From assembly GCF_026151205.1 (NCBI RefSeq), contig NC_087081.1, positions 989,386 through 1,049,385 on the forward strand: a stretch of 60,000 nt of DNA. The letters run 5' to 3'. The stretch is from Bolinopsis microptera (lineage: Eukaryota > Ctenophora > Tentaculata > Lobata > Bolinopsidae). Below the pieces are notes generated by a model. The model worked only from the letters and a program-made list of their open reading frames with translations, did not search any database and had not been told where the DNA came from. The position numbers and the translations under genes were made by a program. Below, one piece after another: positions 1 to 60,000 of this stretch (position 1 is the first letter of the stretch; each line of letters starts with the position of its first letter).

Positions 1-204
1 AAATTATATAAGCTTTAACATTAAAAATGGTTCAAACGCCGCGCATATCACATATGTTATATTAGCGCACATTTTCCCGACCCATGACTCAAAGTGCCGA
101 AGGCACAAAAGAGTGTCGTATATAGCTTAGCTTGCGACAGTCATGCGTGCGTGCGTGCGTGCCTGCGTACCATAAATATTGCATATATATATTGTGTTAC
201 AAAT

Positions 205-350
205 AAAACTGTTGATTCACGATGTCAATCCTTCGCAGCTCGGTGAGGCACAGTGGTGCATTTCGCCGATCTACCGAAGTGGTTGCGAGAAGAATTATTT
301 GATGCGCGGCGCGACCCAGTAGTGCATCGCGCTACAAATAAAACTGTAAA
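205..350. repeat. Dispersed repeat copy, related to 26512-26545 and 27905-28010
   Basis: The stretch beginning GTTGATTCACGATGTCAATC and ending near the GCGCGACCCAGTAGTGCATC motif recurs in inverted orientation at about 27905-28010, and its first part recurs in direct orientation at about 26512. The copies differ by substitutions and small indels. This indicates an interspersed repeat family rather than a gene. No coding potential is seen. Confidence 0.6.
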
Positions 351-594
351 CGTTGTGGACCAAAAACTATAAAAATTGCAAATGGATTTTTAGCAAAAAT
401 TTCTGCACGGTGGAATCGTTTTATTCGTATTTTTAAACAACGTATAGTACTTCACCTAACCATGTGCTTTTGCGCCACTTCGGGCGCGCTTGTTTCACAA
501 GTCAAGAAACCGCCGTGAGGCGAGCGCGCGCCGCGCTACTGCAAGCGCAAGGGCTCTGGATAGAGCAAGTATAGTACCAAATTTATTAAAATCG

Positions 595-630
595 CACTCC
601 TGCGCGCAGTGTTGTGACCTCCCTTCGTCG
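595..630. repeat. Inverted repeat arm paired with 6608-6643
   Basis: CACTCCTGCGCGCAGTGTTG and the following bases appear as the exact reverse complement near 6614-6643, with the similarity extending a few bases further on the CGTCGTA side. The two arms enclose about 6 kb. They could be the termini of a decayed element or two unrelated insertions of one repeat; I cannot tell which. Confidence 0.55.
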
Positions 631-659
631 TAATTAGCTCGTATTCAGATTGAACAATT

Positions 660-2380
660 TTGAAGTCAAATAAATGTGGTTTCTTTTAGACTTAAATAAA
701 CAATATGGATGTAGTCCGAAAGTAATTTGTCTACTAAATAACATTTTGAAATTATGAACAAAATTGGTGAAAATTTGCCGTAGATGTGGCCAAAAAACTA
801 CGCGCAGAACTAAATATTTCTTCATTAACGCGTGAAAATTTTTGAGTTTAACATTGAATATTTTAGCTTGGTTATTGTAATACTTAATTTTCAAGTCTCT
901 ATCCGATAACTAAATATTTTATCTTTACGACAGTATAAAATTTGTTTGTATATTTGCTAAATTAAAAAAACAGTAGGAATAGAAACGTCGAAGGTCTTGC
1001 GCTTATTTCAGTCCCAAAATATACCCTAATCATAAAACCCACTGAAAATGATGTCTACAGGCATATTTATCCCGTACACCTTCCTAAATCATTTAGCAAG
1101 GGTTCAGAGCCAGTTTTTAAAATTAGCTTTCGAATATCATTGTCAAGACATAAAACTATAAATAAATGAGTGCCTTTTTCTCTTTCGTCTCAACAATTTC
1201 TTTTTCATTTTAACACTATACATTAGTAAAAGCAATCAGCGATCTTTATTAATCATTGAAGGAGTAGAGTAATTGGTCCTCGTCAATGTTTAGTGTCTGA
1301 TTACAGTTTCGGTCCGACCTCCACAACTGAAAAGATATGGGGGTATTATCAGTTATGTAAATGGACAAATTATATTTGCATCATAAAACTATGAAAAGAT
1401 TGAAACTAATGTTTTTGAAGGCTCGCCTTTTCGTTTAACTTTAAGCAATCAAATAGTCAGTGCATGCACAGTAAAGAACAGTTGAAGGCACCGGGAATGT
1501 TTCAAATATAACCTCTGTCTACTATCAAGTATCAGACCACACACCCCATTATGCACTACAATGTACAATGGCAATTAAAATGTGTTCCCGCGATTTTAAA
1601 ATGCGCGCATCTTGCGCCGTGACCATGACGGTCACAGCGCATGCTGGTGAACGGAGGTTATAGGCTGGTGAACGAGTAATTGGGACAAAATTGGAACATT
1701 TTGGAACATTGGTTACATCGGTTGTGGACATGCAGTGATCCCCAAACTTGGTTTGAGTGGTCCTAGGACCAATCTAAACGCTTTCCGGCCAGTTTTAAAC
1801 CGTTCTGAGCACTTTTAGTTTTAGGAGATTCTTAATTTTTGTTCATTTTCGTGCATTCCATGAACCTGGGTAATTTTCATGCTCATTGGAAATTAGAAGG
1901 TAAAATAACTCACATAACAGTGCTCCCGACAAGTTTCACGGATATAGTGATTGAGTTTCTAGTCACCTAGCCTCTTGGCCTGAAAGATTTCTTGTTCGCC
2001 AGGGTGACTGCTTGAACGTCAACTTCAACCTCTCCCACTGCATCGAATCGAGGTAGAGTTGTTAACTGAAATATTACATTCAGTCTAGCGGCCAAATTTC
2101 ATTGATTTCAGAGGGTGTGGCACGTCACTCTCTCCTTTTAGTTTTAATTATTGTTGCCATAAAGCGAGAACACTTTATACTAGGAACTCCAAAGTTGACA
2201 GACACATTAAATTTGGTATAACAATTCAAGTGATTCCCAAAATTTCAAGTTGATTACACAATTTAGCCAAGTTATGAACCATTTAAGGGCTGCACGACTA
2301 AGGTGAACCCCAATTATTTATATTAGGGAGTCAAATTATATCACCAATTAGTGCCGTATAATTAATGATGAAAACATGTG
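660..2380. other. AT-rich non-coding sequence
   Basis: Only short ORFs with no recognisable domains are present and none shows a convincing splice-site pair. Small GC-rich palindromic patches, such as the alternating GCGC around 1600-1645, are the only local structure noticed. Confidence 0.5.
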
Positions 2381-2389
2381 CCCGGATGA

Positions 2390-2890
2390 AGGATATGAAA
2401 AGTAGAATGGTATGAAGAGAACAGTGGAAGTGGAGGCGTCGAAGAAAGTCTGAGTCTAGGGGGAGAGGTGATTCCAAACGTAGCGGAAAAGCCAATCAAG
2501 TTCCTGGGTCAGTGGATTAGAGCAGAGGCAGCACGCCAACAGTTTTCTGAGGAAGTGGCAGGGTGTAGGCCATACACTGAGTAACATCTGCTTATTTAGT
2601 CAACCATCTAGTGTGGCCTTGCCCATCAGCATCCTGTCCGATACTCCATCAGTCCTACCAGCAGTTTTTTGATGACATGATAAGGGCGATTTAACCGCAA
2701 GTCAGGTCAGGGAGAGTTTGGAGACCAGACAAGGAACTAGATTGTGCTGAGAGGGACTTAGTCTGTGAAGAGGTGAGAGGAATGGTCCAGCCGAACAGCA
2801 GGGCAGGGATTGGTTTTGGAGAATGGAAGAAACCGTGGAAGAAGATGGACATGAGCTGGCACACACTCACAGGTTTTATGCTCAGTGCGA
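2390..2890 (+). pseudogene. Decayed non-LTR retroelement reverse transcriptase scrap
   Basis: In one plus frame around 2470-2530 the translation includes AEKPIKFLGQWI, which resembles the segment after the catalytic motif of LINE-type reverse transcriptases (a K-x-L-G type motif). Around 2800-2890 another frame gives a Trp-rich stretch containing GFGEWKKPWKKMD. Frames are interrupted by stops and shifts, so this is at most a relic. The call rests on short motifs only and could be wrong. Confidence 0.3.
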
Positions 2891-3121
2891 CTTATGGTAC
2901 TGTGGTCACACCAAATTGATTTTTTCAAATAATCCAAATACAGGCAGCGATTTAGTCAACTTAAGTTTTTCATTTATTTAATTGAACATTAAAAATGTAT
3001 CCTTCATAGAATTTTGCATTTTTCATTATCTCGAGGGTATAAAATTGTCAATTGAGAAACACGTCATAAATCTAAACAAATAAGTTCATTAAAATAGCTA
3101 TCAATCAGTAAATGAACGAAC

Positions 3122-4799
3122 CTGTACATCTAGATGATGTAGGTCCACCACTTGTAACTTGTCAAACCGGTTGTTGTCAGCTTCCTGCTCAGCCTGAAAA
3201 CACATTTCTGTTACCATGACAACGTTACCATTACAAGTTACCCGTGATGGGGAGTGTCATGAGGTTACGTGACTGATAAAGTTAATACCCCTCCTCCCCA
3301 CTAATAGTGCACTCACCTGGAAATGAGGTAGTAGAGTCTCCAAAAAGTGAGGACCAGCGTCATGTCAGTAACTTTTAAAAAAGCCCCCTATCATAATATT
3401 TTAGTTTCTCATGCACGATTAAAAAATAGTAGTTCATCTTGGGGATGTTAATTCGAGTTGAACCCAACTTACACCAGATAAGATATGACTAAATTACCTG
3501 GCAGACTTAACAGCCGAACTTATAGACCACAAAGTCTTGAGGGGAGAGGTCGTTAAGATCAACAGGTATTAGCTCAGCATCAGAATCGTGTTCAGAGTTC
3601 AATTTTGAGATATACCCTCCTGAGGGTGAAAGTTTGGTTACCAAGTGAGATGACACAGTCAGTTACTTAGATACCGTGGTTACTAAATGACGGCAAATCA
3701 GTTGCTTAGACTTAGTGACTCTAGGGACGGAATTGTATGATAATTGCCAGAATTATGTTAAATATGAAATAAGTCCTAAGACAAACATTTTTACATATGT
3801 TTTGACACACGTTTTCTCTGCGTAATTTCCACACTAGAGGGGGGGGGGTATAAAGCATGTCATCAAACCCTAATTATACATTTCACATTCAATATTCACG
3901 CATGTACACAGACAATTAATTGGCACGTGTTTGATGTTTATCGTTAATCTACTCATGTACATACAACAACAAGATACGAGGCTAGGTCACTCCCGGTGTT
4001 GGGATGGCCTGAGGTGCTAATCTCCTTTTCATTAACCCTAAGCCACACTGTGCCAAGGCGCTATACTTGCTCATGCTGTAGGGGGGTTAGTCCTACGCGC
4101 CAGAGAAAGTGAATCACCAGCCGAAGCTGTACCCAATCACATCTTGGTAACTAAATGACTATTCCAGAAGTTTATGAAATTCGGAACTTACGTAGATGAG
4201 GGCAATCTTCGATACTGGAAGCTTCCTAATTCTTTTCGTCCACCTAGGACTAGCGGCTTCAGAAAGATTTCTTATTTTGTAGAATTCTAAACTGAAAAAG
4301 TTCAAAGTATCATTATAAGAAATGCATAAATTCCACAATAAGACTTTTCGTTATTCTTTAATCGTGAGACATTAATTGTTAATGCTTAAAAGTAATTCGT
4401 CCGGACGAATCCAAGAGTACAATATGTGGTTGTGGAACACAACAAGAAAATTGAGAATAATCTTGTGCGAGGGTAGGGACCCAGATGTCGTTTCTAACCC
4501 AAATAAACTTTAAGGAGGCTTCTCATCAGTAGCCGCACCTCCTTACTCGGTTTCTGAACTGGAATTCTATGGGTTTCCAGACGGCCAGACCGAGTATTAC
4601 CACCCCATCCTTCTAGAGTTCATCACAAGTAGCACCCACCTTGAAGATCTTTGACACCCAGACACACCCCATTGGCGAACAAACTTTGGATATAATCTTA
4701 CATGCTCCCGAAGGAATCCCTGGTTTATGGTCTTTCTCATCGTCACCAGCACTTTCACTAGAGTCACCAGCCCTTTCACTGGAGTCATCAGCCCAATCA
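3122..4799 (-). CDS. Putative exons of an unrecognised minus-strand gene
   Basis: Three minus-strand segments look like real exons. Segment 4640-4799 follows an acceptor TGTATACTTCAG, encodes an acidic Ser/Asp/Glu run followed by KPGIPSGACKIISKVCSPMG, and stops at a GTGGGT donor. Segment 4192 to about 4256 ends at a strong GTAAGT donor; its frame is uncertain. Segment 3122-3193 is exactly 24 codons (starting AEQEADNNRFDKLQVV) between TTTTCAG and GTTCGT. An additional open stretch near 3515-3590 (containing LSPQDFVVYKFG) may also belong. I do not recognise the protein, cannot place its start or stop, and cannot show that all segments belong to one transcript. Confidence 0.35.
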
Positions 4800-5115
4800 C
4801 TGAAGTATACAGAAGTACAGTTGTGGAACACAACAAGAAAATTGAGAATAATCTTGTAGGTGTGCTGAGTATTTAGTAGGGTATTTATAAAACACATTAT
4901 TTGGCCGTTTAGGATCCTGAAATGAGTGCCAAGAGTCAGTTTTGTGGATTATAATGCTGGCTTTAAAGTGGTTTTAAAAAGTTTAAATAGTAGGGTATTT
5001 ATAAAGCACATTATTTGGCCGTTTTAAATCCTGAAATGAGTGCCAAGAGTCAGTTTTGTGGATTATATTGTTGGCTTTAAAAAGTGTAAACAGTAGGGTA
5101 TTTATAAAACACATA
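4428..5115. repeat. Direct and tandem repeats
   Basis: A 38-bp block beginning GTTGTGGAACACAACAAGAA occurs at about 4428-4466 and again at 4819-4857. Immediately afterwards, a unit of about 110 bp beginning GTAGGGTATTTATAAA is present at 4877-4987 and again at 4988-5093, with a third partial start at 5094. The copies are highly similar, indicating recent local duplication. The first block lies next to the putative exon at 4640-4799. Confidence 0.7.
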
Positions 5116-7256
5116 ATTACTGAACACGTGTCGAGATTTACACCCCTCGGGAAACGTGAGCACACACTTAAAACGTGAAAAATCAATAATCAAGTAATCA
5201 CACGTTTCCTTGCCCCTTCCCTTGTCTGAAAAGTGAAAACTATCCCCTCCCCTTTCACCAAACGTGTGTCTAATCACGAGCAATTTAAATCTAACACGTA
5301 AAAACAAGTAACACATAAATGCGAGTACAGTGGCAGTCAACTACATGAGTGGTAGTCATCTGATAGTGCGGAGAAACACGGCACACACGTTAGGCCAGGA
5401 ATGTTCCGCGCCGTATAAGGAATAATTCACTGGGTGTATAAATAAACAATGTAGTTGGGCCGTGAACTGATGGTATTTTTTACACAACTTGTTTTAGTAC
5501 GCTTGTCAAGTCTCGATTATAGGAGTATAGAAGTGAGACGGAACACCATAGTATGAAGAAACAGGCACTTTTAGAGTCCATATTATCACTTTTCACGCTC
5601 AGTGCTTCAGACTTTAAAGTAAAATTGGCACTTTCCATTTTAACTTCGGCTAATTGATCCCTTACCAATATAAGATAAGTTGTAAATGTAAGTATGAATT
5701 GTGGGTCAAATAAGACAGTGGTTTTTATGTTCTTAGGTGACTTTTTAATCTATAATTCCCGGCCAAATTCCCGGCCAAAAACTCAAAATTGGCCGGGGCC
5801 GGGAATAAACACCTCCCCCGGCGCCGGGAATCCCGGTCGTTCACTGCATTACAGCACAGTAAACAGAGCCAAAGTTGTTACTTGTCAAATGCTAAAATAG
5901 AATCTCTAGAATACAAATAAATTCATTCGATCAACATCGAATTCCGAATAAAACCGAAACCAAATATGAAATAACAGATATTTACAATAAATACCAATTA
6001 ATTACTTACCGGTTTGTAAAAGTTGTCCGACTTTAAAATCTATAATCAAACCCCTATTATCTGTTATTGTGTATCGTTAATTGCATTATATAATACAGCA
6101 AGGCTGATTACTGCTGACACATTATAAAACAACTAAGAGCAAAAATATGGATGATAGAATAACGCGAGTGGCAAGGCAACATTAAACAGGGCGCTATTAA
6201 TGCGTGAACAGTGAACGCACGAGGTGTAAAGCTCGAAGTGCTCCTTCATCAATTATGTTCAATCTTAGACGGATTTGACACGCGAAATTGCGCGGCAAAT
6301 ATGCGCGGCGTGTAAAACTTTTGTAAACCTTTCGGACAAGGGTTAAATTATTTTTCTACTGTCAACACAGCCCAAGTTATACGTGTTTTAATATCAAAAA
6401 ATTTCCAATTTTTTTGTATCATTTTTAACTAATATCTTTTTCAAATCGCTGCCACATCAAAATTATTTTACGAAAGTACATTAAATTTTCACAGAAAGCA
6501 AGCTATATCGTTTTAGAACTAAATTAAAAAAGAATTTAATGTAAAAATGTTAAAACTTTAAAATTATCCATGGAATAAATTGCCAACGTCCAAATATGTG
6601 TGAAATACGACGTAGGGAGGTCACAACACTGCGCGCAGGAGTGAATCGGAGACAACATTCTGTGCCAACTCATTTCACATAGCTCTGGTTAGAGCAACCA
6701 ACTCATTGCGCTTTATAGGCAGATTGCTGCGGAACATTTGTAGGTTTATAACCATTAACCTACCAGGACGCGCGCCGAGTTGGACTCGTCGACAGTCCTG
6801 GAATAATATATGGAACAAATATTTTACGAGTATCACCCGTCAACGGAACATTAAAATTGTTTTTACCAAGTGGTTATTCAGCCTTCTACCATTTTTATAA
6901 TATTTGTAACATTTGTTCCATTTTATAACATAAAACATATCGCATATTGGTTTATTCATTTTTCGAGGATGTCTATCCACTATCCTTATAGTTAGACGAT
7001 AACCATTGCTGAAATTATTTTGTATCTGATAAAAAGTCGAATGGAGTTTGGAATAATATGTAAGTTGGCGTTAATTCTTTGGGGAATATTGACCTTGTCT
7101 GCATCACCTTTCTAAGTTTAAATGGCACTGTACACTGAGTGTCTGAGTGCAGTATGGCGTTTGAAATTTCAGGATTCAGGATTTTTTAAATCCCTGAAAT
7201 GTAGTTTTACTAACATTAACTATGAACAGTGAGCAATTTTATGTCTATCCTTATAG
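5115..7256. other. Non-coding sequence with a GC-rich patch
   Basis: No gene is recognised. Around 5758-5840 there is an unusual run of CCGG-containing near-repeats (CCCGGCCAAA, GGCCGGGGCCGGGAA) in otherwise AT-rich DNA. The right arm of the 36-bp inverted repeat lies at 6608-6643. The remainder is AT-rich with short meaningless ORFs. Confidence 0.5.
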
Positions 7257-7740
7257 CAGAGGCGGCTATTGAGGGCGTCCAGGCGTCCGTGGACGCCCTA
7301 CAATTATCATTTGGTGGCAGGTGCTTAAAAATAGAAATAGTGCTTGGTAATAGTGTTCGAAAATATCTAATCGCAATATAAAGCTCTTTATTCACTCAAA
7401 CGTTCGTTTGGACGACTAAGCCGCGCAGTTTTAACACATAGTTAATTGTAATCGGGAACAAAGCACATCAAGCGCATCCACTACAGGTAATCTATATGAT
7501 TTGCTCGTCCAGGACACCTTGCTATTTGAACTATCGACTGCTATCATACTGCACGGCTGAGATTGTACACGTGTGGTGTCTTGTTTCGACCATATTATAA
7601 GTTTTTGTTTTTGTTTGCTGTCGTCTGTGAAGTGTGACACATGACATACATGAGGCCCTTGTGTGTAATGTAATCGGTAGTTTGGAGGGAGCTTGGGCCG
7701 GCCAACAAAACTGCCAGCAACCTCCCACGAGCCGCCTCTG
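7257..7740. mobile_element. Non-autonomous hAT-type element with intact ends
   Basis: The left end reads CAGAGGCGGCT and the right end AGCCGCCTCTG, a perfect 11-bp terminal inverted repeat. The element is flanked on both sides by the same 8-bp direct repeat CCTTATAG (7249-7256 and 7741-7748). An 8-bp target duplication with a CAG-type terminus is the signature of the hAT superfamily. At 484 bp it is too short for a transposase. The minus-strand ORFs inside could be a residual transposase fragment but contain no motif I can confirm. Confidence 0.85.
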
Positions 7741-7748
7741 CCTTATAG

Positions 7749-8762
7749 CTGACAATTACCATTGCTGAAATTATCTGTATACTGTTCGAAACATTTTATT
7801 CTTTCTATGGGGCATGGAGCAATTTAATACGATTAAAAACATGTAATAAGCACAGTATGCTTTTTCTCGAAAAAGTCATTCCTATTTTTTTCTTTATACA
7901 AAGTAAACAAGTTTTTTTTGATATAACACAAAAACATGTTAATATAATACAAAATAACTTATATCATGTACTAGAAAACCCGTGTTCACAGGGAGGAAGC
8001 TAATAGTATTCTTTGGTAGTCAGTTTTTATAGCATCAACAAATATCCGTCACAACCAAAGATACAGCCGATTTAAATGTAGCTTGCACTGAACACAACGT
8101 AATTACCACAAAACCGATCAAAATGTCGCTCGCCAATCTTTGCACATGCATGTGTGCTTTTGAACACCATTACCTTGGTTACTATGCAACTTTTATTTGT
8201 TTACCTTATTTGCACGTGGGCGGTCGTACAGTACAGACAGACAAAAATAATCTTTTGAATTATAAGTAAGATATTATACTTCACTGTTCAAACTGATAAT
8301 TAAAAAAAAAAATTTTTAATCAAAAAAGTGATGAAAAACTCACTTATCTGTGGTTGGTTGTTTACCCTGTACGCAGACATTGTATGTGTTCATTTGCATT
8401 TTAAGTTCATTGGTGTGTGTACTAGTTTATATCTCTAAAAATTTGTTTTTACTGAATCACGATTCTCTGATACTACATAATTTGGCTGCGTCAATCGTAG
8501 CAGTTTGCATTGAGCTAAGACCTTGTGAAGCCCCCTAGCTCAGCCCTGGGATCATTAATCTTACTTGTATTTTAATGCAATTGTCAATTTGCAGTACATA
8601 GGACATCCCACATCCGTATGGCATATACATTGCTTCACGAGGTTTCCTGATATCAAATTCAAATTTTAGATTATTTTCCCTTTGTAAATATGAGCAGCCC
8701 CAGCCCCTACTTTTAAAAGCCATGATATGGTGAATAGTTTTGTTTTGATTTATTTCTTACAG
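7749..8762. other. Intergenic / probable 5' untranslated region and intron
   Basis: No coding sequence is recognised. About 8040-8125 is similar to 42180-42275 (ATATCCGTCACAACC..AGATACAGCCGATT and ACAAAACCGATCAAAATG), so a short dispersed repeat is present. A splice acceptor TTTCTTACAG ends at 8762, just before the start codon of the next gene, suggesting an upstream non-coding exon that I could not locate. Confidence 0.5.
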
Positions 8763-8766
8763 TTAG

Positions 8767-9828
8767 ATGAAGAAGTTAATAAAATGTATTCAAGAAGAAC
8801 ATAATGATTTGACTTGTCAAATCGAGGAAATCAGGTTACGCATAAGCTATCTTAAAGAAAGTCAGCAGCAGAAGCTTCAGTCAAGTAAAATTCTTAATCC
8901 AGTTCCTGAACCAATCTACTCCCAGGTTGTAAATACTGAGTCATCAAAAGTATCTCAAACAGCAGCAAACTCAGAAGACATACTCTTGGTGAAAGTAGAT
9001 GATGTGTTGGCAAGAGCTACAATGGTAATGAAAAACAAGGGTGCTAGTAAAACAAAAATTCCACAGCGGATACAAAATCATAAAAAGAAGTTAAAAAACA
9101 CTGGCCAACAAGAAAATGATGCTGCTTGCCACTCTAAAAACAGAAGTACTGAAAATTCAAATATCAAACATCAGGTACCACCAGTGAAAGGGCCTTGCCC
9201 TTCAACAAATGAAGCTACCTTGGATAATGATGATCTAGTCGGTAAAAGGAGAAGGCGTTTGCAGAGTAAATATTTTAAAATTGCCAGAGTATTAGATTCA
9301 TTAAGCTCTATAAAGAGCAATTTCCATGATAAACTAGCATATCCTTTGGACTCCGCTGCACCAGATGTATCATTTCAAGAGCTAACAGAGCTAAATTGTA
9401 TTCATAAAATTCTCAGACACATACTTGACTCCTACATTACACCTGGAAATTACAGTACTGAAAATATAGAGCTCATTACCCGGAAGACAGATGAACAACT
9501 TTCTACAGTGACAGAAAACTTGTATTCTCATCATAACATGAAAGTTGCACAGTCACTTTTTGCTTGTGGATACCAGTCTGCAAATTTTCTTGAAAAATCT
9601 GTTCAGGATAGATTAAAAGTTGTGGCCTTCTCTAAGAGTCAACAAATTACTAAGTGTCTCACTTATCATGGCAAGATTTCAATGGCAAGAATGCACTTAC
9701 AACTTTTGGAGGAGCTCTGTGACATTGCTAAGTCAAAGCCATTGAAGGATGATGCAAGAATGGTTCAATTATCAGAGTTTATATTATCTGAAAAAATGTT
9801 TATTCCACCAGTTAGACTGCAAAAGTAG
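8767..9828 (+). CDS. Unrecognised 353-residue intronless protein with N-terminal coiled coil
   Basis: A single open frame of 353 codons runs from ATG 8767 to TAG. An in-frame TAG lies directly upstream (8764-8766) and a good acceptor ends at 8762, so this ATG is likely the true start after a 5' untranslated intron. Residues 1-40 look coiled-coil (EEHNDLTCQIEEIRLRISYL). Residues about 45-160 are hydrophilic and Lys/Ser/Asn-rich with basic patches (KRRRRLQ). The C-terminal 150 residues look helical and folded (ELNCIHKILRHILDSYITPG, then QSANFLEKSVQDRLKVVAFS). The composition would fit a centrosomal or nuclear scaffold, but I do not recognise the family and assign no function. A possible polyadenylation signal lies near 10130. 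Confidence 0.7.
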   Translation: MKKLIKCIQEEHNDLTCQIEEIRLRISYLKESQQQKLQSSKILNPVPEPIYSQVVNTESSKVSQTAANSEDILLVKVDDVLARATMVMKNKGASKTKIPQRIQNHKKKLKNTGQQENDAACHSKNRSTENSNIKHQVPPVKGPCPSTNEATLDNDDLVGKRRRRLQSKYFKIARVLDSLSSIKSNFHDKLAYPLDSAAPDVSFQELTELNCIHKILRHILDSYITPGNYSTENIELITRKTDEQLSTVTENLYSHHNMKVAQSLFACGYQSANFLEKSVQDRLKVVAFSKSQQITKCLTYHGKISMARMHLQLLEELCDIAKSKPLKDDARMVQLSEFILSEKMFIPPVRLQK

Positions 9829-10315
9829 TATAGTGTGGCTTGTTACAGATTATTAGGATTTTAGATATTACATTAATTGCCATAATATATTTTGTTGATG
9901 TCAGCATATAAATTGATACTATAAATTGTATATAATTTGTACATTTTCTTGGGGTCTGTTATTTATTGTCAGAGTGTTTTATAGACATTCAAATTTATCA
10001 ATTCATTTATTACATAAATCACAGCATTATTATTACAGTTCTTCAGTAAAAATGTGAATATGAGTAAAGATAATATACTTGCTATTATTACCTCCTTGTG
10101 CAGTATGCATTATGCAAGTGGATTAGATGAATAAATAATGTATGTTTTTTTCACACTCCTTAGTAAATTTCTAATTGAAATATTGAAATAATTCTCTTAC
10201 AAGGAGATGACATGAACACCTTGTAGTCACAGTTCTAGTTTCGCTACAGCTGTCCTTGAAAATATGGAAGAAAAGATAGGCAGCTCACAAGAATACACCT
10301 GAAAAATTCACTGAG
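9829..10315. other. 3' flank of the 353-residue gene and 5' flank of the first channel gene
   Basis: AT-rich sequence without coding signals. It contains AATAAATAAT near 10130, a plausible polyadenylation signal for the upstream gene. An ATG at 10264 opens only 12 codons before TGA. The frame of the channel gene stays open back to a stop at 10277, so its first exon could start slightly upstream of 10316. Confidence 0.5.
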
Positions 10316-13141
10316 ATGCTCAATACATTCCTACTAAAGTTTGTCAACTCCACCATATTCAAAAGTTTCATCATGACAATCATATTGATCAATACATTGA
10401 CAACTGCGTTCTACGCTACCTTCAGTAAACACCCCTCAACCTACAAATTGGAGTTGCAGATTCTTGAGGTTCTTGATGCTGTTTTTCTGGCAATATACAC
10501 TATTGAACTTGTGTTGAAAGTATGGATCACACCCAGATCGTTTTTCTACAATGGATTCAACTGCTTTGACTTCTTCGTTTTGGTACTCTCCTATTCACAG
10601 GTAAAGTATATGACTATAGCTGAATATTTTGTTAATTGAATTTTTTTAAATCACTCAATGCAATTCCAACTTTTTAACATACGTAATTATTAATATTAAT
10701 TCATATCAGATAATTGTTATCGACCCTCCGCCTTTGCCATGAAATTTAATGACAACTCACTCACCATAAATTCTGAAATTATAAAAAGGGGCAGTGTATA
10801 CCTATCCTATTTTTTCAGATTGTAATGGTCAAAGCTGGATCACAGAACATTGGGGCATTCAAAGTTTTGAGATCAGTAAGAGCGCTAAGACCTCTCCGAT
10901 CCGTCTCATTTATAGGAGGCCTCCAGGTATTCCTTTGTAGGCCGTAGGTACTATACCTACTTGTTGTGTAAAATATCTAATACAAAGACTGTTGTGGCGT
11001 GTTCCTGTTCAAGCTTATTTAATTATATTTACTTTTACACTTTTATTTCTTGTCATACACGCTAACACGCTCTATATAATATATTTAATTTCGAAATTTT
11101 CCCAATTACCACCAATAAAAGAAACCATTGCAGGTCATAGTAACTGCACTTTTAACTACCCTCCGCACATCTTTCCTTCACATCATGACCTTGTTATCAA
11201 TCATAATGTTTGTTTTTGGGATTATGGGTTACTACATGTTTGGATACACTGAACTTAACAATCATCCAAATGACTGGGATAAGCTCAGTAGCGCTTTTCT
11301 GAGGTGAATTCATAAGTTTTTCATGTATGATACGAAGTATTGTTTATTAAAAAGACATAATGCTGCTCTGAAAAAAAAATATCCTAAATATTTATGCACC
11401 TCTCAAAATTCAAACTCTATGAGCAAACATTTCAAGCATACAGTCCTTACCTATTATTCGAGTGCATTTCTGGGATGAATAGATTAAACACTGGCTGAGT
11501 ATCTTAAGTTTTATCTTAATAGTGGTACATTATTTAACTTCAATTTATTATCATCATGGTATGTTTCAGCCTGTTTGTGCTGGTGACAGCAGAAGGGTGG
11601 CCAACAATAGAGTTGGAGTTGAACCATGTCACACCTGTTCCCGCCATGTCCTGGAGTAGAGCCTACATCATATTGTTCCTCTTCATAGGACATTTCGTAT
11701 TCTCCAACTTGTTTGTCGCTGTCATAATTGGGCAGATAGACAAGGGTAAGACGAAATTGTTTTCTTTTTTTCCTTTTTTAAACCTTCTTTATGACAAGTT
11801 GTTGTGATTTATATTTTGTGTTATTACAAATTAATTATCCACGAAGTATTTTGAAATAACCGATCGAAATCATAATCTAGTTCTGATAGATGCAATAATA
11901 AAACTGATCTAACTGTCTCAACTATACAATATATTATATATACAATACCTCAACTACCTTCTATTATTGTTCAGCTACATCAGCCTATGAAATAAAAAAA
12001 GAAACCAAGCACAAGATGGACTTGGATAAGAGGAAAATTCGTGTTGAATCGCAGCAAGCCACTGACATCCAAAGAATGCTAAAAAATCAGAAAAGCAAAC
12101 ATGAGAGCGAGACTTTCAGGAAGCATGTGATAGGAATGTACAAGTACATGAGAAAGGATGAGTTTACTGTCCACAAAGGGAAGGTCGTTTTGGTGCCACT
12201 TTGGGTATGTTATTTATAGATTACGATGAAATCTTTCCATTCAGAGCTCATTAAAATGCCAGTTTGCCCAACTCCGTAAGAGTAACTGGTTAAATCAGTA
12301 AACGCTTTTGTTGCCATTCTCATTAAAATTCAAAGTGGCATTATTTTTCAGATAGGGGCTTTCCTTCAAGAGCTTGACAGACAGCAAAAAAGTTCATTGA
12401 AGATTATCAACTTAAATCACGAGGTAAGCTCACTAGAAGCGAACTTGAAGTTACTCGTATGTACTAGCTTGGAATGTAGTTATGTAGGTATGTACTAGTT
12501 TGGACTGACGGATTTCTCAATACTTCGTAAAGTTCATTTTATGACCACCGATTGTTAACCGATCAATGCCATTAAATAGTTGCATAAATCTTATAAAGTT
12601 ATAAGAATGAATCCACCACCTATTTTTTAAATGCAGAACTGCACGACATTGGGAGAAATTATGACTAAGATGGCAGGGCAAGCAGGGGATGAAAATGAAA
12701 CAATTATGGAAGGTAATAATAGCGGGTCATTCTTGAATAGACCATCGAGGAGAAATGGAGTACAGCATCAGGCTGACATTCCTGTGAGTTCACATTCCTG
12801 TTTTATATCTTTATTATACATTTTATAATTACCATGAGCTATTATTCCTGTCAGTAATTGTGATTTGAATATTTTATAAGTGACTGTAACAATTCTTCGT
12901 TAGTAATTTTTTCCACTGCTAAAATAAGTGTCATTGTCATAACCATCACCATTACCATTTCCACTTTCATTAAAACTTCCTCTTCCCACTTCAGAACATA
13001 TTCATGAGGTGTTGGTTATCGTCTTGTGGTTGCGAATTTGACGATTGTAACTGTACCGCTCACTCACAACAACAAGAGTGTTACAGCGCGCAGCGCATAC
13101 AGGTAAAACCAATCTCTAGTGCCAGGGACTGGGGACTGTAG
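10316..13141 (+). CDS. CatSper-like single-domain voltage-gated cation channel, copy A
   Basis: Predicted exons: 10316-10600, 10819-10926, 11134-11303, 11570-11745, 11975-12204, 12352-12423, 12637-12783, 12995-13102, with read-through to TAG 13139-13141 (about 444 residues). All junctions are GT-AG and phases agree. S1 (FKSFIMTIILINT), S2 and S3 lie in exon 1; S4 is KVLRSVRALRPLRS; S5 ends GIMGYYMFGY; the pore has TAEGW, matching the T-x-D/E-x-W filter of CatSper subunits; S6 includes SRAYIILFLFIGHFVFSNLF. A single six-helix domain with this filter marks CatSper, a sperm flagellar Ca2+ channel built from four subunits. SRA before S6 resembles CatSper3, but the subunit number is uncertain. The tail is charged, then Cys-rich (RCWLSSCGCEFDDCNC). 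The 5' end and last exon are the least certain. Confidence 0.78.
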
Positions 13142-13345
13142 TTTAACTGGTGCCTTTGCCCCTTACGCAAATAATATAGCTGTCCTCTAAAATTCGCACT
13201 TAAAGACTGGGGACTATAGCTGGTGCCTTTGCCCCTTACGCAAATAATATAGCTGTCCTCTAAAATTCGCACTTAAAGACTGGGGACTATAGCTGGTGCC
13301 TTTGCCCCTTAGGCAAATAATATAGCTGTCCTCTAAAATTCGCAC
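13127..13345. repeat. Three tandem units of about 73 bp
   Basis: GACTGGGGACTATAGCTGGT followed by GCCTTTGCCCCTTACGCAAA and an AT-rich tail is repeated at 13127, 13205 and 13278. The first unit differs by a small insertion. If the last CatSper-A exon is not spliced further, the first unit supplies the stop codon. Confidence 0.85.
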
Positions 13346-14200
13346 TTTCGTCGGACAAAATTTCAGCATAACCTTTTGGTTGCACAGGGTAATGTTTCAT
13401 TATGTTTATGACTGCTGAAATACATTCGTTGAATGAAACTGCTTTGAAATTGAGAGGTCAGCTATCTTGTTTTGAATGCATTCCTTGATTTTGTCGATGT
13501 TGATGCTTGGTATTTTTTGTCAAGTTGGGTAATTGATCGGCACATTTTTTCAGTGAGACGTTCATATCTGGCATAATAGGTGCTCTGATCTTAATAAAAA
13601 GCATTTGGATGTGTTAGGACTTAGGATGTCTGAAGTGATAATACAAAATGTCCACATGCCGGTGTTATTGCATCTTTATCTTTAATTTAATGACTTTTGA
13701 ATTGATATTGGAAGTTGGGACAAAGGTTAATCATTAATCTTATAATAAGTTGTGTATGTGCTTCTCTAAGTAGATAAATATCAGAATCTGTGTTTTCTTG
13801 TTCGTATCCATAATTGTCAAAATCTCAAACTAAGTTAATATTCTATTATATCATTGAATCTCATTCAATTTTATTCTTTGAAACCCTTCACTTTTCTGTT
13901 TATACTAGAAATTTTGCATATATATTTTAAAATATCTGCACCATGAAAGCTACAGATTGCTTTTAAAAAACCACCTAAATGCTTTTATTACAAAACAAAG
14001 CACAAAACAAAGGACAAAGATTTAAATATTATAACTTCATCTATATTTGCCTTGCACTTCGAAATTATGGTTATATCTTTTAAAGCTACAGAAAAATCGC
14101 TCACTATTAAAATCATCCTAGGTATCACATGGTCACTGCACTGGATCTGAAAAGATCTCATGGCATAGCACAATCACTTCACGATGGTTCATTGTAAATC
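13346..14200. other. Intergenic spacer between the two channel genes
   Basis: No exon-like segment was recognised. An in-frame TAA at 14195 immediately precedes the start codon of the second channel gene, and no splice acceptor lies between them. This argues that the two channel domains are separate genes rather than one two-domain protein. Confidence 0.5.
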
Positions 14201-17200
14201 ATGGATAACAGACCCCTACAAACCAAACAAAACACCTCCTCTGCGTCCCCCACACTCGACCTCTCCACTCACACACCCACTCTAGTGTCTCCCAGAACAC
14301 TGCCCTCTGAAACTTTACCTCCTAACACATCCCCTCTAGTTTCAGAGCATTTGAAGCAAATTAGAGAGAATGACACTGTTCTTACACCGATACACACAAC
14401 AAAGTCGTGTTTGACGGACGAGGAGCTGGATAGTTACCCTGTGGAACCCCAAGCAGTAAATCTTCCTACAGTCAGATTTCGTCACGATTCAATTCCACCC
14501 GTTAAAACTAGGAGGCAGACTCTTACGGAGTTATTCAACAGCAATGTTTCACAGTCTGTGGAGGAAATTATGGCAGCAAGGAAGGAGATTAGTGCACATA
14601 TTCTAATGGCTGAAAGTAATGCAATACGCAACCAAGATCATTCGTTTCGGTACTTTGCTCTCAAAATGACTCATTCAAAGCCCTTCAATCGATTGATGTT
14701 GTTCGTGATCCTGGTCAACGTTATGAGTATTGCCTTTCAGAACGAAACTACTGATATTTACAAATATTATGAGGTATTTTACTTTATTCTACTTAGCCGT
14801 GTGTGATACGTTGAATAATTAATTGTAGGATAAAGATTGTAGAATTTAGGGAATGAGTATTATAGAGTATGACGTCAATTACAAATTACAAAATTTACAT
14901 ACATGATACAAATATTACATAAATTGCATATTATGGTTGACGGTGTTTGTGAGGTATACTTATTACATAGGATTTTTTAATTTACCTCAATAAATGTAAC
15001 AAATACAGTTAACTTTATGTTTGGTACATAATATTTACCTTCGATTAACTTATCAACAATTCCATGCAACGCTCTCCTTAGCATGTTGCATTAAAAGTAC
15101 CTAAAAGCCTTAAAAGTAAGCCATTGACCATGAGTATTAATAAACGTAACATGGTGCTACAAATATTTCAGTTGTTTGCGATGTTAAGCGACATCTTCAC
15201 AGCTATCTACACGTTTGAGTTTGCCATCAAGTTCTACGCGGACAGGTCACGCTACTGGTTGTCCTTATACAACATTTTTGACTTCTCAATTCTAATCCTC
15301 GCTTACGTTGACGTGTTATTGGCTTCCACGTCTGCTCAGTAAGTTTCAACTTTGTTTTATAGTCTTTCAGTTTTAAAAATAATAATAATAAAATTTGGTA
15401 GCTTAAACACAAAATCTAAGCCCAGTGGATAAACCACAAAACGTATGCTCTATTGTGTGAAACAAAGATACTAGATCAAGATAACTATCAAGGAGTGTAT
15501 GCACTATGCATAGGACATAAAAAGTTTTGGAACGAAGATGACATGCTTATGAAGCGAGCTAACATTCTAATTGCTAATAAGTTCAAAAATATCATGACAT
15601 TAGGTTGCATCCTAAACAGTTTTAGAAGAAGTTACGGGCAAATAGGTACCGACTAGCTATTAACCGGCTATTAGACCGGTTAATAGCCGGTCGGGATTGT
15701 ACCTATTTGCCAAAGTTGTGAATATTATACATACGTATATTGATGGAAGGGATTCGTATTATACGTTCGAACTTTATATGGGAGATTTGCAGTACTGTCG
15801 AGATCCCTTAAATGTAACTCCATAAAAAGACAAAATACCCTGTACTATATTTCTGCAGAACTGCTCATATTAAAGTTTCGTAAGTCCCATCCTAGACAAG
15901 TAATAGCCTAGACAGGTTTACGTTTTATGTACAACAATAATTTCCTTCGATGGTGCAACACAAAGAATGGGAATTTAAAGGGCTGGAACAGAACCCCCCC
16001 CCCCCAACAGAACCCCCCCCCCCCCCCCCAACAGAACCCCCCCCCCCCAACAGAACCCCCCCCCCTGAACAGAAGCACCTGTTACTTTGAAGCGCTAATT
16101 AACAGATAGTATTAAAGTAGACACTGTTAATATATCCAAACTGTGTTAATTCTGGCCACTTTACACTTAGGGAGTAGTTATTGTACGAAGGGTACAAATT
16201 GTACGAAGTTTGTGGGCAGATGAGACTTGAATTTAGTATAGGAATGAGGTAGGGAATAAGTTCTTAAATTAAAATTATTTTGCGATTCCAGGGGCAACAA
16301 CAAACTAGCCAGTGCCATGAGATCACTGAGAGCTTTCCGAGCACTAAAGATCGTGAACTTTCTACCGGGGGTCCAGGTTATAGCCTCTGCACTGGTAAAA
16401 ACTCTCAAAGAGCTAATTGTTGACGTGATTCTCCTGCTCATTTTGCTGCTCTTCGCGTTCGGTGTTATGGGATTTTACTTCTTCGGGTGAGAAATACAGA
16501 ATTTTTGATAATCTAAGGAGGTTTCATGGATTGAAAATTTAGCTAAATATGACTTAAGTTAAAACAGTAGATGTTCTGCGAAAACCAATAACCTTTTACC
16601 AAGAAATGTGGTTTAAGAAACACCCACCCCAAGGTACGGCGCTGTAAACGAGCGGATCCTAGAAACGTGGGGGAGTCTATCGGCAGTGTTCCTGACACTA
16701 TTCACCGTGGTCACAGCAGACAGCTGGTGGAAATTCATCGAGGAACTGGTTTACGAGGGTGGTCACTCTCTCGCATACTCTCGCGCTTACATTGTTACAT
16801 TCCTCTTCTTCGGGCATTTCATCACGGCTAACTTGTTCATTGCTGTTATCATCACTAATATTCAGAGTTCTTCTAATGATTTCAAGGCTAAGGAGGAGAT
16901 GGAGAGAGGGATTCTTGTTCACGATAGAAAGAAAGAATATTGGAAGAGGTCAAGGAGAGAGGTTAGTCAACAATATGATTTTTAAAGAATAACATTGTAT
17001 TAGTTATTGGTACATGACCCTTAGGAAACCAACTCTGTAAGTAAAGTTTATTGACTTATAAATAACAAATTAATTATATGTTTAATTAAAACCTGAAATC
17101 TCACATTAGACTATTTGTCTCCACAACCCCCTTTTTAATTATCTGTCCCCCTAGCCCTTTCCTTGGACGTAAATAAACATTGCTGGTTCTAAACTTTATA

Positions 17201-18528
17201 TTAATTTATCTTCAGGTCAAGCGGTTGATGAGCAATACTAGATTTATAAACGGTGAATGTAATTTCAACGAAGTAGCAACAGATTTCTACTACTCTCTTC
17301 AAAAACGAGATTTTGTGGTGAAGAGCGACTTGAAAACTAATATCCTGTGGATGGATACTGTTTGTAAAGAGTTGTCCAGGTCGATAAAGAGTAATCGGAA
17401 GTGTCTCTATTTGCAACGAAGCATGGGTAGGTGCCAGAAAGAATATTATTTACTTTTTTGGTTATTATTTTGGTGGAAACTCCCCCTAAACTATCAGTTA
17501 CCCTGATGAGGAATTTAAGTCATTCCTCGGTATTTTATCGTTTTGCACCAGTTTACCTTAAATTTTATTTCAGTAGAATCTATTGCCCCCGTTTGCAGTC
17601 TTAGTGAAGTGGACCGAAGAAAAGTCAGTATTACAACAGATATGCGATACGTTGTCAAGGTAACTGAAGAAGTGACAAATTCTTCTTTCTCGAAACTAGC
17701 TAAAGTTCAATTTTTCCTTTTAATATCTACATATTTCGGGAAGAATAGAACAATTTCGGGAAATTCAAATTCCTCTCAAATTAGTCTTCTTAAAAATTTG
17801 TACAGTATAGACTTGACAAAAATCCTCATTTGAAGAAGGATCACTACAATTCCTGAAAAGCAGCTATTAAAAAACCCAAACAGCCAAACTTACTTAAAAC
17901 ATTTTTTGTAATATTTTGTTTTTTGTGCAACTTGAAAGGTTTCTTAAATTCCCCTGTTAAAACTTGTTGAAAACAACAAAGTTTCTGTTTTTTATGAAAC
18001 TATTCATTGCTCAAATACCATTACAAGGAAGTGTTACATGAATGTTTTGACACGTGAAAATCTACATTTCCCACTCCTGAACCAATCAGCTGCAAGACAA
18101 ATATCACGTGACAATTGACATTGAATATCATGTGACACTACTTCTCCCGCTATTAACACCATGATTTGATTTTTACCAACACAAACCAAACTAGACAGTC
18201 CAGATTTAACTAATGAGTACAGTTGAAGAATGAAGAAACAACTGAAACTTTATAACTTGAAACTACGTTTGTCTAGACGACATTTTAGACGAGATTTACC
18301 ACACATATTTTGCGATTTACCCACATATTTTGTTACCCATACCAAACTTAGCTTTATTTTCAGCACAAACTGACCGGACTGGAGTATCTAACACGAACAT
18401 TCTCAACGGGAGGGAAAACACGCAAAAGTAGCACTATCAGTATGAAAAGAAATGATAATTTGAATGCTCCCAATAAATTGAATGCTCCCAGACTTTCAAT
18501 ATTTCGGAGAAAATCAAAGTTAGGTTAG
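14201..18528 (+). CDS. CatSper-like single-domain voltage-gated cation channel, copy B
   Basis: Predicted exons: 14201-14773, 15172-15338, 16292-16486, 16634-16961, 17216-17426, 17574-17659, 18364-18528 (stop TAG), about 574 residues. Every junction is GT-AG and phases are consistent. Residues 1-150 form a Ser/Thr/Pro-rich cytoplasmic N-terminus. S1 is MLFVILVNVMSIAFQN, S2-S3 are in exon 2, S4 is MRSLRAFRALK, S5 ends GVMGFYFFGY, the pore has TADSW, and S6 contains SRAYIVTFLFFGHFITANLF. The long tail ends in a Lys/Arg/Ser-rich segment. It resembles copy A at S5, pore and S6, so the pair are probably paralogues or two subunits of one sperm channel. Both look closest to CatSper3 at S6, which is inference. 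The ATG is supported by the in-frame stop just upstream. Confidence 0.8.
15985..16075. repeat. C-tract minisatellite in a channel intron
   Basis: Four blocks of 8-13 C residues separated by CAACAGAAC-type spacers lie in the second intron of channel copy B. On the opposite strand these are G runs that could form a quadruplex. ORFs reading proline through it are artefacts. Confidence 0.85.
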
Positions 18529-19313
18529 GAATCGTTGTTCGGGCTCATTTCAAAGGGTTTATTGACAGAGTCTCAATATTGCAGTTTTATCCAGCTCAAC
18601 TTCTGTGTATAATGAGAAAATAACAATAAAACGAAATGCTTCAATTCTATCATTTTTTGCTAGTAATTCAACGTTTTGATTAACTCTAATATTGAATTCA
18701 AGAGATAGAGTCCTAGCTAGTAGAGGGTTAGTATTACATTTTTGATAATGGATGTCGAATAGCTTATGTAATATAAGTTTATGTTAATATTAATATTATT
18801 TATGTGTTGTTTGTTTCACTGCTGCCAAATGAAATTGTTATTCAAATGGATAACATCTGTTTTGACTCTGAATTGCCTTGAACCAACCAATCGTAGCAAC
18901 TGCTAAAAATATGTTATAACTTTTAAATAACTTCTATTTGACATGTGACGGTATCTCTTACATTGACTTTGTAAAATTTATTGGTGAAGGACAGCTGTAT
19001 ATCTTGACTACCCGTGCAAATCAAATCAAATCAAATCAAAATATAATGACACAAACATCATCACACATCATCAAAAATATATCTACTAAAGTTTAAAAAT
19101 GGGAAAAATTATCTTAAATCTATTGGCCTAAACAACCAAGTTAAAATGAATCTAATTGACATACTTTCCACATTGACATACTTTCCACATGCAAACTAAA
19201 AATTCAGCGATTTTTATTAGTCTTCCATTTGACAAACTGTTTATTGTTGAATAAGGTTTCGTTCCGGTAGTTTGTTTTTTCCACACCTTAACTTTAAAAC
19301 TGTTTTAGGCATA
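18529..19313. other. Intergenic region between the channel and JARID2 genes
   Basis: A possible polyadenylation signal for the channel gene lies near 18625 (AACAATAAAAC). A short AATCA microsatellite occurs at about 19017-19040. An acceptor-like CTGTTTTAG ends at 19309, five bases before the proposed JARID2 start, suggesting a 5' untranslated exon further upstream. Confidence 0.5.
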
Positions 19314-22300
19314 ATGGCTCAACCGGCACCAAATGTGAGTACTTTACTTGAAAATTACAATTTCTATTCTTTTCAGTTGTGCGTCGTGCAATGCATTGTT
19401 TGGACAGAAAGCGTGAGCACCATAAACATCAACCCGGCTAAATCTATTTATAGATACTTCTAGTATATGCTGGTATTAGAGCTGCCGGTGAAGAATGTTG
19501 GTGAGCGAGTATTGGGGTATAACTGGGCCCTTGGGGTTTAGCTTAGGTCATGGTTTGGATAACTAACGTTTGTGTGAGGGTAGATTTTGATACAGATAGT
19601 TAGCCGGAGTGTTTTCTCTTTGGACCATAACATACCACAAACTACAGTTTACAAAGCCTCGTTGACAGCGTATTGAAGCTATCCGCTATTCAACTTATGT
19701 AGTGCAATATTCACTATTAACATGATCAACAAACTAACTGCATTCAATATTATCGTCAATTTCACAAAATATGAAAAGGCTAGAATCTTCGTGACAACCG
19801 AAGACTGATTAAAAAATACAATTAATATGAAAAGATGGCAGTTATACACCATTTACCAGTATGTTACAGAAACAGTCAACAATCTTCGTTACTTTAGAAC
19901 TGTCCATGTTAGGGGCGGTCTTCAAGCATTTTCTTGAAAATAAACATCCTAAAATATAAGGCAGGCTCTTGACTGATGATCCTGGAGTATGAAGATTCTT
20001 CCCAACAGTCCTGACTGACAAATTTTATTGGCTAATTACTGATAGTTGACAGATTTGAGAGGCTGGAATGGAGTATGTGAAATTGGGAAGAGGAAAACGT
20101 TTTAAAACATGTGTTCGTGAAAAACATTGTCAGTTACTCAACCTTTAACAGCTTTTTACGCTTCTGCAACTAGCTGAAATTTGCCATTTTCACGTTAAAA
20201 GCATCTTCTTTTTCGCGCGAGAATTTGTGCGCGTATATTATATTTATTTACCGTCGACCGATCGCACTTCTGCTTGACGAGCAACCCCCGAATGTGTACA
20301 TTATCGTTTATCACTTGTTAGGAATCAGTTCTCTGCCCTACATCCGTCAAATAAACACGCCTGGAAATACCTTAGCTCTTATTTGATTCTCCACAACAAA
20401 CTTGTTAATCAGCTTTCATTATGACAAATTAGTGAGCATTACAAAATTATGTTCTACAAATTTCTATCTATTTCAGGCTCGGAGATCAAGTCGGCCGCAA
20501 CGGAAACGTATGTTTGTTGATACGTATGATTGTTTAGGCAGAGATGAAGAGAAACAGCTTAGTGCAGCACTAAAAGCATCCTTAGTAGAATCAGATCCAC
20601 AACCTGAACCAGATCCACAACCCGAACCAAAGAAACAAAATACCGCACCAGAAGAAAAACAGAAAACTGAGCCAGAAGTAAAACAGAAAACTGAGCCAGA
20701 AGTAAAACAGAAAACTGAGCCAGAAGTAAAACCACCAGAAGTAAAGCGGGGACGAGGCAGACCCAAAGGGAAACCAAAAGAGAAGAAAGCGGTTGAAGCG
20801 AAGAAAGTTAAACCCGACCCCGAATCCCAACCAGAAGATCCCTCGAGCAACACTCACGAAGTTGAAGATTCCAAAAATCCTAAAACGAAGCGCAAAAAAT
20901 CCATCATCCGACAAAAGTCGATATCGGGGGAACCCGTCATAGTCAAACCACAACGAAAGTTTGCTTCCGTAACAGCGAACGGTAGAAAAGTTCCAGCTAA
21001 GAGAAAAGCTACCCCAAAACGCGCACCTACCCTACCAGCATCAGAAGATTGCGACGACACCCCAAAAACCGAGGAGTTTGTGGACTACCTCTGTTTACGC
21101 AGCACTGTACCCAAAAAAACAGAATGGAGACATTTCAGCGGAGACGAAGATTCCTTAGTTATCGCAGAAAGCGAGGATTCCTCTCCAGAAGATGGTGAGG
21201 ACTTTAAAGTTTTTGATTTTGACGAAACCCCGACCGAGGACAACGACACAAAAACGGACAAAACACGACAACCGTCTAGCCAATCACGTACAAAACGGAA
21301 TAACTCTGCCAAGAAACGGAAACTGACTCAGAACTACTACAACGCCAAGCTGAGGTCCTCTGCGGATCACACTGATAATTCCGTCCTTGACTCGGCTCCT
21401 GTGTTCCGACCGACTGGAGAAGAATTTAAAAATTTCCACGCTTACCTGGAAAAGATAACTTCTCAACTGTTATCAAATGGAATGTGTAAAGTTGTACCTC
21501 CACTTGCTTGGAAAACACCACACGTACTATCAGATGATTTGAGGTTCACTATGAAGAGACAGGAGGTTCACAGGATTTGCCACCGATCTGGTCCTAGTAC
21601 TACAGTATTGAGACAGATCAAATCTCATCTCATCAACGATCACGGTTTTGAGTGGAAAGGGCTCCCTCAAATTGGAACCATGGTTGTTGACTTGGCCCGG
21701 TTTTCATGGCTGATGAAGAAAAATGGCGGTCTTCAAGTCGTTATTGACAAGAATAAGTGGTCCAAGATTGGTGATGCGTTGGGCATCGCTCAAGTGGCAG
21801 AACGTAACGAGCAGTTAGAAGATGTTTACTGTAAATACCTCCTCTCATACGACTTGTTGTCAGACGAGGAGAAAGATAAGCTCAAAATAGACGACATTGA
21901 AGTAAATGATGAGATCGAGGACATTGGAAAGAAGGATGACGCTGCAAGCTCTGAGGCGGCATGATGCTCACGCTCGCAAGAACAAGTTCCCTCCTGACGG
22001 AGTCGCCTCTGCAACATCTCTGGAGCTGGAGTTCTGGAACCTTGTGTGTTCGTCTGAGGAGTATTTCGTGTCCCCCAAAGGTATGGAGTCCACTATGACA
22101 CATGGTAGTGGATTTCCTGCGTACGAGCCCCGTCATATCTCACAAAGCGACTGGAACTTGACCAATCTCCGACACCTCCCCGACGGAGTGATGGGATTCC
22201 TGCCGGATGTCAAGTTTGTTACTCAGCCTAGACTGGAGTTTTGTTCTCTCTTCTCAGCATCTGGATGGCATGTTGAACCCCACTTCCTGCCACTCATCTC

Positions 22301-23513
22301 TTACAACCACTTCAGTCACCCTCGTATTTGGTACGCTTGCCCAGCTTCCGATAGCCGGAAATTCTTGTCAGCCCTCCACGATATCGTTCCCCGTCTTGTT
22401 AACGGTAACCACATCCTCGACCCTAACTGTGTTCTTATCCCTCCTGCTGAATTCATTGCTAAAGATATCAAAGTGGTCAGAGCTGTCCAGAAACCTGGCG
22501 AGTTCATTATCACTGCTCCTAAATCTTACATCGCCCACTTCAGTCTCGGCCTCAACGTTAACGAAGCGGTGAACTTTGCAACTGAAGAGTGGCTCCACCA
22601 TGGCTCAGACAGTTTGAAATTGTACCAAGATTGGAAGTTAAGACCACCCCTGAACATTCCTCAAATTATAATCGACGTAATAAAACGACACGACTCTTTG
22701 AACGAGCGTGCCCTGAGAGCTGCAGAACCCTACTTGATCTCCGTTCTAAAGGATGAGCTGGAAGATAGAAAGAAGTGCACTCTTCCTACTGCATCTCTTA
22801 TTCTGGAGTCCAGTGATATGTTCTGTGAAAATTGTCAGACCATTTGTCATCTCTCTTCTGTTAAAGCATGTAAACTTACTGAGGGCGTGCCCTCAAAGAT
22901 GAAGGAGAAGAAATCGAAGACTACCAAGAAACAACCAGCTTTCTGTCTAAAACATTCATCTCACATCACTACCGGTTTGCTGGAATGCAAAGTATCTGAT
23001 GCAGTAATCAAACGTATGCTCAGCACCCTTGAAAAACGACTCCACCCAAAACGGAGTATAGTACACCCAGTCCAGTCTCTGGCCAGGTCAGTGTGTCGAC
23101 CCCAGATGACACCCTCTCCGATAGTTTCCAAATCAGAGCCTGCAAAACCCACGAACACACCACCTAGCTGTGCGCCCCGTTCACCTGCTCACCAGGCCTC
23201 CCCCGTGTGCCCTCCTAGTCCTGAGGAAGCTACTGCTGGTCAGTCAGACAAGGGGCTGCGTCTTATCATTCCCACCCAACCTCTCGCTTACACCCGGTAC
23301 CCTCCCAGTCCAACCTACACCAACACTCCCATCACTCCTCTACCTAAACCTATCGCTATCAAACCTCAGCTTGCCTCTCCCATCATACCCTCAATGCTGG
23401 TTCACCCTCAAAGGTACACCTTCAACATGGCTATGCCGGTCCCTCGCCCTCCCTCCCTTCCTGAACCACGTCCTGCTCTTTGGGAGTCCTATCAGCCTCC
23501 TGACACTTTATAG
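19314..23513 (+). CDS. JARID2: JARID2, Jumonji/ARID cofactor of Polycomb repressive complex 2
   Basis: Exon 1 (19314-19334) encodes MAQPAPN and ends at GTGAGT; exon 2 starts at 20477 after TATTTCAG, same phase. Order of parts: a basic SSRPQRKRMF segment; a UIM-like helix (EEKQLSAALKASLVE); an acidic/Lys repeat linker with an AT-hook-like KRGRGRPKGKPK; an RKFA motif (Lys codon 20957-20959) matching the PRC2-methylated JARID2 site; an EEFVDYLCLR motif; JmjN (from FRPTGEEFKNF) and ARID (to KYLLSYDLLSDEEK). A frame change near 21900-21980 leads to JmjC (about 22130-22620) and a C5HC2 zinc finger (about 22818-22955). The JmjC keeps HVE at 22269-22277, but the third iron ligand is Ile at 22530. The product is about 990 residues, nuclear, targeting H3K27 methylation. 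Exon 1 is the least certain part. Confidence 0.92.
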
Positions 23514-26500
23514 TCACGTGGCACTCCTTATATGGTAATCCTAGTCACGTGGTGCTCCTGACTAATAGTATGGGACAGATCATGTTTTACCTCACATGGT
23601 AGCGTTAGCACTGATAAACCCTATAAACCCGGTCGAGATGATGGTTTAAAGTCATCCAGTTTTGATTTCATGATGATGTGACTGAATTTATCATTTTCTT
23701 ATCGGACTTTATTCTAACGAACTTAACTCGGTCGCTGAGGCTCTTAGCAGTCATAGTCAGGGCCGGCAGAATAAGGCACTACAAATGTATTGATCGATAA
23801 GCCACTAGCTGGTAATATCTCGATATCTCCTACAATCCGTTGGAGGAAGTTAAACCCGATACATTTCTTTGAACTGTAAAGCAATTGATCTCTAATTATG
23901 ATAATGTTTAGTTATATAGTGTAAGTACTCTTCTTTATTGTTGCCGTGTTGTTATCACCTGTTGATTTGGCGCTCATTTATTGCGCGGCTTAAGTGTGAT
24001 CTTTCGTGATTGAATTATGTATACTTAAAAACGCACTTGTGCAACTGCAAGCAGTGATTGCAAGTCCTGATTAAAATTTTCCGAAGATAAAGCCTATCAC
24101 CTATGTTAAGGATGGACATGATTCCATATCTTTGCAGAATTTATGTAACATTTCAAATCTGTAAGCAAGGACTAAATTATATGTCATAAGTTTCTTATCT
24201 CGTTGCTAGCTTAGTTCTTATTGTTCAGGAATTGGGTATTTTTTGACCACATATTCAGAGATATCATTCCTTCTTTAACCTCTCATTCATATTGAATAAT
24301 ATCAGATTGCCACAGATAGTTAAAGTTTGAACCAAGGCTAAGAATCTTTCTGTAAAGCCCTTTATTGTATTAATTGAATTTTAAAAGTAAAGTGAGAAAT
24401 CGCTGAATTTTCCGAGTCTGAAAATGCAATTGTGACAAAATTTTTGTGTTTCTGATCTTCTTTGTTGTGTTAAAGTAATAACGGAATTTGTTTTTTTGCT
24501 CTATATTTTATACATTTTTAATTGATAATTCCATTTTTGATCAGTAAAATATTTAATAGCTTCGTTGACAGTTAAACTCTTGTGTTGAGCCCTTTGGTTC
24601 TATTGCCTGATAAAGAGTCTCACAGTTAATAAAGTGACCGTTACATTTCGTTTCTAAAGAACGCTACCTCCTCAATCGTATAGTGTTTTTGTCAAAATAT
24701 GAGCTGACTGTTTAATATGATTTGCGCGAAACGTTATGTATTTTAGTGCATTTGCCACAGAAAATGAATCGTGTTGCACAAGCTTATAAAAATTTAAGTG
24801 ATACGAAAAAGGGTTATGTTGTATTGTAATCACGATTTAAAGTTAAAATGTGCGTGAGTGTAAAATTTAAACAGAATCATTGTACAAACATTAATTGTAT
24901 TGCGATTTTTCTTTTATCAAAATCTTGAAATTATTGCGTTTTCCTTGTTTATTTCTCATCATAAATCAAAGGATCGTCCACAAGAAAGTTTCACTAATAC
25001 TTTTTCAGAGATCTGAGCGAACTTGTGGCCCGGCCTGTAAAGAAACTACGAGCAAATATCCTTGCTAGTTGATCTAGTTGATCTATTTGATCTAGTTGAT
25101 CTGTGCTTATTACTGTTGCGAATAACCATCGCGTGCTCTTTCCACGTTACTTGTCAGCAAAAACTGATAAACTCTGAATTTTAATTGGTCAATGTGTTTA
25201 TTAACATTTGACTGATGTGATATTTAAATATTTTAAAATTACTTGCAGACAGATTTAGGCTGGATTGTATGAACGCAGTTTTTCAGCTTGTTTTAATGAC
25301 GTAATTGTGTGGGCGATCTTTTGATATACGAGAAATAATTGATATATTTTTGTAGTTTGATCATCAAGATCTATGATGTATAGTTGAGGGTAGATTGTGA
25401 TTTTAAAAGTTTGGAAAAGTTGCGAGCGTTTCTTCTTCTGGCCAGACAAAACTTGAAATCAAATTTTGCTAACCTACAATCTAGCCGGAAAATCCTTAAA
25501 TTATCTCTATAGACCATATCAGAGTAGTAAAATAGGCAATATAAGGTCTGTAAAACAAACTGTCTGATGTTTAAAAGTTGTAATAAGAACATGAACTTAA
25601 TTTAATTAATTTCCTAAACGGCACAGTTTGTGCTACTGCTATATAATACCAATACCCACAACCCAGCGGATCACGTAACAAGTATTGCAGAAACCAACCT
25701 TACTAATTACTGTGCTAATTACTGCGCTAATTACCTTACTAATTACTGTGCTGTACGTAATATCAGTTGCCACTTGCCACGCTATGAACTTAAACATTGA
25801 CTGCAGTGCATTTGGCATTGGATAATATTAATAAAAGTTAGTATAAGCTGAATAACAAATAACGATGCCCCGACCTTATTAAAATTCTGAATACCTGATC
25901 TGATCTCGATACACTCCGGCCTAAAGTGCATCAATGTCGAGAGGATCAGAGCCTCTCAACTCTAATTTCATCCCAAAGTTCGATATTCATATCTCCATAA
26001 AATGAGGTCGGCTGATTTGAGGACTGACGCTGGAATTACTAAACTGTAAACTCAAATATGTAATAAGTATAACTGTTCTGTCTATGATCTGATTTACCTG
26101 GGGACCCCACGCCATAATGTTCATAAACATAGAATAGAGATTAGGCGGAATGACAGGCTGAGCACCGCCTACTGCCCAGTAATCTATGATTAATATCTAT
26201 CAGTACTTAGATCACTATATGTACATTAACAAGTTCTCCATTTAATTATTATTATGTGGCTCTGCGAAATGTGACAGAAAATTCAAAATCCTAATCTACG
26301 AGTACGGGGCCATCCTTAAACTACGTCCAGTTCCACTGGCGCTAATTTGGCTGATTTTCAGACCACCCACTAGGCGCCATAGTCTTCACACAGCATTAGC
26401 CAACCACGAGCATCCTTACTCATGTTACTGATGCAGGATCCTTCGTAACTGCAAGCTCGTGAGGGCACTGGTTACTGTTATAGGGCACTGGTTACTAATA

Positions 26501-26602
26501 CTGTTATAGAGTTGATTCGCAATGTCAATCCCTCGCAGCACGACGTGAAATTTTTGTAAGATTAGTAAGAGCCCGAACAATGACCTTTCTTATTAATGTA
26601 AT
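23514..26602. other. JARID2 3' flank and intergenic DNA
   Basis: No protein-coding gene is recognised in these 3.1 kb. Small local repeats are present: GATCTAGTT units at about 25066-25102, and AATTACTGTGCT-type units at about 25700-25755. A partial copy of the dispersed repeat seen at 205-350 occurs near 26512. Several AATAAA-like sites could end the JARID2 transcript, and I cannot choose among them. Confidence 0.5.
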
Positions 26603-27492
26603 ATGTATGTACTACGGCTTTACCTAATTATTAAAGATCTGGGCTTCACTGTCAACCCCAGAAGAAGCAGGAGATACCCAGCAGTTAAGGTGACAGATGT
26701 CGACTTTGCTGACGATTTTGCACTGACAACAGACACCGCAGAGCAAGCGCAAGATCTTCTCCTCAGTTTGGAGCTGGCTGCTAACTGAAACTCCGTTGGA
26801 CTTCACCTCAACGAGAGTAAGACGAAGTACATCAGAGTCAATCTCTCTGAGTCTGACTCTACCGTCATTAATTATTTAAAGCAGCAAGTGGGCAGGAGAT
26901 AGGGCAAGTAGATGAATTTGTCTACCTTGGAAGCAGAATAATGAGTGCGGAGAAGGACTTTGATGTTAGGAAAGCAAAGGCATGGGGGGGGGGGGGGGGG
27001 GGGGGGGCTGTCATCAGTTAAAGACAATCTGGAATGCGCAGGGACTTAATGATCCGTGTCTTTCGAGCAACGGTTGAGTCCGTACTCCTGTACGGCTCTG
27101 AAGCTTGGAGGATAAGCCAATCCATGACTAAGCGGATCAATGGATGCTACACTAAAATGCTCCGGATGGCCTTGAACATACGTTGGCCACAAATCATCAA
27201 CAACAGTGATTTATACGGCAACATCCCCAAGCCATCAGTGATGATAGCCTCCAGAAGAATGAGACTGGCTGGACATGTAGCCAGGCATGACGACCTTCTG
27301 GCAAACCAACTTCTGTTCTGCCTCTGGGACCCTCAGCATGGATACAGGAGACCGGGGAGGCCCCACCTCACGTTTCTGGACATGCTAAAGAAGGACACCA
27401 GCCTTTCCTGTGTTGACGAGATAAGATCTGTTATGCTTGACCGCGACGTGTGGCGAGGAATTATAGCTGCTCGGACCAAGAAGCCGACTTAA
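26603..27492 (+). pseudogene. Degenerate LINE reverse transcriptase C-terminal fragment
   Basis: The first open segment (26603-26788) contains VDFADDFALTTD, the catalytic F/YxDD motif of reverse transcriptases, followed by a stop. A middle part in another frame reads DEFVYLGSRIMS, the usual downstream LINE motif. The segment 27034-27492 contains ESVLLYGSEAWRI and a conserved tail with GHVARHDD and RRPGRPHLTFLDML. A run of about 23 G residues at 26985-27007 interrupts it. The endonuclease and most of the polymerase are missing, so this is a dead 3' fragment of a non-LTR element. Confidence 0.82.
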
Positions 27493-28128
27493 GTCGGTAG
27501 TATGTGGATAAGGTTTCGTGGTAATGTGACTGATCATGTGATCACGTAAAAGTAAAACGACTTGGTTTCACGTATTAAGCTGCACTGGTATAATAAAGGG
27601 ACTTCATTTACCCTAGGTTGCAGCCGTTGCGGGTGCTCCTGCTTAATTTCAGCATTTAGGCACACCAGTTAATGGTTAAGCACAGGGCACAGGGATCCTT
27701 TTAAGGACGCCCGCGACTTGTTTCGTAACTTTGTGCAAAATTCTCTGTTTTCAGGGTTCTGTAATTATTTATAAAACTTTTTTTTCTTCCTTGTCGATAG
27801 TAGAAACATTTGGAAATCCCTATATTTTCCGTTCTTTAACTTTTAGTTGCGGTCTTATAGTAGTACAGTCTCTTAATTCTTAAGCATAGCAGTACATTAT
27901 CTTGTAGCGCGATGCACTACTGGGTCGCGCGCGCATCAAATAATGCTTCTCGCAACCACGTATGCAGATCGGCGAGATGCGAAGGATTGACATCGTGAAT
28001 CAATACATTATCGTGATTAAAGAAATGATAATGAAATAAATAGCTGTGGAAATGAGTGCCGATATATTCAAATGTCGTTGACGTTAGCCTGCTTGAAGTT
28101 GAAACATCAATTTATCTTGAAGTACCAT
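27493..28128. other. Non-coding sequence with an inverted dispersed repeat
   Basis: About 27905-28010 is the reverse complement of the repeat at 205-350 (GTAGCGCGATGCACTACTGG and onward). Nothing else recognisable is present before the large palindrome begins at 28129. Confidence 0.5.
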
Positions 28129-31067
28129 TAGTACAGGGAAATCCGTCTGAAAAAATCGATCTGCTGACACACGAAGCTTTCAGAGGATTTTTGACGTTTT
28201 TGAGTTCCATTAGGTGCCCTTTATGGCTGACCAACTTTTCCAAACTTTTCCACGTGGCTTAAGGCCACTTTTTGCCACTTTACCACTTTTTACCACCTTT
28301 CTTGTTTGTCGAATATCTTTAGTTGTGAACATCGTAAAAGGTTGCGAATCAATCGAGTGTGTTCATATTATCAGGAAGAAAAACTTTTGTTCTAACAATT
28401 TTTACGTCAGATAATAAGTTAATTGGATAATTATCAATTAACCAATTAGCAAAATTCTAAAAATTTTTTATTGGCTAAAAATGATCGAAATAGCTTAAAA
28501 CACGGAGAAAAGTAGTTTTTAGAAAAAATTTGAAAATTTTTCACTTACATTTTTTTTTCGAGACTTCGAAAAATTTCGAAAATTCAAAATATTTTTTCCG
28601 CCAAAAGTGATCAAATTGCATGAAACGCGGAGGAAAATGATTTTCAAAAAAAACTTAGTCAATTTTTCGTTTCAAGAATACTTAAATCACCAATATTTGT
28701 AGTTGGAGTTTAGTAAATCTCGGCAGATTTTAGTAATAATCAGGAATTACTAACTCTAAGTGGAAAGGTCTGAAACTGAAAAACGTTAAGTTTAACCATA
28801 CGATCGTGATATAAGAGTTTCATGACTAATTACAATACAGCCTTATCGATTTTCACAGAAACTGCACCAATGGCACAGTCAAGATCGAAACGATAGCCTG
28901 CTGTACTGTCATTTTATTGATTTCAATGATGAATCAGTGGGGTTAAGATTTGTAATAAATAAAACCTCTCTGTACCGTCAATTGTGCTAATCTAAACCGG
29001 CCTACCTGTATTACCAGACCTCTTCTTTTCCTCAACAATCAAACCGAGTTGTTCATATCGCATTTGGTGGGTGATGTAAACTAAGTAGTAATACATATCG
29101 AGCTATATTCAATCACAATACGACACAATGCAACACGTGTATATTATATTATGGCCCTTAATGAGGTATATGAAATGTTCTATACCGTACACTTCTCGTT
29201 TCTCCCGTGAGAGGCCCGATATGGAGAGGTTTTACATTTTATCACGAAAATGTCTACTTGGTCTCATGGCTCTTTGACAGCTCAAAGAAGGCAAGAAAAA
29301 CCAAAAAGCTTAGAATGTCAACTCGCAAGAGCGGGCTATCGGACAACTGAACCCAATTTAGACATTTAGATTAACCCTAACTCTAACCCTAACCCTAACC
29401 CTAACCCTAACCCTAACCCTAACCAATTAAGCTGATTGGTTAGTGGGAACTAGGTTCAATTGGGTTCAGTTGTCAGTCTTCGATCTGTCCCACATTAATC
29501 CCGAGCTGATCATCATGGGCCCCGAATATCCTGCGGGAAGAACCTGTATTTTTACTTCACGACGTCCGGATTTCAAATCAACATCCTCAATAACATTAAC
29601 AATCCTTCCTGATCAGGATCTGTCTCTATTAGCAATTTCCAGAATATCCTGACTCTCGTGGAACAAGTCACTGAATTAATTATTACCGGTTCTTTACTAC
29701 CCCTTGCCCGACACTGTACTCGTATCTAAATCTTACCCTTTCCCGTATGTTACCCTTGTTGATTTTACTTTTAGCCGACCGTGACATATGGGGGTGATTT
29801 GAGGTATCCCGCAAATGAAGCGGTATGCAGTACAATACAAAACAGTTACAGTAGATGTTGGAAGGTGTATTTACACTTGCTTCCTGGACCTGGCTGTTCC
29901 TCAGTTTCCCTGATCTGTTCTTGCCCTTCTTCGAACTGTAAATGGGCCATGAGACCAAGTAGACGTTTTCGTGATAAACTGTAAAACCTCTCTATACCGG
30001 ATTTCTCACGGTATAAAGCGTTTCATAAACCTCATTAAGAGCCATATAATATACACGTACTGTGTCGTATTGTGATTGAATATAGCTCGATATGTATTAC
30101 TACTTAGTTTACATCACCCACCAAATGCGATATGAACAACTCGGTTTGATTGTTGAGGAAAAGAAGAGGTCTGGTAATACAGGTAGGCCGGTTTAGATTA
30201 GCACAATTGACGGTACAGAGAGGTTTTATTTATTACAAATGTGATTATCTTAACCCCACTGATTCATCATTGAAATCAATAAAATAACAGTACAGCAGGC
30301 TATCGTTTCGATCTTGACTGTGCCATTGGTGCAGTTTCTGTGAAAATCGATAAGGCTGTATTGTAATTAGTCATGAAACTCTTATATCACGATCGTATGG
30401 TTAAACTTAACGTTTTTCAGTTTCAGACCTTTCCACTTAGAGTTAGTAATTCCTGATTATTACTAAAATCTGCCGAGATTTACTAAACTCCAACTACAAA
30501 TATTGGTGATTTAAGTATTCTTGAAACGAAAAATTGACTAAGTTTTTTTTGAAAATCATTTTCCTCCGCGTTTCATGCAATTTGATCACTTTTGGCGGAA
30601 AAAATATTTTGAATTTTCGAAATTTTTCGAAGTCTCGAAAAAAAAATGTAAGTGAAAAATTTTCAAATTTTTTCTAAAAACTACTTTTCTCCGTGTTTTA
30701 AGCTATTCCGACCATTTTTAGCCAATAAAAAATTTTTAGAATTTTGCTAATTGGTTAATTGATAATTATCCAATTAACTTATTATCTGACGTAAAAATTG
30801 TTAGAACAAAAGTTTTTCTTCCTGATAATATGAACACACTCGATTGATTCGCAACCTTTTACGATGTTCACAACTAAAGATATTCGACAAACAAGAAAGG
30901 TGGTAAAAAGTGGTAAAGTGGCAAAAAGTGGCCTTAAGCCACGTGGAAAAGTTTGGAAAAGTTGGTCAGCCACAAAGGGCAACTAATGGGACTCAAAAAC
31001 GTCAAAAATCCTCTGAAAGCTTCGTGTGTCAGCAGATCGATTTTTTCAGACGGATTTCCCTGTACTA
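28129..31067. mobile_element. 2.9-kb palindromic foldback element
   Basis: The two halves are reverse complements. For example the GTACAGGGAAATCCGTCTG end at 28131 matches CAGACGGATTTCCCTGTAC at 31047-31065, and the ATCAAACCGAGTTGTTCATA region near 29037 matches its complement near 30140-30160. Arms are about 1.15 kb with few mismatches, around a diverged core of about 600 bp. The ends lie next to TA on both sides (TA-GTACAGGG and CCCTGTAC-TA), which would fit a TA-targeting element, but a two-base duplication is weak evidence. ORFs in the arms are mirror-image artefacts. Sub-motifs AAACCTCTCTGTACCG and AAACCTCTCTATACCG inside resemble pogo/Tigger-type termini, so the structure may be composite. 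Confidence 0.8.
29341..29475. repeat. Telomere-like CCCTAA repeats bracketed by a short inverted repeat
   Basis: About eight CCCTAA-type units (one variant) occupy roughly 29373-29424. They are flanked by GACAACTGAACCCAATT at about 29342 and its exact reverse complement AATTGGGTTCAGTTGTC ending at 29475. The block sits in the core of the large palindrome, so it is an interstitial rather than a terminal array. Confidence 0.85.
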
Positions 31068-31206
31068 CATATTGGAACAAATATTTTGATATCCTCCCCG
31101 GCACAATTTTGACCATTGTTAATGATCTGGCCCGGCGCGCGCTACTTCCAACTTCGTAGCTCGTGCCGACGAAGAAAGCGGCGCGCGCTACTTCGAAGAA
31201 ATTTAG

Positions 31207-31640
31207 ACGAGTAACATCCGTCAAGGATTTGAGCAGATATTGTGGTACATCGTGATAGAGGCAGGGTTCATGCTGCCTTCAGTAGTGGTCTTCATCAGCT
31301 TCGTAGTGAGCACATTTTCTCTCTACAAGAAAGGAAATCTCAAAACAGAGAAGGACGTAAAATACAGAAGAATCTCCATAACTGTGGCTCTATTTACAGC
31401 TGTGTTATTGATCTGCAACATTCCATGTTTCATCTACCAACTAAACCTCATCATCTTCCGTGTCAGTAATTACGTGATTGGTCTAGATGTGAAGTGTGAT
31501 GCAGCCTGGTCCATTCCATAGTTCCATTGGTATGGATCTCTAGTGTCACAGTTCTTGACTACCTTCCTCAATCGAGTTGACCCTTAATATATTATTCTCA
31601 TTGTTACAGCTGTTAGTATTAGTTAATGTTAGGTATCTAT
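31207..31640 (+). pseudogene. Truncated class A-like receptor fragment (TM5-TM7)
   Basis: The frame starting at 31207 encodes a TM5-like helix (EAGFMLPSVVVFISFVVSTF), a basic third loop and a TM6-like helix (ISITVALFTAVLLICNIPCF), then stops at TAG 31519. Downstream in-frame sequence still resembles TM7 (SQFLTTFLNRVDP), but a second stop and a shift precede a recognisable LIYYS segment. TM1-TM4 are absent: the upstream DNA is the end of the large palindrome. The TM6 signature resembles the other receptors in this window. It is most likely a dead copy, unless unrecognised exons lie far upstream. Confidence 0.7.
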
Positions 31641-32106
31641 ATGTACCGCCTAGTCTAGGGATTAAGCTAAAAGGATTCCGTTGCTACGTTACAAATCTGT
31701 GGACCTTCTCCTCGGTTGACTCAGCCGAATTATCAGAAACGTGATTTCTAGCGGAAAATGAGGGTAACATGATTAGCCCATTCTAGCGAAGGCTTGGGCG
31801 AAGAAAGTGTGGAATTTCTTGACCGTCGCTGGCCTAATTGTAATTGCACCTTCGGTGCAGCTCCCGTAATTACAATATGACCATTTTGCTGTGGACAAAC
31901 CGAGGTAAAATAAGAATTTATAGAAAAATTATCCAACAACTATACTTTGAGCATAGTTGATAATCTATTAATGAATAACTTTCCAAAGAAAGGTTAAAAA
32001 CGAGGTAAACAGATTTTGAGCAAAAGCGTGAATCAGAAAAAATATAACAGTAAACCGACTAAAAATTCACTCATGTTGCATGTATAGAAAACATATTTGG
32101 TTTGAT
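31641..32106. other. Non-coding spacer
   Basis: No coding or structural feature is recognised apart from a short imperfect dyad around TGTAATTGCACC and CCCGTAATTACA at about 31840-31875. Confidence 0.45.
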
Positions 32107-32600
32107 TATTCAACTGGGGGGGGGGGGGGGGGGGGTCCAAGGGGAACTTTGGGGAGTTTTGGGGAACTTTTTTTTGGGGAACTTCAGGAAACCTGGGGGA
32201 CTTCCCAAAGTTCCCCAAAAAATTATCAATGAAACAAATAATTTTGGGGAATTTTGGGGAACTTTTTTTTGGGGAACTTCAGAAAGTTCCCCAAAATTCC
32301 CCAAAGTTCCCCAAAAAAATTATAATGCCAAACAAATTATCATGCTGCAAGTATCAACAAGTAAGTTAAGATTATACCTTATAATAACATACATGTTAAC
32401 ATTAATTGGTATTAATGTATATTAGAGAAATTTTGAATAATTTTGAATAATTTTGAATAATTTTAAATAATTTTGAATAATTTTGGGGAATTTTGGGGAA
32501 CTTTGGGGAGTTTTGGGGAACTTTTTTTTGGGGAACTTCAGAAATCTTGGGGGACTTTCCCAAAGTTCCCCAAAGTTCCCCTTGGACCCCCCCCCTCAAC
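32107..32600. mobile_element. G/C-tailed palindromic element built from GGGGAACTT units
   Basis: The left end has about 20 G residues followed by TCCAAGGGGAACTTTGGGGA; the right end is the mirror TTCCCCAAAGTTCCCCTTGG followed by TCC-type sequence and a C run. The interior holds many GGGGAACTT / AAGTTCCCC units in both orientations plus a TTTTGAATAA array at about 32428-32480. The whole can fold on itself. It looks like a foldback or miniature element that accumulated internal tandem duplications. All ORFs across it are repeats. Confidence 0.7.
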
Positions 32601-32731
32601 TGTATAATTTGCAAAAATACAAACACGACCCAAATATTAAGTTATCAAAATCACTAAAAATCGAATTAATTTCCCGATTAACAATTTCTCGCCCAGCAAC
32701 AACAGGACAAAAAAGTCTGAAAAACAGTAAT

Positions 32732-35700
32732 TCACAACTTAGCACACATCAAGAAGTCACTTATGGTCTGGACCGCGAGGTTGTAGCTGTGGGCCTTTAC
32801 ACGGAGATTACTGTCATCTGTAAGGAATACTACTACTCGCGTTATGTGCTGTGTTCCTGCCATTTTCGCTGTGTGACCTGCCAAAAAGAGATTTTAGTTC
32901 ATTCTCCATGAATATTGAATAAACCGTAAAGTGGAAACAACTTATCCCTCGGGAATATTCATATGAGTTATAAAAGTTGCTCAGTGGTAAAGATTCCGAC
33001 CTAGTTATTCAACTACTACTATTACTACTATGTCGGAACTAAGATTCCGACCTCGTTATTCAAGTAGTATAATATTCTAGTCGACAAAAAACCAAACACT
33101 TTATTTTCTCACCAGTAGATTCACTGAGACTGAGAACACCGTTTAGAATCAGATCGTCGTTACTTTGTCTCGCTCTCTCTTCTTTGAACTCTCTGCTTTC
33201 CAGGATAGAGCCCTGCAGTGTAAATTTACAGTTCAGAACAGACGGTCACGTGTTATGTAGTGTCATTAGTTTTAACCAGGTGTAGCACATCCTGGTTCCA
33301 TAATATCATCCAAATCATCGAGGGGGAGGGAGTTTTAAAATGATCACGCTAGTGTAATTTTGACACAATAGCTATGTGTAAAACTGATTACGGAGGGGAG
33401 ACGGGGGTGAAAAATTGGCCAAAAAAGTTATTAAGTAATATGTGAACGGTCCCTAATTAAATCCCTAAATTGAACAAAGATATAAGTAGTAGAATGAAAA
33501 TGTCGGGACTCGAGCTGATATTAAATAATAAGGAAAATAAGGAAATGCTTTGAAAAATACAAGAAATTTTTACAGAAACTTGATTTGCACTACTAGTTGT
33601 GAAATATAGCCCACAACACACCACCAAAGAACGAATTAATCAATCAGTTAAAACAACCAAGTGTTACCTTTGAAGTTAAGAGTGCTACTGATTTGTCAGC
33701 AATGAATTTGTTAACTGAATCCAGGGCCTGAGCGGCTCTCTCACCCTTATTGCTACTCTTACACAATCCTGTTATCTCATCCAACACCACTAGAGGTATT
33801 AGCAGCTTGTACGAGCTCATTACTAGACGTTGCATCTGAAATGAATTAGGTTTGTTAATTATTTAGTTACGTAGGATATTTTGTTGTTTCACCACACCAA
33901 AGTTGCAATCCTTTAATAAGAGTTTAAGCAGGTTTCGTTGGATTATGTTCAAATCATCGACGAATAAACACTATGTTTCTGAAACAAACCTTATCTAGAG
34001 TATCTAAGAAACAGTTTGTGTCAGGGATGATGTATTTTGGTTTGACTGTGATCCTGATTCGCATTCCTTGGATCTGCTTTACTGCTGCCTCCATTTCGTC
34101 TTTCCTGTCCTGACGATTGATAATTCTCGTAATCAAAAGAACTCAATAGCAGATAGCTGCAGATAACGAAGAAAAAAGCGAGTGGATTGGACAAGCTCAC
34201 GAGATCTCAATTTCAGTTATTGGAACATATATATTATGGCTGGCGTGCGCGCGCACTGCACAGCATCGCACTTTAATCAGAGTAAACTCTCCGCCGCTTA
34301 CGCTGATACAAGATTCAAACTGTGACAGAATATTGCTCTACGAACTTGTTTATCCTGCAATGTCTGAAGAAGTTTCCCTTTCTTTTCCAAGAGTTCAGCA
34401 ACTTCAGTATCTTCCTCAGTAACTTCAGTATCTTCTTCAGCAAATTTGGTATCCGCTTCAACATTGTTAGTAGCACTCTGGGCGCCCTCGCCTTCACCCT
34501 GTAATATGGTTTATTATTAAGTAATAAGCGTCTTACAATCTTATCCAAAAAAGAAAAATGTAGCAGGATAACAAATGATAACCTCAGTTGTCAGAAATTG
34601 AGCTTCGATGAAAAGAAACTACTCAAATCCAAGATATTTTGTTCAAAAACAGACCGTTTTATGAGTAATCTTCATGACCGATATTATCTCTAAATCTGAT
34701 CCACTGTCTTCGTCACTCAATTCAGCTGCCTTCCCTAACTCCACCTCTTCTAAAACAACTCCTTCTTCATTCATAGCATCAACTGTTTCACCCTCTTTCA
34801 CATCAATTTCACTCTTCGTTACGATCTGTTCAGTTTTGCTGTCCAAGTATTCAAAGTTTCTGCTCTCGGTGCATCCAAGGAATGTTAGATTTGCTGCTAA
34901 CTTTTCAAATGTACTCACAATCAGAACTGCAACATATCACGTGATTACGAGTTTGATTCAGGGCGGCCGGTCCAAATACTATTGAAAGGGAACGGCTCTT
35001 GGAGATTGGCCAATAAAAACTGTGTTCAGTGCAGACTGCAGACCAAGAAGGAAACATAATAATTGCCAAGGAGAATTTAGAGAAATCGAAAGCGGGAAAA
35101 AACGAAAGTCGAAAGTGACATAAAACCAACCAGCTCTGCCGAGATCTTCGCTCTGTTCTCTTGTCAGGTTGTTAAGATAGAAAGGTTTTGTTATGTTCTG
35201 TAACGATGATAACAGCTCTATACCACGCAGCATGGTGACCTCTTTCAGAACCACACTCTCTTCGGTAAAATCAGTGTACTGAAAATGGAAAGTAACTGAG
35301 TTTGATAGTTGGATCTTAAAATGACTGGTAATCTTTATCGGTTTAGTATCAATTAATCTCGTATCAGCATCAGAAACTGTCATGCTAGTAGATGTTTTAG
35401 TGCTACATATACACGCATTTCTAATACAAGGGGAGTCCCGAAATATTGACATTTTAAAATCTCGTTGAAAATGGAGATGATATGACTTCAAAATTAAAAT
35501 CACGTGACTAAAATAAAACATTTTACTTTTCTGTATCTCGTGATTGCACTTTGTAGAACGTTTAACCAATCTATCAGTTTCTTCTTGAACATCACACTGA
35601 ATTTCTCGATAACATCACTGTCTATTTCCTGGTGGTTATTCGAAAGATAACATTCCAGAGGAACATTCCAAATATTTCATTGCAAAACAGGACAATAAAA

Positions 35701-37417
35701 TGTGCATAATATAATATAAAATGTGCATAATATAATATGTAATTCAGTAAACCCTCTCTTCCCCACAAATTGATAACAAGTCACTAGATTTAATATTCAC
35801 CGAGGATTGAGATAAGAGGAATATGAGAGATAAGGGCGAGTGTGTGTTACACAGCCATTCGTCTCCCTGCGGAATAAAAACAATAAGTCATCCAACATAC
35901 CCCATATCATTATGTAATTGTATAATATGTCATCCAACATACCCCATATTATTATGTAATTGTATTGACATTTTTCACTTTAACTTGCAACGGGCGATAG
36001 TCACAAATTTCACAATTGTAGCGCACAGCACACAATTAAATTGCTGCACACGCTTACTTAAAACAACTGTTGTCCAAAAATGTACAGAAGGGGGGGGGGG
36101 GGGGGAGGAAATATAAATATACCCCACCTGTTCTGTTGCGGAAATGAAGGATAGATCGAGGGAAGGAATGAGGGGGGGGGAGGGGGGAATATAAATATAC
36201 CCCACCTGTTCTGTTGCGGAAATGAAGGATAGATCGAGGGAAGGAATGAGGGGGGGGGGAGGGAATATAAATACACCCCACCTGTTCTGTTGCGGAAATG
36301 AAGGATAGATCGAGGGAAGGAACGAGGGGGGGGGGGAGGGAATATAAATATACCCCACCTGTTCTGTTGCGGAAATGAAGGATAGATCGAGGGAAGGAAC
36401 GAGGGGGGGGGGGGAGGGAATATAAATACACCCCACCTGTTCTGTTGCGGAAATGAAGGATAGATCGAGGGAAGGAATGAGGAACTGCTCCAACATTTCA
36501 ATAGCACGTGCGGAATGCGAGGATTTGTGTATTGTGTAGAGCTGGACTACAAACAACTGTACATACACTTCGTCCGATTCGACTGTAAAACGGGGGAATG
36601 TTAGGAGACATGTAAGGTTATGTGATATTATAATAATCGGATTGGCAGTGAGTTCGACCAAGATTTAAGTTATTTCCAGACGTGGTCCTCAAACATATTT
36701 ATAAACTTTTAAAAATGAATCTATATTGAATTTAGTTAGATGTAGATGTAGATGTAGATGAGATGTAGATGAGATGTAGATGTAGATGAGATGTAGATAA
36801 GATGTAGATGTAGATGAGATGTAGATGTAATGTAATGTAATGTAGATGTAGATGAGATGTAGATGAGATGTAGATGTAGATGAGATGTAGATGTAATGTA
36901 ATGTAATGTAGATGTAGATGAGATGTAGATGACTTACATGAGGTAAGTTTGATATAGTGTCGGTAGAATTTCAAGAAACACTGAAACTCTGAGTCTACTC
37001 TGTCCAGATCAATATTTGATAGGAATCCTCCAAGACAGGAAAGGAGGTACACCACAAACCTGAAATAATAATTAACTGATTAATTAATTTACTGATTATT
37101 TTACTAACCTGAACGTACATTTTTCATTCATATTATATTAGCGACATAATATTGAGCATAATATTTGAAGAGAAATATATACGGAAAGTACAAATTTTCA
37201 AAAACATATAGTGAAGAACATAAAACATCATAATATTATTATAATATGAAAGGGAAATCAGAAACATAGGTTTGTGATTTACCGTTTTCTAAGATCAGGA
37301 GGTGGTATGCTGAGAGATTGATCACCCGACTGTTCAAACACCCATTCTATCACCTTGTTGCTGTACACTTCTTTTGAACCTGTTGGTTGTGTAGAGTTAT
37401 GTGCGGAGTGATGGATA
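32732..37417 (-). CDS. SMG6: SMG6 (EST1A) 3' half: middle domain and PIN endonuclease
   Basis: Predicted exons in transcript order: 37283-37417, 36938-37059, 36437-36582, 35527-35628, 35131-35278, 34679-34926, 34302-34498, 33990-34125, 33668-33835, 33113-33212, 32732-32877 (TGA at 32732-32734). Every junction is GT-AG with matching phase. The product runs through the helical EST1 middle domain (VEEH-type loops, LRKRFVVYLLSCLGGFLSN), an acidic linker (LSDEDSGSDLEIIS) and a C-terminal PIN nuclease. The PIN domain keeps the three acidic motifs of SMG6: YIIPDTNCFLD, SNDDLIL and VFLTDDSNLRVKA. These Asp residues coordinate metal, so the enzyme should be active. SMG6 cuts mRNAs near premature stop codons in nonsense-mediated decay. 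It continues in the exon block 48612-55249. One small exon between the blocks was not found. Confidence 0.9.
36085..36480. repeat. Five tandem units duplicating a SMG6 exon end with its splice donor
   Basis: Units of about 75-79 bp, each containing the complement of CATTTCCGCAACAGAACAG-GTGGGG, occur with donors near 36125, 36203, 36279, 36356 and 36435. They differ mainly in the length of a G run (C on the transcribed strand). The unit spans the last 40 bases of a SMG6 exon and the first bases of the intron, so five equivalent donors lie in a row. All three minus frames stay open across the array. Confidence 0.88.
36735..36935. repeat. GATGTAGAT-type minisatellite in a SMG6 intron
   Basis: Mixed tandem units of TAGATG and TAGATGAGATG, with two TAATG-containing higher-order blocks at about 36828-36845 and 36893-36912. 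The array stops just before the exon at 36938-37059. ORFs reading through it are repeat translations. Confidence 0.9.
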
Positions 37418-37617
37418 CTGCAATAATATGATATTATTATGAATCAATAACCAGTGATTGGTTACCAGCTAACATATTTGGGATTCTTTGAGTTTTTTAA
37501 AGCAAGAATTTGTAAGATCTGGCTGACCTCTATTCTTGAAATTTGTGCGTTTTTACCGCCCAAAGAGGGATATACTTTGAAATTGCATTCCAGTCAGAAT
37601 ATTGGAATTAGCTGGGG

Positions 37618-38258
37618 GAGTAGGTATGTGGGACTACACTACAAGCAGTGGGACTACACTACAAGTATTGGGACTACTCTACAAGCAGTGGGACTACACT
37701 ACAAGCAGTGGGACTGCACTACAAGCAGTGGGACTACTCTACAAGCAGTGGGACTACACTACAAGTAGTGGGACTACACTACAAGTAGTGGGACTACACT
37801 ACAAGTAGTGGGACTACACTACAAGCAGTGGGACTACACTACAAGTAGTGGGACTACACTACAAGTAGTGGGACTACACTACAAGTAGTGGGACTACACT
37901 ACAAGCAGTGGGACTACACTACAAGTACTGGGACTACACTACAAAGCTACAAGTACTGGGACTGCACTACAAGTAGTGGGACTACACTACAAGTAGTGGG
38001 ACTACACTACAAGTAGTGGGAATACACTACAAGCAGTGGGACTACACTACAAGTAGAGGGACTACACTACAAGTAGTGGGACTATACTACAAGCAGTGGG
38101 ACTACACTACAAGCAGTGGGACTACACTACAAGCAGTGGGACTGCACTACAAGTAGTGGGACTACACTACAAGCAGTGGGACTACACTACAAGTAGTGGG
38201 ACTACACTACAAGCAGTGGGACTACACTACAAGTAGTGGGACTACACTACAAGTGTGA
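37618..38258. repeat. 20-bp satellite, about 32 units
   Basis: GGGACTACACTACAAGTAGT and close variants (AGCAGT, AGTATT, CTGCACT) repeat with a strict 20-bp period, with one irregularity near 37940-37955. There are no spacers, so this is not a CRISPR-type array. It lies in the long SMG6 intron about 200 bp upstream, in transcript direction, of exon 37283-37417. Confidence 0.95.
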
Positions 38259-38800
38259 TATCGTAAAACGATCCGATCCTTTATCCACGACCTGTATTAC
38301 AAGCCATAAATAATAAATATTCAAAGTTTAATCGTGGTTTTAGTGTGCTAAGAGATGTAGACTCAAGCTTCTCACTTACCATTGAGCTGCCCAGTTTTTT
38401 ATAGCAACAATAGATATTCAAAGCATTTCTAATAGATGAGACTCAATTCTCTCACAAACCATTGCGAATCGAATCGTTACACTTACAGAACAATGACATT
38501 ATTGTAAAAGGGCACCGTGATATATAATATCTAACACAAGTTAAACCCTGCAGACTACAACTTTGGTTATCTATAACACCAGGAGGGGTCAAGGAACTGG
38601 GTCCACGTGAGGAACAAGGATCACTTCTACGAGGATCCTCTTCTTTTAGTTCAGTACTATTCGGGGGGTTTTCTTTTGTTTAACAAGACCGTCTTGGTTC
38701 AAAGCTGCATTATATTTTAATTTTAGTCACTTTAAAGTAGTTTTAAAACCAGTAAAATCAGTATCATCGTTTAATGGGGAGGGGGTGACATGTCCGCCAA

Positions 38801-39145
38801 AATTTCAATTTTGCTTCTCTCGACCTTGTTTGGTCTGTAACTTCGTCATTTATTGTTAAATTATAAAATCCTTTGAAGGGCTTCTTGTACGGATTGTGAA
38901 TAATGTTCAGTAAACAAATCTGCCTAAAAACGTTTAAAATGACTGAAATACCGGTATTACAGTGATACAGACTTCTCAAAATTTCCAAAACTTTCGAAAA
39001 AGAAAATATTTATTTTTTCGAAAGTGAGTGCTCTCAAAAGTAATTTGTAATGTATTAAATCTAATTGTTTTTATGTATACTTTAATAATATGAAGTCAAA
39101 TCTCGGGTCCCGGCATAAAAGGTTTTGATATATGTCCCCTTAATT
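38801..39145. repeat. Left copy of a 345-bp direct repeat flanking a receptor gene
   Basis: The sequence from AATTTCAATTTTGCTTCTCT to TATGTCCCCTTAATTA is repeated at 41122-41464 in the same orientation with only scattered differences. The pair brackets the intact receptor at 39255-40289, with about 2.0 kb between copies. Confidence 0.92.
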
Positions 39146-39254
39146 ATGGTCACAAAACATACAACTTCGATTAAGTTCGGGTTCTTCAAAAGTTACCAGT
39201 TCGGCCGCTTCCTAAGTTAATTTTATCCAGTTTAGGTTGTCATTACTAATATCT

Positions 39255-40289
39255 TTACAACTCAGTCTCAGTTTCATTGTTAGAATTTTCCATCACCCCA
39301 ACAGCATTGCTCGCTCTATTTGGGAGGATTCCAACAATCCACAACCTCATTTCCCTCATCCTCAAAACATAGAGCAGTGGGTTTAGAGAAGCGTTTAGGA
39401 CCGAACAGAATATTTCACTAATAATACTGTAGAAAGACATAAAATCGTTATTATATATTGGACCCGGGTAAGTGTTGGACACCATGGTGTAAGTGAGAAG
39501 ACAGCAGCTGATGAAACTAAAGCAATTGCAGCAGAGGAAGAGGGCAGTAAAGTAAGTAATGGTGATGGAAGCATGGTGATTTCTCTTTTGGGACACACTG
39601 TTTGCGACAGGTTCTTTCCGGAGCATAACAATCGAGACAAGAAACGTCAGAAACACATTGATTGAAGATATTCCCAAACAAGCGATCCAGCTAAACATGT
39701 AGCAGATAAACAGCAATGACGCCAACGTAGATTCCGGGGATACCTCAGGTTTTGAGGATACATCACTATAAGGTGACAGAGCGGAGGTGTAATGCATTTC
39801 GGGAACAAAAAAAATTAGAGAGTTGCAAATACAATTGTAAAGTAAATAGATAACAATGGACACAAGAACTGCTCTTTTGTTGACTTTGTAGAAAGGATAC
39901 TTTATGACAATCGCTCGTGATAACGACAGTGTCATAACCACGAATATGGACATTTCTTGAAGCAACAGAATGATGAAATTCCAAATGGAGTTGACAACTG
40001 TGTTGCTTAGTAATCCAAGAGTTCGGTTATTCAGCAGATTAAAAGCAAATGGAAGGTGAATGACGGAGGAACCTATATCGATAGAACAGGCAACTATGTA
40101 AAGAAGAGTTGACAGATTTCGTTTTTTTGTGTGGACGAAATATCTCAAAGCTAGACAGTTTCCCGGCAGTCCGATCACAAAGCAGACAAAGAACCCGAAC
40201 GCTAGCAAGCCATCATAAATTCTGTACTGAGTTTCTAGGATCGGAGTCTCATTCATCCTCAAACTTATAATCTGCGTAGCTTGAATCAA
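39255..40289 (-). CDS. Intronless class A-like seven-transmembrane receptor
   Basis: A 344-codon open frame without introns. TM1 carries the GN pair (FVIGLPGNCLALRYF). TM3 ends LSLSRAIVIKYPF, where the usual Asp-Arg-Tyr is replaced by Ser-Arg-Ala. TM6 is SITITYFTALFLCCNCFSF. TM7 ends with a canonical NPxxY motif as NASLNPLLYVLRM. There is a short basic helix and a hydrophilic tail (NSNNETETEL). N-terminal NET could be glycosylated. This is a plasma-membrane G-protein-coupled receptor of unknown ligand. It lies in the long SMG6 intron, same strand as SMG6, between two 345-bp direct repeats. The ATG at 40287-40289 is used; a second Met at residue 12 (RMNET) is an alternative start. Confidence 0.88.
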   Translation of the reverse strand: MIQATQIISLRMNETPILETQYRIYDGLLAFGFFVCFVIGLPGNCLALRYFVHTKKRNLSTLLYIVACSIDIGSSVIHLPFAFNLLNNRTLGLLSNTVVNSIWNFIILLLQEMSIFVVMTLSLSRAIVIKYPFYKVNKRAVLVSIVIYLLYNCICNSLIFFVPEMHYTSALSPYSDVSSKPEVSPESTLASLLFICYMFSWIACLGISSINVFLTFLVSIVMLRKEPVANSVSQKRNHHASITITYFTALFLCCNCFSFISCCLLTYTMVSNTYPGPIYNNDFMSFYSIISEIFCSVLNASLNPLLYVLRMREMRLWIVGILPNRASNAVGVMENSNNETETEL

Positions 40290-42437
40290 TGTATGGAAAG
40301 TTTCTCGGACTACTTTATCACAAACGTATGTTAAAGCCTTTAAGTACTGAGTAAAACTGATAATTATTTAAAGCTGTGGCTCATTGGCCCACGGTTACAT
40401 TTATTTATTTATAAGCTAAGACACCGGTAGCATAATAATTAAAAAGGGAACATAAGCCGAGTGTGCACTAATAGACCACGTGGTTACGATCTGGTCATAT
40501 TGGGCACAGAAAAAGTGTGTGCAGATGATCTAACATTAAATGCCCCTATCAAGATTCCTGAAAAAGTGCGATGAGACTGGATTTTGACCATTTGAAAGTG
40601 CGATTGTCACGTTTCACGTGCAGTGGCATCGTGGCGAAAAGTACTTATTTTTTACAAAATGATTGCATGAGCATATCCTGGGTATTAAAAGTTAGCAGGT
40701 CATTATAATAGTCAAGGATAATAACTTGTGGCTACTATATTTTCTGTAAGTTGTCTAAGTTAGACCCGTCGTATAGACAACTGCATACAAGGAACCTGGA
40801 GCTGGCTTGTTAGATGCAACTCTTGTTAGATGCAACTCTGGCAATAATTGAAAACAATTAAGACCAAAAGATCAATGACCATGAAAATCCCCGCGGCTTA
40901 AAGTTTAAAAGTGATTAGGTGTCCAGTATTGAGTATACATATATTTTTAAAACGGCCGAAAAATGTGTCATCCTTAATCCCATACCTTACTGTTCTATGC
41001 TTTGCTGATTATAATACCGAGGAATTATTAGTTCTTCATCAGCTACACTCACAAGAATTTCTGAAGCGATATCTTATGACCTGGGTGATTGGTAAAATAT
41101 AAAACTTTGATTTTTTGGATAAATTTCAATTTTGCTTCTCTCGACCTTGTTTGGTCTGTAACTTCGTCATTTATTGTTTAATTATAAAATCCTTAGAAGG
41201 GCTTTTGTACGGATTGTGAATAATGTTCAGTAAACAAGTCTGCCAAAAAACGTTTAAAATGACTGAAATATCGGTATTACAGTGACAGACTTCTCAAAAT
41301 TTCCAAAACTTTCGAAAAAGAAAATATTTATTTTTTCGAAAGTGAGTGCTCTCAAAAATAATTTTTAATGTATCAAATCTTATTGTTTTTATGTATGATT
41401 TAATAATATGAAGTCAAATCTCGGGTCCGGGCATAAAAGGTTTTGGTATATGTCCCCTTAATTAATGGGGAGCATCATGGATAAAAATTTATAAAGCATC
41501 GTTAAATGTTAGCTGACAGATAATTGGTGAAATTATACTCATCTAGTATGTTACTTTCAAGCCTTCTAGGTTACTCCTAGTGGATAAACATGGTTATCGC
41601 TTATACCTTGCAGCGCACAGTAATCCGGTAATCGTAACCTTTTACAGCTTTGACTCCAACATTCAGTTACATAATTGCAATCTTACAAGAAAATTACCTA
41701 GAACTGCGATGCCATGTACACCGTTAATCGTTATAAGTTCCTGTTCACACAAGCAAAGATTCTCGGCTCCCCCCTAGAGGGCCCTCTAATCACATAATCC
41801 TTCATAAAACAATGGACAAACAATAAGCGCTACAAGGAAATGAAATAAAAATAGAATAGCAATTTGTTAAATCTCGTGAGCAAGGCTCTCCCATTCCATA
41901 CTTCTACTATTGTCACTGTCTCTTTTAAATTTACCAGTTTGTTTGCTTTTAGTTTATCTGAGAGAAATCCAAATACCACTTGTAGGTCAAAATTTCTTCC
42001 AGCACCCATTTGCGTTGAGGACGGTTTCAGCTGTCATAAAATGTTTTTTATTACATTATTTAATATTAATGAAAGGCCATAGGTCACAGGGAGGAGGATA
42101 ATAGGGGAGGCCGACTTACAGGCCCCCTATTATTAGGGGTCCCACGGTGATCAGATCATTTCACCAATTAGTGAACAAAAATATCCGTCACAACCGAAGA
42201 TACAGCCGATTAACTCAAAACTGTAAAACATTACACATAATGTAATATGACAACAAAACCGATCAAAATGACGTTCCAACATCCTTTGCACTATGAAATT
42301 TCCTCAATTTTCTGTTCTTTCTCTGATCGCCTATTTAATCTGACATTACTAGGGGATTCAAACATAATAACATAATAAAGTGCACCATGGAAATTAACCT
42401 TCATTGCCATCTGTTTAATAGGATATAATATAAGCTG
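40290..42437. other. SMG6 intron sequence between nested genes
   Basis: No exon is recognised. It contains the right copy of the 345-bp direct repeat (41122-41464), a small duplicated TTAGATGCAACTCT near 40810-40840, and a short dispersed repeat at about 42180-42275 shared with 8040-8125. Confidence 0.5.
41122..41464. repeat. Right copy of the 345-bp direct repeat
   Basis: Near-identical to 38801-39145 in the same orientation. Differences are single substitutions and one- or two-base indels, for example CTTCTTGTACGG against CTTTTGTACGG. It marks the far boundary of the block containing the receptor gene. Confidence 0.92.
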
Positions 42438-45400
42438 ATGTTTCTATTGGTGTTCCTACAACTCATCTCTCTGACTCTAAGTGGTAAGTTATCATGGCGT
42501 TCGCTTTGATAATCTGATAAATGTATTTAAATAATTAAATCTAATAATTTAGGATAAGGAGGATACTTTGACAACAATACCACTGAGATGTCCTAGCTAA
42601 TTTTGATATCTTGAAGAACAAAATATCATTATCCTGCTATTTCAGAAACAACACAGAATAAACAGATGTTGGAGGATGAAATACGACCAGTAAATGCTGA
42701 ACAATCCAGCACCTATATGGATCAAGAGGATGTGTACGGAGCTCCCTTTGCTATAGACTTGAATCTGGGGACAACCTCTGCCACAGAAAATAGGAACGGG
42801 GAATCCTGGTTAAAAATTACCCTGGAAAAGGTATACTGCATTGAGACAGTGGTATGGTCCAATAGTGATGGCACCCCTAAGCTCGCCTGGACCTGCTCTG
42901 ATACTGACTGGTGTACCTGTGAGGGCGGAGACTGTAATGACTACTCACTAGAAGTCACTACAATTGATGTGTATGAAGCAGCGGACAACTCTAAGTTTGA
43001 CACTTCTGATGTAGCGGACAACTCAGAAGAGGTCGACTTCTCTCAGTTTGACACTTCTGATGTAGCGGACAACTCTGAAGAGGTCGACTTTTCTCAGTTT
43101 GAAACTTCTGATGTAGCGGACAACTCAGAAGAGGTCGACTTCTCTCAGTTTGACACTTCTGATGTAGCGGACAACTCTGAAGAGGTCGACTTTTCTCAGT
43201 TTGAAACTTCTGATGTAGCGGACAACTCTGAAGAGGTCGACTTCTCTCAGTTTGACATTTCTGATGTAGCGGACAACTCCGAAGACGTCGACTTCTCTCA
43301 GTTTGACATTTCTGATGTAGCGGACAACTCCGAAGACGTCGACTTTTCTCAGTTTGACACTTCTGATGTAGCGGACAACTCCGAAGAGGTCGACTTCTCT
43401 CAGTTTGACATTTCTGATGTAGCGGACAACTCCGAAGACGTCGACTTTTCTCAGTTTGAAACTTCTGATGTAGCGGACAACTCCGAAGACGTCGACTTTT
43501 CTCAGTTTGAAACTTCTGATGTAGCGGACAACTCAGAAGACGTCGACTTCTCTCAGTTTGACACTTCTGATGTACTTTTCCCAACATCAGACAACATGCC
43601 TCCTGAAACTATGGGTGCAGCATCGGACAACTACCATCCTGAAACTATGGGTGCAGCATCGGACAACATCCCTCTTGAAACTATGGGTGCAGCATCGGAC
43701 AACTACCACCCTGAAACTATGGGTGCAGCATCGGACAACTACCATCCTGAAACTATGGGTGCAGCATCGGACAACTACCATCCTGAAACTATGGGTGCAG
43801 CATCGGAAAAATACCATCCTGAAACTATGGGTGCAGCATCGGACAACTACCATCCTGAAACTATGGGTGCAGCATCGGACAACATCCCTCTTGGCTCTGA
43901 CTGTACTAAAGGAAATACCGTGAAACTAACGAGACATACTGGTTCGATCGAAGTGAGCGAGATAGCGATAATTGAAAGGAAAGAAAATGTGAAAAAAGGT
44001 GATCCTCAAACTTCGGAAAATTGGAACTTTATTTTAAATACTTGTATCATTTGATGGAGTATGTAACTTTTCCATAATGATTAAATGCCATCTTTGAAAA
44101 GTTCAAAATAAGATTATCAAGTTATTACCTAAATACACATACCATAACACATTTCAGACAACGAAGAGGAAACAAGAGATTGGCGTGACTTCTCGCTGAG
44201 TGACAGGCTTAACCTAGCAGTCAACATGGAAGAAGATGAAACATACTACGTCAGATTCCCTTGCTCCGACTCCATCCGGTTCAAACTCTTCCTGTATTCT
44301 GAAGATGAACAGAACTCCCACATTGTGCTCTCCAGTAAAACTAACGGTAACATTTACTGTAACAAAGCTGGGTTGCAGAACTGGTACGGTGGAGAAGTAA
44401 CACATTTCAACATCAACAAAGAGTGGGAGTGCGAGGATGATGGACAGTTCATGGTTGTGGAGTAAGATACAAATTGTTACTAACGACTAAATTCATGAAC
44501 TATCGTCAATCAAACGTAGATTGTGTTTTACATTACCATGCAACTGATAACCGCTTATAAAATTGAAAGTCGAATATGAATGCTTTACACATAAAAACAT
44601 GGAAAATATTTTAGGGTGGAAAAAACAAACGATCACGTTGAAATAACGAACAGAGGAAACACCCTGTACAAGAAAACATTCGGCTCCGGAGATGGGAACT
44701 GTTACAAGAGAACCGACAGAATTATTACCCAAGTTTGGAACTATGAAGGTTCCCTGTCACTTGCTTTTTCTTCCACAGAAGGTCCGTATACTCTGTCTAT
44801 GGTAAATCTTGAAGTAAATTTTGTGATCCTCATTTCTTGTTCCAATCTTATAATTCTTTTGTTCACAAAGTATAACAATAGGTATTAACTTACTTTATGT
44901 TTGATTCTATGTGGCTTTTACTTAAATAGCCAATTTTCAGCTAATGATGTAGCTGCAGATACAGTCTGTTTAGATGGGGAGATCGCTTTGGACAAGTCTC
45001 CGCCGTGCACCAAAATAGGTACAGTTTTAAATTTAACTTTAATTTAACTTATAAATAAATTTTTTTAAAGAGTTTAAATGTGCTAAGAACTGTTTCTAAA
45101 ACACGATTGAAAAATTCCTTGCATATTAATAACGATTAAAGATGATTAGTAATTGAGCTGTTAATGACAGTTTATTACCTCATTTTATATTCTGAATCTG
45201 TCAATCTGATGATTAATTATACTAAATTATGACACACAAGACCAGAACACAACTCGACCAACAGAAAGACATGACCAAGACATGAAAGAAGCACTGGGCC
45301 AGTGTTTCTTTCACGAGTAACAGTAATTTTCGCATTCCGATTTTGGCGGTTTTTTTTTCAACGAATGTCAAAACGAATAAAAAACGTTTTTAAATTTTTA

Positions 45401-45904
45401 CAATGGCAGAATTTCGAACGAAATGGTGAAATGAGGAGAAATTGTTCGCTGTTATTATTTATTTTAAATTATCGAATTGACTGTAACCGTGATAATGAAC
45501 CAATATATAACTTGTTTTAATAAATTAACCCCGTACTGTTCCCGTTTATAAATCCCGCTTTGAAACCCTCAACATGCAAATATCATGGTGGTCGCTGCGA
45601 CAGTGGCAGGTGATGATTAAGACGATATAGAATCAAACTGCTGGCTTTCATCATAGACTGGAAAAGCTACACTCCACCTACACTAGGAGAATATTCATTT
45701 AAGGTACTAATTAATTGTGAAATTAATTACGTTCTCAGCATAAGCTAAGATACCTGAAACACTCGTTTTCTAATTGATTGAACGAATTGTAGTATTCTTT
45801 ATAGTTAACTTATGTAGTAGTTTTAACTTAATTACAACTGTTCTTCAGATGCCGACCCTCCGACCACCCAGCGATTCACATTCTATACCTCGGCCTCCAG
45901 CTAA
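42438..45904 (+). CDS. Secreted multidomain protein with acidic tandem repeats
   Basis: Predicted exons: 42438-42483, 42646-43998, 44158-44461, 44615-44781, 44941-45018, 45849-45904 (TAA), about 667 residues, all GT-AG with matching phases. Exon 1 encodes a signal peptide (MFLLVFLQLISLTLS). Next is a discoidin-like region (about residues 25-115) with the pattern of a fold-anchoring Trp and a Cys-rich loop (CSDTDWCTCEGGDC). Then come eleven copies of a 17-residue unit (DVADNSEEVDFSQFDTS) and eight copies of a 12-residue unit (DNYHPETMGAAS). A closing CTKGNTVKLTRHTGSIEVSE strand resembles the end of the discoidin-like fold, so the repeats appear inserted in that domain. Two further Cys-containing segments follow. 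It is probably an extracellular matrix or mucus protein; the function is unknown. It lies in a SMG6 intron on the opposite strand. Confidence 0.78.
43008..43568 (+). repeat. Coding 51-bp tandem repeat, 11 units
   Basis: Each 51-bp unit encodes DVADNSE(E/D)VDFSQF(D/E)(T/I)S. Variant residues are confined to the same three positions, and neighbouring units share variants, which indicates spread by unequal exchange. The period is a multiple of three, so copy-number change keeps the frame. Confidence 0.97.
43590..43890 (+). repeat. Coding 36-bp tandem repeat, 8 units
   Basis: Each unit encodes a variant of DNYHPETMGAAS (also DNMPPET, DNIPLET, EKYHPET). The unit is unrelated to the preceding 51-bp unit, so two independent arrays expanded side by side in the same exon. 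Confidence 0.96.
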
Positions 45905-46182
45905 TCATTTTACGCTTAAATCATAACCTGACTGTTACCTCAATTCTATTTAGAGGGTTAGCTACTAAAAAACAGATTTTAACCCACGTGATTAACTAAT
46001 CACCAATAAGGTTTAAGATATGTGTTCACGTGACAATGGGATCACCAGCTTTCCTTTACAATGGCAGGAAATACTGAACGTCATTGTTTCATTACCAGTT
46101 TTTTAACAGCGCATTTGTTAGAGCATCCTTCTATTGACTAGCTTGAATCTTTTAAACATGCACACAGATAACGATACGCAAT
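45905..46182. other. Spacer between nested genes
   Basis: No features are recognised beyond the presumed 3' flank of the secreted protein gene and the 5' flank of the receptor pseudogene. Confidence 0.45.
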
Positions 46183-46335
46183 ATGAAATCAACAATGATG
46201 CGGTCCATTTTCATATTGTGTAACCTCATGATTCTTCTAGCGTCGCTCATAGGGGACAGTATCATCTTAATATCGACCATTAAGTACAATGCTATCAATC
46301 TCAACAAGGTCATGATAACTGTAATGAAGCACATG

Positions 46336-46615
46336 GTTACCTGGTTACCTGGTTACCTGGTTACCTGGTTACCTGGTTACCTGGTTACCTGGTTACCTGG
46401 TTACCTGGTTACCTGGTTACCTGGCTACCTGGTTACCTGGTTACCTGGTTACCTGGTTACCTGGTTACCTGGTTACCTGGTTACCTGGTTACCTGGTTAC
46501 CTGGTTACCTGGTTACCTGGTTACCTGGTTACCTGGTTACCTGGTTACCTGGTTACCTGGTTACCTGGTTACCTGGTTACCTGGTTACCTGGTTACCTGG
46601 TTACCTGGTTACATG
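46336..46615 (+). repeat. GTTACCTG octanucleotide array, 35 units
   Basis: Exactly 280 bp = 35 units of GTTACCTG, with one GCTACCTG variant and a final GTTACATG. It separates ATG 46333 from ATG 46613, both followed by sequence fitting the same receptor helix. Because 280 leaves remainder 1 after division by 3, it shifts the frame; unit counts divisible by three would not. It ends without AG, so it is not an intron. Confidence 0.95.
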
Positions 46616-47028
46616 GCTGTTTGTGACTTGATTCAAACTCTATTTAAAGTTTTCCCCATCACTTTTGCATTCATCGCAGATCGGTGGGTGATGTGTCATG
46701 TTCAGTACAATATCAGCTGGGTCTGTAGTCCTGTGACCGTGTTCCTGACAACTGCCATGACCACTCTCAAGCTGATACTGGTAAAGTACCCTCTGAGAAC
46801 CTGTGCATGGTCCACAAAGTTAGGGCACAGAATTAGTAGTGCAGCGTGGGTCCTGGCACTTGGTTGGTACACTCCAATGTTAGCAGGTATAATGTTCTAC
46901 ATCAGAGACACAATACACTTCAGTTACCAGTCTTATAGTTGCAACTATGATCTCCGCTCACCCGTCCTCCCTACCTGGTACACTCGGTACTTTCTTATCA
47001 GCATGGCTGTCCTCAGCCTCCTTTCCTA

Positions 47029-47190
47029 CACCACACCACACCACACTACACCACACCACACCACACCACACCACACCACACCACACCACACCACACCACA
47101 CCACACCACACCACACCACACCACACCACACCACACCACACCACACCACACCACACCACACCACACTCCTCAGCCTCCTTTCCTACACCA
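47029..47190 (+). repeat. ACCAC pentanucleotide array with duplicated flanks
   Basis: CCTCAGCCTCCTTTCCTACA is found at 47011 and again at 47168, 157 bp apart, with ACCAC-type repeats between. The duplicated flank shows that the array grew from a local duplication within the TM5 codons. 157 leaves remainder 1 after division by three, so it shifts the frame again. Confidence 0.93.
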
Positions 47191-47288
47191 TCATCGCTCT
47201 TACATCACTCCTTCTCCTGATCGTGGCTAGAAGGGTTGCCTCTCATCACAGAGAAACACTAAGATGGGAGGGTGTTATCACAGTGCTG

Positions 47289-47964
47289 CTAACAGTGGGG
47301 GTCTTGTTTATATCTCTCTTGCCGTATGGTGTGGTGGCTGCTAACGGTGGGGGTCTTGTTTATATCTCTCTTGCCGTATGGTGTGGTGGCTGCTAACGGT
47401 GGGGGTCTTGTTTATATCTCTCTTGCCGTATGGTGTGGTGGCTGCTAACGGTGGGGGTCTTGTTTATATCTCTCTTGCCGTATGGTGTGGTGGCTGCTAA
47501 CGGTGGGGGTCTTGTTTATATCTCTCTTGCCGTATGGTGTGGTGGCTGCTAACAGTGGGAGTCTTGTTTATATCTCTCTTGCCGTATGGTGTGGTGGCTG
47601 CTAACGGTGGGGGTCTTGTTTATATCTCTCTTGCCGTATGGTGTGGTGGCTGCTAACAGTGGGGATCTTGTTTATATCTCTCTTGCCGTATGGTGTGGTG
47701 GCTGCTAACGGTGGGGGTCTTGTTTATATCTCTCTTGCCGTATGGTGTGGTGGCTGCTAACAGTGGGGATCTTGTTTATATCTCTCTTGCCGTATGGTGT
47801 GGTGGCTGCTAACGGTGGGGGTCTTGTTTATATCTCTCTTGCCGTATGGTGTGGTGGCTGCTAACAGTGGGGGTCTTGTTTATATCTCTCTTGCCGTATG
47901 GTGTGGTGGCTGCTAACAGTGGGGGTCTTGTTTATATCTCTCTTGCCGTATGGTGTGACATCTA
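47289..47964 (+). repeat. 52-bp minisatellite of the TM6 segment, 13 units
   Basis: CTAACGGTGGGGGTCTTGTT and the following bases through TATGGTGTGGTGGCTG repeat every 52 bp from 47289 to 47913 (13 starts). Variants alternate AACAG and AACGG, and GGGGGTC, GGGGATC or GGGAGTC. Each unit shifts frame by one base, and one frame meets TGC-TAA, so the array introduces stops. The twelve extra units total 624 bp, a multiple of three. Confidence 0.95.
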
Positions 47965-48281
47965 CGTTTGGGGTACAATACACTGGCACCACACGCCGTG
48001 CTATAGGTCAACTCACCAACTTGAATATAGTGGCTAACTTCTTTGTTTACTCCATCACTGTCCAAAGTTTTAGACGTTTTCTGAGGAAAAAGATATCTTA
48101 CCTCCTCTTCTCGATGGGACTCAGCACAGAAAAAAGACAAATTCACCATCTAAGACCTCATCAAATACCACAACCCCCTAAAAGACAAAGACCAAAGCAG
48201 GCATCCTCTCCAGTAGAAGAATATCCAGAAGTACACAGTGACGATACCATAAATTCAGTAATAGAACTTCAACAACTGTAG

Positions 48282-48611
48282 TTTACGAGAAGATATGGTT
48301 CAATAATTTGATAAATAATGATGTAATTGAAACTACGGTGCTTGATTTTTTAAATTTTTAAAAGTTTTTACGTGCGTGTTTTTAATTATCACCGATTTAA
48401 AATTAAAACTACATAATAAATTATGTACAAGAAAGTAGTTTTAATCCGTAGTATGTAATTATATTTATTAGTTATTTGGGGCGGAGTTTGGTTTAGGGAG
48501 CAGAAAAAGGGTAAGAATTCATATAATTATAAGCAATGTATACGTGTTCAGTGTTTACCAATAAGTCAACATATTTTGTCAATTTTAAAGATATAATTGT
48601 TTCTCTGTTAC
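48282..48611. other. SMG6 intron sequence
   Basis: AT-rich sequence between the end of the receptor pseudogene and a SMG6 exon. No other signal is seen. Confidence 0.5.
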
Positions 48612-51600
48612 CTGGCAGGATTTGGTTTCTCTTGCTCCTATCCTCATCTCTTCTTTGAAGGAGGAGAGCTTTCCTTCGCAACTCTGCTAACACAGCCAAC
48701 AACAACTCTCTGAGAAAAAAAATAGCTTACAATACGTAAAATAAACGATAATAGAACTAAAAACCTTGAAAAGATTAATTCCAGTGACACAATTAATCGC
48801 GGCGTGTGTGGAACCAGTAACCAGTAACCACTAGCCAGTAACCACTAGCCAGTAACCAGTAACCAGTAACCACTAGCCAGTAACCAGTAACCAGTAACCA
48901 GTAACCACTAGTCAGTAGTCAGTAACCAGTAACCAGTAACCAGTAACCAGTAACCAGTAACCAGTAACCAGTAACCACTAGCCAGTAACCAGTAACCAGT
49001 AACCAGTAACCACTAGCCAGTAACCAGTAACCAGTAACCAGTAACCAGTAACCAGTAACCAGTAACCAGTAACCAGTAACACTCACTTGGACTGTGAGAA
49101 AGGGTTTCTGACGAGCAAGGAGAGGGTAAAGTAATAGACAGCGTGGAGTCGTCTGTGTGCGTATTTTCCTAACAGTGCTAGCTGGGTGTGGGGAAACGGT
49201 TAATTAGTCAATTTACTAGCTAATTATAATTAATTGACTAGCTGATAATAATTAGTTAAATGAAGTCAGTCAATTAATTGGTTGCTATTAAAACCTGGTG
49301 ATATGGGCGAGGGTTCCTGGGAGCTAAGGTCTGAGCAAGCAGGTAATAGTTTCTAGCTTGTCCCCACTCGTCAGTATCTCGTGTTTGCGACAAATACCTG
49401 GGAAAGTAAAAGTGAAAGTGAAAGTGAAAAAATTGTTTATAGATAAAAACTTTAATGGGGTTTTGGTATTTGGATTATTATGCTTCATTTGTTTAGTGCC
49501 CAGGAATATATCTAGATCCCAATAATTTAAATATTTAGATCTAATAATATTCCTTCTTTTTTTGAGAAAGATCAACTTGATTTGAAACCTTTAAGGGGGC
49601 CGGGGGGGGGGGGGTCTTCATCAAAATTATCTCGAAATTGATTTTACGGTATAGTTGTTTCTGATAGAGGGGAGTGATATCATTCAGCTGCTTTTGGTCC
49701 CATGGAAAAATATTGTTCCTAGCCAAAATTATCGCCAGTCAAAGGTCAGCGCTTATGTGTAATTGTATTGCGCGAGCGATTTTCAATCGCGCGCCCTGAA
49801 AATCGAGTCTAAAAATCTATCTTCTCCTACATTTTTTGAGCAATCACCCTGAAACTTTCAGAATATGTTCTAGGAATCATTTAGAAGATATCTGTCGAGC
49901 CGAATTTTTAGATAGGCCTTAGAAGTTTTTTTATTCGATTTTGAAAATCTTGGACCTGGAAAAATCGTCAAAAAATGAGGTCCAAGATTTTCAAAATTGA
50001 ATAAAATTTTTTCTAAGGCCTATCTCAAAATTCGGCTCGACAGATATCTTCTAAATGATCCTTAGAACATATCCTGAAAGTTTCAGGATGATTGCTCAAA
50101 AAATGTAGGAGAAGATAGATTTTTAGACTCGATTTTCAGGGCACGCGATTGAAAATCGCTCGCGCAATACAATTACACATAAGCGCTGACCTTTGACTGG
50201 CGATAATTTTGGCTAGGAACAATATTTTTCCATGGGACCAAAAGCAGCTGAATGATATCACTCCCCTCTATCAGAAACAACTATAAAATCAATTTCGAGA
50301 TAATTTTGATGAAGACCCCGGCCCCCCCCCCCCCGGCCCCCTTAATTCACTCACTCTATATCAATGTCACATACAACACTTTAGTATATAATTTGCTATT
50401 AAACAAGAAATGACGGATCAGTCCCAGAATTGGTAAAACGTTTGTCAACATGCTCTTGTCACCTGTATAAGTCTCCGATCCAAAGGAAGAGTTTATGAAG
50501 GAGTAGGAGAGCCAAGACCTGACTTCTATTGTGTCCGGTCGTGTGGTGCTTGTAATTCACCTTGTACCTGTTAATTGAGTAATTAGCTACTAATTAGTTA
50601 ATTAAATTAGTTTCTAATTGACAAATAATGAATTTATAATTACCTAGTATAATTAATGACAGTATGATGTTCGGCATTTACTAGAGCAAGGACAAAAATA
50701 ACGCCAAGTAAAATCTCTTAAATGATGGAGTTCTTAACTAAACATTTCTAAAAATGCAAATTTTACTAATTACGCAACTTGCACAGATTTTACTATTATG
50801 CACCGACACCGCCCGTCCGACATGGACAGATGTTTACTAGGATGATATTTTGTATATTCGTAGAATGATACAATGAAAAGTTAAAATCCAAAATACAGCC
50901 AAACTAAACCAGTGACATCATCAAAGTTTTCCTCTCAAGATGTTGGTAATCTGCGTAACTGCATCAAATATTGGTGTTCAACAAATCACATGATGAGCAA
51001 GGCATACCTAATATCATAACAAGCACCGGGCCCTTTTCTCCAGCATTCTTTGGATTTTAGTTCCTGTGATAGATCAAATTTCGGAAGTATCCAGTCTGTG
51101 ATCTACTAAACACAATGTTTTCAGATTATTCTCTCTCTGTGCGGTAGTAATTTTCTGTTGAATTGCAAGAGATTCTCTGTGGAGATGCAAAACGGAAGTA
51201 ATCTCATCATAATACCGTTATATCACGTGGTGTCCGCGCCTCCGCGGTGATAAAATTTTAAATTGAGCTGATGACACATTTTTTTGTATTTTTCATCCCC
51301 CAAAAGATTGAAATATTTTGTTGGTTTTAGTTGCGTGTCTAATATTTTGTTGTACTAGATCTCTCTAACTCTCTCTTCAAGTCAGCTGTCAGATGGAAGA
51401 GTATTCCTCGATGAGTAACTCAACAAATCAGCTAGGACAGAATATCTATGTTGAGTATCTAAAGAAAGCTTTTATATCTGTCGTCCCGTTCAACATTCCT
51501 TTGTGCATCTTGGTACTAGCTGTCTGTACCACTGTCCTATCCTACTATTGGAGAAACCCTGCTACCCTCACCAACACCCTTTTTATCATGATAACGGCAT

Positions 51601-54600
51601 TTGATTTGATCACGTGTGTTGGTCACCTGATATTAATGGTATTTGTTGTGCTGATGTCACGTGACATTATAGCACCAGGCTATGTCTTGGTATGTGTGGT
51701 GATACATACCGCACTGTCACTACTCGGCTACGCCTCATCTGTCTTCTTTAACATGGTGCTCGCTGTTTTGAGGACGGTTAAAATATCCTTCCCTTTCCAT
51801 CAGGTCGACGTTGGAGGTCTAAAGATTGCAATGGGTCTTGTGATCGGTTTCTTAGTTTCATTGTCTGTAGTGGATATCTGGGAGGACATTGACAATACAT
51901 TTTATGATGACTTCCTGCCATGGATTTTCCTATGGGACAATGTAGTTGTTGCTTTTGTAGGCCATAACATGTCGGATTGGTTCACCTATGATTTTAATAT
52001 TCCCTTCAAGTCACGGATTTGTCAAGATTTACTGGTAGGATTGCTGTATCTAGTTCCGATTTGTGTTGTTCTGGTTTGCCTCGTGATACAGTTTTTAGTC
52101 ACACGGCTCAGAGCACGTGCACGTGACCCTGATCAACCACTGGTCACTAACTGGTCACATGTGAACACCACAGTCTCGCTCCTTTCCGCTGTTTTCCTGT
52201 TCTGTAACTCAGGAATAGCAATCCTACAGCTATACTACAGAGGTGTATGGGCCAGAATTGACAATTCATTTGCAATGTCAGTCTGCTCATTGATGGTAAG
52301 CACGACACTACCACTACTAAACGCACTTCTGACACCGCTCATCATAATAACCAGAAGTAGGGAACTGAGAGGGAATGTTATCATGATGATAAGGAGAGCT
52401 GTGAGGGCCACTCCGGCACTGAACTGACAAAGGAAATCTCGGAATGATACATTTCGATTTTTTTACACGATTGGAAAATTTATTTGTTATATTGGAATAA
52501 TAACAATTTCAAAATATAAAATAAATTACTTCCCTCTGAAGTAGAATAGATGATGAGAGAGCTTCAAACATGGCGATGGAGGGAAGCGGTATCTCACCGC
52601 AGGGAGGTAAATTAATACCTGTATCGTGATGGTAATGTTTCCATTAAACAATGATCATGTGACAAAACTAAGGGCTATCTTTACAGTAGTTGCGGCATCA
52701 CAATTACAATTACTAGGACATTCCATCCCGTATATACTTCTAACTTGATTTTGAACTATTACCGTATTTGGTGAAGTGTGTTTCATCACAGGAGTATAAC
52801 ACAATAATGTGGAATCACAATTGCAAGTTATAAGGACATTCCGTTCAAGATTTGAAATTGATTTTGAAGTTCGATTTAGTGAAGCATGTTATAACAATGT
52901 TTGATAATATCATATTATATACGTAATAATGATAATATTTAAAATTAAAGGAGTTAAGGGGGCATACCCCAAAACAGTGGTTTGTGCCGTCCAGACCAAA
53001 TGACCTCATAGGCAGTTCAGTGACCTTCTAGCGCACCGTTTCCACACCAAACAAAATTATTTTGAGAATACCCATTTTTGTAATCAAGCTTTTCCTGGTT
53101 AAGAGTGCAATTTTCGGAAAAAATTATTTTGTGGTTGAGACGCTATAAGTTAATCATTTCTTGCGGTATCAGGTTGAAATTTTGCTCGCCGTTTATTCAC
53201 ATCTATGTCAAGGTGTGTGTAAAATCTTGATATCGTATCTAAAAAGGCTGGTGTGTTATGAATTTTTAAAGTCAAAAAGCTAAAATTGTCCTTTTCAGGC
53301 TTATTTTAACAAAAAGTCAGTCAGGGAAGATCGGATTATTTGATGCTTGACATCAAATTGTTCTCTGAATTCTGGCGCAGTTTTTGATGCCCTCAAAAAT
53401 GTTTTTACTCATTCACCTTCTGATCTATTGGACCTCAAAGCCAAACAACAAATTTAGGCACATTTTTCGTTTTTAATATTTACTGATTTTTCTAAAATTT
53501 TGATAGGAATGTGCTAGTGACTTTTTGAAGGGTGCAAAATAACCGCAACTAGCACATTTATATATGAGTTATGAACAACAAAACACCCTAGAATGCTTCC
53601 CTTTGAAGTTATGGGAGAAAATGTGATTTTTTTGGCTTTGCAGATAATAAATCACATTTTCTCCCATAACTTCAAAGGGAAGCATTCTAGGATGTTTTGT
53701 TGTTCATAACTCATATATATAAATGTGCTAGTTGCGGTTATTTTGCACCCTTCAAAAAGTCACTAGCACATTCCTATCAAAATTTTAGAAAAATCAGTAA
53801 ATATTAAAAACGAAAAATGTGCCTAAATTTGTTGTTTGGCTTTGAGGTCCAATAGATCAGAAGGTGAATGAGTAAAAACATTTTTGAGGGCATCAAAAAC
53901 TGCGCCAGAATTCAGAGAACAATTTGATGTCAAGCATCAAATAATCCGATCTTCCCTGACTGACTTTTTGTTAAAATAAGCCTGAAAAGGACAATTTTAG
54001 CTTTTTGACTTTAAAAATTCATAACACACCAGCCTTTTTAGATACGATATCAAGATTTTACACACACCTTGACATAGATGTGAATAAACGGCGAGCAAAA
54101 TTTCAACCCGATACCGCAAGAAATGATTAACTTATAGCGTCTCAACCACAAAATAATTTTTTCCGAAAATTGCACTCTTAACCAGGAAATGCTCGATTAC
54201 AAAAATGGGAATTCTCAAAACAATTTTTTTTGGTGTGGAAACGGTGCCCTAGAAGGTCCCTGAACTGCCTATGAGGTCATTTGGTCTGGACAGATTTGGG
54301 GTATGCCCCCTTAAGACCCTTAGTCATTGACGGCCAACAGAGTCTGATTAGTGATCCGGGGCTTGCAAATCGACCAGTGGCCCAAAATTTGTATCTTGAT
54401 TTTAAGAAGTTTTGCTTCACGTCTTCATCATTTAAATTAGTTTGATTTTGGAAAAAAACAGTATTATTGAATTAATGATAACCCCTTTTATTATGCACAA
54501 AATGCGTTTTATATAATTTTAATTTGAACTGAACGTTTTATTGAGAACTGATCGCACAAATATGTTAAATATGTCTGAACAGGCACGTGGTTTAACGAAA

Positions 54601-55249
54601 AAAAAAGAAGCCTCGTCGATTAATTATAATCGGAAACAAATAGAAGGCATCAGATTTTCATGGAGTCTTACAATCCACAAACAGGTCAAGGTAATTTCAA
54701 ATAATGCTGTCCGATTTAAAACCTAGTAACTAGTAGTTACTCTACACGTGACTACACGTGACTCCACAGTCCACGCGTGACACAAACAGCACAAGTTAGA
54801 TTAGGTTAGAATGTTTCAATGCATGATATTAAAAATTACGTACCGTTTCTGGATTTGTCTAATAAGCATGTTGTAGAACGAGATTCCTTCTCCAATATGT
54901 TCTTCCAGCTGCTGACTCAGAGTGGCTTTCACACTATCTGGTAGGATACATCATGTGAGTTTTCTTGGTTTTATAAAAGAAATTAATAATTGTCAATTTT
55001 TTTTAAATTGTCAATTCTTTTTGGCAAAAATCAAATAAGAAATCATACGGAATAAAAGGACAGTTTACGGCTTTTAATTATAATAATCTAGAGAATAATT
55101 TACCAGAGTTACTATTGGTAATGCTATTTCGATAGTATTGTATCAGAAGATAGAAAATGTTCTTCCAAAGGACGCTCTCAGCTTGTAAATCTTGGCAAAT
55201 GTCCAGGTCGTACATCATTCCACACGACACTACACACGCTAGTTCTTGC
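48612..55249 (-). CDS. SMG6: SMG6 (EST1A) 5' part in window: EST1/TPR 14-3-3-like domain
   Basis: Predicted exons in transcript order: 55104-55249, 54844-54937, 50463-50567, 49295-49397, 49087-49181, 48612-48709. All junctions are GT-AG and codon phases join exactly. The product contains SVLWKNIFYLLIQYYRNSI, EEHIGEGISFYNMLI, LALLLLHKLFLWIGDLYRYL, the hallmark EWGQARNYYLLAQTLAPRNP then YHQLALLGKYAHRRLHAVYY, and NPFSQSKELLLAVLAELRRK. This is the EST1 tetratricopeptide domain that binds phosphorylated UPF1 in SMG5, SMG6 and SMG7; the downstream PIN block makes it SMG6. The N-terminal low-complexity region and start codon are not found and probably lie beyond 55249 or outside the window. The 48612 exon ends in phase 1 while 37283-37417 needs phase 2, so at least one small exon is missing in the 11-kb intron. 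Confidence 0.88.
48815..49080. repeat. CCAGTAA heptanucleotide array beside a SMG6 splice donor
   Basis: Tandem CCAGTAA units with periodic CACTAGC interruptions run from about 48815 to 49080 and end 7 bp inside the intron next to the donor of exon 49087-49181. Several units look like splice-site cores (AG-GT-like CAGTAA), which could distract the spliceosome. Confidence 0.93.
49591..50345. mobile_element. TTAA-flanked 755-bp foldback element
   Basis: Nearly perfect palindrome: TTAAGGGGGCCGGGG at 49591 mirrors CCCCGGCCCCCTTAA ending at 50345. Arms are about 370 bp (for example GATATCATTCAGCTGCTTTT near 49676 and its complement near 50240) around a short loop of about 30 bp near 49968. TTAA at both outer ends is the target duplication of piggyBac-type elements. 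No coding sequence; the element sits in a SMG6 intron. Confidence 0.85.
50568..51392. other. SMG6 intron / receptor 5' flank
   Basis: No exon or repeat is recognised. The receptor start at 51393 follows a CT-rich stretch (TCTCTCTAACTCTCTCTTCA). Confidence 0.45.
51393..52427 (+). CDS. Intronless divergent seven-transmembrane receptor
   Basis: A 344-codon uninterrupted frame with two glycosylatable Asn sites near the start (SNSTNQ and a later HNMSDW loop). Seven hydrophobic segments are visible: PFNIPLCILVLAVCTTVL, TNTLFIMITAFDLITCVGHL, VLVCVVIHTALSLLGYAS with LAVLRTVKISFPF at the TM3 end, a fourth around IAMGLVIGFLVSL, DLLVGLLYLVPICVVLVCLV, TTVSLLSAVFLFCNSGIAI, and a TM7 ending LLNALLTPLIIITRSRELR in place of NPxxY. 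It is a plasma-membrane receptor whose G-protein motifs are degenerate; the ligand is unknown. TM6 resembles the other receptors here (T-V-x-L-x-x-x-x-FL-x-CN). It lies in a 4.3-kb SMG6 intron on the opposite strand, next to foldback elements. Confidence 0.85.
   Translation: MEEYSSMSNSTNQLGQNIYVEYLKKAFISVVPFNIPLCILVLAVCTTVLSYYWRNPATLTNTLFIMITAFDLITCVGHLILMVFVVLMSRDIIAPGYVLVCVVIHTALSLLGYASSVFFNMVLAVLRTVKISFPFHQVDVGGLKIAMGLVIGFLVSLSVVDIWEDIDNTFYDDFLPWIFLWDNVVVAFVGHNMSDWFTYDFNIPFKSRICQDLLVGLLYLVPICVVLVCLVIQFLVTRLRARARDPDQPLVTNWSHVNTTVSLLSAVFLFCNSGIAILQLYYRGVWARIDNSFAMSVCSLMVSTTLPLLNALLTPLIIITRSRELRGNVIMMIRRAVRATPALN
52428..52953. other. Receptor 3' flank in SMG6 intron
   Basis: AT-rich, with AATAAATTAC near 52520 as a possible polyadenylation signal. 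A short imperfect duplication (ATCACAATTACAATTACTAGGACATTCC / ATCACAATTGCAAGTTATAAGGACATTCC type) occurs at about 52688-52725 and 52814-52845. Confidence 0.5.
52954..54314. mobile_element. TTAA-flanked 1361-bp foldback element
   Basis: TTAAGGGGGCATACCCCAAA at 52954 mirrors TTTGGGGTATGCCCCCTTAA ending at 54314. The arms, about 660 bp each, match almost base for base to a central loop of about 20-30 bp near 53634. Flanking TTAA matches the neighbouring 755-bp element, and both start TTAAGGGGGC, so they form a family. No plausible transposase is present. It is inserted in the same SMG6 intron as the receptor at 51393-52427. Confidence 0.88.
54315..54843. other. SMG6 intron sequence
   Basis: No recognisable exon. 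A short ACTACACGTGACTACACGTGACTCC duplication is seen near 54740-54770, containing two CACGTG palindromes. Confidence 0.45.
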
Positions 55250-56439
55250 CTGAAAGAGAAAGCGAAAGTTATTTAACAGAGAGTTAATTTTTTGCTGACG
55301 TCTGAGGGGCCTTGATTTTTAACGTTAATTTTACTTTAAATTAAACAATAACTAATATAATAACTAGAAATTTATACATCGCTTTATAGCCAAAAAGGAC
55401 TCAAAATCCAAAGATTCAGTTCAAGCCATCTAAAGCAATTCATAAACAACAACATAAGAGCTTAGCATTTTATGAGATGCGGGTTTTTATGAGGAAGTTA
55501 TTTTATGAACCTTAAAATATGAAAACTTTTTCAAAAAGATGAGTCTAAAGTCTCTTTTTAAACAAGACACATGTTCATTCGTCACGCCTCTCTGGCTCAA
55601 CCGAATGTGAAGAGACCCGTTTATGTGAGTTTATTTTTTGTATCACAAAGAAAATAGTCAAAGCGGGTGCCCAGACCAACGATGCTTTGCTAATGAGCAT
55701 TGCAAGCAGAGGGTTCCTGTTTTATTGTGACGAAAGCCATTATGATTATGTCATTAGGAAAACTATGGACAGTGAATTCTTGCAGTTCGGCGGCGGCGTG
55801 CACCACTGCAAAGCAGGTGCCGAGACCAACGACAAAACGGTGCTTTGCTAATGAGCATTGCAAGCAGAGGGTTCCTGTTTTATTGTGACGAAAGCCATTA
55901 TGTCATTAGAAAAACTATGGACATTAGTAGTAGTAGTTATATCGACGCCACTTACTTGTGATAGCTCGGGGTTCGGTTTTATTTTTAGAACAATCTTTAC
56001 ATTTGTGCTACACAAGGTGCAGTGAATTCTTGAAATATAAGTTATGATTTCATTCCAACGCTTTTTTTCTAGCTCTACTCATACAGCAGATCAACCAGGG
56101 GCCTCTGCTCGCACAACACAATATACCAGTGACTGTTGCTCACAGAACAGAAAAATTGTTCAAAATTTAGATAGGGCATGAAATTGAACACAGTTACTCG
56201 AACTGCAAACACTTTCTTATCGTGTAAGTTCATATGGATTTTAGTATTATGATCAAAAACCCCACATAACACGTAAGGATTAATTTCAATTTTTCAACAC
56301 CCGGTTCCGGTTCGATAAAATCCGGCAAACCGGAAAACAGATTGATATCCGATTGGAGTTGGGTTAAAAACATATAAGTGATTAGATAGTTTAACTTGTA
56401 GAAGCTTTCAATAAACATGTGTTAATCGTCGTCAGCTGA
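55250..56439. other. Non-coding, with a locally duplicated block
   Basis: A segment of about 90 bp (AGACCAACGA..GCTTTGCTAATGAGCATTGC through GTCATTAG and AACTATGGACA) occurs at about 55674-55771 and again at 55832-55922 with small indels. No SMG6 exon was recognised here, although the N-terminal coding part should lie upstream of 55249 in transcript direction. Confidence 0.6.
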
Positions 56440-57165
56440 ATGTGATGTGGTGGACAATGTGATGGAGTGGTGTCAAGGATGGAGGTTGGGGGTGGTGTGG
56501 GTGGGAAAGTCAAAATTACAGTACAATGTCAATAAAAACGAGGAGGAAAAAATTAGGCTTCTGTTGAGGTTGAGAAGGAAATGCCAGATGGCTTGGACTT
56601 TAAGGATTTTGGGTCCCAGAGGGAACTACATTTGGGTGCGCGGTCTGTTCTGTTCATGGCTGTTTGTCGGGCCTGTATAACTGCGTGTTCTGTGAGGGAG
56701 GTCAAGTTGGGAGCGTGAGGTAAGGGATTTGAGGACTTCTATGTTGTTCCAGGAGATGGTGTGGCCGCGCGGTGGTCAGGGCATGATGTGCGGGGGCTGA
56801 TTTGATTCTGTCTGCGGTTTCGTCAATGGCGGTGTTGAGTCTATAACATCGTCCATGTTTTTCATGCGGTGAATCAAGAGTCTGTAGGTCTGTCCGGTGT
56901 ATTTGGACTTTGGAGAGACACTCAGAGCAGGAAATTTCGTAGATGGTGCTAGGAGTGAGTTGAGTAGGGCCAGGGGGTGTGGTCTTCGTTTTGGTGAGGA
57001 GGTTACGGAGGGAGGTAGCCGAGGAGTGGGTGACTTTGATGTCGTGTTGTCCGAGTATCTCGGAGATGGGTTTGGATAGGAAAGGATGGAAAGGAAGGGA
57101 AATATCAAGGGCATGTTCGATTCTCGGGTCTGTCGGTTGAACAACATGCGTTTGATGTCGCCCAC
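56440..57165 (-). pseudogene. Retroelement remnant with GIY-YIG-like motifs
   Basis: The minus strand shows, in alternating frames, YEISCSECLSK followed by KYTGQTYRLLIHRMKNM, which resembles the Cys-rich entry and Y-x-G-Q-T core of GIY-YIG endonuclease domains found at the C-terminus of Penelope-like and some other retroelements. Further segments read LNTAIDETADRIKSAPAHHA and, past a stop, RPDKQP*TEQTAHPN-type sequence. Frameshifts and stops show it is dead. The class assignment is tentative. Confidence 0.45.
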
Positions 57166-57184
57166 AAAAAGGCCAGAAATTCTG

Positions 57185-57330
57185 AGTAAGTAGCGCTAGC
57201 TGTTGCCTGGCGACAGTGTCGCGTAACTAGCGTTAAATGACACTAGATTGTCGCTAACTGGCGGTATCTAGCGTCATCGAGCATCATCTAGCGTCATTTC
57301 ACGCTAGATGACGCTAGATGTCGAATTTCA
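57185..57330. repeat. CTAGCGTCA-rich hairpin cluster
   Basis: The core TCTAGCGTCAT and its complement ATGACGCTAGA occur repeatedly in both orientations; CATCTAGCGTCAT near 57286 and ATGACGCTAGATG near 57308 form a perfect 13-bp stem with a short loop. Additional partial units (CGCTAGC, ACTAGCGTTA, GTCGCTAACTGGC) lie on the left. No gene overlaps it. Confidence 0.75.
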
Positions 57331-58962
57331 ACAATCGGTAAAGGTCCCTTTTTAGATTTGTTATTTAGCATGATACCGATGTAGCGCACATGTATTTCTA
57401 GATCTTGTATCCAAGTACCTACAACAGTCCTTGACATCTCAATTCGCACGTCAAAATACCTTTAAAACAGGATCTATAGGATGAACCACATAAAATGTGA
57501 CTTTTTTGAAAAAGTATCACCATGCCTCATTAGCAAATTTTAACAAAATTTAACAAAATTTAACAAAATTTAGCTAATTTTGTTGTCCATTTTTGTCCGC
57601 TAATGTCCGCTTTTGTCCGCCTATGTCCACCTAAGTCCGCCTATGTCCGCATATGTCCGCCTATGTCCTTATTGTCGTGTCCTGTCCTGTCCTGTCCAGT
57701 CCTTTTTGGATTCTATGAGACAAGAGGACATAGACGGACATGGCACCCCCCCTATATACCAAGAAACAGTTAGTACCGTGATTTCTCCACAGTTAGTACC
57801 GCAAAAGGGGTGGGTGTCCTAAATATTATCCGAAAAACAGTTAGTACCGCGAAGGGGGTGGGTGGGTCTTTTTTGTAAATTAGTCGATGCATGTAAATCT
57901 AAAACTGTGGGAGTTAAGTGATTTGAAAATGACCGAAACAGCTGCTATTTTTGCATAGTAAAAAAAAGGCATATTATTATATTATATGTACTATATACTC
58001 AAGACGTCATTACATACTAATGCACATGCCACAGCAACCATCAAGTTTTAACCTGCCAAATAGCTAAAGATCGCTTTATTTTATGAATCATGCACGTGTC
58101 AGCTAAATCGTTTATCTTATTATATAGAACAAATCCCTCGATCACAGCTAAGATCATTTTCCTTTACCCCACGGGCCACGACCAAATAGCTCCCTTTCAA
58201 CGATAAGACTGTGTGCAATTTTAAGATTACATCGTAAAAACAAACACTAATCTTAAGTCTTGACCTGATTTATAGAACCTGTCAGCGAAGCATATGTCTC
58301 AAATTGAATTAAAGTCTTTTTCATCAAGAAGTAAAAATGAAATGACGAAAGACATTGGCGAGGTAAAAAATGACAGCCTAATCGAGCCCCCCAATATTTA
58401 TGAAGCCTATTCTTTAGCTTGGAATATTTTGTAATACTGCAGTTTTTCAACTCGTCTCGATTTTTAAAATCTCGTGCGATTTCTTAAAAGGATTGCTCGA
58501 ATTTTTGTGTGTACTGTGTAACTACACACTGTTACTAAACTCCAACTTATTATCTTTACTTTCTTTTTCACTTTTCTCTAGCTACCAGCCTTGTAATAAA
58601 TTAGTTTGTACTGGTAACCATGGGTGGTAAGCGCTGATTACCGCATCAAAGTACCACTGAGTGAGCCTTCCAATTAGTCATGCGTAGTTAAAAACTCCCA
58701 AATTATCACCTAGCATGAGCTACATGACTTCCGGCCTCTTTCTTCATAGAAGATGAATTTCGTTACAATTTACAGGTACTTACCACATTAACGTGCACAA
58801 GAGGGTCATATAGAACTATTTATTTCGATATTTTCAATTTGCATAACGTTCATAGCGCTGAGAACACATTATGTTGAATATACATTTCAACAGGTTTTAT
58901 AATAAGTCCAGTTTTACAGTACTATTATAGTAAGGACATTACTTGATTGTTTTATTGCTTAG
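57331..58962. other. Non-coding, with short tandem motifs
   Basis: Contains AACAAAATTT units at about 57540-57572, a GTCCGC/CTATGTCC array at about 57590-57670 followed by TGTCC units to 57700, and four AGTTAGTACCG units between 57768 and 57850. The rest shows no recognisable gene. Confidence 0.6.
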
Positions 58963-59748
58963 AAGGAAATGTCCAGAATGAAGAATGCACTGACAATATT
59001 CTTCTTTTCCTATCGGAATCACAGTGGTACTTGGAGAAGGTAAGTTCCTTTTTGACTTTGGTGTTTCATTATTGCGACCTTTATAATGCTGACTTGAATA
59101 TTATGAAGAAGCAAAGTTTAAGTTCGTTTCATAAACTGTTGGCTAATCCTTCAATAACCGCAATAATCAATATACAATATGCGATGTGTTTTAATATATT
59201 TATCTAAGGTTGTGCAAGAATTGATCGAATTCGCTGCAGTATTTAAGTTTCTATAAATTTTAGTAAATTAACTGTAAATCTCCTAGTTACCCAAGAGTGG
59301 ACGGATGTAATTCACCACAAGTTGATAGACGTCGATCTGGAGAATCAGGTGCTGGAGATAAAGACAGTTTCAGAAGCAGGAAGCAATAAGCTTCTAACCG
59401 TTGTGTTTTACCAAAAATCAGCTACACAACTTGGACCCTTTCCGAGTTATCTGAAGATTCGATTTTCTGACAAAATCACCTATGCGGTTAAAACTTCAAC
59501 TATAAGTTGTGTGCCAGGGTATGGACCCTTTCCGAGCTTGCCCGCGGAGAAAGACAAAATTTGGGGCATACAGATAACTGAGGCTGCGAATGTGAAGGTG
59601 TTCTGCAATGGGAAAGAGGTTTTAAGTTACAACACCCCAAATAGCTGCTCCGATCAATTCAGCAAACTGCGAAAAATTGTGTTTTGGCGGCCCGGGGACA
59701 GCAATGATGACACAGCTTCGGTCAAATTCAGAGCTGTGCCAATAAGAG
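58963..59748 (+). CDS. Exons of a putative extracellular beta-sandwich protein
   Basis: Two exons fit: 58963-59039 (after TTGCTTAG, ending GTAAGT), encoding GNVQNEECTDNILLFLSESQ, and 59298-59748 (phase-consistent, ending at GTTAGT or stopping at TAG 59751). The second exon has an alternating hydrophobic pattern with DLENQVLEIKTVSE, KIWGIQITEAANVKVFCNGK and a Cys near its end (NTPNSCSDQFSKLRKIVFWR). The pattern suggests a small secreted beta-rich domain, possibly of the same lineage-restricted type as parts of the protein at 42438-45904. Neither the signal peptide nor the ends of the gene are in view. The family is not named with confidence. Confidence 0.55.
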
Positions 59749-59753
59749 GTTAG

Positions 59754-60000
59754 TGAAATGCAAGGAATGTTCACATTGTAACCGGAATAAAAAGCTAAAT
59801 GAACTAAATGTGATGCAAGGAGTTTTAGTGCTACTGGTTTATAATACGAGGTTCGGTAATTATACCGAACCAGGGGTGTAGGAAGCGGGGGGGGGGGAGG
59901 GAGGGACAGGGGGGGCGGGCGGGGGCATAAATTTATTTGTAAAACGTACTTATAAAGGGAACATCACTTACACCTTTTGATAAATGGCTACTTATGTTCC
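59754..60000. other. Right edge, G-rich patch
   Basis: No coding sequence is recognised. Runs of G at about 59886-59928 (GGGGGGGGAGGGAGGGACAG) could form a quadruplex. The putative gene at 58963 may continue beyond the window. Confidence 0.5.

Follow-up and report, generated by a model that had tools for sequence, protein, structure and literature searches.

A single-exon receptor gene of the ctenophore Bolinopsis microptera, interrupted by three long tandem arrays, is very probably a young pseudogene. Its coding sequence has suffered a 5-bp frame-breaking deletion, frame shifts from the first two arrays, stop codons within the third, and a further deletion of 12 bp. The gene lies in the window, by which we mean the whole stretch of 60,000 nucleotides that was analysed (C10:989386-1049385). 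The genome searched comprises 264.65 Mb in 232 contigs, with C1-C13 measuring 15-26 Mb each and summing to 258.07 Mb. The parts of the gene and its surroundings, in window positions, are as follows.

46158..46199, + strand: N-terminal region of the family, beginning at ATG 46158 (DNA alignment with seven relatives, and translation)
46183..46332, + strand: TM1 piece, in the frame of ATG 46183 (frames, and alignment with relatives)
46199..46200, + strand: point at which 5 bp are missing, which breaks the frame (DNA alignment with seven relatives)
46334..46616, + strand: array 1, octamer TGGTTACC, 35.4 copies (Tandem Repeats Finder)
46613..47029, + strand: TM2-TM5 piece (frames, and alignment with relatives)
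46693..46694, + strand: point at which 12 bp (four residues) are missing ahead of the TM3 cysteine (alignment with relatives)
47010..47033, + strand: left copy of a 24-bp gene segment beside array 2 (sequence; a 22-bp core is present twice)
47028..47166, + strand: array 2, unit ACACC (period 5), 27.8 copies (Tandem Repeats Finder)
47167..47190, + strand: right copy of the same 24-bp segment (sequence; a 22-bp core is present twice)
47169..47336, + strand: piece from the end of TM5 to TM6, extending into the first 52-bp unit (frames)
47285..47957, + strand: array 3, 52-bp unit from the gene's own TM6 codons, 12.9 copies (Tandem Repeats Finder)
47910..48278, + strand: TM6-TM7 and tail, with the stop codon at 48279-48281 (frames)
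36095..49080, no strand: stretch dense in arrays, with every one of the window's nine long arrays (array count)

The receptor frame stays open in the segments between the arrays and closes with the terminal stop at 48281. The first-pass annotation had placed the start of the gene at ATG 46183; the receptor frame read from there is real, but the start codon of the family aligns at 46158. The two ATGs are out of frame with each other because 5 bp are absent in between. From 46158 the frame runs for 21 codons before a stop, and reading from 46183 terminates at 46626, directly 3' of array 1. The downstream ATG could bypass the 5-bp deletion, a point that counts against the pseudogene reading.

The three arrays, with periods of 8, 5 and 52 bp, had been noticed from the letters alone and are borne out at match levels of 97-98%. 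Measured between gene sequence, array 1 adds 280 bp (35 x 8) and array 2 adds 157 bp including the flank copy, neither a multiple of three. Arrays 1 and 2 are free of stops in every frame, and with units of 8 and 5 bp their length sets the reading frame. Array 3 adds 624 bp (twelve further 52-bp units), which is a multiple of three; its units traverse all frames and place 4, 4 and 5 stops in the three of them. Relative to functional members of the family, then, the frame is broken by the deletion, by the shifts from arrays 1 and 2 and by the stops of array 3, and this allele probably yields no full receptor. The units are nearly uniform, with 33 of 35 octamers identical in array 1 and 25 of 26 pentamers in array 2. 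Array 1 contains no AG dinucleotide and has ACATGG at both edges. Array 3 has ordered internal variants with a flank-like variant at either edge, where the units still match the single-copy flank at one base that is gone from most interior units.

The receptor pieces can be aligned with 21 relatives, TM1-TM7 being assigned purely by that alignment. The earlier description of a clear TM1 to TM7 is right only in part: four residues preceding the TM3 cysteine, kept in all 21 relatives, are absent from this copy. The third extracellular loop (ECL3) is also short, as it likewise is in one relative (L015). Seven of 61 family-invariant columns are changed, one of them at the frameshift site; when each of the 21 relatives was left out in turn, the same test gave 0-4 changes in 51-66 columns. 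Standing above every one of the relatives in this way appears to be a sign of relaxed constraint, although looser cut-offs are less clear, ranking this copy fourth worst (90% conservation) or fifth worst (80%) of 22. Among eight close copies, changes private to one of them were compared by codon position, and the rate at positions 1+2 relative to position 3 was 0.318 in the window copy, against 0.353-0.927 in the seven others. The low ratio implies that most of its divergence arose under constraint, and therefore that the pseudogene is young; part of the decay may thus postdate the arrays. The first-pass annotation judged the receptor well conserved and the expansions recent, in keeping with both this ratio and the near-uniform array units. 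It had set against its own reading the case of a decayed pseudogene with other lesions; two extra deletions were indeed found, but a long decay was not, given the constraint in the codon positions.

We call the family class-A-like, single-exon and large. The window's receptor pieces gave no Pfam match; in a scan of six relatives for Pfam 7tm_1, L022 scored 71.1 bits (cut-off 30.5), L032 scored 28.1 and the other four had no match, and the term class-A-like is used because one of the six exceeds the cut-off and one falls slightly below it. Scans of the 60-kb window against Rfam (at gathering thresholds) and for tRNAs found no match. The TM2-TM5 piece has at least 150 matches in the genome, all with E <= 4e-9 (150 of 387 candidates were scored), and the best 70 of the 150, namely the window copy (L009) and 69 others (L010-L078), served as the family sample. 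Counting from the first Met, a frame of 300 aa or more was our measure of full length, and 46 of the 69 other loci have one; L031, full length at 377 aa, falls outside the 46 only through the choice of match, and L071 was excluded from the disabled set, its fetched sequence having ended within the locus. The remaining 21 of 69, a set in which introns were not excluded, lack a full-length frame through frameshifts, stops, insertions or missing ends, or are slightly shorter than 300 aa (such as L014, L038 and L064). Disabled copies are common in this family.

Arrays within receptors are a different matter. None of at least 100 bp lies inside the matched receptor span of any of the 21 disabled copies, some of which carry arrays outside it, and the 21 aligned relatives have no array in the receptor core. 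Of the 46 frames of full length, four overlap an array by at least 60 bp: L048 and L049 (unit 18), L076 (unit 30) and L054, whose 20-bp unit is present in 3.2 degenerate copies, so that non-triplet units also occur outside broken copies. Two nearly identical full-length receptors lie in opposite orientation about 58 kb apart, at C7:15330426-15330854 (-) and C7:15271836-15272264 (+). Within the window, two single-frame proteins at 39255-40367 (-) and 51369-52427 (+) have, by eye, the look of seven-helix receptors and give no Pfam match.

The arrays of the receptor do not stand by themselves. Nine long arrays (at least 130 bp and at least 3 copies) of unrelated units fall within about 13 kb, and none occurs in the other 46.9 kb of the window. 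The background, taken from 69 other receptor loci, is 26 long arrays in 232,464 bp (1.12 per 10 kb), a total in which a few kb are counted twice where loci overlap. On this density the Poisson P is 2.3e-5 for nine in 13.1 kb and about 2.5e-4 for three or more in the roughly 1 kb of one gene, values that are guides only because the density comes from receptor loci, the stretch was picked after viewing and arrays are non-independent. The suggestion that the locus is prone to repeat growth is thus upheld by an array-dense stretch. Three arrays in one short gene had also been thought far from random; the small probability agrees, but their independence does not survive, since they are part of a regional cluster.

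Several other features of the window deserve mention. A neighbouring frame at 42615-44054 (479 aa) stays open despite arrays with units of 51 and 36 bp, both multiples of three, which it reads as in-frame 17- and 12-residue repeats; it has no Pfam match, and the segment preceding the repeats has what we take to be a discoidin- or lectin-like look. At 48812-49080 there is a 7-bp array, AACCAGT, whose opposite strand is one base short of the octamer TGGTTACC. Genome searches with two 7-mer patterns gave 1 and 13 matches, the 13 at 9 loci, the second pattern being one that misses the window's own 7-bp array. A telomere-like hexamer, (TAACCC)8.8, lies inside the chromosome at 29372-29424. Frames at 20387-23513 carry JmjN, ARID and JmjC domains, presumably the set of JARID2-like genes, and a frame at 27022-27492 resembles, by eye, the end of a non-LTR retrotransposon protein.

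The three units are distributed very differently over the genome. A 35-mer of array 3, searched with up to three mismatches, has 13 genome matches, all inside this gene. The boundary pattern of ACACC arrays has 14 matches at ten loci including the window's, and its backward control has 21; the unit therefore says little on specificity, since the control matches as often as the pattern. Four exact units of the octamer, by comparison, have 3,818 genome matches against 0 for the backward control. Its boundary pattern has 109 matches, and the 100 of these that were listed fall at 55 loci including the window array; the exact-unit search adds more loci on C1 and C2. Two different octamers, likewise taken from arrays in this assembly, gave 2 matches at 2 loci and 9 matches at 8 loci. 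Judged by the matches listed, 24 of the 55 loci lie within 1 Mb of a chromosome end against 5.5 expected, an enrichment calculated for the octamer only; the window array, at 1.036 Mb, is slightly beyond that limit. By its unit, with 33 of 35 identical, array 1 belongs to the dispersed set. Reading of seven sampled contig ends, 500 bp each, showed neither a telomere-like nor an octamer array. An explanation of the octamer by the ctenophore loop-anchor motif was considered and rejected, the motif being described as GC-rich with two CpGs, which are absent from the octamer (PMC12221973). The open-licence literature yielded no study on tandem repeats or satellites of Bolinopsis or of ctenophores.

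Among the first 12 octamer loci (L079-L090) no element body is shared beside the arrays, except that L080 and L081 have sequence in common outside their arrays and are a segmental duplicate. The flanks have a different property. From 22 octamer loci (L079-L090, L098-L107) six arrays, including four whole loci, were dropped because the flank was too short, leaving 21 arrays at 18 loci, and an array was called positive when its left and right flanks shared a direct repeat with a local score of at least 14. Fifteen of the 21 have such a repeat, of 15-68 bp and mostly abutting the array, and 6 have none; with inverted flanks as the control, one of 21 is positive. Examples of identity are 35/36, 40/45 and 55/56. 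The weakest is L107, where the repeat is just 15 bp, lies 30 bp off the array on one side and falls in flank that is itself repetitive. For pairs of different loci the 99th percentile of the flank score is 13.4 and the maximum 49, which we assume stems from the duplicate pair L080/L081. If that pair is taken as one locus, 12 of 17 independent loci score positive, or 12 of 18 with the window copy. Only 2 of 25 non-octamer arrays (the window's ACACC array and L062), scored under slightly different settings, are positive (Fisher P 1.0e-5 by array, 1.3e-4 by locus), as are 84 of 1,500 random 140-bp segments of receptor loci. At L087 the order is flank-array-flank-array-flank over part of the length, and "flank plus array" therefore also grows as one unit. 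In some loci, L083 and L102 among them, the last bases of the flank read on into the octamer, as expected from microhomology.

Taken together, these patterns suggest how the gene may have been lost and its arrays gained. A copy in the family would have lost function. In a gene free of selection, arrays whose units are not multiples of three could be maintained, and the stretch around it, roughly 1 Mb into the contig, seems prone to array-forming events. Arrays 2 and 3 are, on the sequence, best read as local duplications that later grew. They probably began as small duplications of the kind produced by fill-in and rejoining of staggered breaks, and would then have been enlarged by slippage or unequal exchange. 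Array 1 may have grown from the local ACATGG or may have been copied from the dispersed TGGTTACC family, the latter being somewhat more likely.

The first-pass annotation held that all three arrays, octamer included, were seeded by the gene's own codons and grew in place. For array 3 the claim stands, its unit being found only here; for array 2, with a 24-bp segment on both sides, it is plausible; for array 1 it is doubtful, as the octamer occurs elsewhere. Growth of the whole trio in place is a real, if minority, possibility in our estimation. The edge ACATGG is one base from the ACCTGG of the unit, with the interior units carrying the derived base, and array 1 has no flank duplication of at least 15 bp: its best score is 8.5, away from the array, and the repeat at its edges, ACATGG, is 6 bp. 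The lack of a long duplication speaks against full membership of array 1 in the octamer set, while ACATGG at both edges fits either origin. Against growth in place is the presence of octamer arrays at no fewer than 54 other loci, compared with 2 and 8 loci for the two other octamers. A broader proposal, which we put forward tentatively and hold to be possible rather than probable, is that the octamer spreads as arrays, favouring the vicinity of chromosome ends and sometimes entering genes, through break repair or copying-in, and that this process leaves up to about 70 bp of target sequence duplicated on either side of the array. It would be a satellite that moves like an element but has no element body; array 1 would count among these insertions, its duplication being very short, and array 2, by its flank-array-flank form, would indicate that other short units can take the same route.

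Other accounts concern the state of the gene itself. It had been proposed that the gene is switched by repeat length across individuals; in such a scheme the number of units would vary between individuals or cells and the frame would turn the receptor on or off, as in coding contingency loci. The stop-free arrays 1 and 2, whose 8- and 5-bp units let length set the frame, and the near identity of units, as in unstable arrays, are what such a switch would lead one to expect. However, a change in repeat number is insufficient to restore a gene in which every frame of array 3 contains stops and the 5- and 12-bp deletions lie outside the arrays; all 21 aligned relatives, moreover, are without such arrays in the receptor core. 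We regard a switch as very improbable. Array lengths in assemblies can be wrong, and one could suppose that the assembler inserted or lengthened the arrays. This too is very improbable, in view of the ordered internal variants of array 3 with a flank-like variant at both edges, and of the diverged flank duplications at other octamer loci. In addition, the published Bolinopsis microptera assembly, for which n = 13 is given, used PacBio data (PMC10232365).

The arrays might instead be spliced out as introns, leaving a working gene. Insertion between direct repeats is one route to new introns, but array 1, having no AG, has no standard splice acceptor, for which reason its splicing was rejected, and the 5-bp and 12-bp deletions would persist after splicing; the chance of this is close to nil. 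An unlikely but far weightier alternative is that the sequenced haplotype carries a broken allele while other animals have a working copy. The loss is recent, and the assembly represents one haplotype with the locus in single copy: a genome search with the receptor returned one match at 100% and 22 others at no more than 77%, and a second copy was not found; no observation made here speaks against this alternative. A young pseudogene is the reading that we prefer.

A dying receptor copy is in itself ordinary, and the possible importance of this one lies in what it may tell about how arrays are born. One gene appears to hold three such births: the 52-bp array is a grown local duplication, the 5-bp array lies between flanks that are duplicated, and the octamer array belongs to a dispersed family. 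Should orthologous sites that lack an array show a single flank copy in a near relative, the birth of dispersed satellite arrays would become readable at dozens of loci.

Large chemoreceptor-like GPCR families are known for pseudogenes and birth-and-death evolution. The present gene resembles these pseudogenes in being one of many copies, many of them disabled, and in its recent loss with frameshifts and deletions. It differs in that its main lesions are three long arrays, a condition seen in 0 of the 21 other disabled or short copies. Minisatellites and coding VNTRs offer a second parallel, array 3 being a grown local duplication whose edge units are nearest to the flank sequence; unlike them, units of 8, 5 and 52 bp occur here in one coding region, and units of 51 and 36 bp in the open frame next to it.

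Further likenesses come from the repair of broken DNA. Telomere repeats can be inserted at double-strand breaks, and among the loci studied target duplications are reported at 6 of 130 in rodents and 4 of 25 in primates (PMC2246262). There, as here, a short unit is inserted at many places and the break sites are modified, but our unit is TGGTTACC, at most a candidate telomere repeat, and flank duplications, up to 68 bp long, are found at 15 of 21 arrays. Fill-in of staggered breaks yields small tandem duplications (PMC8355091) and would leave a copied segment to either side of a junction, the arrangement seen at array 2, though the abstract of that report describes no array between the copies. 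Finally, repair can place inserts at breaks with microhomology, filler or a target-site duplication of 4-21 nt (PMC2671141). The octamer arrays share with these events the combination of an insert and a target duplication; the inserts there are nearby chromosomal DNA, whereas here a single octamer recurs from locus to locus, between duplications that reach 68 bp.
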